Source: Cepaea nemoralis (taxonomy: Eukaryota > Mollusca > Gastropoda > Stylommatophora > Helicidae). Taken from it: a stretch of DNA of 64,000 nt. This document shows positions 1 to 64,000 of the stretch, piece after piece (the first letter of the stretch is position 1; every line of letters begins with the position of its first letter). Below the pieces are notes generated by a model. That model was not told the origin of the DNA. It did not search any database and saw only the letters and a list, made by a program, of their open reading frames with translations. The stretch spans positions 166,501-230,500 of the forward strand of contig JACEFZ010021368.1 in assembly GCA_014155875.1 (NCBI GenBank). Direction: 5' to 3'. Made by a program: the position numbers and the translations under genes.

Positions 1-51
1 CAGTCCACCGTGAAGCATTGTACATCAAATGGCCGTCGTCTACTGGGGTAA

Positions 52-304
52 TTTTTTTTTTTTTTTAAATTCGCATATCCTTTACAGGACATCGCTGTCA
101 ACAGCAGCATCGTTCAGCTGTCTGTTGATTTCTTGGCAAGATTACGCTCAGTAGTTTGCCATTGATTTCTGAGCGGCCGGCTCAGTGTCCCGCAAGTCAC
201 CAGCGGGGGACGAACCGCTCCCAGCTCGCTCCCGCTACGAGACTCTGCGTGACAAACGGGATTACGGAGAAAGTGATGTAACCCCTCAGCCAGAGAGACC
301 GGAA
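52..304 (-). repeat. tRNA-derived SINE, family 1
   Basis: On the minus strand a tRNA-like head with a degenerate B box is followed by a conserved body (CGCTCAGAAA then GGCAAACTACTGAGCG then CTTGCCAAGAAATC) and the end motif CCTGTAAAGGATATGCG, with an A-rich tail at the left. The same body recurs near 27268, 43786, 44046, 44294, 48343, 55931 and 58010. The conserved central block resembles V-SINE type domains known in molluscan SINEs; that family link is from memory and unverified. Confidence 0.7.
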
Positions 305-940
305 CTGGGGTAATTAGTTGCACTTAAAACAGAGTGGTGTTATCAACAGAAGAAAGAATAGTTTTTTTTGGTAATATGAACAGTCATGGCAATATGCGGA
401 GGCAATGTGTTTGGCAATATGTACAGTCATGTCTTACAGCCCGTGGTGGACATTTCCAACATCTTTTATAATTAATACTTCATGGTACTTTCCAGCTTCT
501 CCAAAATAACGTTAGGCGGTAGCAGTGACTATTGTAAATAATTTATTGAATTTATAGCACATTTTTGATGTCATAATGTGCTTCATTTTTTTTTTGCAGA
601 TTTGTTCTAAAGACAGAGTGTAATAAGACTTTACAGACACCCTGTTGTATAGTTTGCATGGGTTGTCTTATTGTTGTAATATACATAATTTTATGAATAT
701 CTAGTCCTGTAGCTTCATTATTTCATTGTGCCTAGTCTGATGGCGTCAGGGTCCACTTTGCTTGTACTGTTTCATATTGTTTGCATAAATGCCTAAGCGA
801 CATACGTGCAACATCGTCTTTTCTGCTCTGGTGATTAGTATGTGTCCTTTGTTACAGCGTGTTTATGTTTATGCGGATGTTGATAATATTTATTTTTTAG
901 TTAAGGTAAATAAAGTATTTTAATTATGTACATCTATGGG
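305..940. other. No gene seen
   Basis: AT-rich sequence with short poly-T runs. No ORF, RNA gene or recognisable repeat is supported here. Confidence 0.5.
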
Positions 941-2034
941 TGCTTAGGGATGGGACACAATCTGTATCGCAGGCTGTAAAACCAATGCACCAGGTACTAA
1001 TAAAAAGAAAAGTAGAAACCCCAAGCTACTGCTTGCTACCTGGAACGTGAGAACCATGTGTCCAGGATTTTCCACTGACTTGACCAATATTTACGATGTG
1101 AGAAAAACGTCTTTGATTGATGCCGAACTCAATCGTCTTAACATTGATATTGCTCGCCTGCAGGTGACTCGACTCGCCGAGGAAGGGTCACTTAGGGAAA
1201 ACAGTTGCACCTTTGTTTGGAAAGGTAGAGGGCAGGCAGACATAAGGCAACACGGTGTGGGCTTTGCAGTGAAGAATTCGCTACTGGGAAAGATTGAAAT
1301 TCCAACAGGAGGTAATGAAATACTATTATCCCTGTGCTTGGCAACCTCTGGTGGTTTTGCCACTGTTATTACTGCATATGCACCACCACTCGATTCCTCT
1401 GATGATATGAAGGATTCGTTCTATAAGGAGTTAGAATCCGTGATCAAGGCGTTCTAAAATCTGACTACATTTATATGCTCGGTGATCTCAATGCTCGTGT
1501 GGGCAAGGACTTGAGTCCATGAGCAGTGTGCCTTGGAAAATACAACATCGGTGGCATGGATGAACATGGGCAAAGGCTGCTGGAGAATTGCACCAGAAAT
1601 GACCTATGTATTACAAACTCCTTTTTTAAAACTGAAGAGCTGCATAAGGTAACAAGGAAACATCCAAGATCCGGCCACTGGCACCAGCTGGACTTCATCA
1701 TCACACGGAGACGACACCTGAACAATATATTATTGACTCGAAGTTACCACTGTGCTGACAGTGATATGGATCATTCTTTGGTTGTTGCAAGGGTTAGATT
1801 GAGACCAAAGAGAATCTACACAGCTAAACACAAATCTAACCCCAGGATTAATGTTATTAACACTCACGATCCTGAAAGGTGCATTCAGTTTCAACAGCAA
1901 CTTGAAGACGCTTTCACTGATACACCAGAACATTGTACAATAATTGAAAAGTGGTGTCAATTTTAGGAAACTCTTTATAAAACTGCCGTATAGGTTTACG
2001 GCACTGTGGATCATAAGAGTCAGGACTGGTTTGC
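941..2034 (+). pseudogene. RTE-type LINE, endonuclease domain only (broken)
   Basis: This is the apurinic-like endonuclease half of a LINE of the kind often mislabelled craniofacial development protein 2. The domain opens with TWNVRT near 1040, and GDLNAR and SDMDHS follow, but the catalytic glutamate of the LQETRL motif is replaced (LQVTRL). The frame breaks after 1457 and a stop follows near 1522. The matching part of the LINE at 44660-47400 continues into reverse transcriptase. Here the copy stops at 2034, so its 3' end is missing, unlike the usual 5' truncation of LINEs. Confidence 0.85.
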
Positions 2035-2507
2035 TATTTGTTTTCTATTTGTAATGCTTTCAGACGTTATTCATGCTGTAATGCATCTTTTTCTTTCCAT
2101 ACGAACGTAATACATAATTAATTTCGCATGCTTTTACATGTGTCAGTAGTCTTTGTTTACAGACATCGTCAACTAAGTGTTGTAGGAGGCGGTACTTATC
2201 ACAAACTGCAGCCACATATCGTTCTTTAGTTTCGCGATTTAAGAAATATTCTACCCTTTTTCATGTAACATGTTTGTAAGAAGTTACATATCTCTTTAGA
2301 GTCTACATTTGCAGCTCTGACAACTTGTCTGTCATTTAGAGATGTACATTTCTTGTTGATCAGTTTGATGTTGTGTTATGTGATCTAGTGATAGGCACAT
2401 TGCTGTATGTTTCCTTGCATGCATTTGTATGACCTACCGATTCCCTGAGTAAAACTATTTATCTATTTCCCTTTGCTATCTCAATTCCGTTGTCCTCATC
2501 TCCCTAT
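2035..2507. other. No gene seen
   Basis: AT-rich sequence between the truncated LINE and the microsatellite. Nothing recognisable. Confidence 0.4.
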
Positions 2508-2707
2508 AACTCTTCTTCTTCTTCTTCTTCTTCTTCTTCTTCTTCTTCTTCTTCTTCTTCTTCTTCTTCTTCTTCTTCTTCTTCTTCTTCTTCTTCTTCT
2601 TCTTCTTCTTCTTCTTCTTCTTCTTCTTCTTCTTCTCTTCTTCTTCTTCTTCTTCTTCTTCTTCTTCTTCTTCTTCTTCTTCTTCTTCTTCTTCTTCTTC
2701 TTCTTCT

Positions 2708-2759
<52 letters not shown>

Positions 2760-2983
2760 CTTCTTCTTCTTCTTCTTCTTCTTCTTCTTCTTCTTCTTCT
2801 TCTTCTTCTTCTTCTTCTTCTTCTTCTTCTTCTTCTTCTTCTTCTTCTTCGTCATCTTCTTCTTCTTCTTCTTCTTCTTCTTCTTCTTCTTCTTCTTCTT
2901 CTTCTTCTTCTTCTTCTTCTTCTTCTTCTTCTTCTTCTTCTTCTTCTTCTTCTTCTTCTTCTTCTTCTTCTTCTTCTTCTTCA
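2508..2983. repeat. Long (TTC)n microsatellite with internal (CTG)15
   Basis: About 476 bp of almost pure TTC, with a phase slip near 2634, a short GTCATC interruption near 2850 and an uninterrupted block of 15 CTG units at 2712-2756. It abuts, in the right orientation, the 3' end of a LINE whose other copies end in short (GAA)n tails, so it is best read as an expanded LINE tail. All ORFs through it are low-complexity artefacts. Confidence 0.97.
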
Positions 2984-3325
2984 GCATTCCGAGCCATTGA
3001 GGTTCTTTGCTGCAGTTACAAGCCGTCTCCATTCGTCTCTCTGGTTGACCTCCTCTTGCCAGTCGTTGATTCCAAGTGCTTGTAGGTCTGTATGGTCTAC
3101 CTCGGGGTCTACCTCGGGGTCTACGGTCATTTATTTCCTGAGTGTAAGCGAGTTTTGTTTCCCTATTATCTTCCATTCTTTCTATATGCCCCAGCCATTG
3201 CATTCTATTAGCCTTCAGGATACCAGTGATTAGCGGGGACTTAAACAGATCATAAATGTCTTTGTTGCTTCTTCTTTTCCACTCTCCACTTTGTGTATCC
3301 CTAATAGGCCCAAAGATGCGCCTTT
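2984..3325 (-). mobile_element. LINE 3' end (GAA-tail RTE family)
   Basis: The minus strand encodes the C-terminus of an RTE-like polyprotein (QWLGHIERMEDNRETK, then RPRGRPR) and matches 59380-59738 closely. The same terminal words, GCTCGGAATGCTGAAGAAG, also occur at 29675 and 59712. The copy is 5'-truncated and carries a small duplication near 3100 (CTACCTCGGGGT twice). Confidence 0.9.
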
Positions 3326-3373
3326 AGACTTTAACTCTTGGTGTACAATATTGCATTGATGTTCAGATTGCAG

Positions 3374-4044
3374 ATTTGTAATTCAGGATAATACTCGCCC
3401 GGGTGAGTTGATTATCTACACAGATGGTTCGGTGTTGAGAGGTAGGAGAAGTGCCTGGGGATTATTAGCAAAAGCTAATGGTCGACGTTTGGTGCAAGAG
3501 AGCCTGGCGTATGATACCACAACATCTAGCTTAAAAATGGAGGCGGAGGCGGCCAGTGCAGCTTTCCACTGGATGGAGAACACGCTACATACAAACATCG
3601 TGATTGTAACTGACTCAGAAAGCATGCTGAGGAGGGTGAGGACAGGCAGGCTTCGTGCAGAGTGGCTTGCTTCACTTCGAAGGTCACGGGTGGCAGGCAT
3701 CACCTGGATCTTTTCTCAGGAGCATGCCGGAGTGCTGGGGAATGAACTGGCGGACAGATTGGCTGGCTCGGCAAAACTTGGTGGTGTATAGATGCATGAC
3801 AAGGCAGACGTGTACACCTCGGAGGAGCAAATGGTCCACCATGGTCTGGCAAGAATGAGGCAGCGAGGAGTGACGAGGGGATCTGGCCGACGCTCAGACG
3901 CTCAGAGGAAAGGCGAGACGGACATATAATCAGATTGCTACTTGAACTATTGGTGTTGGAACTCTTCGCTGGCTGCTGAGGATGGGGACTGAGCTCTTAT
4001 GGGAATGCCCCGAATGATGTGATGTCGATTCCTTAATCAATCAA
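3374..4044 (+). mobile_element. 5'-truncated LINE with RNase H and (AATC)n tail
   Basis: The unit is flanked by an 11-bp direct repeat, TCAGATTGCAG, at 3363-3373 and 4045-4055, which I read as the target site duplication. It ends in (AATC)n. A second copy, truncated at a different 5' point, lies at 59995-60882. A 5' truncation, simple-repeat tail and target duplication together are typical target-primed insertion. Confidence 0.9.
3408..3791 (+). CDS. RNase H domain of LINE (fragment)
   Basis: This is an RNase HI-type domain of a LINE polyprotein, the activity that removes the RNA strand of the RNA-DNA hybrid. YTDGS supplies the first catalytic Asp, KMEAEAA the Glu, TDSES the second Asp, and GNELADRLA the C-terminal Asp, so the four acidic residues appear present. 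Only about 125 residues survive and the upstream reverse transcriptase is lost by 5' truncation. LINEs with RNase H belong to I-like and related clades; the exact clade is not determined. Confidence 0.85.
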   Translation: MIIYTDGSVLRGRRSAWGLLAKANGRRLVQESLAYDTTTSSLKMEAEAASAAFHWMENTLHTNIVIVTDSESMLRRVRTGRLRAEWLASLRRSRVAGITWIFSQEHAGVLGNELADRLAGSAKLGGV

Positions 4045-4055
4045 TCAGATTGCAG

Positions 4056-5309
4056 TTTAATGTGTTTACATTGTCATGTTTGTGATTGTTTCGATTACCT
4101 ATAGTGCCTTGTAGTTAGTGGATGTTTTCCTTACCTGTTGTACCAGTATCGTATGATGATATGTAACACTATATCATAAACATACTTAATTAATTTGCTT
4201 GTTCTCAGTGCTGTTTTTATTATTCTCAAAGTCACGTCTACCAACACTATCGGTGCTTTCTCTGCCGCCTTAGATAAGTGTAGAACCACTCATTTAGAGT
4301 TAGTGTCCTTTTCGTTATATGACAGGAGAAGAACACGGTTTACTTGTGTTTAGATGTATTTTCTCTCCTCCCTTCGATACTGTTTCGCATCATCCTAAGA
4401 TGCTAATCATACAGCATGCTATGTAACATTCTTCTTACCCTATTCTTTTTTAAATTTATACACAATTTAAACATTCCAAGTGAGTGTTCTGAGAATTTTC
4501 CTAGATGACAACGTTATTTCGGCATTTCGACTATGTAAGGGATTGTTTCATAATCGCTTCTTTATTCTTTTAAGAGGAAAACATCCCTTTCAGATTGGGG
4601 ACACATTTATAAAGTGGAAAAAAATAATGTATTGAATTTTCAGCTACAGTTTTCTACGCGGTGAGGTAGCCTAGGCCTCACATCAGTCACTTTCCATAAC
4701 ATACTTGCAAGTTAGAGTAATGATGTTAATTGCCTAAATTATTGACCCTCTTTTCTTGAACACAATTTGCACACGCATATCAAAATGAGTGTGGATTAAC
4801 TTTACCAGTCTTCCTTGCCTTCAGGCCAACCAACTTCGACTTCAGAGGTAACTGTAACGTACGTCACCAAGACAGGGACGAGAAGTCAATATTTTAGTCC
4901 AACTGGACGGTTTAGGGGTTGAACCGCCTACCTCAGCATCACCACACCGGGTGTTTAAAAACGAGGGCACTTATCTATTCAGCCATGATTACCTCCATAA
5001 TGCTGACAGTTATGGCTCATCGCTATATCATCGTTTAACCCGATACGTAATTATGACAGTTTTATCCATCACTTTATCATCGTTTAACACGATACATAAT
5101 GACAGATACACACGGGATCCAATATCTAAATAATTAATCAAAATAAGTCTTGTTAGTTTGGGGATTACAAGAAGATGCATACATATTCTCAATTTGGAGA
5201 ATTTGCATAAATATTTCCCGTCTTAGACGAGAACAGACAGTATTTCTATACAATCGGTAACAATATCTGTCATTACCAGTAGATGCGCAAAACAGTTAAG
5301 AATAGTACA
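4056..5309. other. No gene seen
   Basis: AT-rich DNA. A stretch near 4890-4950 has a weak tRNA B-box-like element on the minus strand and could be an old SINE. Nothing firmer. Confidence 0.4.
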
Positions 5310-5862
5310 ATTTGGTTTCAGGAGAGGGAAAATTTGCACTGAGGCACTATTGGCACTAAGACACATACGTGAGAACATCGTCGAATACAATGACCAGCAT
5401 AATAGTGTATAAGTAGATCAGAAAAGGACTTTCCACAGATTAGAAAGATATACATTATGGTCTATCCTTGAAGACTACTGTATACAAGGACAATTACAAG
5501 AAAACACCATAGCCCGTTGCCACTCGAGCCAATGTGCAGTAACAACAAACCAAGTTATATCAGGCATATTCATAGTCAATACAGGAGGGAGACAAGGATG
5601 TTCAAATTGTTCGGTCATCTCGTTAGAATGCAACGCCATCAGCTGCAAGCACGGGCACTACATCAACAAAGATTTAATATGAGGACAAGAGAACACTTAA
5701 GAAAAAAATTGGATTGACGACATTCAAGACAGTGTAAAATCAAATGAAGTGACACTATTCAGTGCCAGCCTTCAGGCGCCGGAACGTCAACTAATCCACC
5801 CCACACCGAATGACGGCAACGTGGAAGATGGTGCTGATGGTGATAACGATGATGATTAGTAG
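5310..5862 (+). pseudogene. Degenerate LINE reverse transcriptase fragment
   Basis: Frame-hopping translation gives RT-like words (FRRGKICTEALLALRHIREN; later TGGRQGCSN), then the post-RT segment LFGHLVRM and a WIDDIQDSVKSNE-type C-terminus. A related C-terminus (WIDDIKDTLQSNG) occurs on the minus strand at 61900-62035. Stops and frameshifts show it is dead. Confidence 0.75.
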
Positions 5863-6210
5863 ATTGTGTGAGGCCATATTCGTCTAACAAAAACACAGAA
5901 AGGAATCTGCAGAATAGATGTTCGCTGGCACCACTCTCCTTAGGTTCACTCATAGTTGAAAAGTGGGAATGAACGATACCATGACAATTCATACCTTTAT
6001 TACGATGGCACGAAAAATTTAAAAAAAACTACGAGAAGTGGCCTGAATCGAATAGACCTTCAGCATACATGTATACATCTATTATGCATGGAAATATGTG
6101 CAAGCTGGTAAACAATACATTTCATAATAGGGGGTTCATTGCAATGCGTCTTTAATAGGAAGTGAAATAGCATCTTAAGCATTTGCCTTATCTATATATT
6201 GTAGCTAATT
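5863..6210. other. No gene seen
   Basis: AT-rich spacer. The minus-strand ORF here has no recognisable features. Confidence 0.4.
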
Positions 6211-8050
6211 TTGCGAGCACTATCAAGCAAGTCACATGAACATGTCAAGCAGCATGATGCGGGGGAAAATGGCACGTGCAAGAACACCATAAGACACGCG
6301 GTATCCAAGATGGGCAGTGTGGCAGCCGACAAGAAGACTAGCGGAGTGAACTTACCGGCGAGCTGCAGTAAACAACAAGAAAATCAAGCATCCCTTAACG
6401 AAGCTACCACGAGGAAGAAAGACGACAACCCACTACAAACAAGAGACAAGCCTACTAAGATGCAGAGAGAGGAGGAAGACACCAGAGTCGGAAACACTGT
6501 CTCACCGACAACAAAGTGGGTTGTCAAACGAATCCAAGTGGAGCTGGCAGACCAAGAAATCCTGAAGCAGCTACAAGATGAGAATCTCCACATCCGAATC
6601 TTGAAGGCGGAGCGGCTACACACCTACTCCAAGATTCCTACAACATTGGTTTTGTTGACGACAGAGGGCAGTGAGATGCCGATAAAAGTATCAATCAACA
6701 TGAGAATGCAGTAGCCAAAGAGATTCATCCCAAGGATCACCCAATGTTCCAGATGTCAGATGGCCGGCCACAGCAGAGCAGCGTGTCGCAGTGATACGGA
6801 AATCTGCCGGTACTGCGCCGACCACGACGCCTTAAAGGAGTGTCCGCTGGCCAAGCTTCACACGGTCATCCGAGCACCCAACAACAAACGAAAGTGCGCC
6901 AATTGCCTGGGCAAGCATTGAGCAAGATATTTGAGATGTCCGTACCTGCAACGACACAGAGACGCCCTAAAGATCGCAATTATCACAAAGACACCATTCA
7001 AGGAAGCAATGTGGAGGGGCGAGACAGCCACAGGTATATCACAAGCTAAAAGAGATCACCTGCAAAAGCAGATAGACGAGTTGAAGAAACAAGTCAAGAC
7101 ACTGCTGATGCCGACTCCGACCAGCGACAATGAAAAACTATTTGCGGAAATAAGGGAGATCCAACAAAACATCAAACAAGAGGTGAAACAGATGGCACTG
7201 ATAGAGAAGGAGAACGAATAAATCCTACAAACCATACAATCAGAGCGAGAACTACAAAATGCTGAAATTGAACATTTCTAAAACAAACCAACAGAAGCCA
7301 TACAAGAAACCACAGAGAAACCTCAAGATGAAAACCAAGAAACCGAGCCTGAACCGCAAGCTATAGCCAGCAGCCCGACCGCAACGCCCGAGGCCGACAA
7401 TGGGAAACCAATATCTCGCCAGACATCCGAAGAAAACCGAGATGAGCACCCTGACGTCGGCACGGAGAATCCCCGGGGGCTACCTTGGAGTTGCTACGAG
7501 AGGGGGCAAGACTGGAGGAACGCCGGCACCAGGAATTCAGAAGGTGCTGGATTGAAAGAGAAAAGAATAACCCAAGAAACTCAGGAGACCGGTAGAATAC
7601 TCAGATAGAATTACTGACTTTGAGGATGGACCCGACTACACGTACTATATAGAAGACGGAGAGATGCTCCCGTAGATGGACGCAGAGGAAAAAATCTAAT
7701 GGCAACAGAAGCTCAAGCTCGAAGAAGAAAAAGGCGCAAGGAGGCAAATGAAAACATCGAAAAGCTCTTACAGAAAATACACAAAAAAGGAGGCAAAAAC
7801 ACCAAATAAAAAGTCATTATAAGGACTGAAACCAGTCAAGCCAGACGAGCCAGGAGCCTTAACAAACAAAAGATAACACAAGAGGAGACGAGCACAAAGG
7901 ACAGCCGCCGACCGATCCTCCAGCTGACGTCACAGATACAAACAAACATAACCAGTCCGGATCAGGACCAACTCGTAAGAGCGCACAATACAAGAATTAA
8001 GGTGAATGAACCCACAAAAACCACGGACGTCAACAATAACCACAGCTGAA
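6211..8050 (+). pseudogene. LINE ORF1 / gag-like zinc-knuckle protein (broken)
   Basis: One frame runs from 6211 to about 7605 with four in-frame stops (6712, 6919, 7219, 7279). A basic N-terminus leads to a segment resembling the RNA-binding fold before gag knuckles of I/Jockey-like LINEs. Three Cys-rich knuckles follow, the first a clean CX2CX4HX4C (CSRCQMAGHSRAAC, about 6745). After them come a coiled coil (about 7050-7220) and an acidic tail continuing in another frame towards 8050. No reverse transcriptase follows. Confidence 0.75.
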
Positions 8051-8493
8051 AGAAGCAGGTTGAACGAGGCCGAATTTTGAATATTTATTTTGAAAATGGA
8101 ATTGAAATTGGAAGTTATTTGTTCAACTGTGTACGTATATTAAATGTCAGTTGTTGCCTTTGCATACTGTTGCAAGGTGTATATTCTAATGGTCATGCAT
8201 TTAACATTTTGCATTTTTTGCTGTATTCGTATTCATTTACAGAGAGGGGATGATGTTAGTATAATGAGTTTGTGACATGTACAGGTAGAATCCCTTTCTC
8301 ACATGTATTATGCATCTGATATTGATGGTGATGACAACAGTGATGTTTACAAAGATAATGGTAACGACATGAAAGTTATTTACAGTTATGTGATATATGT
8401 ATATTTTCTGAGATGTGCATGTGCATTACAATATGTAATGTGAAACATCATCAAAGCACATATTTACAAACCATATACATAACTGAATATTCG

Positions 8494-8532
<39 letters not shown>
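8051..8532 (+). other. AT-rich 3' tail ending in poly(A)
   Basis: Gene-free AT-rich sequence ending in about 32 A residues at 8501-8532. It may be the 3' untranslated region and poly(A) tail of the ORF1-bearing element just upstream. No matching direct repeat was found by eye. Confidence 0.4.
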
Positions 8533-8533
<1 letters not shown>

Positions 8534-8634
8534 ACCAGTGCTAGAAAACTACCGATTTTTTGTAGATCATTTTATTTTCAAAGATTTAACATTTAATTTC
8601 CAAAGAAATCAGAAGGAATGGGGGAAAAAAAGGA

Positions 8635-8640
8635 TCTGGC
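8635..8640. repeat. Left target site duplication of Polinton-like element (TCTGGC)
   Basis: TCTGGC lies directly left of the element's first base and TCTGGT directly right of its last (22389-22394), so five of six bases agree. Polintons generate 6-bp duplications. Confidence 0.75.
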
Positions 8641-8680
8641 AGTAGTATACAATGTGCAATTTACTTATCATTTTAGGACA

Positions 8681-8877
8681 CGTGTCCTTCGGCTGACGTC
8701 ATTTTTTACTATATAAAATGTCATGGTCCTATGCTCTGACGTCACCAAATTGTGTCCTTCGGCGACCGCCTTTTTTGAATTTTGGCGGTTATTTTCTTCG
8801 ATGACCACTTCCGGTTGACATCCAGTCTAGGGGCGGGGCGCCGGCGAGGCGGCGGCGGCGGTGGGGTCCCATAAAAT
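8681..8877 (+). promoter_or_regulatory. Left terminal promoter region: CRE/ATF, TATA, ETS, GC boxes
   Basis: Two perfect TGACGTCA sites (8694-8701 and 8737-8744) bracket a TATA box (TATATAAAA, 8710-8718). GTGTCCTTCGGC occurs twice (8682 and 8752). ACTTCCGG near 8806, GGGGCGGGG near 8830 and CATAAAAT at 8870-8877 follow, the last 35 nt before the first gene. The sites are seen; that they drive inward transcription is inference. Confidence 0.6.
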
Positions 8878-8879
8878 GC

Positions 8880-8909
8880 ATGGCTCGGGAGGTGGGTGAT
8901 TATTATTAG
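8880..8909 (+). CDS. 9-codon upstream ORF, left arm
   Basis: ATG at 8880 opens MAREVGDYY and a stop at 8907-8909, 2 nt before the ATPase ATG at 8912. The right arm has the same uORF with one synonymous change (CGG to CGA). It fits the tight stop-to-start spacing of the whole arm and could set reinitiation at the ATPase. Translation is not shown. Confidence 0.4.
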   Translation: MAREVGDYY

Positions 8910-8911
8910 TC

Positions 8912-9526
8912 ATGGATCCGAGATGGAAACATCCTTTTACGGCTTTGATTGCGGGGCCAACGGAGTCTGGAAAATCTGTCTTTGTGCAAAAGTTTCTTTC
9001 TCATTTATCAGACATGGTCGATCCGATTCCAGAGGAGATTATATGGTGCTACGGAGAATGGCAAGCCATGTATGAGACTATGAAAGGCATTACATTTAAC
9101 GAAGGCTTACCGGATATGGAACAGTGGACAGGTGATAGACGTCGTCTAGTGGTAATAGATGACCTAATGTCCGAGACAGATAATAGGGTGACTAAGCTTT
9201 TTACTAAAGGCAGTCATCATCGCAACCTTAGTGTTGTGTATATAGTCCAGAATCTCTTTGGGAAGAATAAAGAGCAAAGAACTATTAGTTTGAAATTCGC
9301 ATTACCTAGTGGTATTTAAAACACACATGACGGGTCTCAGATTACCAACCTGGCCAAACAGATGTATCCAGGCCGCGTGTCGTATGTCCAAGAGAGTTTT
9401 AAGGACGCGACAGCGGCTCCACAAGGTTATTTGCTTTTTGACCTTCGACAGGAAACACCGGATCAGCTACGCTTACGAAGTCATATTTTTCCAGATCAGC
9501 GTCAAGTCGTCTACGTGCCTAAATAA
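8912..9526 (+). pseudogene. A32/FtsK-like packaging ATPase, left copy (frameshifted)
   Basis: Counterpart of the intact right-arm gene. The P-loop reads GPTESGKS and the Walker B strand is RLVVIDDLMSE. A one-base gain in the A run at 9293-9295 and a one-base loss near 9316-9327 put about ten codons out of frame, and an in-frame stop falls at 9316-9319. Over the first 128 residues the two arms differ at about nine positions. Packaging ATPases of this family pump the genome into capsids. Confidence 0.9.
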
Positions 9527-9527
9527 A

Positions 9528-9850
9528 ATGTCCCACCGAATAAAACGTCACGGGGCCATGCTGCGCTTTCTGGGCGAGGCGAAGCCGACTGATGTGAAAG
9601 CCGTAATTAAATCAGCTTGCCCAGATCTCGTCCAATCAATTTGCGAGTGCTGTCACAATGTGTTAAAAGGTAATGTTCCACTGACACCGGTTCAGAAGAG
9701 ACGTTTGCAGCGACACAAGAGCAGTCTGAGAGCGGTCACTCGTAAGAAGCTATCTATCAAGAAGAGGAACAAATCTTACAGCAAGGTGGTTTCATAGGTG
9801 CTTTATTAATTCCTATTCTCAACGTACTGAAAGGCATCGTGGGCTTATAA
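9528..9850 (+). pseudogene. Small basic protein with hydrophobic C-terminus, left copy (frameshifted)
   Basis: Begins MSHRIKRHG one base after the ATPase stop. A one-base loss in the A run near 9768 shifts the frame, so the open frame ends at 9797 with a wrong tail and loses the Gly-rich hydrophobic end kept in the right arm. The stop of the ancestral frame overlaps the next ATG (TAATG, 9848-9852). Confidence 0.85.
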
Positions 9851-10281
9851 TGAAGAAAATGATCTTGATCGATTTCCGGATGCTGGAAAAACCTTATATA
9901 CCACCCGATACATTAACAAATAACTTGCGCGAGCTGGATCAGCAAATGCAACATGTCCTGGAGAACGAAGATCTACCACTTCGGGAAAAAGCCCGCGTTT
10001 ATCAACAGACTTTGCAGCAGTATCTGAATCGACTTGAGCAGTACAGACATAAACCACTAGGGACAGTGGATATCAAGGAACAAAAACCGGAAGTCAGTCC
10101 CGTATCGACTTCAGTCGCCGAGTCACCTCTTCAGCTGGCTACAAGTCAACCAGCACTTATTCAACCGAATAAAAGTCAAGTAGGCAAGTCCAAAGCAGTC
10201 GAGACACCACCTTACAAACTCAGGCGAAGCAAAAAGAAGAGGATACCTACACCCAAGTGGGAAAAATGGCCTCGCAATTAA
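9850..10281 (+). CDS. Conserved Polinton protein of unknown function, left copy
   Basis: A 143-residue open frame, same length as the right-arm copy. The N-terminal half (MKKMILID, then repeated Leu/Gln with charged residues) looks alpha-helical and possibly coiled-coil; the C-terminal half is Ser/Pro/Lys-rich and ends in KLRRSKKKRIPTPKW, a likely nuclear or DNA-binding basic patch. Proteins of this look occur in other Polintons next to the integrase. No function is assigned. The stop overlaps the integrase start by 16 nt. Confidence 0.75.
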   Translation: MKKMILIDFRMLEKPYIPPDTLTNNLRELDQQMQHVLENEDLPLREKARVYQQTLQQYLNRLEQYRHKPLGTVDIKEQKPEVSPVSTSVAESPLQLATSQPALIQPNKSQVGKSKAVETPPYKLRRSKKKRIPTPKWEKWPRN

Positions 10282-11296
10282 GAAAATATTACTACGATCC
10301 TCAGACACCCGGAGCCTACGGCGGAGCCGCCGCTCTAAAACGGAATACTAAATTGAAGAAGGTAGAGACTTCGCTACGCCATCAGGATACGTATACATTA
10401 CATAAACCGATCCGGCGTCGTTTCCAGAGACGTCAAACCATAACCGGTGGTATAAATCATCAATTTCAAGCCGATTTGATAGATATGAGAAAATTACAAC
10501 GATACAATGATGGGATGTCGTATCTAGTGACGTGTCTCGATGTTTTTAGTAAATACGCTTGGGCCATCCCAATCAAGAAGAAAACGGGGAAAGAGCTAAT
10601 GGACGCCGTGAGTAAAATATTTACCGATAGACAACCGATAAATTTTCAGACAATAAAGGATCGGAATTTGTCAACCGGACTTTTTTAAAATTTCTAAAAG
10701 ATCTAGGTGTGCATTTCTTCACTAGTGAGAATGAAGACATTAAAGCCGCCATAGTGGAAAGATTCAATCGAACCCTGAAAGAAAAAATATGGCGCTATTT
10801 CACAAGGACCGATAAACTTCGCTACGTCGACGTGATAGATAAACTGATCCGCAACTACAACGGGTCGTATCACAGAAGTATTCGTATGGCGCACACGCAA
10901 GTCAACTTTACGAATCAAAACGAGGTGTAGAATAACCTGTATCAGAAGACTTTCGACAGAAAAGTGTATTTTACACCCGGTGATCGAGTCAGACTGGCTC
11001 AACCAAAACAACCTTTTAAAAAGGGGTATACGCCCTCGTGGACAGAAGAACTATTTACCGTCAGTCGTATACATCAGACCAGTCCGGTCACGTATGTGCT
11101 AAAAGACGATTCGTGGGAAGAACTTCAAGGGTCATTCTACCGAGAAGAAATACAACTCGTCGGAGACAAGCAAGTGTATCGCGTCGAATCAGTCTTACAA
11201 GAACGACCCAGGCGAGGTGGTAAAGAGTACTTAGTCAAGTGGTTCGGCTATCCCAAGTCATTCAACAGTTGGGTCTCAGACCTAACCAGCTACTAA
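10266..11296 (+). pseudogene. Chromodomain integrase (F54H12.3-like), left copy (broken)
   Basis: A retroviral-type rve integrase core with C-terminal chromodomain, which inserts the linear element into host DNA. QADLIDM holds the first catalytic Asp, and the Glu segment VERFNRTLKE remains near 10755. An indel near 10651 destroys the frame just at the second catalytic Asp. A second lesion, TAG at 10928-10930, is shared with the right arm. The downstream part (10964-11296) keeps the SH3-like strand region and chromodomain (YLVKWFGYPKSFNSW). Confidence 0.92.
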
Positions 11297-11550
11297 TGGA
11301 AGAAACCAAAGTGGAAACTAACGCACAAAGTACCAGAGAAGGTGAAAAATATTCGCTCTGGTGCATATTTGGTCGTCGAGTGCCGCGACTAGAGATTGTC
11401 TTCTTCTGTCAACTGCTCGTTATATACACCGTCATCGGTGTATCACTATTCAATCTGTCTCGAGACAACGTCGACGCAGCCGAGGGCAAGTTGTGGATCG
11501 CTCCACTAAGCAGCTGTCTGGGTTACATGCTACCAAACCCGAAAATATGA
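11296..11550 (+). CDS. Small two-helix membrane protein, left copy
   Basis: 84 residues, open in both arms. A polar N-terminus leads to a membrane segment (about residues 33-55, LEIVFFCQLLVIYTVIGV) and a second hydrophobic stretch near the C-terminus (LSSCLGYMLPNP). Its ATG shares the A of the integrase stop (TAATG). Its own TGA lies in an ATGA overlap with the next gene. I do not recognise a function; a virion or membrane-entry role would be a guess. Confidence 0.7.
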   Translation: MEETKVETNAQSTREGEKYSLWCIFGRRVPRLEIVFFCQLLVIYTVIGVSLFNLSRDNVDAAEGKLWIAPLSSCLGYMLPNPKI

Positions 11551-12308
11551 GTTTCTAAGTGACATTACCGAGCAATGATTCGCCCAACATGTTTCCCAAG
11601 AACACTCCAGGTCACTATTTCGTCAAGTTACCGCAGACTATTGAGGTGAATCAACACTACGAAGTGGATCTGGCCGAAATTCAATTTCCCAACTACTACT
11701 GCAATGTGATAGAGCATGAAGTGTGGATAAGATACATCTCACCCACCAGAGGAAATTCCAGAAAACTGTGTCCCCCAGGCCTATACAGCTCACCAGTCGC
11801 GTTTATAGCGGAGCTGAATCGAATAATAAACGAGTCGGAGTTGGATGATCAGACGCGAGTCAGATTCTTTTTTGACAATACCTCAAAGAAAGTCATCGTG
11901 AAAATATTCGAACCGGGAGCCGTGGCTATGTTTAGCAAAAAGCTGAAAGAGATATTAGGACTTCACTCATCGAAGATATCACACACCAACCCATTGATGG
12001 AAAGCCAACTGGTGATAGACCTGAATAAAGATCTGCAAAATATCTACGTCTACTGCGATCTTATAGCGGCGAGACCAGTCGGAGACGTCATGGTCACATT
12101 ACTGAGGACGGTACCTATCATGAGTCAGCTGTCGGCTTCGGTGTAACGCGCCTATGACAAACCTCATTACGTGCCGCTGAGTCGGTACTCCTTCGACACG
12201 GTGGAAATCCTTTTAACCACCGATACGGGTACAAACGTCTCATTCACTTCCGGGACTTCAGTGCTGACGTTACATTTTCGAATTCGGAGGAGATCAGACC
12301 TAGAATAA
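11547..12308 (+). pseudogene. Penton-like minor capsid protein, left copy (broken)
   Basis: Polintons carry a single jelly-roll minor capsid protein, and this is its likely equivalent (253 codons between the shared start and stop). Motifs include YFVKLPQTIEV and LAEIQFPNYYCNV. Here codon 4 is TAA (11556-11558) and a further TAA lies at 12144-12146; the right arm has sense codons at both. The frame between is otherwise open. The terminal TAA overlaps the next ATG. Assignment as penton is from genomic position and general resemblance. Confidence 0.75.
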
Positions 12309-12757
12309 TGAAATGCGTGGCGCTACGTCGAAATCCCAGACCCTATGAGGACTTTTACTGTAATAAAGTTGGACATGGCATGCCGGTCTTTGTGGGTGGT
12401 CGGAGTCAGAGAGGTCGCGGCATCGGCAGCTTCTTCAGTGGACTCGGTCGCACGATTCTACCCTGGTTAAAGACCGGTGGTAAGGCCCTACTCAGAGAAG
12501 GTCTCGGGACGGGTCTGCGAGTGGCCCAAGGTGCTTTGGCTGGTAGAAATGTTGGGGATTCCTTCAAAGAACACGCCAAGCAAGCTGGTCAGCGTCTACT
12601 GCAAGGAGCTGTTTACCACGTTAGCCAATCAGGTAGCGGTATCAGATGAAAGAGACGCGCAGCGCCACCTGGGGAGCCCACTAAACGTATAAAACTAACC
12701 CCCACACATAGTCGAGCTCATAAGAAGAAACACCTGCACTCGGATATCTTTGCATAA
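12308..12757 (+). pseudogene. Gly-rich basic virion-type protein, left copy (premature stop)
   Basis: Starts MKCVALRRNPRPYEDFYC, then a Gly/Arg-rich amphipathic stretch (GRGIGSFFSGLGRTILPW) and a basic tail. A TGA at 12647-12649 replaces a sense codon of the right arm, cutting the basic C-terminus. It looks like adenovirus pVI/pX-type minor proteins in composition, but homology is not established. The ancestral stop overlaps the capsid ATG (TAATG, 12755-12759). Confidence 0.75.
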
Positions 12758-13394
12758 TGGCTCTTATTCATCCTCACTCATGTGAGTGTCTTCATTCTGG
12801 TCTGGATCTATTTAGTGTACCACCCACGCAGACCGCCGTGGAAAGGGTCAATTTCTTGAGATACATCCTTTAGCTTCGCTAGCCCCCGGCGCACCTACAG
12901 AATTTGCCATCTCTGGTGCCAGTGAAGAGTATCTGGATCTGTTTAACACTTTCTTACACATCAGAGCTAAAGTCACACTACCCAACGGTGACAAACTACC
13001 ACCCACAGCCGAGGTCGCTCCCGTCAACTATTACATGCACACTTTATTTTCTCAAGTGGACGTCTCACTCAACGACACGCTAATCACCCCCAGTGAAAAT
13101 ACGTATCCGTATAGAGCCTACTTGGAAGCAACTTTGAACCATGGGGAAGAAGCCAAAAAGAGTCATCTCTCAGCCGCCCTCTATTACTATGACACGGCTA
13201 AATTCCTCGATGACACGCAAGGCTAAAACAACAAGGGGCTAAGAACACGACGTCAACTAGCCAGTGAGAGTCAAGAAATAGATATGATGGGTCGATTACA
13301 CGACAACATTTTTGTGCAAGATCCCTACATGATAAACGGTGTGGATGTGAAAATTAAGCTGACTCCATTCAAGGCCATTGTTAAACAAATGTGA
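12757..13394 (+). pseudogene. Major capsid protein N-terminal part (F54H12.2-like), left copy
   Basis: Same fragment as the right arm, with a one-base loss near 12845 and TAA at 13224-13226. The sequence breaks off after the KLTP region directly into tandem repeats that supply the stop. Double jelly-roll capsid proteins of this group are roughly twice as long, so the second jelly roll is missing. Confidence 0.88.
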
Positions 13395-14455
13395 AAAGGT
13401 TAGTCGAATTTCAAACCAAACTTATAAAAAATCTCAGTCAAACATATGAAAAGTAGGAAAATTTGTTAACCAAACGTGAAAAGTTTGGCCAACTGTCACC
13501 CAAACTTATGAAAAGTGGGAAATTTTGTTGTCCAGCTGTGAAAAGTTTGACCAAATTTCACCCAAACTTATGAAAAGTAGGAAACTTTGTTAACCAAAAG
13601 GCGAAAAGTTTGGTCAAAGTTCAACCACAAGCATCAACAAGTAGGAACATTTGTTAACGAAAGTGAAAAGGTTAGCCAAAGTTCAAACAAACTCATAAAA
13701 ATTAGGAGACTTTGTTAACCAAATGGCAAAAATCTTGCCCAAGTAATAAAATTTGTTAGCCAGAGTGTGAAAATTTTGGCTACATTTCAACCAGATTTAG
13801 AAAAAAGCTCACCCAATGTTATGAAAAGTAGGAAAATTTGTTAATCAAATGCGAAAAGGTTAGACGAATTTCAAACCACACTTATAAAAAGCTCAGTCAA
13901 ACATATAAAAAGTAGGAACATTTTTTAACCGAACGTGAAAAGTTTGGCCAACTGTCAACCAACCCTATGAAAAGTGGGAAATTTTGTTGTCCAGATGTGA
14001 AAAGTGTGACCACACTTCACCCGAACTTATGAAAAGTAGGAAACTTTGTTAACCAAAGCGCAAAAAGCTTGGTCAAGTAAGAAAATGAGTTAACCATATG
14101 TGAAAAAGTTAACCAAATTTCAAACCAAACATATAAAATTCTCAGTCAAACATATGAAAAATAGGAAGAATTTGTTAACCAAACTTGAAAAGTTTGGTCA
14201 AAAACTTATGAAAAGTAGGCGATTTTGTTGTCCAGATGTGAAAATTGTGACCAAATTTCACCCATACTTATGAAAAGTAGGAAACTTTGTTAACCAAATG
14301 GTAAAAACCTTGGCCAAGTAAGAAAATGTGTTAACCAAAGGTGAAAATTTTTGGACAAGTTTGACCAAATTTCAAACAAAACTCATAAAAACTAGGAAAC
14401 TTTGTTAACCAAATGTGAAAAGTTTGACCAAACTTCATCAAAACTTATAAGATAT
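13376..14455. repeat. Tandem repeat array, left arm
   Basis: Degenerate units of about 60 nt built around CTTATGAAAAGTAGGAAA and TTTGTTAACCAAA. Sub-types recur at about 460 nt (compare 13380 and 13842), so a higher-order unit is present about twice here and about once in the right arm. The array starts inside the last codons of the truncated capsid gene. No coding potential. Confidence 0.92.
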
Positions 14456-14530
14456 TCGCCTGTCCCCTAGGCAAACAACAGTTGTATTTCAGAAAATTAA
14501 ACGTATCTTATGTAATAAGTCGCTATAATT

Positions 14531-16800
14531 AGTTAGTTAGTTAGTCTTTCCTCTTGAGCCTAAGGCGGCGCATAGGGCAGAAGTCCTGTCTCTCCATGCT
14601 TGGCGGTTCGCTGCTACCTGTTGTAGATCTTGGATATTTACTTGGCCATTGAATGAGCCTTCTCTAATGATGGTTCTACGCAGGGTCTCTCTTGGTCTTC
14701 CCCGTTTTCTTTTCACTACCGGTGACCATATGAGGGCTTGGTAGGGGAGTCTTGTCTTGTCCATTCTGAGTACATGGCCGATGTAGTTCCAACGGCGTCG
14801 TCTTATGAAATTGGATACTGTATCTTGCTTAGTCTCTTGTCTTATTTGCGAATTGGTTCTGAAGTCTGTCCAGTGGATGTTTAGAAGTCTTCTAAGACAT
14901 TTGTTCTCAAAATTGTCTAATTTTTTTTATCTAAAGCTACCGTTGATTTCAAACTTTCACATCCATACGTTAACACTGGAATCACACAAGAGTTGAAGAT
15001 TTTAAGTTGTGTGTGTTTGCTGAGTGTCTTTGACTTCCAGATGTTTGACAGTTTATTGAAGGCACTAGATGCCAGTGCGATTCTAGATGATATTTCTGGT
15101 GTTGAGTCCCGTGTAGATGTCATTTTGCTTCCTAGGTATGTGAAGCTGTTGACTTTTTCAAGAACGTAGCTGTTCAATTTGGTGTCATCTGAACTGTTGG
15201 TAAGATCAATAGTCTTTGTTTTTGTGGTGTTAATTTGGAGACCAATTTGCCCTGAAACATTTTGGAGGTGGTTTTTTTTTCTCTTGGGCATCCGGGTGTG
15301 TTGAACTCAAAAGCACTAAGTCGTCGGCAAAGTCCAGGTCTTCTAGAGTTTTGTCAACCCAATGGATGCCCATATTTGTGTTGTTTGTGCATTTGCGCAT
15401 GACCCAATCGATAGCTATTCCAAAAAGCATCGATGATAAGACACAACCCTGTTTCACTCCTGTTTCGACTGAGAACCAGTCAGAATTGCCTGTTTCTGTT
15501 CTTACGCAGCAACGTGTCTCTTTGTAGAAAGATTTTATGACGTTGGTATATTTGGTAGGAAAACCATAGATGTTAAGTAGATTCCAAAGTGAAGGACGGT
15601 GGATGCTGTCGAAGGCTTTTTGAAAGTCGACAAAGTTGGTGATTAATTTCGACTGGAATTATACGGAGTCTTCAATGATTATTCTGAGGGTGAAAATGTG
15701 GTCTATGCATGACCGTTTTGGTCTGAAGCCTGCTTGTTCTTCTCTGAGCCTTTCATCTATCGCCTTTGTCAACATGCTACAAAAAAGTTTTCCTGGTACT
15801 GATAATAGAGTGATACCACGCCAATTATTGCAATCAGACATATCGCCCTTTTAGGCAGTTTGAAAATTACACCATCTTTCGACTGTTGTGGTGGGGATTC
15901 GCTTTGCCAGATATCATTGATCAGCTGTAACAAACGTTGTAAGTCGTTCTCATCTGCTGCTTTGAGCTTTTCTCCTGAGATTTCATCTTCACCAACAGCT
16001 TTGTTGTTCTTAATTTTTTTTGTTATGGCTGCTTTAATCTCTTCCATTGTGAATGAATCGCTGGAGACATCTAGTGGGGGCATAGTAATTTCTCCATCCA
16101 GGTTCGGAAAAGTGTCAGGCTGCGGTCTATTTAATATTTCTTTGAAATGTTCTGCCCATAGTTGCTTTTGAAGGTCATCGGATAACAGTTGATTGCCTTG
16201 TTTGTCTTTGATGGGTATATTTGGTGTAGGTGAGTGGTTGCATAGTTGCTTCATGATATGGAATACGGCTCTGTTGTTTCCAGTTCTGGCAGCTGCTTCG
16301 GCGTCGGAGGCCAGGCTGTGAATAAAGTTCTGTTTGTCTTTCCGTGCGCTTGATTTCACCTCGTTATCCAACATAGAGTATTTTTGCTTATGGGTTTCAT
16401 ATGTAGATGTGTCTTTTGCAGAAAGAAGTGTTAGTTTTGCTTGTTTTCTTTCTTGAATCTTCGTCCAGGTGTTATCGCGTAGCCACTTCTTCTTCTGTCT
16501 TTGTACGTAGCCGACTGTGTTTGTTGCAGCATTTAGCAAGGTATTTTTTAGGAAATTCCAATTTTCTTCAATGTTGTTTTTAATATTCGCATTGCTCGAT
16601 ATACTTTCTTTGTTAGCATAGATGCTTTGTACCTCTGAATTGAATGCGAGTTGGTATTCTTTAGTCAGTATGGACTGTGAGTTTAGTTTCTTAATTCTGG
16701 GTAATCTGTGCAGAGTCTTGAGCTTTATTTTTAGTTTGGCAATGCAGAGATTGTGATCACTGCCAGCATCTGCAACTCTGTAGGCTATAACTTCTTGTAC
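14531..16800 (-). mobile_element. 5'-truncated LINE between the palindrome arms
   Basis: Minus-strand LINE with (CTAA)n tail at 14531-14545. It begins within the endonuclease (VADAGSDHNLCIAK), then a linker (16539 down), RT motifs (NWRGITLLS, KQGCVLSS, LDFADDLVLLSS near 15330) and a C-terminus RKRGRPRETLRR. Several frameshifts and stops make it a pseudogene. It is a secondary insertion: the arms stop at its edges. No clear target duplication was found, so insertion may have been accompanied by a small deletion. Confidence 0.9.
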
Positions 16801-16920
16801 TTATGAACGGAAATTAACAATTAAATTTCCACATTAAACATTCAAGTTGGAAACAAAAAGAGAAATTTAATTGTTAATTTTTTGTACAATTTTATTGTTG
16901 AAATTTTATTTTGTTCCTTC
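16801..16920. other. Central spacer with small perfect-type hairpin
   Basis: 16810-16829 and 16862-16881 are inverted repeats (19 of 20 bases) around a 32-nt loop. This is probably the original turn of the palindrome, now separated from the left arm by the LINE. Confidence 0.7.
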
Positions 16921-16989
16921 AATTATAGTGACTTATTACATAAGATACGTTTAATTTTCTGAAATACAACTGTTGTTTGCCTAGGGGAC

Positions 16990-17612
16990 AGGCGAATATC
17001 TTATAAGTTTCGATGAAGTTTGGTCAAACTTTTCACATTTGGTTAACAAAGTTTCCTAGCTTTTATGAGTATTGTTTGAAATTTGGTCAAACTTGTCCAA
17101 AAATTTTCACCTTTGGTTAACACATTTTCTTACTTGGCCAAGGTTTTTACCATTTGGTTAACAAAGTTTCCTACTTTTCATAAGTATGGGTGAAATTTGG
17201 TCTCACTTTTCACATCTGGACAACAAAATCTCCCACTTTTCATAAGTTTTTGGCCAAACTTGTTCAAGTTTGGTTAACAAATTCTTCCTATTTTTCATAT
17301 GTTTGACTAAGATTTGTATATGTTTGGTTTGAAATTTGGTTAACTTTTTCACATATGGTTAACACATTTTCTTACTTGACCAAACTTTTCGCCTTTTGGT
17401 TAATAAAGTTTCCTACTTTTCATAAGTTCGGGTGAAGTGTGGTCAAACTTTTCACAGCTGGACAACAAAATTTCCCACTTTTCATAAGTTTGGGTGACAG
17501 TTGGACAAACTTTTCACGTTTGGTTAACAAATTTTCCTACCTTTCATGTTTCACTGAGATTTTTTATAAGTTTGGTTTGAAATTCGACTAACCTTTTCAC
17601 ATTTGGTTAACA
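16990..17612. repeat. Tandem repeat array, right arm
   Basis: Inverted equivalent of the left array, about 620 bp, with the same unit types and junction to the capsid gene. It lacks roughly one higher-order unit of the left array. Confidence 0.92.
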
Positions 17613-18235
17613 ATGGCCTTGGATGGAGTCAGCTTAATTTTCACATCCACACCGTTTATCGTGTAGCGGTCTTGCACACAAATTTCGGCGTGTAATCGAC
17701 CCATCATATCTATTTCTTGACTCTCACTGGCTAGTTGACGTCGTGTTCTTAGCCCCTTGTTGTTTTCGCCTTGCGTGTCATCGAGGAATTTAGCCGTGTC
17801 ATAGTAATAGAGGGCGGCTGAGAGATGATTCTTTTTGGCTTCTTCCCCATGGTTCAAAGTTGCTTCCAAGTAGGCTCTATAGGGATACGTATTTTCACTG
17901 GGGGTGATTAGCGTGTCGTTGAGTGAGACGTCCACTTGAGAAAATAAACTGTGCATGTAATAGTTGACGGGAGCGACCTCGGCTGTGGGTGGTAGTTTGT
18001 CATCGTTGGGTAGTGTGACTTTAGCTCTGATGTGTAAGAAAGTGTTAAACAGATCCAGATACTCTTCACTGGCACCAGAGATGGCAAATTCTGTAGGTGC
18101 GCCGGGGGCTATCGAAGCTAAAGGATGTATCTCCAGAAATTGACCCTTTTCCACGGCGGTCTGCGTGGGTGGTACACTAAATAGATCCAGACCAGAATGA
18201 AGACACTCACATGAATGAGGATGAATCAGAGCCAT
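17597..18235 (-). CDS. Major capsid protein, N-terminal part (F54H12.2-like), right copy
   Basis: A 212-codon open frame resembling the N-terminal jelly roll of Polinton major capsid proteins (GLDLFSVPPTQTAVE; NYYMHSLFSQVDVSLN; TYPYRAYLEATLN; MMGRLHAEI). After KIKLTPSKAIV it enters the tandem array, which supplies the stop. The second half, including the second jelly roll, is absent, so no functional capsid is expected. Its ATG at 18235 shares the A of the preceding stop (TAATG). Confidence 0.88.
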   Translation of the reverse strand: MALIHPHSCECLHSGLDLFSVPPTQTAVEKGQFLEIHPLASIAPGAPTEFAISGASEEYLDLFNTFLHIRAKVTLPNDDKLPPTAEVAPVNYYMHSLFSQVDVSLNDTLITPSENTYPYRAYLEATLNHGEEAKKNHLSAALYYYDTAKFLDDTQGENNKGLRTRRQLASESQEIDMMGRLHAEICVQDRYTINGVDVKIKLTPSKAIVNQM

Positions 18236-18684
18236 TATGCAAAGATATCCGAGTGCTGGTGTTTCTTCTTATGAGCTCGACTATGTGTGGGGGCTAGTTT
18301 TATACGTTTACTGGGCTCCCCAGGTGGCGCTGCGCGTCTCTTTCTTCTGATACCGCTACCTGATTGGCTAACGTGGTTAACAGCTCCTTGCAGTAGACGC
18401 TGACCAGCTTGTTTGGCGTGTTCTTTGAAGGAATCCCCAACATGTCTACCAGCCAAAGCATCTTGGGCCACTCGCAGACCCGTCCCGAGACCTTCTCTGA
18501 GTAGGGCCTTACCACCGGTCTTTAACCAGGGTAGAATCGTGCGACCGAGTCCACTGAAGAAGCTGCCGATGCCGCGACCTCTCTGACTCCGACCACCCAC
18601 AAAGACCGGCATGCCATGTCCAGCTTGATTACAGTAAAAGTCCTCATAGGGTCTGGGATTTCGACGTAGCGCCACGTATTTCAT
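18235..18684 (-). CDS. Gly-rich basic virion-type protein, right copy (intact)
   Basis: 149 residues. N-terminus MKYVALRRNPRPYEDFYC, then a Gly/Arg-rich amphipathic stretch, a helical middle (FKEHAKQAGQRLLQGAV) and a strongly basic C-terminus (RRKRRAAPPGEPSKRIKL; HKKKHQHS). Composition and position suggest a DNA- or membrane-interacting minor virion protein comparable to adenovirus pVI or pX. Homology is unproven. Start is the ATG overlapping the penton-like gene's stop. Confidence 0.7.
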   Translation of the reverse strand: MKYVALRRNPRPYEDFYCNQAGHGMPVFVGGRSQRGRGIGSFFSGLGRTILPWLKTGGKALLREGLGTGLRVAQDALAGRHVGDSFKEHAKQAGQRLLQGAVNHVSQSGSGIRRKRRAAPPGEPSKRIKLAPTHSRAHKKKHQHSDIFA

Positions 18685-19444
18685 TATTCTAGGTCTGATC
18701 TCCTCCGAATTCGAAAATGTAACGTCAGCACTAAAGTCCCGGAAGTGAATGAGACGTTTGTACACGTATCGGTGGTTAAAAGGATTTCCACCGTGTCGAA
18801 GGAGTACCGACTCAGCGGCACGTAATGAGGTTTGTCATAGGCGCGATACACCGAAGCCGACAGCTGACTAATGATAGGTGCCGTCCTCAGTAATGGGACC
18901 ATGATGTCTCCGACTAGTCTCGCCGCTATAATATCGCAGTAGACGTAGATACTTTGCAGATCGTTATTCAGGTCTATCACCAGTTGGCCTTCCATCAATG
19001 GGTTGGTGTGTGATATCTTCGATGAGTGAAGTCCTAATATCTCTTTAAGCTTTTCGCTAAACATAGCCACGGCCCCCGGTTCGAATATTTTCACGATGAC
19101 TTACTTTGAGGTATTGTCGAAAAAGAATCTGACTCGCGTCTGATCATCCACCTCCGACTCTTTTATTATTCGATTCAGCTCCGCTATAAACGCGGCTGGT
19201 GAGCTGTATAGGCCTGGGGGACACAGTTTTTGGAATTTCCTCTGGTGGGTGAGATGTATCTTATCCACACTTCATGCTCTACCACATTGCAGTAGTAGTT
19301 GGGAAATTGAATTTCGGCCAGACCCACTTCGTAGTGTTGATTCACCTCAATAGTCTGCGGTAACTTGACGAAATAGTGACCTGGAGTGTTCTTGGGAAAC
19401 ATGTTGGGCGAAGCATTGCTCGGTAATGTCACGTAGAAACTCAT
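18684..19444 (-). pseudogene. Penton-like minor capsid protein, right copy (broken)
   Basis: Opens MSFYVTLPSN and keeps the YFVKLPQTIEV and LAEIQFPNYYCNV motifs. A one-base loss near 19227-19231 shifts the frame and TAA at 19101-19103 adds a stop, both private to this arm. From 19094 down the frame is open again (KIFEPGAVAMFS onward) to the shared stop. Lesions in the two arms fall at different places. Confidence 0.78.
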
Positions 19445-19695
19445 ATTTTCGGGTTTGGTAGCATGTAACCCAGACAGCTGCTTAGTAGAGCGATCCACAA
19501 CTTGCCCTCGGCTGCGTCGACGTTGTCTCGAGACAGATTGAATAGTGATACACCGATGACGGTGTATATAACGAGCAGTTGACAGAAGAAGACAATCTCT
19601 AGTCGCGGCACTCGACGACCAAACATGCACCAGACCGAATTTTTTTCACCTTCTGTAGTATTTTGTGCGTTAGTTTCCACTTTGGTTTCTTCCAT
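19441..19695 (-). CDS. Small two-helix membrane protein, right copy
   Basis: 84 residues, same as the left-arm copy with a handful of substitutions, both hydrophobic segments kept. Start ATG at 19695 overlaps the integrase stop; its TGA lies in ATGA at 19441-19444. Confidence 0.7.
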   Translation of the reverse strand: MEETKVETNAQNTTEGEKNSVWCMFGRRVPRLEIVFFCQLLVIYTVIGVSLFNLSRDNVDAAEGKLWIALLSSCLGYMLPNPKI

Positions 19696-20725
19696 TAGTA
19701 GCTGGTTAGGTCTGAGACCCAACTGTTGAATGACTTAGGATAGCCGAACCACTTGACTAAGTACTCTTTACCACCTCGCCTGTGTCGTTCTTGTAAGACT
19801 GATTCGACGCCATACACTTGCTTGTCTCCGATGAGTTGTATTTCTTCTCGGTAGAATGACCCTTGAAATTCTTCCCACGAATCGTCTTTTAGCACATACG
19901 TGACCGGACTGGTCTGATGTATACGACTGACGGTAAATAGTTCTTCTGTCCACGAGGGCGTATACCCCTTTTTAAAAGGTTGTTTTGGTTGAGCAAGTCT
20001 GACTCGATCACCGGGTGTAAAATACACTTTTCTGTCGAAAGTCTTCTGATACAGGTTATTCTACACCTCGTTTTGATTCGTAAAGTTGCCTTGCGTGGGC
20101 GCCATACGAATACTTCTGTGATACGACCCGTTGTAGTTGCGGATCAGTTTATCTATCACGTCGACGTAGCGAAGTTTATTGGTCTTGGTGAAATAGCGCC
20201 ACATGTTTTCTTTCAGGGTTCGATTGAATCTTTCCACTATGGCGGCTTTAATGTCTTCATTCTCACTAGTGAAGAAATGCACACCTAGATCTTTTAGAAA
20301 TTTAAAAAAAAAGTCCGGTTGACAAATTCCGATCCTTTATCGGTCTGAAAATGTATCGGTTGTCTATCGGTAAATATTTTACTCACGGCGTCCACTAGCT
20401 CTTTCCCCGTTTTCTTCTTGATTGGGATGGCCCAAGCGTATTTACTAAAAACATCGAGACACGTCACTAGATACATCCCATCATTGTATCGTTGTAATTT
20501 TCTCATATCTATCAAATCGGCTAGAAATTGATGATTTATACCACCGGATATGGTTTGACGTCTCTGGAAACGACTTCGGATCGGTTTATGTAATGTATAC
20601 GTATCCTGATGGCGTAGCGAAGTCTCTACCTTCTTCAATTTAGTATTCCGTTTTAGAGCGGTGGCTCCGCCGTAGGCTCCGGGTTTCTGAGGATCGTAGT
20701 AATATTTTCTTAATTGCGAGGCCAT
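19695..20725 (-). pseudogene. Chromodomain integrase (F54H12.3-like), right copy (broken)
   Basis: From ATG 20725 (MASQLRKYYYDP), the rve core shows ADLIDM and TDKGSEF, the first and second catalytic Asp, and VERFNRTLKE with the Glu. A 9-base A run at 20304-20312 (plus strand) shifts the frame after the second Asp; TAG at 20061-20063 is the stop shared with the left arm. The chromodomain (EYLVKWFGYPKSFNSW) remains at 19700-19800. Neither arm encodes a complete integrase. Confidence 0.93.
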
Positions 20726-21141
20726 TCTTCCCACTTGGGTGTAGGTATCCTCTTCTTTTTGCTTCGCCTGAGTTTGTAAGGTGGTGTCTCGACTGCTTTG
20801 GACTTGACTACTTGACTTTTAGTCGGTTGAATAAGTGCTGGTTTACATGTAGCCAGCTGAAGAGGTGACTCGGCGACTGAAGTCGATACGAGGCTGACTT
20901 CGGGTTTTTGTTCCTTGATGTCCACTGTCCCTAGTGGTTTATGTCTGTACTGCTCAAGTCGATTCAGATACTGATGCAAAGTCTGTTGATAAACGCGGGC
21001 TTTTTCCCGAAGTGGTAGATCTTCGTTCTCCATGACATGTTGCATTTGCTGATCCAGGTCCCGCAAGCTATCTCTTAATGTATCGGGTGGTATATAAGGT
21101 TTTTCCAGCATCCGGGGATCGATCAAGATCATTTTCTTCAT
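20710..21141 (-). CDS. Conserved Polinton protein of unknown function, right copy
   Basis: 143 residues, intact, same architecture as the left copy: helical N-terminal half, Ser/Pro-rich linker, basic KLRRSKKKRIPTPKW near the C-terminus. ATG at 21141 shares the A of the preceding TAA. The 3' end overlaps the integrase start by 16 nt. Confidence 0.75.
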   Translation of the reverse strand: MKKMILIDPRMLEKPYIPPDTLRDSLRDLDQQMQHVMENEDLPLREKARVYQQTLHQYLNRLEQYRHKPLGTVDIKEQKPEVSLVSTSVAESPLQLATCKPALIQPTKSQVVKSKAVETPPYKLRRSKKKRIPTPKWEEWPRN

Positions 21142-21464
21142 TATAAGCCCACGATGCCTTTCAGTACGTTGAGAATAGGACATAATAAAGCACCTATGAA
21201 ACCACCTTGCTGTAAGATTTGTTTCCTCTTCTTGATAGATAGCTTCTTACGAGTGAGCGCTCTCAGACTGTTCTTGTGTCGCTGCAAACGTCTCTTCTGA
21301 ACCGGTGTCAGTGGAACATTACCTTTTAACACATTGTGACAGCACTCGCAAATTGATTGGACGAGATCTGGGGAAGCTGATTTAATTACGGCTTTCACAT
21401 CAGTCGGCTTCGCCTCGCCCAGAAAGCGCAGCATGGCCCCGTGACTTTTTATTCGGTGGGACAT
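21141..21464 (-). CDS. Small basic protein with hydrophobic Gly-rich C-terminus, right copy (intact)
   Basis: 107 residues from MSHRIKSHG. The first two thirds are basic with a Cys pair (SICECCHNV) and an Arg/Lys cluster (QKRRLQRHK); the end is hydrophobic and Gly-rich (QQGGFIGALLCPILNVLK), resembling membrane-active or core proteins of related viruses. Small proteins of this design sit beside the ATPase in other Polinton-like elements. The longer open frame upstream (to 21554) reads out of frame through the ATPase and is rejected. Confidence 0.75.
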   Translation of the reverse strand: MSHRIKSHGAMLRFLGEAKPTDVKAVIKSASPDLVQSICECCHNVLKGNVPLTPVQKRRLQRHKNSLRALTRKKLSIKKRKQILQQGGFIGALLCPILNVLKGIVGL

Positions 21465-21468
21465 TTTA

Positions 21469-22080
21469 TTAAGGCACGTAGACGACTTGACGCTGATCTG
21501 GAAAAATATGACTTCGTAAGCGGTGCTGATCCGGTGTTTCCTGTCGAAGGTCAAAAAGCAAATAACCGTGTGGAGCCACTGTCGCGTCCTTCAAACTCTC
21601 TTGGACATACGACACGCGGCCTGGATACATCTGTTTGGCCAGGTTGGTAATCTGAGACCCGTCACGTGGGTTTTTAAATACCACTAGGTAATGCGAATTC
21701 AAACTAATAGTTCTTTGCTCTTTATTCTTCCCAAAGAGATTCTGGACTATATACACAACACTAAGGTTGCGATGATGACTGCCTTTAGTAAAAAGCTTAG
21801 TCACCCTATCATCTGTCTCGGACATTAGGTCATCTATTACCACTAGACGACGTCTATCACCTGTACACTGTTCTATATCCGGTAAGCCTTCGTTAAGTGT
21901 AATGCCTTTCATAGTCTCATACATGGATTGCCATTCTCCGTAGCACCATATAATCTCCTCTGGAATCGGATCGACCATGTCTGATAAATGAGAAATAAAC
22001 TTTTGCACAAAGACAGATTTTCCACACCCCGTTGGCCCCGCAATCAAAGCCGTAAAAGAATGTTTCCATCTCGGATCCAT
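21469..22080 (-). CDS. A32/FtsK-HerA-like genome-packaging ATPase, right copy (intact)
   Basis: 203 residues. Walker A is AGPTGCGKSVFV (residues 14-25), Walker B is RLVVIDDLMSE (about 78-88), followed by a sensor-like region SVVYIVQNLF. Length and motifs fit the virus packaging ATPase family shared by Polintons, adenovirus-like and nucleocytoplasmic viruses. ATG at 22080 follows the uORF stop by 2 nt. It is first in the arm, nearest the terminus. Confidence 0.93.
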   Translation of the reverse strand: MDPRWKHSFTALIAGPTGCGKSVFVQKFISHLSDMVDPIPEEIIWCYGEWQSMYETMKGITLNEGLPDIEQCTGDRRRLVVIDDLMSETDDRVTKLFTKGSHHRNLSVVYIVQNLFGKNKEQRTISLNSHYLVVFKNPRDGSQITNLAKQMYPGRVSYVQESLKDATVAPHGYLLFDLRQETPDQHRLRSHIFPDQRQVVYVP

Positions 22081-22082
22081 GA

Positions 22083-22112
22083 CTAATAATAATCACCCAC
22101 CTCTCGAGCCAT
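22083..22112 (-). CDS. 9-codon upstream ORF, right arm
   Basis: Same nine residues as the left arm with one synonymous difference, and the same 2-nt gap to the ATPase ATG. Conservation alone is weak evidence because the surrounding DNA is also similar. Confidence 0.4.
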   Translation of the reverse strand: MAREVGDYY

Positions 22113-22114
22113 GT

Positions 22115-22348
22115 ATTTTATGGGACTTCACCGCCGCCGCCACCGCCACCGCCGCCGTCGCCGCCGCCGCCACGCCGCCTCGCCGCCGCACCGCCCCTAG
22201 ACCGGAAGTGACAACCGGAAGTGGTCATCGAAGACAATAACTGCTAAAATTCAAAAAAGGCGGTCGCCGAAGGACACAATTTGGTGACGTCAGAGCATAG
22301 GACCATGACATTTTATTTAGTAGAAAATGACGTCAGCCGAAGGACACG
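22115..22348 (-). promoter_or_regulatory. Right terminal promoter region
   Basis: Mirror of the left one: TGACGTCA at 22285-22292 and 22328-22335, two ACTTCCGG sites near 22200-22225, CATAAAAT before the first gene, and both GTGTCCTTCGGC boxes. The terminal TATA box is weakened to TAAATAAAA, and the GC box is mutated to GGGGCGGTG. Confidence 0.6.
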
Positions 22349-22388
22349 TGTCCTAAAATGATAAGTAAATTGCACATTGTATACTACT

Positions 22389-22394
22389 TCTGGT
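22389..22394. repeat. Right target site duplication (TCTGGT)
   Basis: Matches TCTGGC at 8635-8640 in five of six bases. Confidence 0.75.
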
Positions 22395-22600
22395 GAATAC
22401 ATGTGTCTTGTCCACTATTGATAACCTTTATTGGAATCTCATCCTTACCTGCAGCCTTGTCAGATGCAAGTTCATTAATAGCTCACTTAACTTCTCTTAC
22501 GATGAGAAGTGTGTGGAGGTTGTCACTTGTTGGCAGGGTCTCTATGACGTTGAGTGCATCATCCGCAAGTTTGGTCTCGCTTGTCATACCTAAAGACAGT
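22395..22600 (-). mobile_element. LINE RT fragment flanking the Polinton
   Basis: Closely resembles 45865-46045 of the RTE LINE further right (the linker just before the RT fingers). Similarity appears to begin within the 6-bp duplication itself, suggesting the Polinton landed in or at the edge of an older LINE copy. Confidence 0.7.
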
Positions 22601-22879
22601 ATGTGTGCTATTATTTTATATTATCGTAATGAATTAATTACAGAGGTTATTGAACACTCTAATATGTTATGTAAAGCATGTACCCTAATATAATTATGGA
22701 ATAGTGTGGGACTGATTGTTTTCTTATGAGGTAATTGACTCTCTGAATATGTACCTGTTGTATTACATGTTCACTGTCCAAAATTCGTTGCATTTCTGTT
22801 TGATAGAGTGATAATACTACTACATTTAATTATTGTGTGATGGTTTCCATTTTAGTCCAGTGCAATGTGGCCTACTGAT

Positions 22880-23179
22880 AGAAAGGTCAATAGAGATACA
22901 GACAGACATATAATTGTGCTTTATAAATTATACTAAGGTATTTGATAAAGTAAAACGCGATGAAATGATTAAAATCTTGGAAGGTATCAACATTGATAAC
23001 AAAGATTTAAAAATAATAAAGAATATTTACTGGAACAAAGTAGCAGCAATTATAATGGGAAATAAAGAGGGTAGTTACGAACAGATAACGTTAGGAGTAC
23101 GACAGGGGTGTGTCTTGTCACCGGAATTCTTCTCCCTCTATAGCAAAGTAACAATGAGAGAGATCAAAGAGAAGTCAGG
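22880..23179 (+). pseudogene. LINE reverse transcriptase fragment
   Basis: From 22914 it reads CFINYTKVFDKVKRDEM, then NIYWNKVAA and VRQGCVLSPEFFSLY: RT palm motifs A and B. The usual Asp of FIDYTKAFD is Asn here and the YADD motif is absent because the fragment ends in (GAAT)n at 23180. Confidence 0.85.
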
Positions 23180-23224
23180 AATGAATGAATGAATGAATGA
23201 ATGAATGAATGAATGAATGAATGA
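23180..23224. repeat. (GAAT)n microsatellite
   Basis: About eleven GAAT units at the end of the LINE fragment. Confidence 0.95.
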
Positions 23225-23789
23225 ATTGTCTTAACGCCTAAGTTTCTCGTGGTGAGAATGTTATTACTTTTTATTTTTTTTTTACCACTGGAGTTGGGTG
23301 TCTGTTTGTTTTAAAAATTGCTGGCTTCTTGGATTAGATTGCCTCGATTCCCGTCGTATAGGGATAGTCACCTATACTGAAACTATACACAATCACACAC
23401 ATACACTGACACAAACACACACATACACACGTAGTCACACACACAATCAAATGTCGGCATAACCTGACAATACTAGGGCTATTCAAAAATCGGCAACCGG
23501 TTAACTGGTACAAATGTAAACACAGTGACAACAAGATCTAATTACATACACAAGTTGCATACCTCACTGAATTGCTTTTCCACATATTCAGCATATAAAT
23601 CTAGGCATCTGTTGTATCGTGGAACGAGTTTTTTTGTAATCCCTCGTCACGAGACGGTACCGCCATAGTACTTACCCACTTGTTTCCCAATTTTGAATGT
23701 TCTTGTGAGGATGCTCACGATAGTCGACAGTGTGTACGTGTGAAAGGTCTGGGAGTTTATTCATATTAGTTTTAGTGATTATGTGAGGC
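23225..23789. other. No gene; CA-rich patch at 23385-23455
   Basis: Imperfect CA/ACAC repeat inside otherwise unremarkable AT-rich DNA. Confidence 0.5.
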
Positions 23790-24231
23790 AGCATATATGT
23801 GGGTGGATGGATGGGTGTGTCTATGTGCGTCTATGTGTGCGTGTTTATATGTGTGGATGTATGTGTGTGTGCACATCTGTATGTGTGTATGGGTGTATAT
23901 GTGTGTGTGTACATGTGTGCATCTGTGTGTGCCTCTGAGTGTGTATGTCTGTACGTATGTTAAGGTGTGCGTTCATGTGCTATTATATGTGTTTATATGT
24001 ATGTGCGTGTGTATATGTGTGTATTGTGTGTGCTCGTATATGTATGTGCATATGTTTGTGCGTAAGAAGTGTGCATGCATGCAGTGTATGCGAGGGAGTG
24101 TGTAGTTGTGTTTTATGCGAGTACGTGTGCGTAAGTATGTGGATGTGTGTAGGTGTGTTTATGTGCGTGGGTATATGTGTGTATTTGCGTGTGTATGTTG
24201 TGTGTGGGCGTGTGTGTATGTACGTGTGTGT

Positions 24232-24315
<84 letters not shown>

Positions 24316-24518
24316 GAGCGCACGCATGTCATGTAGCATACTATTCCATATGTGTATGCATTCTCATCTTTCATATTACGAAGTATCATTTTATTTGTCA
24401 CTTGATTGTCCTGTAACATGCCATTCCATATTTTTTTCTCTGTATTCTCATCTTTCGTATTATCATTTTGTATTCCACTTGATGTTATCATGTATAATAT
24501 AACATTTACTGTGATGTT

Positions 24519-24573
<55 letters not shown>

Positions 24574-24597
24574 GAGAGAGAGAGAGAGTTAGTGAGT

Positions 24598-24673
<76 letters not shown>

Positions 24674-24680
24674 GTTGAAT
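23790..24680. repeat. TG-rich tract followed by three (GA)n arrays
   Basis: Imperfect TGTG/TATG repeat (23790-24235), then (GA)n at about 24232-24313, 24522-24589 and 24600-24672. The sequences between the GA arrays are near-duplicates of each other (ACATGCCATTCCATAT type words at 24330 and 24415). ORFs here are low-complexity. Confidence 0.95.
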
Positions 24681-24819
24681 TGCATCACTAATTTTTATGC
24701 TACACAATGTATATGTACAATTTTTTCTCCACTCCTTACAATTTTTGCGAGAATGCTCACGAAAATCATCAGTGTCTCAAATGTGTGTAAAGTGTGGGAG
24801 TTTGTTCTTATTTGTTTCA

Positions 24820-26150
24820 GTGATCATCTATGTGTGTAGATGTGAAGATGTTTGTATGGGTGTGTATGTGATGGATGTGTGTGGGGTGTGTGGGAAATGT
24901 ATGTGTGGAGGGGTTGTATGTGGGGGATGTGTATGGGTTGATAGGTGATGTGTGGATGGGTGAAGGGTTGTGTAGTCGGTGGGAGATGTATGTGTGTGTG
25001 TGTGTGGGAGGGGGGATATTTGGGAGGGCTATTGGAAGCATGTGGGTGTTGTTGGGTTGGGGATGTGTTTTTAGAGAATGTGTATTTGGGTGGGTGAATG
25101 GGTATGTAGGAGATTGTGTGGGTTGGGGGATGGGTGTGTAATGGGTGTGGGGGATGAGTGTGGGGGTGTCTGTGAATGGGATATGTCTGTGTGGGTGGGA
25201 GTGTGTGAGTGTGGATAGGGTAAGTGTGAGTGTGTGGAGGATGTATGTGTGGGTGGTGAGGATGTTTGTAGGTGGGGGATGTGTGGGTGGGTGGGGAGAT
25301 GTGTGAGTGGGTGAGAGATGTGTGGGCGGGGATGTGTATGAGGAATGCATGTGGGGGATGTGTGTGTGTGTGTGGGGGGGGGGGGAATGTGTTTGTTGGT
25401 GGAGTTTTGTGTGGGAGGGGAGATGTGTGAGATATGCATGTGTTGATAAGTGGGTGGGTGATGTGTGGGTGTGAGTGGTTGATGGATGAGTACGTGAGTG
25501 GGTGGATGTGTTTGAGAGATGAGTGTATGATAGGGGATGTGTGTTTGTGGGAAGATGTGTGTGAGCGGCGGATGTGTGGGTGGGGTATATGTGGGTGGTG
25601 GGGTGTGTGTGGGTGGGAGGTGTGTGTTTTTGGGTGTTTATGGGTGGGGGGTATGTGTGGGCAGGTGGGGAGATGTGTTTGTTGGTGGGGATGTGTGTAT
25701 AGGTGGGGGATGTGTAGTTGAGAGGTGGCGGATATTGAGTGGGTGAGTGGGTGTAGGTTGGCTGATGTGAGAGTGGGTGGGTGGGGAAAATTGTGAGTGT
25801 GAGGGTGCGGGATGTATGTGTGGATAGGTGCGGGATGTGTGGGTTGACGAGGGTATGTGTGTGTGGTTTTGTGATGTGTGTTTTGCTGGGTGGTTGCGGG
25901 TGTGTGGGTGTGTGGTGGAGAATATGTGGGTGGGTGTGTGCGTGTCGGTTATAGGCTGGGTGGTGGTTGTATGTGTTGGTGGGGGATGTATGTGTGGGTG
26001 GGGAAATGTGTGTGGGTGGGGGTATGTATGTTTGCCTGAGTCTGTGTGAGTGCGTGAAGGTATGTGTGGGTGGGTGGGGGTGTGGTGGGTGGTCGATGTG
26101 TGGGTGTCTGAGGGATGTTAGGGTGGATGGGGGATGTGTCTCACAACATT
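24820..26150. repeat. 1.3-kb GT/GGGTG-rich minisatellite
   Basis: Strand-biased array of GTGGGTGGG, GGGGGATGTGTG and TGTGTG words without a fixed period. Many GGG runs on the plus strand could form G-quadruplexes. The bias leaves a stop-free minus frame of 513 codons (His/Thr/Pro), which is an artefact. Confidence 0.93.
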
Positions 26151-26264
26151 GCAATATGCACTGTTTATGCTTACAAAATCCATTTGACAATGTTTTTTTC
26201 CCCCCTATGTAAATGAAACATGCACATTTGAAGAATGAAAGATGAGTGATCGAAAGGGCCGAAT

Positions 26265-26345
26265 GTAAGACGGGCCTGCGTGCCCAATTTGTTACCCTTT
26301 TAAAATAAATTTGTTCGTTCGTTCGTTCGTTCGTTCGTTCGTTCA
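26265..26345 (+). repeat. Left inverted repeat with (TTCG)n
   Basis: GACGGGCCTGCGTGCC, AACCCTTTTAAAAT-type sequence and (TTCG)n. Its reverse complement matches 27167-27240. Confidence 0.75.
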
Positions 26346-27165
26346 TCCATGAGGTCATGGGCGCTGTCGAAGAAGCGGGTAGCCAGCCAGACCTTCATCT
26401 TGCCGAAGAGATGACAATCGCTTGGTGCCATGTCCAGGTTGTAAATGGAATGATTGAAAATGTCCGGCTTAAACAGCTCAAGTAAAGTATTTCTGCGAGC
26501 AGAAGTGTGGGGCTGCGCGGTGTAGTGCAGAATAATGACGCCACTAGTGGATGCATTCTGTTTTGAATTGATCCACGAAGATATTTCTGTGTTTCACAAT
26601 AAACATCTGACGTTATTGTGGTCCCTATTGTCAATAATTTCGTTAACAAAATGCCATTGCGGTCCCAGAACACTGTAATCATACGTTTTCGATGCGAAAA
26701 TGTTTGCTTTGATATTGTGTGCTTGTTTTGACTGTTCCTTCATTTCTGCATAATGTGTGGTAACATTAACTCTCTGACAATTCGACACAGACATGTCCTA
26801 GACATGTTTAGAAATTCTGCAGAAAGATTGGATATAGTGAAACGTCGCTTTTCCACTACGATTCGGTTGACAATTTGAATGATCTCGTCTGTCACACGTG
26901 AATGTCGTCCTTGTCCACCCTCGTCATGCACATCTTTACACCCATCTCTGAATGCACTCCACCAATCACTCACATAACTGTCACTCGTAACGTTATCAAC
27001 GTTAACACGACACAATCGGCAATGAATCTCGGCGGCATTTTGACCTTCTGATTTAAGAAAACGAATCACACCACCACATTTCACAGCTGGCGGGAAAGAA
27101 ATAACCGTGTCGATGTTTATTCGTTCTCGATACGTGAACCACTGAAAAAATGTGACTGTACGAAT
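26340..27165 (-). pseudogene. mariner-like transposase (broken)
   Basis: The minus strand gives an N-terminal paired-type HTH half (GGVIRFLKSEGQNAAEIH; RVTDEIIQIVNRIV; TISNLSAEF) and a C-terminal catalytic part (ILHYTAQPHTSA; NLDMAPSDCHLFGKMK). The first fits the mariner HDNARPH block with the catalytic Asp replaced by Tyr. The segment between them is largely deleted and frames differ, so no active transposase. Confidence 0.9.
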
Positions 27166-27166
27166 G

Positions 27167-27240
27167 AATGAATGAAAGAACGAACGAACGAACTTTATTT
27201 TCAAAGGGTTAAGAAGTGAACACACAGGCCCGACTAACAT
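27167..27240 (-). repeat. Right inverted repeat with (GAAT)n/(CGAA)n
   Basis: Inverted copy of 26265-26345: (CGAA)n, TTTATTTTCAAAGGGTTAAG and CAGGCCCGACT. The pair flanks the mariner remnant. Confidence 0.75.
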
Positions 27241-27267
27241 CCTGACCGTCTATCACTCTCTTTTATA

Positions 27268-27530
27268 CATTATTTAATTGTATTTTTTCAATATTGCATA
27301 TCACTTGTAGGACGTTGAAGTCAACACCAGCATTTTAAGCTGCTGTTGATGTACTAGGAACATTTTACATTCAGTAGTTTGACATTGATTTCTGAACGAC
27401 TCTCACACCCACACATTATTACACAACGCGACACGGTCAGCTGCACAAATCGGTCGCGGCTGCGTTTCGAACGCGTGGTAAGCGGCTCACGAATCGCGTT
27501 CGCAAGCCTTTGGCCACGGATACGACTTCG
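27268..27530 (-). repeat. tRNA-derived SINE, family 1
   Basis: Body words CAGTAGTTTGACATTGATTT and the CAGCAG...CAACACCAGCA end block match the other copies; the tRNA-like head is at the right. Confidence 0.65.
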
Positions 27531-28930
27531 GGACTTTTGAATTTCATTGTATACATGATTATTATGTTTGCATATATATTATAATATTACATTGATGTGT
27601 AGTTATCTACAAGACAACTGAATGATGCCAGCAATGAGCGGTGTCGCTAAGGCAAAAGGTTTATTTGTAACCAGCCAGTCGGCTGCTGACTTTGGAATAA
27701 CCCTCGTATTATACACCAAAGCACCTGTTTTCTCTTCGTTGGGAACAATTTCATTTTACTGTGAATTCTAGGAGAGTTTTGTCAAAGCATTTATACATTT
27801 CAGAAACCAACCCAATAGGAGACATATTTGCATTTACGAAACAGCATTAATCTCATATATAATTACACTAATAACATTCCATGGCAAACTACTGGATATT
27901 TATTGACATTTACTACATAGAATTGAATTGGTGTAGGAATCTATAGCATTCATTTCATTGCAAACACCATGACACACGCATAATAATGTTAACACAAATA
28001 CAGTGTACACATAGTCTTACGAACTGGACAGTGCACATAATGACAGTCAACAATACACTAGTACTAATGCATGAATGCCACTGAGGGTTTACAATTATCT
28101 TTACAAGATTGTCACGTAGACACAGCACAGGCATATAGACATGCATTATAATTATCCAGCAAATGGCAAATGGATATGTTTGCAGGCAACGAATAAATTA
28201 ATGGAAGTTAGAATAATAACAAGTTGTTATCATTTATAGAAAATAAGTAAATAATAGTATACATCTATAGTGCATGTGTTATAGGGAAATAGTATAGGTC
28301 ATTGAAATAACCCCACACATAAATTCACATGTATTGAACAACCCTCTGTTTCTTTCTTCTACATGTATGGATACAATCGATACCTGCGAATGTATTGCTC
28401 AGCAACTGTATTTCTAGAACACGCAAGTGCATTTCGGAAAAGAATAATTGCAATGGCGTGTGTGCTTGTCTTTCCATGATTCTTAAATGCCTGCTTTCAC
28501 TAAATAGTGGCTTGTACACTGTTATAATTAAATCTATATGTGTAAGTTATCTGAAATTTGACACATAACAGACAGGACACTGTTACCTTTAGGTTATAAA
28601 TGGAGACCGATTAACAACAATAACAGAAAGTAACCTCTACGATTCAAGAATGTGTACCGCAGATTTCAATGTATAACATTTTACAAGAACAGGAAGTCAA
28701 ACGAGGTGGAGTTAAACTAGAGTTAAACGCATTGCCACAGAAGAATAGTCAACAAACACATAACTGGTGTCGTCAGACGCTACACCCTGAGGGTCATACA
28801 GAAGGGAGGACCAGCGCTCTTATGAAATAATAATGACATGTCCATCAGGATGATCTGTTTACTAGTAGAATAGCGGTCAATACATAGTGTCACATTTCGT
28901 ACATAGAGACTACTGTCATCTGCTGTCAAT
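27531..28930. other. No gene seen
   Basis: AT-rich intergenic DNA. ORFs here have no recognisable content. Confidence 0.5.
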
Positions 28931-28934
28931 AGTA

Positions 28935-29130
28935 CCTTGCAGTTTAAGGCAGGGGGGTCGTGAGCCTGAGGAAATAAAACTGCCTGGTTAGTGCAGTCGC
29001 CGCGAGCTGTGCAGGTTAGGGCTTTCTTTTTGCCCTTGGCAGAAAATAATACACACTTAACAGAGGATTCCAACCTGGGTCCGACGAATTAGAACCCAGC
29101 GTTCTAAGCCACTCGCTCAGCCACTCCCCA
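28935..29130 (-). repeat. tRNA-derived SINE, family 2
   Basis: Reverse complement has GAGTGGCTGAGCGAGTGGC (A-box region) and a mutated B box, then a body CCCTAACCTGCACAGCTCGCG shared with 42797-43000. Confidence 0.75.
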
Positions 29131-29659
29131 TAGAGAGTCCACTCACCAAAATAGTAGCTCTAGATTCCATATAAAAAGTAGCTTAAAAGTCGCTCAAGAT
29201 TCCATATAAGTGACTATTCCGACATGGAGTTTGAAATTATATCTTGGATCTTCCGACACTATTAGCGCATCATATACATATTTTTGATATAACCATACAT
29301 GTGGGTAAGACTGTTGAGCAATTACATGCATTTCTCTGTCTGCGATAAATAATTACAAACATGCTCGAAGGTAATATTGGATTAAGATAAAGGGTTGTGG
29401 TAGCTAAAACGACGTTTTGAGAGCAAGAGTATTCGCTACATCACATGTCAAGTATATTGAACTACAGAAAGAGTAATCATTACGCATGTCTGGCCAATAC
29501 ACTAGCCTCTGGTGTGTTGGTCAGGGACTTGTAAACCAGGGAAGCCGGGATGTTTTCTTCTTCTTTTTTAAATTTATTACATAACTATTAGGTTGGGGGT
29601 TGAAGCGTGGGGTTAACATCCCCACCTTTGTAAAAACCTTTCTTTGTTACGAAACAAAT
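29131..29659. other. No gene seen
   Basis: AT-rich spacer. Nothing recognisable apart from a short duplicated AGATTCCATATAA word. Confidence 0.4.
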
Positions 29660-29702
29660 ACATGAGCCTCGATGCTCGGAATGCTGAAGAAGAAGAAGAA
29701 CT
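29660..29702 (+). mobile_element. LINE 3' tip with (GAA)4 tail
   Basis: GATGCTCGGAATGCTGAAGAAG matches the 3' ends at 59712 and (inverted) 2984. Confidence 0.8.
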
Positions 29703-29799
29703 ATTAGCTTAATGAGCCATATAACTTCGACACTCCTCAGGGTCATGCAAGAAAGAATTCAAAATATAAAAAGATGAGGAAATAGCTGAACAACAATTT

Positions 29800-30660
29800 T
29801 AGTTCCACAAAAAAAGCAGCACCAGAGAAGCAATAATTTGTTTGAGGTTGTTAATTGAAACATATATAGATGTTCAGAAAAAAATATATGTCTGTTTTAT
29901 AGACTGCACGAAAACATTTGACAGAGTACAACATGCCTTAAAGATATAGGAGTAGACGGAAAAGTCACCAGACTTATTGGTAACTTGTACTGGGAACCAT
30001 AGGCGTCAATTAGATACGTTAATAATTGTTCGTCGCCCATATAGATAAATAGAGGAGTACAGCAGGGATGCGTGTTGTCCCCAAGCCTACTTAACGTATA
30101 TACAGAAAGTATTTTTTAAACAAGTCGAACTGCCTGGACTAAAGTGCAATAGAAGAACAATATACGATATTTGGTGATACAGTATTACCAGCATAAAGCG
30201 AGAAGGAGTTACAAAACCTAGTGTAACAAGTAAACAGACCTAGTGCAGAATGTGGCTTAGATATTAACATCCAAAAAATGGAAAGCTGTGATAATTTGGA
30301 ACATCATTTAACACCACAGTGAACGGGAAGATACTAGAAGAAGTAACACGTTTCTACTGTTTTGGACATGATGGCAAAAGTGAAACAGAAATCAACAAGG
30401 GTATAGGAATAGCCAAAAATGCTTTCAACTGCGTGAAACCAGTATTAACATCTCGAGAGATTAACAACGCATGAAAAAGGAGAAGAACTGAGAATAAAAA
30501 GAGAGTTCCCTGGACATTGAACGAGCAACTAGAAAGTCGAAAAGAGGCCTTGGAGATGTGGGTATACAGAAGAATATGTCGTATTTCATGGCAACAAAAA
30601 CAATCAAATAGAGAGGTTCTAGAAAAACTGGGAATGAAAAGAGAGTTGATGAAACAAATA
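29800..30660 (+). pseudogene. Degenerate RTE LINE (RT and post-RT)
   Basis: Across frames it reads RT palm words (FDRVQH; RGVQQGCVLSPSLLN, about 30055) and, from 30480, EALEMWVYRRICRISW, a post-RT motif of RTE elements. Many stops. It ends in TA and CA microsatellites (30660-30765) just upstream of the receptor's first exon. Confidence 0.8.
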
Positions 30661-30808
30661 TATACATATATTATATATATACAGTCACACACACATACAC
30701 ACCTACACATACACACACACACACACAAATACACACACACACACACATATACACACAGACTCACGCATTGTTTATTAAACCGGGTATTGATTGCGGTTTT
30801 TCAGAAAT

Positions 30809-31049
30809 ATGGCCCCGGCATCAATTCAAGAGTACACTTCTGCTCTGTCACCAATGTGCCTAGTCACGTCGCCTTCTGAGGTAGCAACTGGTTTTATTAT
30901 AAGCGACACTGATATCATTATATTTGAATGGGTTGTATTAACGTTTCTTTTACAAGTCATAGATGTCTTTGGAATTGCAACTAACGTGATCAACATAATT
31001 TGCTTTGTCAAACAAGGATTTGAGGACCCAGTCAACATCAGCTTTATAG
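30809..31049 (+). CDS. Receptor exon 1 (N-terminus and TM1)
   Basis: ATG 30809 (MAPASIQEY), extracellular tail, then TM1 (IIIFEWVVLTFLLQVIDVFG) and the ATNVINI motif. Coding similarity to the family ends at NISFIG, where GTATCA gives a donor at 31050; the frame beyond is intron read-through. Confidence 0.85.
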
Positions 31050-34000
31050 GTATCATATCGGTGTTGAGTAAAATAGCATATTTTATGCACGGGAATTTAT
31101 ACATGTTGATATTTGGAAGCATTCCAATATTCGCAAGCTCTGACGCATAATGGCCATATACGTGTCAATTAGTTGCACGCCATTTACATGGCGTTTTAAT
31201 GTATTGTCTTTTTGTGATTTAGCAGACAAGTGAGTTCAGCAGTTTACTATTGTTTTCTGAAAGGCGGACGCCTTAACCATCTAAAATAGCGTAACGTGCT
31301 TTGCTTCAAAATCGTCTCCTGCTGATTTCGAACCACTAACTCGTATCTCTAGACGTAAATCGAGTGCATTAATCACTGCTAGCTGCAAGGTTATACAGTG
31401 GCGTCCACAACGGTATTAATACCTGCTGGAAGGACGCATCCCAGAGAGTTTGGTAATGGGCTTTCAATTTTTAGCCCAATGGCACCGTTGGAGAAGCAAG
31501 AATGGTTTCAATGCAGTGACACATACATCGTCGATACCTTTATGGTTGGAAGAATTAAAATGGTTGGAGACATGTTTGATAGCACCCACAACGGTATTAA
31601 TACCTGCTGGAAGGACGCATCCCAGAGAGTTTAGTAATGGGCTTTCAATTTTTAGCCCAATGGCACCGTTGGAGAAGCAAGAATGGTTTCAATGCAGTGA
31701 CACATACATCGTCGATACCTTTATGGTTGGAAGAATTAAAATGGTTGGAGACATGTTTGATAGCACCCTGGTTTAAATCTCTAAGGTGTTCCCTAAACCG
31801 GTCAGCAAGGCCTCTGCCAATTTGACCAATGTAGTTCATGTCACATCGTTTGCATATTATAATATATATCAGATTGCGGGATGTGCAAATAAAAGAATCT
31901 TTCATGGAGAAGGTGCCTATGGGGAATGCAATCGCTGGTGTCTGAAAAACGTAAGGGCATATCAGACAGTTCTTACGGTGGCATTTGAATGTGCCCAAAG
32001 ATGAAGTATCTGTGGGGAGGCGACTATACACAAGGTGGTCTCCGAGGCTCTGGTTTCGTCGGAAAATTACACTGGGACCATTAGAAAATATCTCACAAGT
32101 GGCCGGATCTGATTCCAAGATAGACTAGTGCCAGAGAAAAATGTGCTTGATGCCATCAAGAAATTCAGCAAACCATCTGACTTGAATTCTCTTCCAGGTC
32201 ATGATCTGCTTATAAGTAAAACAGCTCAAACGATATGCCCTCTGTGGCTGTATCAGCTTCTGCACTAAAAGGGGAACTTAGAATATTGAACTGTGGCTCT
32301 AAGTTCTTGAAATCTTGAAATCTCCTTCCAAATTCTTCAGTCAATTCATTTAATTGGGCTTTGTACTTATCAGTCATTTCACCAGAAATGATTTCTTCTT
32401 TCAGCAAAGGGAAGTGACAAAACCTTTTTCCGCTTGCTTGTCTGGAGAACAATTAAGAGTTTTGCCTGAAATGATTTTAAATGTACATGCAACTCACATG
32501 CAAACACAGCATTGCCCTGCAGTTTGCCATTCAGTTCATTAAATTTTTTCATAATTTCAATAGCAAACAAGTCTAATTTCCACTCGTTATTGACTTTTTA
32601 GTATTAAAGTCACATTCAATGCCCTTCATCTCTAGGAACATCACTATTTCTTCTCTGAGGTCCCACACTCCCCTCAAGACCTTGTCCATACTCAGCCATC
32701 GAAAACTGGTGTGGTACAGGACATAGGTAATGTTCAGTTTCCAAATCGTCAAGTAATGCCTTGAACTGTCTGTGATTAAGTCTTCTTGATCTGATGAGGT
32801 TGATTTCACTGACAACTGGGTCAATGACATGCTTGATATTCAAAACAGTTTTACACAGACTTTCTTGATGGATCACACAGTGAAGTGGTAATAATGTGTG
32901 GTCATGATATTCTGCTTTAATCTTATCACTTGTCAGCTTTAACAGACGTACATTTTATCAAGTCAAAGCACGAGCTCCGTCAGTTGTAACTCTTGCCATC
33001 TTGTTCCAAACCAACCCAGTTCTTAAAATAGAGTGAGTAACAGCATTGAATATATCATGGCTTGTGGTTGTTGCCATGTAGCACTACAGATTGAGAGACA
33101 GAATTTATAAGTGAGAAAGAATCCGAAGAGTAATCTCAAAGCAACAGATATCAAAAGTCGCCAAGTGACGTGACAATGTGAAAAATCTCACGGCGTGATA
33201 GATTAGCAACCAGCCAGTTAGGTCTACGGCTGATATGAAGGAAGGCGGCATAAAATTCTCAGAGGCGAATTGTTAACGTAAATCATTTAGAAGATGGAAA
33301 TGTTGAATGGGAACCATCATTTCTGAAAGATAGACGATCAAGGCACACTCCAAAGTCAGGACTCAGGATTGGCAAAGAGTATTTAAATCAAAATTCGAAG
33401 GGATGGCTCAAGGTTAGAAATTGTCATCCAACAGGAGTTTTGTAAGTAGTTGATGCTGATAGGGGCAAGGATGCTATAGAAATAACGCTAGGGGCTTGTG
33501 CATTATTGTGGCAGTAGATTATTCTAATATAAAAATAAAATGTTGAGCATTGTGCGTTTACATATTCATCCATTGTCGATCCTCCCATCAACATGGGAAC
33601 GGCGATTCTGATTGTATAATGTCGTCACAAGATATTCTATATAAATAAATATTGCATTGCCAGAAATGTCGACCTGCTTCTAGTCGCTTCATAATTGTTG
33701 ACGTTGCTCCAGTTATTCTGCCGGACTATTTTGTTTGGAAGGCGAGTTACGAATTGATATCATATTTACATTTACCTGGTGGCAGTTGTGTCTTTGAGTG
33801 ACTCAACACTCAGTAACACTTCAGTGAGTTTGACAGAAGTGGTTATTCCACAATAGCAATAATTGGGTAGTGTCAGTACTCTCATCCAATGCAAAAATTG
33901 TTTACTTGCATCTTCAAGTTTATGCATCAAATTGTCACTTATCTTGTCAACACGTCTGACCACTGTTCTCCTTGATAAAGTAATGTTGTCAAATTTGTTT

Positions 34001-35824
34001 GTTTGTTTGTTTGTTGTGTTCCTGACACATAATTTTTGCTGTTTCAGGCAAACATTCCTTGATGAACTCGCCATATGAAAATGGTTTGTTCTGGTTTACA
34101 ATTCTATGTGACAACACAAGACTAGCTTCTGTTGCAGCATCTTAAATTGAAGATTGTAGCATCTTCAATTAAAGACAGTTTAATGAAAACAGTTTTCTGT
34201 TTCTCCAAGTTTTTCACCAACTCCAAGCATTTCCTTTCCCTCTCTTCGGTAGCTACATTGTATCCGAAATCGGAATGTTTTGTTTGATAAAGTCTTTTTG
34301 AGTTGCACTCTTTGAAGACAGCCACTGACTCACGTCAAAAGAAGCAGTCTTACTTGCTACAAACTTTTAAAACAAAAGTACTTAGTTGTCCATTCATCGG
34401 TACAACACGGCATTCATCTTCAGTCTTATGTTTTTAGTGACACTTATTGTTTTAATAAAAATCGAACAATTAGAATTTTACAAAACATTAAAAGGGAAAT
34501 GAAACAAACTCTACTTCCGGCTGTGTATGAAAATAAAATATTCGAAGAAGTAGTAAACTCAGAAAAAAAATATCAGAAATATATCAAGTCTCCTACAACA
34601 AATACATTAATTTGAAAACTGAAAATGTGGAAATAATTTATGACAGCAAACAATTTTTAATTTAATTTTCTTTTTCTTTTTTTTTTTTAAATTTTTTATT
34701 TTGTTTGCAAAATAAAACATTTTATTCTCCGGAGAAATATATGTTGTTTTTTTTTTCGTTTTTTTTTCTTCATAAAATCATCCTGATTAAATTTTTACAT
34801 GTTGAATAAACGTTGTTTATAAAATCGATAAATTCACATTTTAGCATTACATATTGAAGGTCAAGGACTGTTTACAAAAATAGATAATTAGAAATAAATT
34901 GTATCAAAAATGTTAAAACCATTATAACGCAATATGAAATTCTGTAAAATTCAACAAAATAACTTAACAACGAAGTAACAGTTTTTATTTCTAAATGCCC
35001 TCAAATGCCGCATAATATCAGTTGCGGGGCCGCATGTGGCCCGCGCGCCGTAGTTTGTCCACTTTGCACTATGCTAACGTCTCAGTCCACCCAGCATGAT
35101 TTTTCTTGGTCTGCCTCTGTCTCTTTTCTTAATGATTGTTCCAGTTGTCACAATGTTCTTCACTACCTCGTTTCCCATCAAATGACCAGAATAAGTAATT
35201 TGTCTCATTATTATATTTGTATATAATGTACTTGCTTCATTCGCCTCTTCCTACCAATTATTGTTAGTTACTCTGGCAGTCCAAGATATTCGTAACATTT
35301 GTCTCCGGAACCATATTGTTGTTGCTTCTAAGTTATTCTTAATATGGTCATTCATGTTCCAAAACAAACTGTCACACAGCGAAACTGGCTCTATATAGCA
35401 CTTCAATAGGCTCGTAAATGTGGTGATAGTTAAGAAAATGTTAATAAGGGACAGAATAATGTGGATAATGACAATAAATCAACCACGCGATAATCATATC
35501 GTCCTTCATGCAATATCACTTCAAAAACACTGAGAAAACTTAATACCATTATAATTAGATAATCTTTTCTAATCAAAGTTAAGAAGACCTAAAGTATATG
35601 GCGAGGAGAATTAGTCACAGTGATAGATAACAGTTATAGGACATGGAAGGACCACATGAGACAACAACAGATGGGACGGATCTGAGAAAGTTTGAAGCGG
35701 GCGTATTGCCGGATGTATGAGATGTATGGCTCAACACCAAAGAGAGAAAGGATACACAGTTCCTTTCCTCAATGTGATCCTGCCCGTTATAATCAATTAA
35801 GCTAGCACTGGCTCAAATGCTTGC

Positions 35825-35917
<93 letters not shown>

Positions 35918-38900
35918 GTTGCATTTTGCTTTGAGATTTTGTGTGTCATAAAAAATCTAATTGCCGGAACCCAATCTGGCACTTCTTTGGTCTTGCTGTC
36001 AACCTACTTCTTTCATGCGGTTGAGCAGTATCTTCAATGTCTCAAGATGTTCCTCGAATGTTGCTGTAGCAATCAGGATGTCATCCATGAAGTTGGTAAG
36101 ACGTGGATTTTCCAATGGTCCTAAAAGATTCCTTATCATCCGAGTGAGGACATTGGGCGTATTGCTTAATCCAAAAGGAAGCACGTTAAATTCGTAGTAT
36201 CCATCAGGAGTGTTGAAGTCTAACCACGGTCTTACTTCCTTTTTCACTGAGATTTGATAATAACCTTTGCTGAGATCTATCTTTGTGAAGTATTTTGCTC
36301 TGTTGAGGCTGTTGAAAGTTGATATTGATCTGGCAGTGTTTCCGGTTGAAACTCTGTTACAGTGTTCAGCTGCTTACAATCAATGCATAATCTATGTTCA
36401 CCACTGGGTTTCCTCAATAAAACTACACTTGCATTAAAAGGTGACTCAGAAGGTGATATTATCCCAGCTGAAAGCAGTCGTTGAATTTCATCTTTCAGAG
36501 GATTGGCTTTGGCGTATGGAACAGGGTAAGTTTTGACTCGCACAGGTGTTGGATCCTTCAACTTCATGTCGAATTCTTCAAGGTATGTCCGTCCTGGCTT
36601 GTCTGTTAGTATCTATGCATAATTCTCTAAGCACTCTCGAATCTCCTGCCGCTGATCCGTCGTTAATGTTGAACTAATGTCCACATCTCGATAAGTCTCG
36701 TTGAACTGCAGAGGATACTCCACTCCTATTGAGTTTCCATGTTCAGCTTCTGTTGCTAGGGCCATTGCAATCAAATGTGCTGTCTCGGTGATGGATCTCT
36801 CAGTATACTTTCGTAACAGGTTGAGATGAAATATTTTCCCTTTCCCGTTTATAGAGATCTTGTAGTTTGTTCGGGAAATTTTCTCCTTCACTAAATAAGG
36901 TCATTTCTAACCGATCTGAAACTCGTGGCAAGAAGTAATAACACTATTTCTCCCACCTCTAACTCTCTATCTTTTAATTTCTTGTTGAAATTTTTGGCAA
37001 TTCTACGCCGTGCTTGTCGTAGATTGGTTGCGGCTAATTTCCAGCCAAGTTGAAGTGGTTGTTTTTACTCTTCCACATATGCGGAAGCAGTCACAACAGT
37101 TTCATCAACTGTATCATCGGTCCAGGTCGAAGTAAAGCTTCTAGTGGTCCCTTGTTTGGACGACCAAAGAACAATGTTGCTGGTGCAATTCCCGTAGATT
37201 TGTGTGGTACTTCACCGTATGCAAAAAGTGCTACCGGAATATATGTATCCCACGCCTCTGGTTTTTCTTGAGCTAGTTTCTTCAAGATGGTTATAAGGGT
37301 CCCATTATATCATTCCACAACTGCGTTTGAAGCAGGGTGATATGTAGAAGAACATATCTGCCTAGACTGGAACAGTCCAAAAACGTCCTCCATCAACTTC
37401 GCTTTGAACTGCGATCCGTTGTCAGTCAGGATCCGGATTGGAAATCCTAATCGGTAAATATACCAAGTAGAGCTTCTGATACATGCTTGTAATCACTCGA
37501 TGGCATCAGCACAGCTTCCGCCCAACGAACACGTGTCTACAAGTGTTAGTATAAATCCATTCCTCTTCGTTGTCTGGGTGAGAGTTCCGACTATGTCCAC
37601 AGCCACTTTCTCGAATGGTGTGTCAGTGATGGGCATTTACCCAAATGTCGCTGGGGTGACCTGTGTTTTGGGGCAACTCTCTGACATTCTGGGCATGATT
37701 TGACATATTGTTGAATGTCCGCGTCCATTCCCGGCCAGTAGTAATGTGTTTAATGAGATTTGTTGCGTCGTTGCGTTGATTCCCATATGTCCGCTAAACG
37801 GCATACGGTGTCCCATCTCTAGTATTTGCGTTCTGTAAGTAGCTGGTACAACAAGTTGAGAATACTCTTGTCCTAACTTTTCTGCCTTCTTGTGAATAAT
37901 TCCGTTCCTCATGCAGACATCACCTTTTCTAGGAGGTGTATGTGATTTTGGCAACTTACGAAAGCACATCACAGATGATCTATCTGTTGCTTGGGCTTGT
38001 TTTAAATCTTCTGGTTAAAGATTTGCCATGGTCGTTGTCGCTGGAGTTTCCTTAGCCTGCTGCCGTGTAGTCACTGCTGATGCTATCATCGGCTGTACTG
38101 GTTCTCCTAAAAAGGCGTATCAACATTCGTGCATAACAGGACAAATTGGGTCTTCCATGACCACTGCACTGATTTCTCCCGTAACATAGCGTGGAATTAT
38201 GCTGACCTTGACAACAGGAAGTGTCATTGGTACGGAACATTTCAGAAATCACTGTATTTCGACTGTTTCATCTTAACTTGCACTGGGTTTACCAGTGAGG
38301 CTGTACAATTGCGTCGAAAAATAAACCTGCATCATAGATACAATCCACTGTCCATAAGGTTCAGGTTGACATATTATATGACTGGCAGTTTTGAGTTGGT
38401 GGTCCGTTGCGTGTCCTTATTGGATCGAGCATTCCGGTTCCTTCTCGCTGCTTTAGGTTTTACCGCATATGCTGTGGCAAGAGTTTGGAATTTCTTTCTG
38501 CAATCCTTTGTGTTTTGAGTATGAGTATTGCAATGGCTGCAGTAGGCCTTCTTCCCCATTTGTCCTGCTGGTACCGATTTGTAGTGGTCTTATTTGATCC
38601 ATTAGATCCATTCGGTTTGCTGGATATTTGTCCTCCCTTATCTTTGGTCTTCTGAGGGAAATTACGCTGAAGATTGTTGTTTGTTCGTTGATTACCTCCC
38701 ACCTTTTCCTGCGACTATTCATATCTCTGCACCAAAGTAATGATGGATTCCAATCTTCCAGCTACATTTTGTGTTAGAAATGCTCTCATGTCCTGAGACA
38801 TGTTCTGTTTCAGTTGATCTATTAGAAACATTTCTTGTAGATCTTGGTAGGTTTCCTCAAATATAGACATGGTACACCATTTGTTTAGGTATGTTTTCAA

Positions 38901-41900
38901 TCGTTCTACGTATTGAGAAATGATTTCTTCAGCTTCCTTGCGAGCAGTCCTTAACTGTTTCTATTAGTTCTCTCTGTCTATTTCAAACCTGGCTAATAAA
39001 GCTTGTTTTAGGATGTTATAATTGCCCAACTTCTCCGGTCATATCCTAGAAAATACTTCGTAAGCGATTCCGCGAAGTCCTTGTGACAATGTAACTGCCC
39101 ATTTGGTCTCCTCCAATCCGCACATCACACACATCCTCTCGAATCTTGATAAGTAATTTTCGATGATGTCTGTTTGTTCATTGAAAGGTTCCACGGAAAA
39201 GACATGGCATTCACTTGAACTGAAGCTGCTTCACTCTGTGTTCAGCTGAAGATCTAATTTGATCTGTTGAGGCGTTATGCTATTTCATGATTTCCAGTCG
39301 TCATATCTCTGTTTCATTGTCCAGTCTCCACATTTCCAGATCATGTTGTCGTCTTTCTCTTTCTGCTTCATTCTCAGCTTGTAGCCGTCTTTCAGCCTGT
39401 TCCTTGTCAGCTTGTAGACGCATTTCTTCTAGTTCCTTCTCATCTTTTAGACTCTTTTCTTGCTGTCCTTCTAAGCTTGTAGACGATCGTGTTTCTCGAA
39501 CCCTTCGCTAACATACTGAGCTAACTCCTTAACTGAGAGGTCGCACTGCTTACAGGTCTCTATTAAAAGATTTCTCAGTCTGGCGGTGTCTGCCATCCTT
39601 ACCTTTTCTTGTCTTCTCTGAAGGTGAATACACTTGTATACCTGGAAAATAGACTGTAAGCAAGGCTTGAATTAATGCCTAGTTAGAGATCTATCTATCT
39701 TTACCTATATCTAATGATATGGTACCTTCTGACTAGGTGAATGTTACTATTACAACCTGCTCTTTTCTACTTTCTAATTAAAGAAATACTGGACTTTTAT
39801 CCCTCACTTGTCGGATGTATGAGATTGATAGCTCAACCCCAAAGAGAGAAAAGAGAAAAAGTTCCTTTTCCTCAATGTGATTCTGTCCGTTATAATCAAT
39901 TAAGCTAGCACTGACCCAGATGCTTGCTTTAATATAGTTTCTGAGAACCAAGGAATTCCTCCAGGGACACTGTAACGTTTCCTGATGGTCAACACTATCT
40001 TGTTGGGGTTCCTTGTCTCTCTCCTCTCCTAATTGAATAATATCTAGGGTGTAAGGGAATAATATCTATTGAACTACTGACATGACAAGAAAATACTCAA
40101 AGGAGGAAATGATCTATTGCATAATTTATTGAAACATAAACATGGGTTATGGTAATTCAATACATTAACAACAACAATTGCAATTAGTATTATATCAGCA
40201 GGTGTTCATACAAGTACAAGAAATGTCATATCCATGGCTACCTGAAATATACATTTTACTGACATAAGTTCATTTCATTTGGGAAAGACTATCTTAACTT
40301 GCTTATCCTAGTTGTACTTCAGGGTGCCTGGATTCCTAATGTCATTAATTCTTTGAGCTGGTGTTAAGTTCTCCTAATGAGTTATAATTGTCTCCCTGGG
40401 TATAGGATAGTAAGTGTTCCTTGCACTCCAACTAAGTTACCTCTGCTACTGGGCTAGGAAAATGTTTGCAGGCGAATTCTGGCTGGGATACTGTTCTGCA
40501 TTACTTTGTCCAGATACTTCCCTCACAAAAGAAAAGTCAGGCCTGGATCTAGATTCAGTCAAGCTGCTACCTTCACCAAGTCCTGCATTGAAAAGTGCTG
40601 CATTCAAACTACTGCATTCCAACTAGTCCGGTCTGGATCTAGTGGTACCAAGCCACTATCTGCATTCTCTTGAATGGCTGTAAACACTGACGCTGGTTTC
40701 AGGCTTTCGGACTCAGCGTTGTTCAGCTTCGCTGTAGGCTTCTACTTATGTTGTCTTTCACGAATGGATTATATCATTTCGTTTGTAGATGTTGCCAGCC
40801 GGCCGTCAATGCCTTATACCTCGCGTCTTGGCTATTGTGTAAAACAGGGAGATGTTTTCGTCTGACCCATCTTTTATATTCTTGATCCTGTCCGTGTTTT
40901 CCCGTATTCGCTCCGAGTCGTGATCTGTGCAGTTTTCAATCTGGGCGGTGTCAATTTACTCTTTTCCCCCCAAGTTGAAATCGTACCGGTGGTTATTCCA
41001 GTTTATGTGTTTCTACAATGGGTGTTTATTTGAGGATATCTTGACAGCTAGTAACGGCTTGTGAGACAGTATACCACACTTAGACTTCAAAGGGAATAAA
41101 GTGTACACAATGATAAATATCGTAACTGACCGACGAATGTGTACACTCTTAATTACATTATGGTTGTTACATAGCCACGAACCTTCCTTAATTGTCAAAA
41201 CATGGCTTTCTGGTCATGGATAAGCAACGAAAGTTCTCAAGTTAGATTTGCGCCGTATTTTCAGAATGCCACAATGGCTTGCCGAAGGGATCAATTCCAT
41301 TGTTTATGGCAGGGGCGTTTTTTTTTTGTTTGTTTCTTTAAATAATAATGTAAAGTGTTTTGATTTACTCTACAAACAAAGACAAGGTCACAGCTAATCT
41401 AAGACATATAACACTGTACCTGACATACTTCGGCACTTCTCTAACATAGTCTGACATAGTCTCATGATGCACTGAATTAATGTGAGTAAGCATGCAACCT
41501 TATGTCACATAGCTTTAATACTGATGAGCTGCGTTGGAATTTCTAACAGGTCTGTCAATGGCTGACATATGCCGCCTCGTAACCTTAACGTGGACGGATA
41601 TTTGCTTGACGCCAGGCTTCAGTGCTTTAGACTTGACATTCGATGCATTCGAAACTCAGTATTTGACAACCGGAATGATGCATGTGACGTTCTCACGAAT
41701 CACCGCATGGATTACAGCACTGATCACCATAGAAAGATGTGTGTGTGTAACGGCACCTTTAAAGGTTTGTTGTCTGTGGTGTAACGATCAATTGGACAAA
41801 CATATACATTAATGAGTTTTAAAAGTCCTACAAATCTAGACATAAAAGTGAATAGCAGGTCTTAAAATAGGTTTTATTTCAACTCTCCGTAGCTGTCACA

Positions 41901-43715
41901 ATCAGTCCATCATGACATCTAAAATTCCTCCAAGTTTCCCCCACATTCCATGTCCCCTAGTCTTCATGTAAACGAATTAATGCAAGTATGGATATATATT
42001 CATACAATACATGTTCCCCACGAACCTGGTTTCTACGTCGAAGCTCCTAAACTGTGTACTATGCAGGTTCCTGGGAAGACATGGCAGTCGGAGTGATATT
42101 GATGAAATCACCCTTCTCCTTAATACGCCTCATTGCATAAAATGGTATTTTACTTCGCTTACATATTCATTTTTTTTCAACTATCATACTTACTACATAC
42201 TTACTACATACTCATTTTCATTCAGTAGCATGTTCTTTGTAGAACGTCACTGCCATAACAACCTTCCGAAAAACTTCTCAGCCATAAGCTAGATGCCCCG
42301 CGTCCAATATACCCAACTGGAGATCATTTGCCATATCCTGCACCCATCTTCTCTGTGGCCTTCCTATTCCTCTCTTCCCTGATATATTCCCCTTCATTGT
42401 ATTTCTCTACAAGCTTTCATGTTGTGTCAAGTGACTACATACTACGTTTACTCACTTCTTATTTATTCGACCATCGCAAAGAGATATAACGTTAACATTA
42501 CAATAACACAGCCTCTACTATCACACACGATAACATGTCCCATAATTTATGTCAGCAAATATGTTCTTCCTAAGAATATCAATCCAAAACATGTAAGTAA
42601 TGTTGTCAAATTCGAGTATCTATAAAGGCAGGTTGATATATGTTCCTTTTGAAATACTAAATATACTAAGTGTGTGCAGTAAAGACGTGTATGGTCATGC
42701 CATTTCACAGCGTAAACATTATATTAGAGCCAATTTGAAATGTATCAAACATCAGCAACTCAGAATAAATAAAAACACAATTGTTAATGCCCAATGACGA
42801 GCGGCTGGCGAGTGGCTAAGAAAGCCGGTTCTAATTCGGGAGACTCGGGTTCGAATCCTCGTTAAGGTGTGGATTTTATTATGTTGGGGCAAAATCCTAA
42901 CCTGCAGAGTTCGCGTCGGCTGCACTAGTCAGACGGCCTAAATATCTCAGGCTCAAGCGCCACCCCCCGGCTCTACTGTAAGAGCAAATGACAGTTAATG
43001 CCCGATTGTTCTTCGTTATTTGGGTTAGGACATTAACAAGCTTGCAGCCCAAGCTAATGTGTAAAGCGGACGATCAAAGCACAGGTCCTATATAGTAAAA
43101 TCCTCCAGATAGACACGGCAAGTAAATGCCACAGTTTATGACTGTGAATCTGCAGCCTTGAACGGACTGGAAGCACATCAAGTTACAATGGGTGAAGCAA
43201 GACAAGAGCAGTTTGCAGGGGACCAAACTAGATTAGCTTAGAAATGGTGTCGTCGACATAAACACGTTGAGACAAATAACTCGGAGGAGAGTCAGGGAAT
43301 TGTAGACTGCATTGTTTAATGTGCAATTATGATGATGATGTTTAGTCGACGGATCAAAATCACGGCAATCGGGTGTGACCCATAAATTCTCCGTTCTACC
43401 CCTAAACCAAGCCTGAGTCGGGAGAATCGCAGCTCAGTGCACTAACGGCGTTGCACCGGCGAGGATCCTGAACTACTTTGAGTAGATTTTTAACTCTTGC
43501 CGGGCATCGCCGTTAGATTACTCTTTTTCGATTTCCAACTGCCAAGGGATTTTTTGCATGCGCAACAATACACACGGGAGTCCGATCTCATTACCCAGAG
43601 ACCACGGGAAATTGTGTTACTAGAAACAATCCCAGCCCTCACCGGGGCTTGAACAAGGGACCTCGACCACTCGAGGTGGACACCATATCTCGAGACTACT
43701 CAGTCCCCTTGATGA

Positions 43716-43784
<69 letters not shown>

Positions 43785-44260
43785 GCCGGCTGCCTGGCCG
43801 AGAGGTTAGCAGCTTTCTCCGTTAACCCCGTATACTCTCGTGGTCGACGTGAGCGCACGAGAATTAGAAGTGGTTCGAGAAGTGGTGACTTATGAGAATA
43901 TGGAGCCGGTCGCTCAGAAAATCGTGGCGTGCTGATGAGCGTAATCTAGCCTAGGAATCAACATACAGCTGAACGATGCTGGTGTTGACCGCAATATCCT
44001 GAAACAGGATGGAAACGCGGAGGAAAAAAAAATAAATATATATATATTTGCATATCCTTTACAGGACATCTTTCAGCTGTATGTTGATTGCTTGGCAAGA
44101 TTACGCTCAGTAGTTTGCCATTGCTTTCTGAGCGGCCGGCTCACATATCCCGTAAGTTACCGATGCGATTCGAACCACTGCTGATTCTCACCGTCATCAC
44201 GTTACTTACGTGAGTATGCGAGATTACGGAGAAAAGTCATAACATCTAAGCCACGAAGCC

Positions 44261-44295
<35 letters not shown>

Positions 44296-44529
44296 CCGGC
44301 TCCATGGCCGAGGGGTTAGCAGCTTTCTCCGCTAACCCCGAATACTCTCGTCACGTGACGCGACGAGAATTAGCAGTGGTTCGAATCGCAAAAGTGACTT
44401 ATGAGAGTATGGAGCCGGTCGCTCAGAAAGTCGTGGCGTGCTGATGAGCGTAATCTAGCCTAGGAATCAACATACAGCTGAAAGATGCTGGTGTTGACCG
44501 CAATATCCTGAAACAGGATGGAAACGCGG

Positions 44530-44624
<95 letters not shown>

Positions 44625-47600
44625 GACCACTCAGTCCCCTTGATGATATATACATTATAAATATTTTTTTAAAAAGATTTTTCCAATACTTCAGTATTTG
44701 TGATTTTGTCTTGCAACTTAATACCAAGAATTCTTCGCAGACACCGCATATGAAAGCTGTTTAAACGTTTCTCTTGGTGTGAGTTGTCCAGGTGTCACTG
44801 CCATAAAGAAGAATACTAAGGACACAAGCTTAATAGACAAGGACTTTTGTTTTGGCAGTAAGCTTCCTGTTCTCCCAGACTATTTTTCTTAACCTGTTCA
44901 TTGTTTTTGCTGCCTTACCAAACCGGATGTTGATTTCTGATCTAGGGATAATTTGCTATTTACCACTGATCCTAGATATGTAAAATGGTCTACCATCTCT
45001 AGTTCGGCGTCGTCAATAAAGATTGATGGTACCCCATGTGCACCTTGTGACATAATCTGTGTCTTCTTTTTGCTAATTGTTAAACCAAATTCAGAACAAG
45101 CATTGGAGAATGCAGATAGTAGACATTGCAATTCTTCCTCAGAGTGGGTCGTAACTGCAGCATCATCTGCAAAATGCAACTCTCTGATCAGTACCCTCCT
45201 AATTTTGGTCTTGGCCTTCAATCTCTGAGCATTGTAGAGGCCGCCATCTGAGCGTGAGTGAATGTATATACCACCATCCTGATCACGAAAGGCATATTTC
45301 AGTAGAAGTGAAAAGTATATTCCAAAGAGGGTGGGAGCTAGTACACAACCTTGCTTAACTCCACTCTTGATTTCAAACTCTTCAGAAGTTGCACCATCAA
45401 ACTTGATTATACCCTTCATGCCTGTGTGGAACGATTCCACAATGGACAGAAGAGTTGGTGGGCAGCCAATCTTCTTTAGTGCCTTGAACAGACCCTCACG
45501 ACTGACCAAATCAAATGCCTTTGTGAGGTCGATGAAGGCAATAAACAGTGGTTGATTCTGTTCACGGCATTTTTCTTGCATTTGTCGCAATGAGAATATC
45601 ATATCAATGGTAGACCGGTTCTGTCGAAAGCCACACTGTGATTCGGGGTAGACTTGATCTCCTAGGACTTGAAGTCTGCGCAGAACAATTCTGGCAAATA
45701 CTTTTCCAACAATACACAGAAGTGAGATACCCCTATAGTTGTTGCAGTCGCTCCGATCGCCCTTGTTCTTGTACAGTGTTATGATGCTTGAATTTTTAAA
45801 ATCCTGTGGAACTTGTCCTTCTCGCCAGCATAGCTCTATTAGCTGGTGGATCTGTAGAGTGAGTGTGTCTTGCCCACTCCTGATAACCTCTATTGGAATC
45901 CCATCCTTACCTGGAGCCTTGCCAGATGCAAGTTCATTTATAGCACACTTAACTTCTGTTATGGTAGGAAGTGTGTCCAGGTGGTCAAGAGTTGGTAGAG
46001 CCTCTATGGCGTTGAGGGCATCATCCGCTAGTTTGGTCTCACTTGAGTAAAGCTCCAAATAGTGCTCTACCCATCTGTCCATCTGCTGTTTCTTATCAGT
46101 TATGATTTCTCCAGTCAAGGTTTTCAATGGTGCACTTCTTTTGATCATTGGACCACAGGCTTTCTTTATTCCTTCATACATGCTTCTGATGTTTCCCTTA
46201 TCACTTGCGATTTGAATGGACTCACATAATCATTTGCACACTGCCTGGCAGCCTTTTGCACATCCTTCCTAGCTTGTTTTAGCTCACTCAGAGTGTTACG
46301 CGTTGGTCTTTCCTTGTTTCTTAAGAGAGCTATCTTCTTCTAATCAATCAAGGGCTGCAGAGACTGGCTGTTTGCCGCAAACCAGTCCTGCCTCTTATGA
46401 TCCACAGTGCCGTAAACCCCTACGGCAGTTTTATAAAGAGTTTCCTTAAGTTGACCCCACTTTTCATTTACTGTAAATTTTCTGGTGTGTCAGTGAATGC
46501 GTTTTCAAGTTGCTGTTGAAACTGAAAGCACTTTCAGGATCGTGAGTGTTAATAATATTAATCCTGGGGCTAGATTTGTGTTTAGCTGTGTAGATTCTCT
46601 TTGGTTCAGTCTAACCCTTGCAACAACCAAAGAATGATCCGTATCACAGTCAGCACTATGGTAACTTCAAGTCAATGATATATGGTTCAGATGTTGTCTC
46701 CGTGTGATGATGAAGTCCAGCTGGTGCCAATGGCTGGATCTTGGATGTTTCCATGTGACCTTATGCAGCTCTTTTGTTTTAAAAAAGGAGTTTGTAATAC
46801 ATAGGTCATTTCTGGTGCAATGCTCCAGCAGCCTTTGCCCATTTTCATTCATGCGGCCGATGTTGTATTTTCTAAGGCTCACTGGCTATGAACTCGAGTC
46901 CTTGCCCACATGAGCATTGAAATCACCGATCATATAAATGTAGTCAGATTTTGGAACTGCCTTGATCACGGAGTCTAACTCTTCATAGAACGAATCCTTC
47001 ACATCATCAGAGGAATCGAGTGTCAGTGCATATGCAGTAATAATGGTGGCAAAACCACAAGAGGTTGCCAAGCGCAGGGATAATAGTCTTTCATTTCCTC
47101 CTGCTGGAATTTCAATCATTCCCAGTAGCGAATTCTTCACTGCAAAGCCCACACCGTGTTGCCTTTTTCCTTCCAAAAAAAGGTGTAATTGTTTTCCCTG
47201 AGTGACCCTTCCTCAGCGAGGCGAGTCTCCTGCAGGCCAGCAATATCAATGTTAAGACGATTGAGTTCGGCATCAATCACAGCCGTTTTTCTCACATCGT
47301 CAATATTGGTCAAGTCAGTGGAAATTCCTGGACACATGGTTCTCACGTTCCAAGTTGCAAGCCGTAGCTTGAGGTGTCTATTTGCTCTTTTTATTGTACC
47401 TGGTGCATTGGTGTTACAGCCTGCTATTCAAATTTTGTCTAGCCCCAAGCACCCATTGAAGCAGACAGGCTGTGGCGTATCAGCACCCAATTGGCCGGGG
47501 GCTGCCCAGGTTGAGGCAGGCGGTAGTTGATCAGTGACACCTGTAGGTGTCTCCCACCGTCAGAGGCAACGCGTGGCGCCCCATGTCTACGCCAATTGAC

Positions 47601-49297
47601 AGGGACTTATAATCCGTAACAGTTGCCTCTCGCTTTGATTCCGAGACCAGTTAAGACCAGGGATGGAGTTATTGCTTCTCCATAGCACAAAGCCTGTGCT
47701 AAAATATAGAGATCATGTGTTGCCCATGCAGCATGATCCCTCTCTCGGCTTGTCTAGTTCACTCCAGAGGAAACGTAACACGTCTACATCTGAAACAAGA
47801 CAAGCTGCAGAAGCTGCCGGATCAACAAAGCAATGCTCTAACTGTCCGCCTGTCGGAGCTTCGATCCTAGAACAGCCGCCAACCAAGGCTTAGGGCCTGG
47901 TTTGCCCTACCATGACATGTTGTCTTTAGGTTGCATTTCCTCGCACCAGGGTAAGGCTTGTACCCTCCCAATTGCGATCTTCCACCCGAAGCCGTTGGCA
48001 CAATATGGGGCGTCGGGTTTGGTAAGCGACGCCCAATGTTCGGCTCTAACAGAAAGCAGGTAGTACCGTCTACTGTTATACGGTAGCTCAGTTATATCTG
48101 ACTAAGACCTAACATTAATATATATATATGTATGTGTGTGTGTGTGTTTATGTGTGTGTGAGAGAGTGTGTGTGTGTGTGTATACATATTTATAAATGGT
48201 CATGTGATGCAACTGGTAGATTTTAAGATGTGGCCTAACATGGATAGCACGTAATGTCATGGAATGTAACCGCAGAATGTATGATAATAATCGCATCATT
48301 CCTCCAGTGCTGATTGGTCTAACAAATATAAGGCGCTATCACCATATGTGCCGGTTTCCCTGACCTACGACTTTAACGAATTTCTCCGTGATCCCGTATA
48401 TCCACGTGAAGAACGCACCTGCGCGAGATTGCCCGTTGGTTACTTACTGGATATGTGAGCCGGTCGCTCAGAAAACAATGGCAAACTACTGACCGCTATC
48501 TTGCCAAGACATAAACAATCAGATGAAAGATGCTGATGTTGACTGCAATGTCCTGTAAAGGATATGCGAAAGAAAAAAATAATCACCATATGTCCGCTAA
48601 GCATCAACGACTTTCAGTTAAGTCCTTTACTTAGTTCACTTACTTTAAATAACAAGTGACATTCGTAACGTATATAACTTTTGTATTTTGTATCCAGGTG
48701 AAAAGTATATTCACTGCACGACGAATGTTGATGTTAACAGTCGCCATTTATGTGGTTCTGCTGTTAAGTATGGCGCCCTTCTACGTCGTCAACAGTCTAG
48801 GGCCAAAATGGTATCCTGCCAGAAATAAAACACTCCTCGGCGTTGTTTTCGCAGCGGATAGACAGCTCGTGGACACATTCTCTTTTGTCATCAATAACGT
48901 TTTTATTCCAATAACAGCATTTGTGGTTATAATTTCGTGCACGATGACCATGGTGATACAATTGAAAATAACAACAAAATGGAGTACATTATCAATCAGC
49001 TCATCGCATGCTCAAACTATTTCAAATCGGAATCGAAGAGTATCCAAAATGGTGATAACTATTTCCATCATGTTTATATTGTGTTTTATTCCTACCAGCA
49101 TTGGTTTCATAGCTAGCACTATCTTCCCTGAATTGTCAATTACTGGGAAGTACAAGAATTTACTGACAATAATCGCTATATTTGCTTTTGTTCTAGAGAC
49201 CTTGCATTCGTCGATCAATATTTTTGTGTATTACAACATGAGTACTAAATATAAACAGGCATTTAATCGTGTATTTTGTAAGACTGCTATTGCATAA
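30809..49297 (+). CDS. Chemosensory-type 7TM receptor, gene span (3 exons)
   Basis: A rhodopsin-like GPCR of 351 residues resembling gastropod chemosensory receptors. Exons 30809-31049, 41550-41764 and 48698-49297 total 1056 nt with consistent phases and GT/AG junctions. TM1 is in exon 1; TM2-TM3 with an ERC motif in place of DRY in exon 2; TM4-TM7 with NIFVYYN near the end in exon 3. No frame lesion was seen, so it may be functional. The two introns (about 10.5 and 6.9 kb) are filled with mobile elements. Ligand unknown; an upstream non-coding exon cannot be excluded. Confidence 0.85.
31405..31766. repeat. 181-bp perfect-type tandem duplication
   Basis: 31405-31585 and 31586-31766 are nearly identical (one difference noted, TTTGG versus TTTAG). 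The unit covers the end of the Penelope-like coding region. Confidence 0.95.
31405..32118 (-). pseudogene. Penelope-like element, GIY-YIG endonuclease fragment
   Basis: The minus strand reads NLIYIIICKRCDMNYIGQIG, then RFREHLRDL and VSNHFNSSNH: the GIY-YIG endonuclease C-terminal domain of Penelope-like retroelements. Motif spacing fits, though the GIY triad is altered. No reverse transcriptase part is seen upstream. The distal 3' part lies in a 181-bp tandem duplication. Confidence 0.85.
32140..34340 (-). pseudogene. hAT-type transposase relic (GTF2IRD2-like)
   Basis: Minus-strand pieces in order: a C..H-type zinc segment with KRLYQTKHSDFGYN (about 34310-34250), ITLSRRTVVRRVDKIS (about 33970), then after an interruption GLVWNKMARVTTDGARA and CVIHQESLC (about 33020-32860), WLSMDKVLRGVWDLREEI (about 32690) and CHFPLL near 32410. 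These match the hAT-derived GTF2IRD2/ZBED-like domain order. Stops and frameshifts throughout. Confidence 0.85.
33080..33770. other. Insertion of unknown identity splitting the hAT relic
   Basis: The transposase reading stops at about 33770 and resumes at about 33080 with the next expected residues (TTATR then TTSHDIFNAV), so some 690 bp were inserted. No ORF or terminal repeats recognised. Confidence 0.5.
34400..35080. other. No gene; very AT-rich intron sequence
   Basis: Poly-A and poly-T runs only. Confidence 0.5.
35085..35235 (-). pseudogene. RTE LINE 3' coding fragment
   Basis: Minus strand: YSGHLMGNEVVKNIVTTGTI then KKRDRGRPRKIML, the C-terminal motif also seen at 56180 and 57690. Confidence 0.75.
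35236..35709. other. No gene; possible LINE debris
   Basis: AT-rich with a LINE-like patch near 35600-35690. Not resolvable by eye. Confidence 0.3.
35710..35825 (-). repeat. 3' LTR remnant
   Basis: TGCCGGATGTATGAG to GCTAGCACTGGCTCAAATGCTTGCTTT matches 39808-39930 of the 5' LTR, then runs into (AT)n. Confidence 0.8.
35826..35914. repeat. (AT)n microsatellite at LTR/pol junction
   Basis: About 44 AT units joining truncated LTR to truncated pol; the intact LTR has TTTAATATAG at this point. Confidence 0.95.
35940..36600 (-). pseudogene. Gmr1-like reverse transcriptase domain
   Basis: Minus strand: VRVKTYPVPYAKANPLKDEI, LLSAGIISPSESPFNASVVL, RLCIDCKQLNTVT, then EFNVLPFGLSNTP and FMDDILIAT, the catalytic xxDD box of gypsy RT. 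Frame broken near 36250-36280. RNase H should follow but is deleted. Confidence 0.9.
36613..37972 (-). pseudogene. Gmr1-like integrase
   Basis: H2C2-type zinc module near 37800 (HRMPFSGHMGINATTQQI), first catalytic Asp in VAVDIVGTLTQ (about 37595), second in LTDNGSQF (about 37420), Glu in HPASNAVVE (about 37330), then LFFGRPNKGPLE. The C-terminal strand region ending HLNLLRKYTERS (about 36820) runs on towards the RT N-terminus. Several stops. Confidence 0.88.
38374..39600 (-). pseudogene. Gmr1-like gag with zinc knuckle
   Basis: Minus strand from about 39597 (MADTARLRNLLIETCKQ): charged coiled coil, capsid-like domain with FERMCVMCGLEETKWA and QYVERLKTYLNKW, then CSHCNTHTQNTKDC, an imperfect CCHC knuckle, near 38530. 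Multiple stops. The protease is expected at 38.4-38.0 kb but no DTG/DSG motif was identified. Confidence 0.78.
39808..40900 (-). repeat. 5' LTR (approximate)
   Basis: Starts TGTCGGATGTATGAG on the plus strand; the first 120 bp match the 3' LTR remnant. The outer edge near 40.9 kb is a guess. Confidence 0.5.
40901..41549. other. Intron sequence, no feature seen
   Basis: AT-rich DNA up to the exon 2 acceptor (TTTCTAACAG). Confidence 0.5.
41550..41764 (+). CDS. Receptor exon 2 (TM2-TM3)
   Basis: Acceptor AG 41548-41549, donor GT 41765-41766. Encodes LSMADICRLVTLTW, then HVTFSRITAWITALITIERC and VTAPLK. ERC replaces the DRY motif. Phase fits exons 1 and 3. Confidence 0.87.
41767..42796. other. 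Intron sequence, no gene seen
   Basis: AT-rich. The short ORFs have no recognisable content. Confidence 0.5.
42797..43000 (+). repeat. tRNA-derived SINE, family 2
   Basis: TGGCGAGTGGC (A box) and GGTTCGAATCC (B box, near 42850), then CCTAACCTGCAGAGTTCGCG body. Same family as 28935-29130, opposite strand. Confidence 0.8.
43315..43713 (-). repeat. tRNA-derived SINE, family 3
   Basis: Minus strand head: AAGGGGACTGAGTAGTCTCGAG (A-box region) and GGTCCCTTGTTCAAGCCCC (B-box region), followed by about 300 bp of body. A short copy of its head recurs at 44621-44645. Confidence 0.65.
43716..44645. repeat. Cluster of three family-1 SINEs separated by (AT)n
   Basis: SINEs at 43786-44030 (+), 44046-44262 (-) and 44294-44560 (+), with (AT)n at 43718-43780, 44266-44294 and 44569-44620 and an A-run at 44530-44568. 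The plus copies show GGCCGAGGGGTTAGCAGC (A box) and GGTTCGAATC (B box), pointing to a Ser/Leu-type tRNA origin. The cluster is bracketed by two copies of a 25-bp family-3 head (ACTCAGTCCCCTTGATGAT). Confidence 0.85.
44660..48060 (-). mobile_element. RTE-type LINE with endonuclease and RT (3'-truncated)
   Basis: Minus strand: 5' region (48060-47400), endonuclease (about 47380-46560), linker and RT (46181-44898), post-RT to about 44700, where it stops near an (AT)n tract. EN motifs TWNVRT, GLQETRL and GDFNAHVG are kept; stops lie within EN and the linker. It is the same family as 941-2034 and 22395-22600. Confidence 0.92.
44898..46181 (-). CDS. LINE reverse transcriptase, 427 open codons
   Basis: Open RT region with CNNYRGISLL, GFRQNRSTIDMIF, AFIDLTKAFD (motif A), SGVKQGCVLAP (motif B) and LHFADDAAV (motif C, catalytic DD). 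The usual upstream endonuclease is present but frame-disrupted, and the post-RT segment continues in another frame, so activity is unlikely. Lies in intron 2 of the receptor gene, antisense. Confidence 0.9.
   Translation of the reverse strand: MYEGIKKACGPMIKRSAPLKTLTGEIITDKKQQMDRWVEHYLELYSSETKLADDALNAIEALPTLDHLDTLPTITEVKCAINELASGKAPGKDGIPIEVIRSGQDTLTLQIHQLIELCWREGQVPQDFKNSSIITLYKNKGDRSDCNNYRGISLLCIVGKVFARIVLRRLQVLGDQVYPESQCGFRQNRSTIDMIFSLRQMQEKCREQNQPLFIAFIDLTKAFDLVSREGLFKALKKIGCPPTLLSIVESFHTGMKGIIKFDGATSEEFEIKSGVKQGCVLAPTLFGIYFSLLLKYAFRDQDGGIYIHSRSDGGLYNAQRLKAKTKIRRVLIRELHFADDAAVTTHSEEELQCLLSAFSNACSEFGLTISKKKTQIMSQGAHGVPSIFIDDAELEMVDHFTYLGSVVNSKLSLDQKSTSGLVRQQKQ
48100..48185. repeat. (TG)n microsatellite
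   Basis: TATATATG then TGTGTG repeats with GAGA interruption. Confidence 0.9.
48343..48585 (+). repeat. tRNA-derived SINE, family 1
   Basis: Body GCCGGTCGCTCAGAAAACAA, GGCAAACTACTGACCG, TTGCCAAGAC and end CCTGTAAAGGATATGCGAAA are the clearest in the window. Confidence 0.8.
48698..49297 (+). CDS. Receptor exon 3 (TM4-TM7)
   Basis: Acceptor TATCCAG at 48697. VKSIFTARR opens it, then TM4 (TVAIYVVLLLSMAPFYVV), TM5 (VFIPITAFVVIISC), TM6 (MVITISIMFILCFIPTSIGF) and TM7 (TIIAIFAFVLETLHSSINIF), ending KQAFNRVFCKTAIA. NKT near 48828 is a possible glycosylation site in the second extracellular loop. Confidence 0.9.
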   Translation: MKSIFTARRMLMLTVAIYVVLLLSMAPFYVVNSLGPKWYPARNKTLLGVVFAADRQLVDTFSFVINNVFIPITAFVVIISCTMTMVIQLKITTKWSTLSISSSHAQTISNRNRRVSKMVITISIMFILCFIPTSIGFIASTIFPELSITGKYKNLLTIIAIFAFVLETLHSSINIFVYYNMSTKYKQAFNRVFCKTAIA

Positions 49298-50620
49298 TCT
49301 CTAAACAACTAACACAATACATTATAAATCGTGTGCAAAGTCTAGTGTTCCTAGCTGTGTGAGAACACGAATTGTGTTCTAGTAACTCTTACCGATTATA
49401 ATTCTCGTTTTCTTCGATTCACTAAGTTTGCTTGGATATGTTTTAAAACATAGTTAAATATCGCCTGTTAGACTGTCACTAGCCAATCTATGTGCTACTG
49501 GTTTAAGTATCTTATAACGTACATAATCCAGCCCTTTTGTTACCAGGATAAGCAGGGGAAGCAGATAACAGTACCACTTGTATAATATCATGTATTTAGT
49601 AAGTGGCCACACAATCCCTTCAAACATGAACATGTCATATAGACAACAAGAATAACTTCAACCAAGAGACAAGGTTGCTCTAGAAGGGCTATGACGCGAT
49701 GCGAAGAAATAAGGAGAGCATTGGTTGCTGCTAATCTTCATATCCCCTACGAAAACCTCCAGGATTAACCTCTGAAATTGTCGACTGTATTAGTTGTAGG
49801 AATTCAGCTTAGGTAGTGGATGAAAATAAATGTGATGTGATTGGCATTTTTGGGATTGTGCGAAATAGGGTGGCGTGGAGCTTCCAAGCAATGTGCTGAA
49901 CTCAAGCCATAAAGAACATTCTCAAGCAGGAGAAGAATTTACTCTGATGTTGTCTAGACAATTAGAGAAGGCACTGGTAGAGCGGGATTCGTTGAGTTCG
50001 GGGTAGTGTCAGCAACGGAGAAAATAAAGATTACCACGACCGAGTGTTACTCACCAATAAACAATGGAGATGAATCATTTAACTACGTGATGTATTAACT
50101 ACGGGATGTATTTGATGCGTTCGATAACGGTCCATCCGATTGAGATGAAATTTTCTACATGTGTTCTTTTCATTCCAGTGCAGCTAACTGTCATAGTTTG
50201 TTAGTGTACAATCAGCTATTTACGTACTAAAATGTAATATTTAAATTTACATTATCATTTATATATAGCGAGGGAACTTAACATAAGACAAGTTATTTCA
50301 AGGGGCATAAATTTTAATAGTTCTGCTATATATTTTATATATAGATTGTTGCATTGTTTTCAAAGATTTATAAACTCTTTGTCTACAGTTATTTACAGGC
50401 ATATAAGTTATAATAAATAATGATATAATCTTTAAGGCATTTTCAAAGTTTTCATTAAAAAAATGCATCTATTTAAATAGTGAAAATTTTATAACTCATC
50501 TTTTTATGTTTAAAGAAGTTATCTACAGTCATGTAGGTGATAAAAAAACAGTTTTCTTTAAAAATAATGGATGGTGTGTGGAAGGACATTCTTAAGTTAA
50601 TTTTTTTTTTGTTATATGAA
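49298..50620. other. No gene seen
   Basis: AT-rich 3' flank of the receptor. The last 500 bp (from about 50110) look like an old repeat that ends in the GC-rich units below. Confidence 0.4.
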
Positions 50621-50624
50621 TTTA

Positions 50625-50668
50625 ATGAGACGCTCCCCGCCAGGAGCTGGGCGAAGCCGGGCCGAGTC

Positions 50669-50735
<67 letters not shown>

Positions 50736-50821
50736 TAGTCGGGAACGGGAGCTTATATGACTACTTATATGAATTAAATGATATGTTCCCCACCAGGGAC
50801 TGGGTGAAGCCGGGCCGGGTC

Positions 50822-50853
<32 letters not shown>

Positions 50854-50942
50854 GGATTGTCGGGAACGGGAGCTTATATGACTACTTATATGAATTAAAT
50901 GAGGTGCTCCCCACCACAGGTTGGATGAAGCCGGGCCGGGTC

Positions 50943-50985
<43 letters not shown>

Positions 50986-51060
50986 CAGACAAGCAGACAG
51001 ACAGACAGACAGACAGATTCCCGCCAGGAGCTGGGCGAAGCCGGGCCAGGTCAGCTAGTA
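50625..51060. repeat. Three GC-rich units with (CAGA)n arrays
   Basis: CCAGGAGCTGGGCGAAGCCGGGCC-type blocks near 50640, 50790, 50915 and 51025, separated by (CAGA)n and a repeated GGGAACGGGAGCTTATATGAC segment. The end GGTCAGCTAGTAAATAATAAATAA resembles a retroelement 3' end with microsatellite tail. Family unknown. Confidence 0.8.
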
Positions 51061-52199
51061 AATAATAAATAAATGTCACCTTTCTAAGAGAACAGTGACT
51101 CGTCATTTATATCTCTCAATTTGTAATCGTGAATGAAATGTGTTCTAATATATGCTTTTCACTATAACAACAACAAAAGTACACTGTTAATCATCAGCTA
51201 ATGCATGCATTTACTGGTTGTTGCGGAGGTAGTTCGTCTATGTGTAGGGCCGCAGCAGGAATTGGTCACACTCAACAGAATTTCCCGCCGTATGGTATTT
51301 TCATTGTGAGCAGTCGATATGCAAACGAATTGTTAGTAGTGTCTACGGGTATCTCACGGAACATGTTGAATTGTTATCAACGAGTGCACGAAGAAGTCTA
51401 ATGAGAGTAGAAAATTATCTACAAGCATAAGATGACAAACATGGATGTTGGTCATGTAATGAGAAGAATAAATCCTGAAAAAAAAGATCAGAAGCAGAAG
51501 AAACAGCGGCAGACCGATGGAATTGAGGTTTGATGGATTCGAAGCATTAGCATGCATGAATATGAACGGCAGGTAAAAAGATGTTGATGATGTTGATGGA
51601 CCCGATGGACCAACAAGCAAGCGCCTTTACATGCCTTAAGGGGCATATAATATTCATCGCTTAGTGAATGATATGGTCAGTATTCAGCGAGTGACTACGC
51701 TCATACCATCGAAATCAACGAAGCTTCCAATTCGCCTGTTGCTGACTTCAAACTTCCAGGCGGTACGTCGGGACAATGTGAAAGGTCAAACAAAATTCAA
51801 TTGCCTATCTGTAAAGAGTTATTGCACTATTTCAGACCACCAAGCTGTGCATTGCACTTTCTGACACTACAGGAACCCTTTCCTTAGAACACGTATACAT
51901 TGCTTGTTGTTTGCTAGTTTTTCAGCAATTCTGAGATATATGCAATGATTCATGTCCAGGGAAAAATGCTCTAATGATGCACCCTAACGTAGATTTGAGA
52001 ATTGTGACTCTGCATATAATATGCAGGTCCTCACTCAACTCAGCACCTTCTGCGAAGTGTTACAATCAGGAAAAGGGTGTGGTGTTTGTCCTTCAGCCAG
52101 CGGAACGCCGCATTAACTTCCATTCTTAGACCAGAAGTCGTGCTGTTAATGCAAGGCTCTCTTGTACAAAACACAGCCCACTCACTTTTCCTATGATAC
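51061..52199. other. No gene; possible LINE scraps
   Basis: No firm feature. Weak LINE-like words near 51420-51560. Confidence 0.3.
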
Positions 52200-53880
52200 C
52201 CCATGAAATTCCTTTGCCAGTTATCAGTTATCAGTTATCAGTTGGGGTATCTTCATTGCACTCCGGACAGGTCCATAGGTGTTCAGATCCTCCCCCAGCA
52301 TATGCATCAGCGTCCGGTGGCTAATAGTGTCAGCTCTCTGTTGCCTGACGAGGCACCTCGTTTTCCCGATGTGCCTCTCGCGTATGGCCGTGCTCATTCT
52401 TAGTCTGAAGTCTTTCATCCTGGACAGCAGCGATGTGGATTCACTGACGTCAAAGTCCTCCGTTCTCTACATATCTTTAAGGACGTTAATAACATCGGCA
52501 CGATCCATGGGCTGGCCATCTACAGGGGGTGCAGAGCCAGCCAGTTTATCAGCTCGTTCATTTCCTTCGCCTCCCGCATATCCCGGGACGAAGATGAAGG
52601 TGACTTTACGGACAACAGACTACCAAAGCGACTCAGTCCACTGTCTACGTACAAATCCAGCTTCGACCTTCTGAATCATGCTCATTGGATCACTTAGTGC
52701 ACACACGTTGGTATAATGATGTGATTCCAGCCATATGAAAGCCTGTGTAACTGTCATCACCTCCATCGTCATGCTGCTCGTGGTCATAGAGTGGACACCA
52801 CTGGATTCTTGAACGGTTCGGCCCGCTGAACGGGCTTTAAATGCCCACGCAATTCTTTGCTGCTTTACAACATACCTATCTGTATAGATGAGCACTTCGG
52901 GGCTATTTCAGTGTTCATAGATAAGCGCGTCGACCTCTGCATTGACAGCGGCAGCGTTCTGCTCTCTGCACCGTCTTTCACCTGTGATAATGCAGGAGAA
53001 AGTGCACTTAAAAGCTGGAGGCACCGGCACCCATTCTTTGCCTGGGTTGATATTGGTAAGACTGCAGACCTTCTGACGACATCTTCCGCCCGACCCATCC
53101 ATGATTTTCCCGTCTTTAGCCTGTCACCCTTTTCTCTGAATATAGCGTTATGCAGAGGGTACTGCTCATCTGCCATTATTTGTAAGTATACACGAGCTCT
53201 CCAGATCTTAATCATGTGTTCCATTGTCGGAAAGTCAAGGAGGTTATCTCATTGCTACACATCTGGTGTCTCTCGTGCAGCCCAAAATGATGCGCATGGC
53301 TTCGTTTTGTACCTTTACAAGTCTTCCAATCTGTGTAGGGCTGACAATGAGGATGGCCAGGGCATACTCGATGCGTGAAAGCACCAGTCCTTGGAACAGA
53401 AGTATTAGCAGCCTTTGCTCGATATTGACAGTCGCCATGACTCTCATTGCTGACAAACCTTTTCGAGCTTTCGTTATGACATAATCGACATGATCTCTGA
53501 AGGACAGGCTACGATCAAGCCTCACGCCAAGATATGTCATGTACTGGGTTCTTCTCAAAATGCTTCCTTCCATTCTCACTGCCAGCAGGTCTGTGTTCAC
53601 AATATGGTTGTTTAGGGAGAACCATGTAACCGATGCCTTTGCATGGTTTGACAAGGGCATCGGCACCAGCATACCATGAGAAAATTCGATCTAGTTCGCC
53701 CTGCATATCATTTGTAACCGTCTGTATATCTCGGTCCTGTCAATACACGAGAATGTCGTCAGCAAATGACAGAGTCCTACCCCTCCAGTCCAACTCTTTT
53801 GCCAATTAGCAGCCAAGTAGATGATTAAATTGTTGACGCACGAATTGTCATGAATCAGTGGTTGGAACTCCATTTAGCAC
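52200..53880 (-). pseudogene. LINE with RT end and RNase H (broken)
   Basis: Minus strand: RT motif C LSFADDIL (about 53755), TYLGVRLDRSLSFRDHVDYV (about 53545), post-RT region, a mutated RNase H (MLIYTDRYV, the second Asp region ALSDPMSM) and a tail of three ATAACTG repeats at 52213-52240. Many frameshifts. Distinct from the (AATC)n-tail RNase H LINE. Confidence 0.85.
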
Positions 53881-54500
53881 AAACTGCCAATCCCTACACC
53901 CCCACCCCTATGTGTTTATAACCCTGCACAGATTTGACCCACTCTTTTCCTCTGCGAATGTTGTCAACTTCTCTTATTGTTTTATCTGCCAAGGTCATTC
54001 GTGTGTTGCTCTGTTCAACCAAATGGCCGTTAACTATGGCCAGGATATCATGCATGGAGGGCCTCTCAGAGATATGACCTGTCCACAGTCGTGCAAAAAG
54101 TTAGGTTGTTTCAGAGACACACTGCGTGCATGTTCCTTGCACATCCCAGGATCATATGCAAATTCATTATGTACGCGGTCTAGTTTTACTATCTACACTT
54201 TGACACTGTGGGAAGTCCCAATCCATACTCAATTACTGAGCTACTGAGAAGTTGGCAGAGTGAACAATATATGTGCAATGTTGATTGCTACTGTAATCTT
54301 CAGTGTCCTATATCCCTTTTAGATCTCATAGAACACTTCTTTTACATTATCCCCGAACGACACGCTCCTCTTTTTGCTGATTGTCTGGTATCTCAGTATG
54401 CCCTCCCTGTTAACATTGATGCCGTTTATTTTGAGAACTGGTTTTCTAGCCTAAACAGTTTTACTGCCCAGAGAGAACATAAAACACATATGCATTATTT
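53881..54500. other. No gene recognised
   Basis: A plus ORF at 54208-54510 (100 codons) has no motif I recognise and is left unassigned. Confidence 0.3.
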
Positions 54501-54504
54501 ATGT

Positions 54505-55135
54505 TGGTGACTGTCAGAATCTCCAATAAGCCCTTAGAGAGGCTATAAGAGGTAACACAAATATAGTAGGGAGACACCAGACAGGAGAGACACCAGCGCT
54601 ATAAATAGCCTCACACGGAGACACACTGGTGTCAGAAAAGGGGCTAACAGGTACAAGTGAGCAAGGGCGTCCCCAAGCTATTAGGAAGCTTGGCCTTACG
54701 AGTAACCGTGAAGTGCCAGGTTACTCTAGCTCACAAGCCAGCGTGCTTGGGACTCCATGCACGCAGAACTAGCTACTGCACGGAGGGGACAGCGTTCCGT
54801 GCTTGACCACACAATGTGTAGCGTCAGGACAGACCCGACTGGAGTCTTTAGAGAGTAGACGTATTCTTGACAAATGCTATAGTTTCTAGGCAATAGTCAA
54901 ATAGTAGGCTGTAGGCTTAGATTGTGATTACTAGCATCAATTCTCACCACTTCATTGCATTCATGTTGTATATTGTAAATGAAGCCTAACGCTCGCAGAG
55001 CCATTAAATTGTTAGCTCTAAATAAATTGCATTCCTTTTGCAAATGTCACGAGTTGTTATTTCGTGCTGTGCAAAAGTAGGGGAGTCCTGAGAACCCTGT
55101 AGCAAGCAAGTCGCTGACAGTGACACCAACCATCT
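54505..55135 (+). repeat. Solo-LTR-like or TIR element
   Basis: Edges TTGGTGACTGTCAG and CTGACAGTGACACCAA form an imperfect inverted repeat. Inside lie a TATA box (CTATAAATAG, about 54599) and AATAAA near 55021 with a GT-rich region after it, as in an LTR. No target duplication was found. Confidence 0.45.
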
Positions 55136-55930
55136 CTGTGCACCAGTCTCGATCAATTTGTTCACTGGCGATTACAGCTTTAACGCTCCTTGCACCATGT
55201 CTCTCTCTTGCTTATAAGAAATTACATCATAGGCAAATCTCAATAAACGTGCAATGCTTATTTCTTCAATACACACGATCTTGCTTGTGAACATGTTGAA
55301 TCGCACAGTAGAGATTGTAGATCATGGCCGTAGGTCGGGCATAATAGTGCCGTGTAGCCGCTTTCCAATTCACCAAAGACGGATGAATATTATGTTGTAT
55401 ATGATTTACGACACGAGATCATATTTGACTCTTATATGCGTCCTCAAGATCTGGCGCAGCTGCCATAGTTTTCAGTATAATATGTTACGCTTTATAAACA
55501 TCAAATACGTTTGAGCAGATCTCTTCTTGGCCGATAACTCATCAGCCTCTTCGGGATAGTTCTTTCCTCTACAAGTATCACTGCAGCTTAAACAATTATC
55601 TTCTCCAAAAGGTTGCTACATGTATTCCGCAAAGATATAATCATGTCACCATTATGTCTTGAATGTCTTGGCTAGGCTTGAGAGGGTGATTACATAGCTG
55701 TACCTTAATCCAAGGGTACTGATGCTGTCTTAATAATTTGCTTAACACAAATAGTCATCTCTTCCAACTCTCTACAACACATATTCTTCTTATTGGCATA
55801 TCTGACCCTGTGTGGCCCTGGCGCAGTGCCTTTTCCTTTGTTTTCAATGTATACTTATTTATGAAACTATCACATATAACTTTATTTTAGCCTTTGCTAC
55901 ACGAAGTTTGAACACCTCTACTTTCTCCGT
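55136..55930. other. No gene seen
   Basis: AT-rich DNA. Confidence 0.4.
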
Positions 55931-56165
55931 GTAAATGGAACATTACCGGTCTCCGTAACGAAGGGTTTATGGACGCGGTTAGTAATCCCGCTTACCCACG
56001 TTTGAAACACAACTGCCCGCGATTTGGCAGCATTCCGTTATGCTTGGTTTTAACGAATGGGAATGGGATTCGGTCGTTCGGGAAACAATGGCAAACTACT
56101 GAACGTAAACTTACCAAGACATCAACAACAGCAGTAAAATGATTATGTTGACACCATGTCCTGTA
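55931..56165 (+). repeat. tRNA-derived SINE, family 1
   Basis: GGTCGTTCGGGAAACAATGG, CAAACTACTGAACG, TTACCAAGACATCAACA and CATGTCCTGTAA keep the family body. Confidence 0.65.
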
Positions 56166-56179
56166 ATCCGTCCATCCAT

Positions 56180-56575
56180 CATGTGCCATGCCGATAAGTT
56201 TTGGCGGTCATGTTTTGCCATCTCACTCGATTACTAGTGTCCTGGATCAGTTTCGGGTTCCTGTCTCGACCATGCCACGTGACCACACCATCCAGGTATT
56301 GACTTCTCGGTCTTCCCCTTGGTTTCTTTGATTTGATCTTGCCAGTTGTCACCAAGTTCTCCAAGTCATTTGTTCTTATAACATAAACAAAAAAAACTGT
56401 CTACGTCTAATGACTAATCAGGTTACGATCTTCATTTGTTTCTTGAAAGACTTGTTCATTGGTTTTTCTGTCTGTCCGTAGTACTCTTTGCATTTTCCTC
56501 AAGAACCACATTTCCACGGCCACTAGATGTTTTTCAGCTTGACTGCTCATTGCCAACGCTTCACACCCTGTAAAG
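56180..56575 (-). pseudogene. RTE LINE post-RT and C-terminus
   Basis: Minus strand: MSSQAEKHLVAVEMWFLRK, RTDRKTNEQVFQETNEDRNL, then after a break LVTTGKIKSKKPRGRPR and MTAKTYRHGT with the natural stop. Confidence 0.85.
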
Positions 56576-56599
56576 GATATGCAAAATAAAAAAAAAAGA

Positions 56600-57616
56600 A
56601 ACAAAAAAACAGAATGCCACATTAAATCGTGACAAGAAATTTATCGACATTGTTACCACATACTCAGACAGAGCTTGTCTCTGATTAACTACTTCAAAAA
56701 TATCGGTTGTTGTTAACAATTATGAGAATAGATTGTAGCTACTGGGAATATGTTTTTCTTTATGTGTCAAGTTCCTTTAAGTTAAAAACAAATACATATT
56801 ACTGACAATTTATTGTGTTAATTTCCCCAAATCATATAGGTCGAATGTGACATTTATTGTGGCACACTCGAGTATATTATTTATATTCTATGTATTTAGT
56901 TAAATATATCACGTTACTGTCAGCGATCAGAATAATCATAATACGTTAAGGTTTCCTTTACTTCTGTTACATTTAGCAATACTTTTCTTTCGTGTCAACA
57001 AGATTCAATATTATTTTGTGAAATAGACTATTTTCTTTTATTACGCCAGGTTCTGTTTAACGAATTAATTATAAATTAACGGGTACTTACTAATGCCTTG
57101 AGAAGAATTGGATACATGACGCAGGTCCAATATTTATATATACTAGTCAACACTCGACGGCGGATGTAGTCAATATCACACAGACTACCTTGACTTATCA
57201 GGACATTTTCAAGTGCATGTTTTAGGCTGAGTAGACCTGGGATCCCAAGTTAATGTATATAATACAATAAACAAACACATATCGGCGATGGGGACAGGTC
57301 GGCAGGCCAGCTTTTAATCCCTGCGGTACCATGGCTTCCGCATACCCTATTACTATCCTTTTTAACGTGTAGTAATTATTCGTGTTCAGTCACATACATA
57401 ACTCAACAATTCCGAAACATTTTGTTTCTGGTCTATAAATGATAACATTGTCTTTCTTACATGCTATCGGTATATAACTTTTGCATGGATTCGAAGCGTG
57501 AACAACGAGAAGACAAGCTGAAAAACGTTAATGCCTCTGGAGATTGGCCTTCTGAGAAAAAATGCAAAGAATGCAATGGACAGAAAAACCAATCACAAAT
57601 TCCTACAATAAACAAA
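56600..57616. other. No gene seen
   Basis: AT-rich DNA. Confidence 0.5.
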
Positions 57617-57882
57617 TGAAAGCCGTAAACTGATTAGATAAATGATACGTCGACAGTCACAATTGTGTTTGACACGTTATGAAAAGAAATTAATTGGCGA
57701 ACTTTGTGACAACTGGCAAAATTGAGGGGACGAACACAAGGGGAAGGCAGAGTAATAAATATGTGGATGTCTTGGCCACATTGTATGGTCGAGACAAGAA
57801 CACAGAGCTGCTATACCACTCTGGTGATCGTGTGAGTCGACTAAACATGACCGCCCATGCTTCCCGGCAAGGCACGTTATGA
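57617..57882 (+). pseudogene. RTE LINE C-terminal fragment
   Basis: NFVTTGKIEGTNTRGRQS, GRDKNTELLYHSGDRVSRL and MTAHASRQGT. The first 110 bp recur inside another LINE at 60507-60623. Confidence 0.8.
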
Positions 57883-58009
57883 TAATTAGTATAAAATAAC
57901 CCAATTTAAGAATTAATATTTTTTCGAACCATAAAAAAATGACAAGTAAGTAGCCACATAACAATAATTGAAACCGAACATTTTATAAGTAATTAATGTC
58001 CCTCTTTTT

Positions 58010-58245
58010 ATAAGAAAGGTTAGGACGTCGCAGTCAAACCCAGCACATTTTTGCTGTTTGTGATCTCTTGGCAAATTTACGTTCAGTAGTTTGCCATTGA
58101 GTTCTGAACGACCGGCCTCGTACAATTTCGTTAAAAACCAACGCAAGGCTGTCTGTTACCAAACAATCCGCAGCTGTGTTTGGGACGATGTATATGGGAT
58201 TGCGAACTGCGTGAGTAGCGCCTTCGCCACGAAGCCGGTACCTCT
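58010..58245 (-). repeat. tRNA-derived SINE, family 1
   Basis: Minus-strand body GTCGTTCAGAACTCAATGG, GCAAACTACTGAACG and TTTGCCAAGAGATC, with a diverged tRNA head at the right (GGCTTCGTGGCGAAGG). Confidence 0.65.
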
Positions 58246-58249
58246 CTAA

Positions 58250-58790
58250 TAAAGGTAGATAGTATATTACAATACAGTTTGAACACTGTGGTAATTATCA
58301 AGTGAGTAATAATGGAGCCGTCCCATGCCAACCTCTTCTCATCAAATAAATCAATTTGCAGATGTCGAAGATTATGTAACGTTGTGTACGGCTGAGTTTT
58401 ACTACATCATACCCTGAACAACTGCAATTAATTGACCATACTATATAAATATGGATATGTCTTGATCTCAAAGACCATTTGAGACTGCCGGTTTGGACAC
58501 AACAATGCACAGTATTTAAATGCTTTTGAGCAGATAAATACTGATCTGCCCATGTGGTAAACGCTAAGGAGGACATCAATGACATACTACCTTCTTTACA
58601 CATACCAATGAATCATTCACTATTCGTCTATTCTCTTAATACGTCTATTTTCATGTGTATTATTTTATAAAGAAGGCGTAAACGATAGTTTGAAAAATTT
58701 ATTGTCCGGCATATATTGCTGCACACACTAGATGCATACGTCAGAACTCACATAATATATCATGAAGAAAAACTATAAATCATGCAAGCT
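58250..58790. other. No gene seen
   Basis: AT-rich DNA. Confidence 0.4.
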
Positions 58791-58956
58791 GAAATATTCA
58801 ACAAGCGTATCTTGACAGCAATTGTCAATTACATTAATTAGAATAGATGGCGAGACATCAGACTGGTTTGACATCAAGCAAGGAGTCCGTCAGGGATGTG
58901 TGCTGCCCCCTATTTGTTTAACATGTATGCCGAAAATATAATGAGACATGTAAGAG

Positions 58957-59724
58957 ATGACATTAGAAATATTGACTCACTTAAAGGAAAAAGCCCAACA
59001 GATGGGGCTGGTTATCAACCAAGATAAGACAGAATATATGGTAATTTCAAGAGACGGAATGGCTAAAAACTCTGGCCACATACAAATAGATAATATGACC
59101 ATTAAAAGAACGGAAACATACAAATACCTGGGTACAATCTTCAACTGCTCCAACATCATAAGGGAAGAAATACAAACTAGAATCAACTCTGGAAATAAGA
59201 TATACTATGCACTACAACATCTACTAAAATCAAAGGCGCTATCTCGTAACACCAAAATCACAATATACAAAACACTGATCAGACCAGTTGTGCTGTATGG
59301 CTCTGAAACCTGGAGTACAACGAAAGGAGACGAAGCCTTGTTACAAACCTTTGAGAACAAAATTTTAAGACACATCTTTGGACCCATTAGGGATACACAA
59401 AGTGGAGAGTGGAAAAGAAGAAGTAACAAAGACATTTATGATTTGTTTAAGTCCCCGCTAATCACTGGTATCATGAAGGCTAATAGACTACAATGGCTGG
59501 GGCATATAGAAAGAATGGAAGATAATAGGGAAACAAAACTCGCTTACACTCAGGAAATAAATGACCGTAGACCCCGAGGTAGACCAAGAAGGCGGTGGAG
59601 AGATAATATACATACAGACCTACAAGCACTTGGAATCAACGACTGGCAAGAGAAGGTCCACCAGAGAGACGAATGGAGACAGATTGTATTTGCAGCAAAG
59701 AACCTCAATGGCTCGGAATGCTGA
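58957..59724 (+). CDS. RTE LINE polyprotein C-terminal part (open)
   Basis: 255 open codons: post-palm region (LVINQDKTEYMVISR), thumb (TYKYLGTIFNCSN), YGSETWSTTKGDE, LQWLGHIERMED, RRPRGRPRRRW, ending AAKNLNGSEC. The catalytic RT motifs lie upstream and are lost to 5' truncation. The lack of stops suggests a recent insertion. The first two codons come from LINE A. Confidence 0.85.
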   Translation: MTLEILTHLKEKAQQMGLVINQDKTEYMVISRDGMAKNSGHIQIDNMTIKRTETYKYLGTIFNCSNIIREEIQTRINSGNKIYYALQHLLKSKALSRNTKITIYKTLIRPVVLYGSETWSTTKGDEALLQTFENKILRHIFGPIRDTQSGEWKRRSNKDIYDLFKSPLITGIMKANRLQWLGHIERMEDNRETKLAYTQEINDRRPRGRPRRRWRDNIHTDLQALGINDWQEKVHQRDEWRQIVFAAKNLNGSEC

Positions 59725-59738
59725 AGAAGAAGAAGAAG
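58961..59738 (+). mobile_element. Nested LINE (B) with (GAA)5 tail
   Basis: Flanked by ATGTAAGAGATGA at 58948-58960 and 59739-59751. 5'-truncated; encodes an uninterrupted C-terminal part of an RTE polyprotein. Confidence 0.93.
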
Positions 59739-60004
59739 ATGTAAGAGATGATATAAACAGGGAGCTATATGATGCCCTAAATATCGGTGGTCATTGACAT
59801 ACCGGAGATTCGATATGCTGATGATACAGTATTGCTATCCACAGCACAGAATGGAATAGAAACCCAAATGAATAGTGAAAATCACAACTTATATATTAAC
59901 ATAGCAAAAACAAAGATAATGCATACAGATAAAACTACTATGGAGAAAGAAATATATGTTAATGATGAACAATTGGAGGTGTTGATTACCAACATGAAAC
60001 GGAA

Positions 60005-60225
60005 GTGGAAATCCAGCAACTAATTCAGGATAATGCTCGCTCGGCTGATGTGATTATCTACACAGATGGGTCGGTGTTGAGAGGTAGGAGAAGTGACTGG
60101 GGGTTCTTAACACAAGCTAATGGTCGACGCTTGGTGCAGGAGAGCCTGGCATATGATACCACAACACATAGCTTAAGAATGGAGATGCAGGCGGTCAGTG
60201 CAGCTTTCCGCTGGATGGAGAATAC

Positions 60226-60265
<40 letters not shown>

Positions 60266-60524
60266 CACACACACACACGCACGCACACCCATTGTGATTG
60301 TAACTGATTCAGAAAGCATGCTGAGGAAGGTGAGGACAGGCAAGCTTCGGGTAGAGTGGCTTGCTTCGCTTCGGAGGTCACGGGTGGCAAGCATTGCCAG
60401 GATCCTTTCTTCGGGGCATGCCAGTGTGTTGGGGAATGAACAGGCGGACAGATTGGCTGGCTCTGCAAAACGTTGTGGAGTATTGATGCATGACAAGGCA
60501 GACGTGGTTGCGGCAGTAAACTGA
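60005..60524 (+). pseudogene. RNase H domain of LINE C, split by (CA)n
   Basis: YTDGS, SLRMEMQAV, TDSESML and GNEQADRLA keep the acidic residues. A (CA)n tract at 60227-60290 adds about 20 His/Thr codons in frame between the Glu and second Asp motifs. A 117-bp foreign piece at 60507-60623 ends the frame. Confidence 0.85.
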
Positions 60525-60623
60525 TTAGATACATTATATGTCGACAGTCACAATTTTTTTTGACACGTTATGAAAAGAAATACATTGGCGAACTGTGTGA
60601 CAACTGGCAAAATTGAGGGGAAC
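60507..60623. repeat. 117-bp insertion of LINE fragment
   Basis: Absent from the sister copy at 3800; flanked by ACGTG at 60502-60506 and 60624-60628. The inserted sequence matches 57620-57730. Confidence 0.75.
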
Positions 60624-61470
60624 ACGTGTACACCACGGATGAGCAAATGGATCACCATGGTCTGGCAAGAATGAGACAGCGAGGAGTGACGAGGGGATCT
60701 GGCCGGAGCTCGAACCTGAGAGGAAAGGCGAGACGGACATATAATCAGATTCCTACTGGTACTGTTGGTGTTGGAACTCTTGGCTGGCTGCTGAGGATGG
60801 GGACGGAGCGCTTATGGGAATGTCCCGAATGTTGTGATGTCGGTTCCTAAATCAAGCAATCAATCAACCAATCAATCAATCATTGATTACCAACAACAGT
60901 GACACAATGAAAGATATTAAACGACAACTATCAATTGCTCTTCACAGACTAAAACAACTGAATAAATTACCGAGTGGGACAGACAGAACTACAAAAATTA
61001 GATTTTTAAGAGCATGCATCTTTCCTATAGCAACATACTCCTGTGAGACCTGGACACTTACTAAATAAGCTGAACAGCGCATAAATGCCTTTGAATATAA
61101 ATGTTATAGACATGTTCTAAGAATATCTTGGGTAAAAAAAAAGAACAAATGCATCCATACTTTAAGAGCTGAATATTGAAGAAGGTTGGCTATTAAAGAC
61201 GATAAAACAAAGAAAATTTAAATCTGTTGGTCACTTGAAACGTCACGAAAGTTTGGAGAGAACAATATTTGTGGGGTATATGCCTGGAAAGAGAGGAAGA
61301 TAAAGGCCAAAGAGAAGATGGGTGCAGGATGTGGCGGTGGATCTCCAGATGGGTGTATCGGACGCGGGACATCTTGCTTATGATCGAGAGGTTTTCCGGA
61401 AGGGTATTATGGGAGCGAGGTTCTGTAAAGGACAGGCTATTGAATTAATTAATTAATTAATTAATTAATT

Positions 61471-61890
61471 TTAAACTGAATGACACATCTTTCTGTTTAC
61501 TCAAAGCTGCCTTGACAATATCAACCACAATTGCGTTGTCTCATTTGTCCATTAAACAATTAATCACGAGCATTACATGATAGGAGGGGAACATTTATGT
61601 TGAAATGCTGTTTCAGTTAAAGACCAGCAAACAGTAAGCGCGTTCTTCCAAAACCAAAGTAAGCTGTAAGGCTGCATCTTTCGCTTAATCTTATGATATG
61701 TATCACTGATAAAAATAAAATAATTGGCAGGTCCGTTTTGACGGATTTATCCAAGCACGTGTATACATTTGCGTTTGCTATATTATTTTTATTTTTATTT
61801 TTTAACGATGCTTGCCATAGCAGTAACAATGAAACTAGTAAATAATGATTGTTGCGGTTATCATCGCGGCTGTGTACACCTTTATTGTCA
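61471..61890. other. No gene seen
   Basis: AT-rich DNA. Confidence 0.4.
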
Positions 61891-61892
61891 TC

Positions 61893-63140
<1,248 letters not shown>

Positions 63141-63803
63141 TAATATGATCTTGCGATCTGCCCTCGTCGCTATAAAACACCATCATTGAGTTTATTTACA
63201 CAAGAAAAATTGCATCTGTTTGTAAAATAAAAAAAGAAATTATGTATTGCCTTTCTTCTCGTATTACTTGGCGGTTATATATTATTATTCTTGTTATTTT
63301 AAAACACTTGTGGGGATTGTGTTAGGTAACAGGGGTTGTTGATGTTGATTTGCATTCTTTAATGTGAGTAAACAGGAAGGGTGACCTTTAACGGCTAATG
63401 TCACACTTTGAGTGTAAGGTGATATAACATGCTTGACTAGTCGCACTGTATGGCTTATGTGGTCAGAATCTGTCAGATAGCCTCACTTAGCGTAACTAAA
63501 GCTGGCACATATTAGATGGCGTTGATTTCATATGATAAGGGCAACATGGCAACTCAGGTGACATATTAACACATAAATTACTAGTCAATGTGGAATATTC
63601 TTTTAAGTGGGGGTGTGATAAACACATATATATATATATGAAACACATAATAACCATATGTTTTTGCGTTCTCGTTCTAAACATTCCCGCAGTTCAAATT
63701 AGCACTCATTACTTTATTAATTAGTCTACTATGTGTATTGTGTAAACATATATATCACTTGAGGTGACTGTCTTTGGGAAGTCTCCCCGACGGAACCATT
63801 AAA
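63141..63803. other. Upstream region of second receptor, no feature seen
   Basis: AT-rich DNA with a short (AT)n at 63627. No promoter motif can be assigned. Confidence 0.4.
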
Positions 63804-64000
63804 ATGAACAAAAGCATTTTTCATATGACAAGACAACACATGCTAAGTAAAGCAATAGAAATCACAAGAAACAATACACTGTTTGAGAGGCCGAACATTT
63901 TGTTGAGCAACGAAGTTATACTGATTTTCCAATGGATTATCTTCACTATTCTTTGCCAGACCATCGTTATATTTGGAATTGTTGCTAACATCATCAACGT
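63804..64000 (+). CDS. Second chemosensory-type 7TM receptor, exon 1 (partial)
   Basis: ATG at 63804 opens MNKSIFHMTRQHMLSK, an extracellular tail with an NNT glycosylation site, then TM1 (IFQWIIFTILCQTIVIFGIV) and ANIIN, the same layout as exon 1 of the first receptor (IIIFEWVVLTF...ATNVINI). It runs off the window before the expected splice donor. Same strand, about 14.5 kb downstream of the first receptor, so tandem duplication is likely. Confidence 0.82.
   Translation, partial: MNKSIFHMTRQHMLSKAIEITRNNTLFERPNILLSNEVILIFQWIIFTILCQTIVIFGIVANIIN

What the first reader, a model, noticed from the sequence alone, without database searches (positions are those of the whole stretch)
8641..22388. 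A Polinton-like element whose whole coding region is a giant inverted repeat
Seen: two arms of about 5.9 and 5.5 kb carry the same eight genes in the same order, both pointing inward, and together make up nearly the entire element. Known: Polintons usually have terminal inverted repeats of a few hundred bases and a single gene set with a protein-primed DNA polymerase B. Here the polymerase and protease are absent. Inference: this is a snap-back or defective-genome form, made when replication of a protein-primed linear genome switched onto its own strand, that was then integrated. Related palindromic defective genomes are known for adenoviruses. I am not aware of such a form being described as a transposable element. 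Unique flanks, arm divergence and unequal arrays argue against an assembly hairpin.
Basis: partly seen in the sequence, partly recalled or inferred. Interest (0 to 1): 0.92.

Follow-up and report, generated by a model that had tools for sequence, protein, structure and literature searches.

The report
Virus-like element folded into giant palindrome
A virus-like mobile element (a Polinton) in a large, likely molluscan genome consists almost wholly of one of its halves repeated in mirror image, a shape likely made when its DNA copied back along itself, and other mirror-image Polintons of different lengths sit elsewhere in the same genome.

Summary
Confirmed and extended. Window 8641-22388 is likely one insertion: inverted arms 8641-14530 and 16921-22388 (about 97% identical), Polinton ends AGTAGT...ACTACT, flanks TCTGGC/TCTGGT (6-bp target duplication, one mismatch). 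Each arm holds the ATPase-integrase-capsid end of a Polinton, broken off inside the capsid gene. All 38 other capsid loci scored stop at this junction, so it is private to this copy. The arms differ with pN/pS 1.9, so without coding constraint.

It is not alone. Of 36 loci scored with the ATPase end, 4 (window included) are inward-facing mirror pairs, 13.7, 6.3, 3.7 and 2.7 kb long; the other three have perfect 6-bp duplications. Two were read through: both are asymmetric copy-backs. In a second Polinton lineage, palindromes with PolB in both arms sit at three loci, each with its own 5-bp duplication, and two are over 99.6% identical between loci. I favour fold-back during replication followed by insertion; gap repair after insertion remains a live rival for the window copy.

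The parts
8635..8640 (.). left copy of the 6-bp target duplication, TCTGGC
22389..22394 (.). right copy of the target duplication, TCTGGT (5 of 6 bases the same)
8641..13377 (+). left arm, Polinton part: terminus AGTAGT, then ATPase, two small ORFs, integrase, small hydrophobic ORF, minor-capsid-like gene (name recalled), small basic ORF, capsid-like gene cut at about residue 206
13378..14530 (+). left arm of the foldback repeat (tandem array of about 62 bp units and inner end)
14531..16810 (-). LINE-type reverse transcriptase fragment in the foldback loop (right edge approximate)
   Evidence: Pfam DUF6451 on 14917-15291; 35% identity to a reverse transcriptase frame on C215; edge from the C9453 foldback centre
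16811..16920 (.). remaining part of the foldback centre, absent from the left side of the LINE fragment
   Evidence: 96.9% match of 16811-16970 to the C9453 foldback centre
16921..17612 (-). right arm of the foldback repeat, with 459 bp less array than the left one
17613..22388 (-). right arm, Polinton part, mirror image of 8641-13377
21469..22080 (-). ATPase, 203 aa, adenovirus IVa2-like; many listed relatives carry Pfam Pox_A32
20710..21183 (-). small ORF, 157 aa, no family
20294..20725 (-). integrase piece, rve domain
   Evidence: E 3.4e-9
19441..19695 (-). 84-aa ORF with a hydrophobic stretch (by eye)
18684..19064 (-). minor-capsid-like piece (name recalled; no Pfam hit)
18235..18684 (-). 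small basic ORF, 149 aa, no Pfam hit
17597..18235 (-). first part of the capsid-like gene, running into the foldback repeat
   Evidence: capsid-like fold of a longer relative

Best explanation
The element is a Polinton derivative in which the end bearing the ATPase, integrase and capsid genes is repeated in mirror image around a foldback repeat, likely produced when a replicating strand of the linear Polinton folded back at that hairpin and copied itself, and likely then inserted as one piece by a Polinton integrase. Steps: (1) A foldback repeat sat in the capsid gene of the parent copy (shown: private junction, independent repeat family; inferred: that it came first). (2) During protein-primed strand-displacement synthesis the new strand, having copied one end and the foldback, paired its foldback arms and was extended on itself back to the terminus, so that the other end of the genome, with PolB, was lost (inferred). 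(3) The product has a Polinton terminus at both ends and was inserted with a 6-bp duplication (ends and near-perfect duplication shown; enzyme and its source inferred). (4) The arms then decayed without coding constraint (shown), and a LINE-type fragment entered the loop (presence shown, time inferred).
For: Unit with Polinton ends and 6-bp duplication. Arm differences without coding constraint: 13.5 synonymous and 88.5 non-synonymous, pN/pS 1.9. Capsid/foldback junction shared by both arms and absent in all 38 other loci scored. The foldback exists on its own as facing inverted copies at six other loci with a matching centre. The same Polinton end occurs as inward-facing mirror pairs at three more of 36 scored loci, with perfect 6-bp duplications TAAGTC, CACTAA and CACACA; the two read through turn at other places and are asymmetric. 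In the stem region the arms of each of three loci group together. A second lineage has PolB palindromes at three loci with their own 5-bp duplications, two of them 0.08-0.34% different between loci, which argues that the palindrome itself moved.
Against: No replication intermediate was seen. At any single locus of the window lineage gap repair would leave the same anatomy. Whether the C14551 turn or the PolB-palindrome centre recurs at further loci was asked and never answered. The window duplication has one mismatch; the CACACA one lies in a CA repeat and the CCCTA one in a satellite, so both are weak. pN/pS above 1 is unexplained. Only the best 40 candidates of each DNA search were scored.
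Confidence: 0.64

Rival explanations
1. Gap repair after insertion: an ordinary Polinton with the foldback in its capsid gene was broken, its far half was lost, and the remaining right terminus copied the left half through the shared terminal repeat, ending in the foldback arms (window) or by end joining (C14551, C2925).
For: Explains the duplications, the mirror arms, the loss of the PolB end and the foldback at the centre; the turns of C14551 and C2925 share little or no sequence, as in end joining.
Against: The PolB palindromes of the second lineage are found at three loci with different duplications, two of them nearly identical, so there the palindrome seems to have moved as a unit. Repair would have to use the same inverted route at four loci of the window lineage.
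Confidence: 0.27
2. Inverted duplication of host chromosome around a Polinton fossil, unrelated to the element's own ends.
For: The arms contain repeat sequence also found without Polinton.
Against: The mirror stops exactly at both Polinton termini and the flanks share no match.
Confidence: 0.03
3. Two separate Polintons inserted head to head.
For: Each arm has its own terminus.
Against: Both arms share a capsid/foldback junction that none of 38 other scored loci has; no target duplication between them was seen; arm differences show no coding constraint.
Confidence: 0.02
4. Assembly hairpin.
For: C9089 in the second lineage has arms that are almost perfect.
Against: Window arms differ at about 3% and by 459 bp of array; flanks differ; other mirror copies have their own duplications. 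Raw reads were not available.
Confidence: 0.03

Closest known systems
Polintons/Mavericks (vertebrate set, PMC8097293; passages read)
   Same: (AGT)2 ends, 6-bp duplications, ATPase, integrase, capsid genes
   Different: Intact vertebrate elements have terminal repeats of 46-1,447 bp and one gene set with PolB; here the repeat is 5.5-5.9 kb, one end is doubled and no PolB was found
Snapback genomes of adeno-associated virus (PMC8235507; passages read)
   Same: Either genome end can be doubled in mirror image; symmetric and asymmetric forms with a loop
   Different: Parvovirus, packaged particles; here a Polinton, integrated in a chromosome with target duplications
Palindromic defective adenovirus genomes
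   Same: Protein-primed linear DNA, one end doubled
   Different: Free viral DNA in culture, not inserted copies
Foldback-type transposons such as Galileo (recalled)
   Same: Very long inverted repeats with tandem arrays; likely kin in form of the central repeat
   Different: No virus genes; no replication of their own

Membership tests
Polinton/Maverick | AGT-type ends and 6-bp target duplication | tested here: met
   AGTAGT...ACTACT; TCTGGC/TCTGGT with 5 of 6 bases the same; perfect in C14551 and C5442
Polinton/Maverick | rve integrase | tested here: met
Polinton/Maverick | packaging ATPase | tested here: met
Polinton/Maverick | double-jelly-roll major capsid protein | tested here: inconclusive
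   Only the first part is present; a longer relative modelled at pLDDT 64 matches major capsid models with TM 0.3-0.5; no Pfam hit
Polinton/Maverick | protein-primed PolB | tested here: not met
   None in the ORFs scanned (7 of 9 right-arm ORFs); so a Polinton derivative, not a complete Polinton
Polinton/Maverick | terminal repeats of a few hundred bases, one gene set | tested here: not met
   Arms of 5.5-5.9 kb with the same gene set twice
Snap-back defective genome | one genome end doubled in mirror image with its terminus at both ends | tested here: met
Snap-back defective genome | variable turn points, symmetric and asymmetric forms | tested here: met
   Window against C14551 and C2925
Snap-back defective genome | made during replication | not testable with these tools
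   No intermediate can be seen in an assembly
Foldback repeat (centre only) | independent copies with facing inverted arms around a short centre | tested here: met
   Six loci with arm ends 150-157 bp apart; in C12905 and C507 the second arm matches over only 81 and 41 bp; centre read at C9453

The most novel reading that the evidence does not exclude
Snap-back Polintons are a heritable class of mobile element: fold-back of either genome end gives palindromes with two good termini that replicate and insert as units, and those that keep PolB in both arms have become palindromic replicons that copy themselves and borrow only the integrase, the chromosomal counterpart of symmetric and asymmetric snapback virus genomes.
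Probability: 0.4. Interest if true: 0.86.

Novelty: new variant of a known kind. Interest (0 to 1): 0.72.

Why it matters
That animal Polintons pass through a free, linear, virus-like replicating form is inferred mainly from their genes (own knowledge). Mirror-image copies of either end with clean target duplications would be fossil products of that replication and of its errors, and could be counted in any long-read genome. They would also be a natural source of hairpin RNA from a virus-like element, and the PolB lineage shows that palindromes of 12-14 kb occur at several places in one genome.

Tried and rejected
Two Polintons head to head: set aside because both arms share a capsid/foldback junction that none of 38 other scored loci has. 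Assembly hairpin: set aside on arm divergence and target duplications. The inner arm end was first taken for a captured LINE piece; one search showed that it belongs to the foldback family. Viral contigs searched with the ATPase alone and as an alignment gave no relatives. The capsid piece against solved structures gave weak hits only, best E 0.01, to bornavirus matrix-type protein, taken as chance. The structure model of the capsid piece itself was too poor to use (pLDDT 48). Paper searches found no paper; others gave lists whose titles and abstract starts report no palindromic Polinton; of 41 and 81 papers only 25 and 12 were listed, and only PMC8097293 and PMC8235507 were opened (passages). 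Asked and not answered: the terminal repeat as a query for full-length parents, the C14551 turn, and the PolB-palindrome centre.
Full report
Observation. The window holds inverted arms at 8641-14530 and 16921-22388. Aligned, they differ at 171 of 5,439 columns and by 13 indels, the largest 459 bp in a tandem array and 35 bp beside a CGG tract. In 20 first-order Markov shuffles the best inverted matches were 13-27 bp. The ends read AGTAGTATAC...GTATACTACT with flanks TCTGGC and TCTGGT: the (AGT)2 end motif and, with one mismatch, the 6-bp duplication reported for vertebrate Mavericks, whose intact terminal repeats measure 46-1,447 bp (PMC8097293, passages). The flanks share no match. So the palindrome as a whole looks like the inserted unit.

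Genes. From the terminus inward each arm has an adenovirus IVa2-like ATPase, two small ORFs, an rve integrase, a small ORF with a hydrophobic stretch, a minor-capsid-like gene, a small basic ORF and about 206 residues of a capsid-like protein. 'Minor capsid' is a recalled name without a database hit. ATPase relatives reach 84% identity. Relatives of the capsid piece include proteins annotated in three gastropods (Pomacea, Littorina, Plakobranchus) at 60-68% identity and one in a lancelet at 51%, hence 'likely molluscan'; no species was tested. A longer relative, modelled at pLDDT 64, matches an unnamed bracovirus protein best and then major capsid models of virophages, mavirus and large DNA viruses, with modest TM scores of 0.3-0.5. 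No PolB or protease was found in the ORFs scanned (7 of 9 in the right arm, two in the centre, one in the flank).

Decay. Between the arms there are 13.5 synonymous and 88.5 non-synonymous changes (pS 0.016, pN 0.030, ratio 1.9). A ratio not below 1 says that the arms grew apart without coding constraint; why it exceeds 1 is unexplained.

The centre. The capsid segment as a query found 38 other loci (40 of 1,546 candidates scored). All 38 stop at query base 535-545, 34 of them at 536, which is window 13377; none of them shows an inverted partner. What follows in the window is therefore foreign, and its junction is private to this copy in both arms. The stretch 13905-14530 as a query gave 150 matches (40 of 2,878 candidates scored). 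At six loci (C9453, C4879, C3924, C4306, C12905, C507) inverted copies face each other with 150-157 bp between them, though in C12905 and C507 the second copy is matched over only 81 and 41 bp. The centre of the C9453 copy matches window 16811-16970 at 96.9% and 14481-14530 at 98%. This is a foldback repeat. In the window a LINE-type reverse transcriptase fragment lies in its loop, 14531 to about 16810.

Other mirror copies of this end. The query 8641-9300 gave 40 long matches on 36 contigs (40 of 2,134 candidates scored). Four contigs carry an inward-facing pair: the window, C14551, C5442 and C2925. From the ends read the three others span 92661-96397 (3.7 kb), 677913-684212 (6.3 kb) and 6649-9373 (2.7 kb). 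Duplications are TAAGTC at C14551, CACTAA at C5442 and CACACA at C2925; the last lies in a CA repeat and is weak. C14551 runs forward to arm base 11381 (with arm bases 9795-10061 present twice on the way), then turns to inverted 9362 and back to the terminus. C2925 runs forward to about 10304, lacking 9608-9669, and turns to about 9738. At the C14551 turn about one base is shared by both sides. Over 554 columns of the stem the two arms of each of three loci (window, C14551, C2925) differ by 2.9-4.0%, arms of different loci by 7.2-9.9%, and each pair shares 13, 15 or 9 sites that differ from the other four sequences. This fits separate events, or arms kept alike within a locus.

A second lineage. 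PolB (PF03175) gave 95 matches (91 of 297 candidates scored). C9089 and C19005 showed inward-facing PolB pairs and were read for that reason; C21220 had been fetched without that knowledge. All three are palindromes with an unbroken PolB frame of about 1,400 aa in at least one arm, both arms in C9089. Self-identity is 99.6% (C9089), 98.9% (C21220) and 93.7% (C19005). They have 5-bp duplications ATACA, GGGTG and CCCTA, the last inside a satellite. In the outer 5 kb the arms of C9089 and C21220 differ by 0.08-0.34% between loci, those of C19005 by 6.6-7.6% from both. Three ordinary Polintons with related PolB (79% DNA identity over 3.2-3.4 kb) have terminal repeats of 123-168 bp and 5-bp duplications. 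C10418 among them has an integrase match (E 3.9e-6, below the Pfam cut-off) and C10418 and C24359 a double-jelly-roll capsid gene. Their ATPase is only 20-24% identical to that of the window, and the duplication length differs, so they are another lineage. Mirror-image Polintons thus arose at least twice, once keeping the PolB end and once the ATPase-capsid end.

Mechanism. A linear genome copied from its ends by strand displacement exposes single strands (own knowledge of protein-primed replication). A strand that folds back and is extended on itself has the same terminus at both ends; it is symmetric if it turns at a hairpin, asymmetric if the turn falls elsewhere. AAV makes both kinds from both ends (PMC8235507, passages). 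The window copy is turned at a foldback hairpin, C14551 and C2925 at sites with little or no shared sequence. Either product keeps the two termini that an integrase needs. This is inference. Repair of an inserted copy from its own other terminus would leave the same anatomy at any single locus of the window lineage. The PolB palindromes, the same unit at three sites, tip the balance.

Novelty. Nine paper searches in the held open-licence library showed no palindromic Polinton in the titles and abstract starts listed; most subscription journals are missing there. Snap-back genomes as such are known; an inserted, inherited form in Polintons appears to be a new variant of that kind.

Noticed in passing
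C9089:265995-278174, C21220:36607-49520, C19005:337818-351599 (L031-L034, L019-L022): Palindromic elements with PolB in both arms, in another Polinton lineage of the same genome, each with a 5-bp target duplication.
   Followed up: partly
centre of C9089 and C21220; ends of C10418, C25607, C24359: A box of about 62 bp from the terminal repeat (about bases 39-101) of the ordinary Polintons lies on both sides of the centre of two PolB palindromes, not at their outer ends.
   Followed up: no
L031:4798-9024, L016:3950-7966: The PolB proteins of this lineage have a weak Endonuclease_7 match before the polymerase domain (E 0.001 and 1.3e-4, below the Pfam cut-off).
   Followed up: no
L026-L028 (C215:355001-385000): Another Polinton-like region with PolB of 1,241 aa, an integrase 43% identical to that of the window and inverted repeats of about 380 bp near 356.2 and 372.8 kb.
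   Followed up: partly
window 933-2034 and 46377-47459: Inverted repeat pair of 1.1 kb at 89.5% identity, outside the element.
   Followed up: no
window 22402-22583 and 45864-46045: A dispersed repeat begins 14 bp outside the right end of the element (85% identity).
   Followed up: no
window arms, coding parts: pN/pS between the arms is 1.9, above the neutral value of 1; cause not known.
   Followed up: no
ends of C14551, C5442, C2925 (L036-L040): The mirror copies have different terminal sequences after AGTAGT, so several subfamilies of this Polinton lineage formed palindromes.
   Followed up: no
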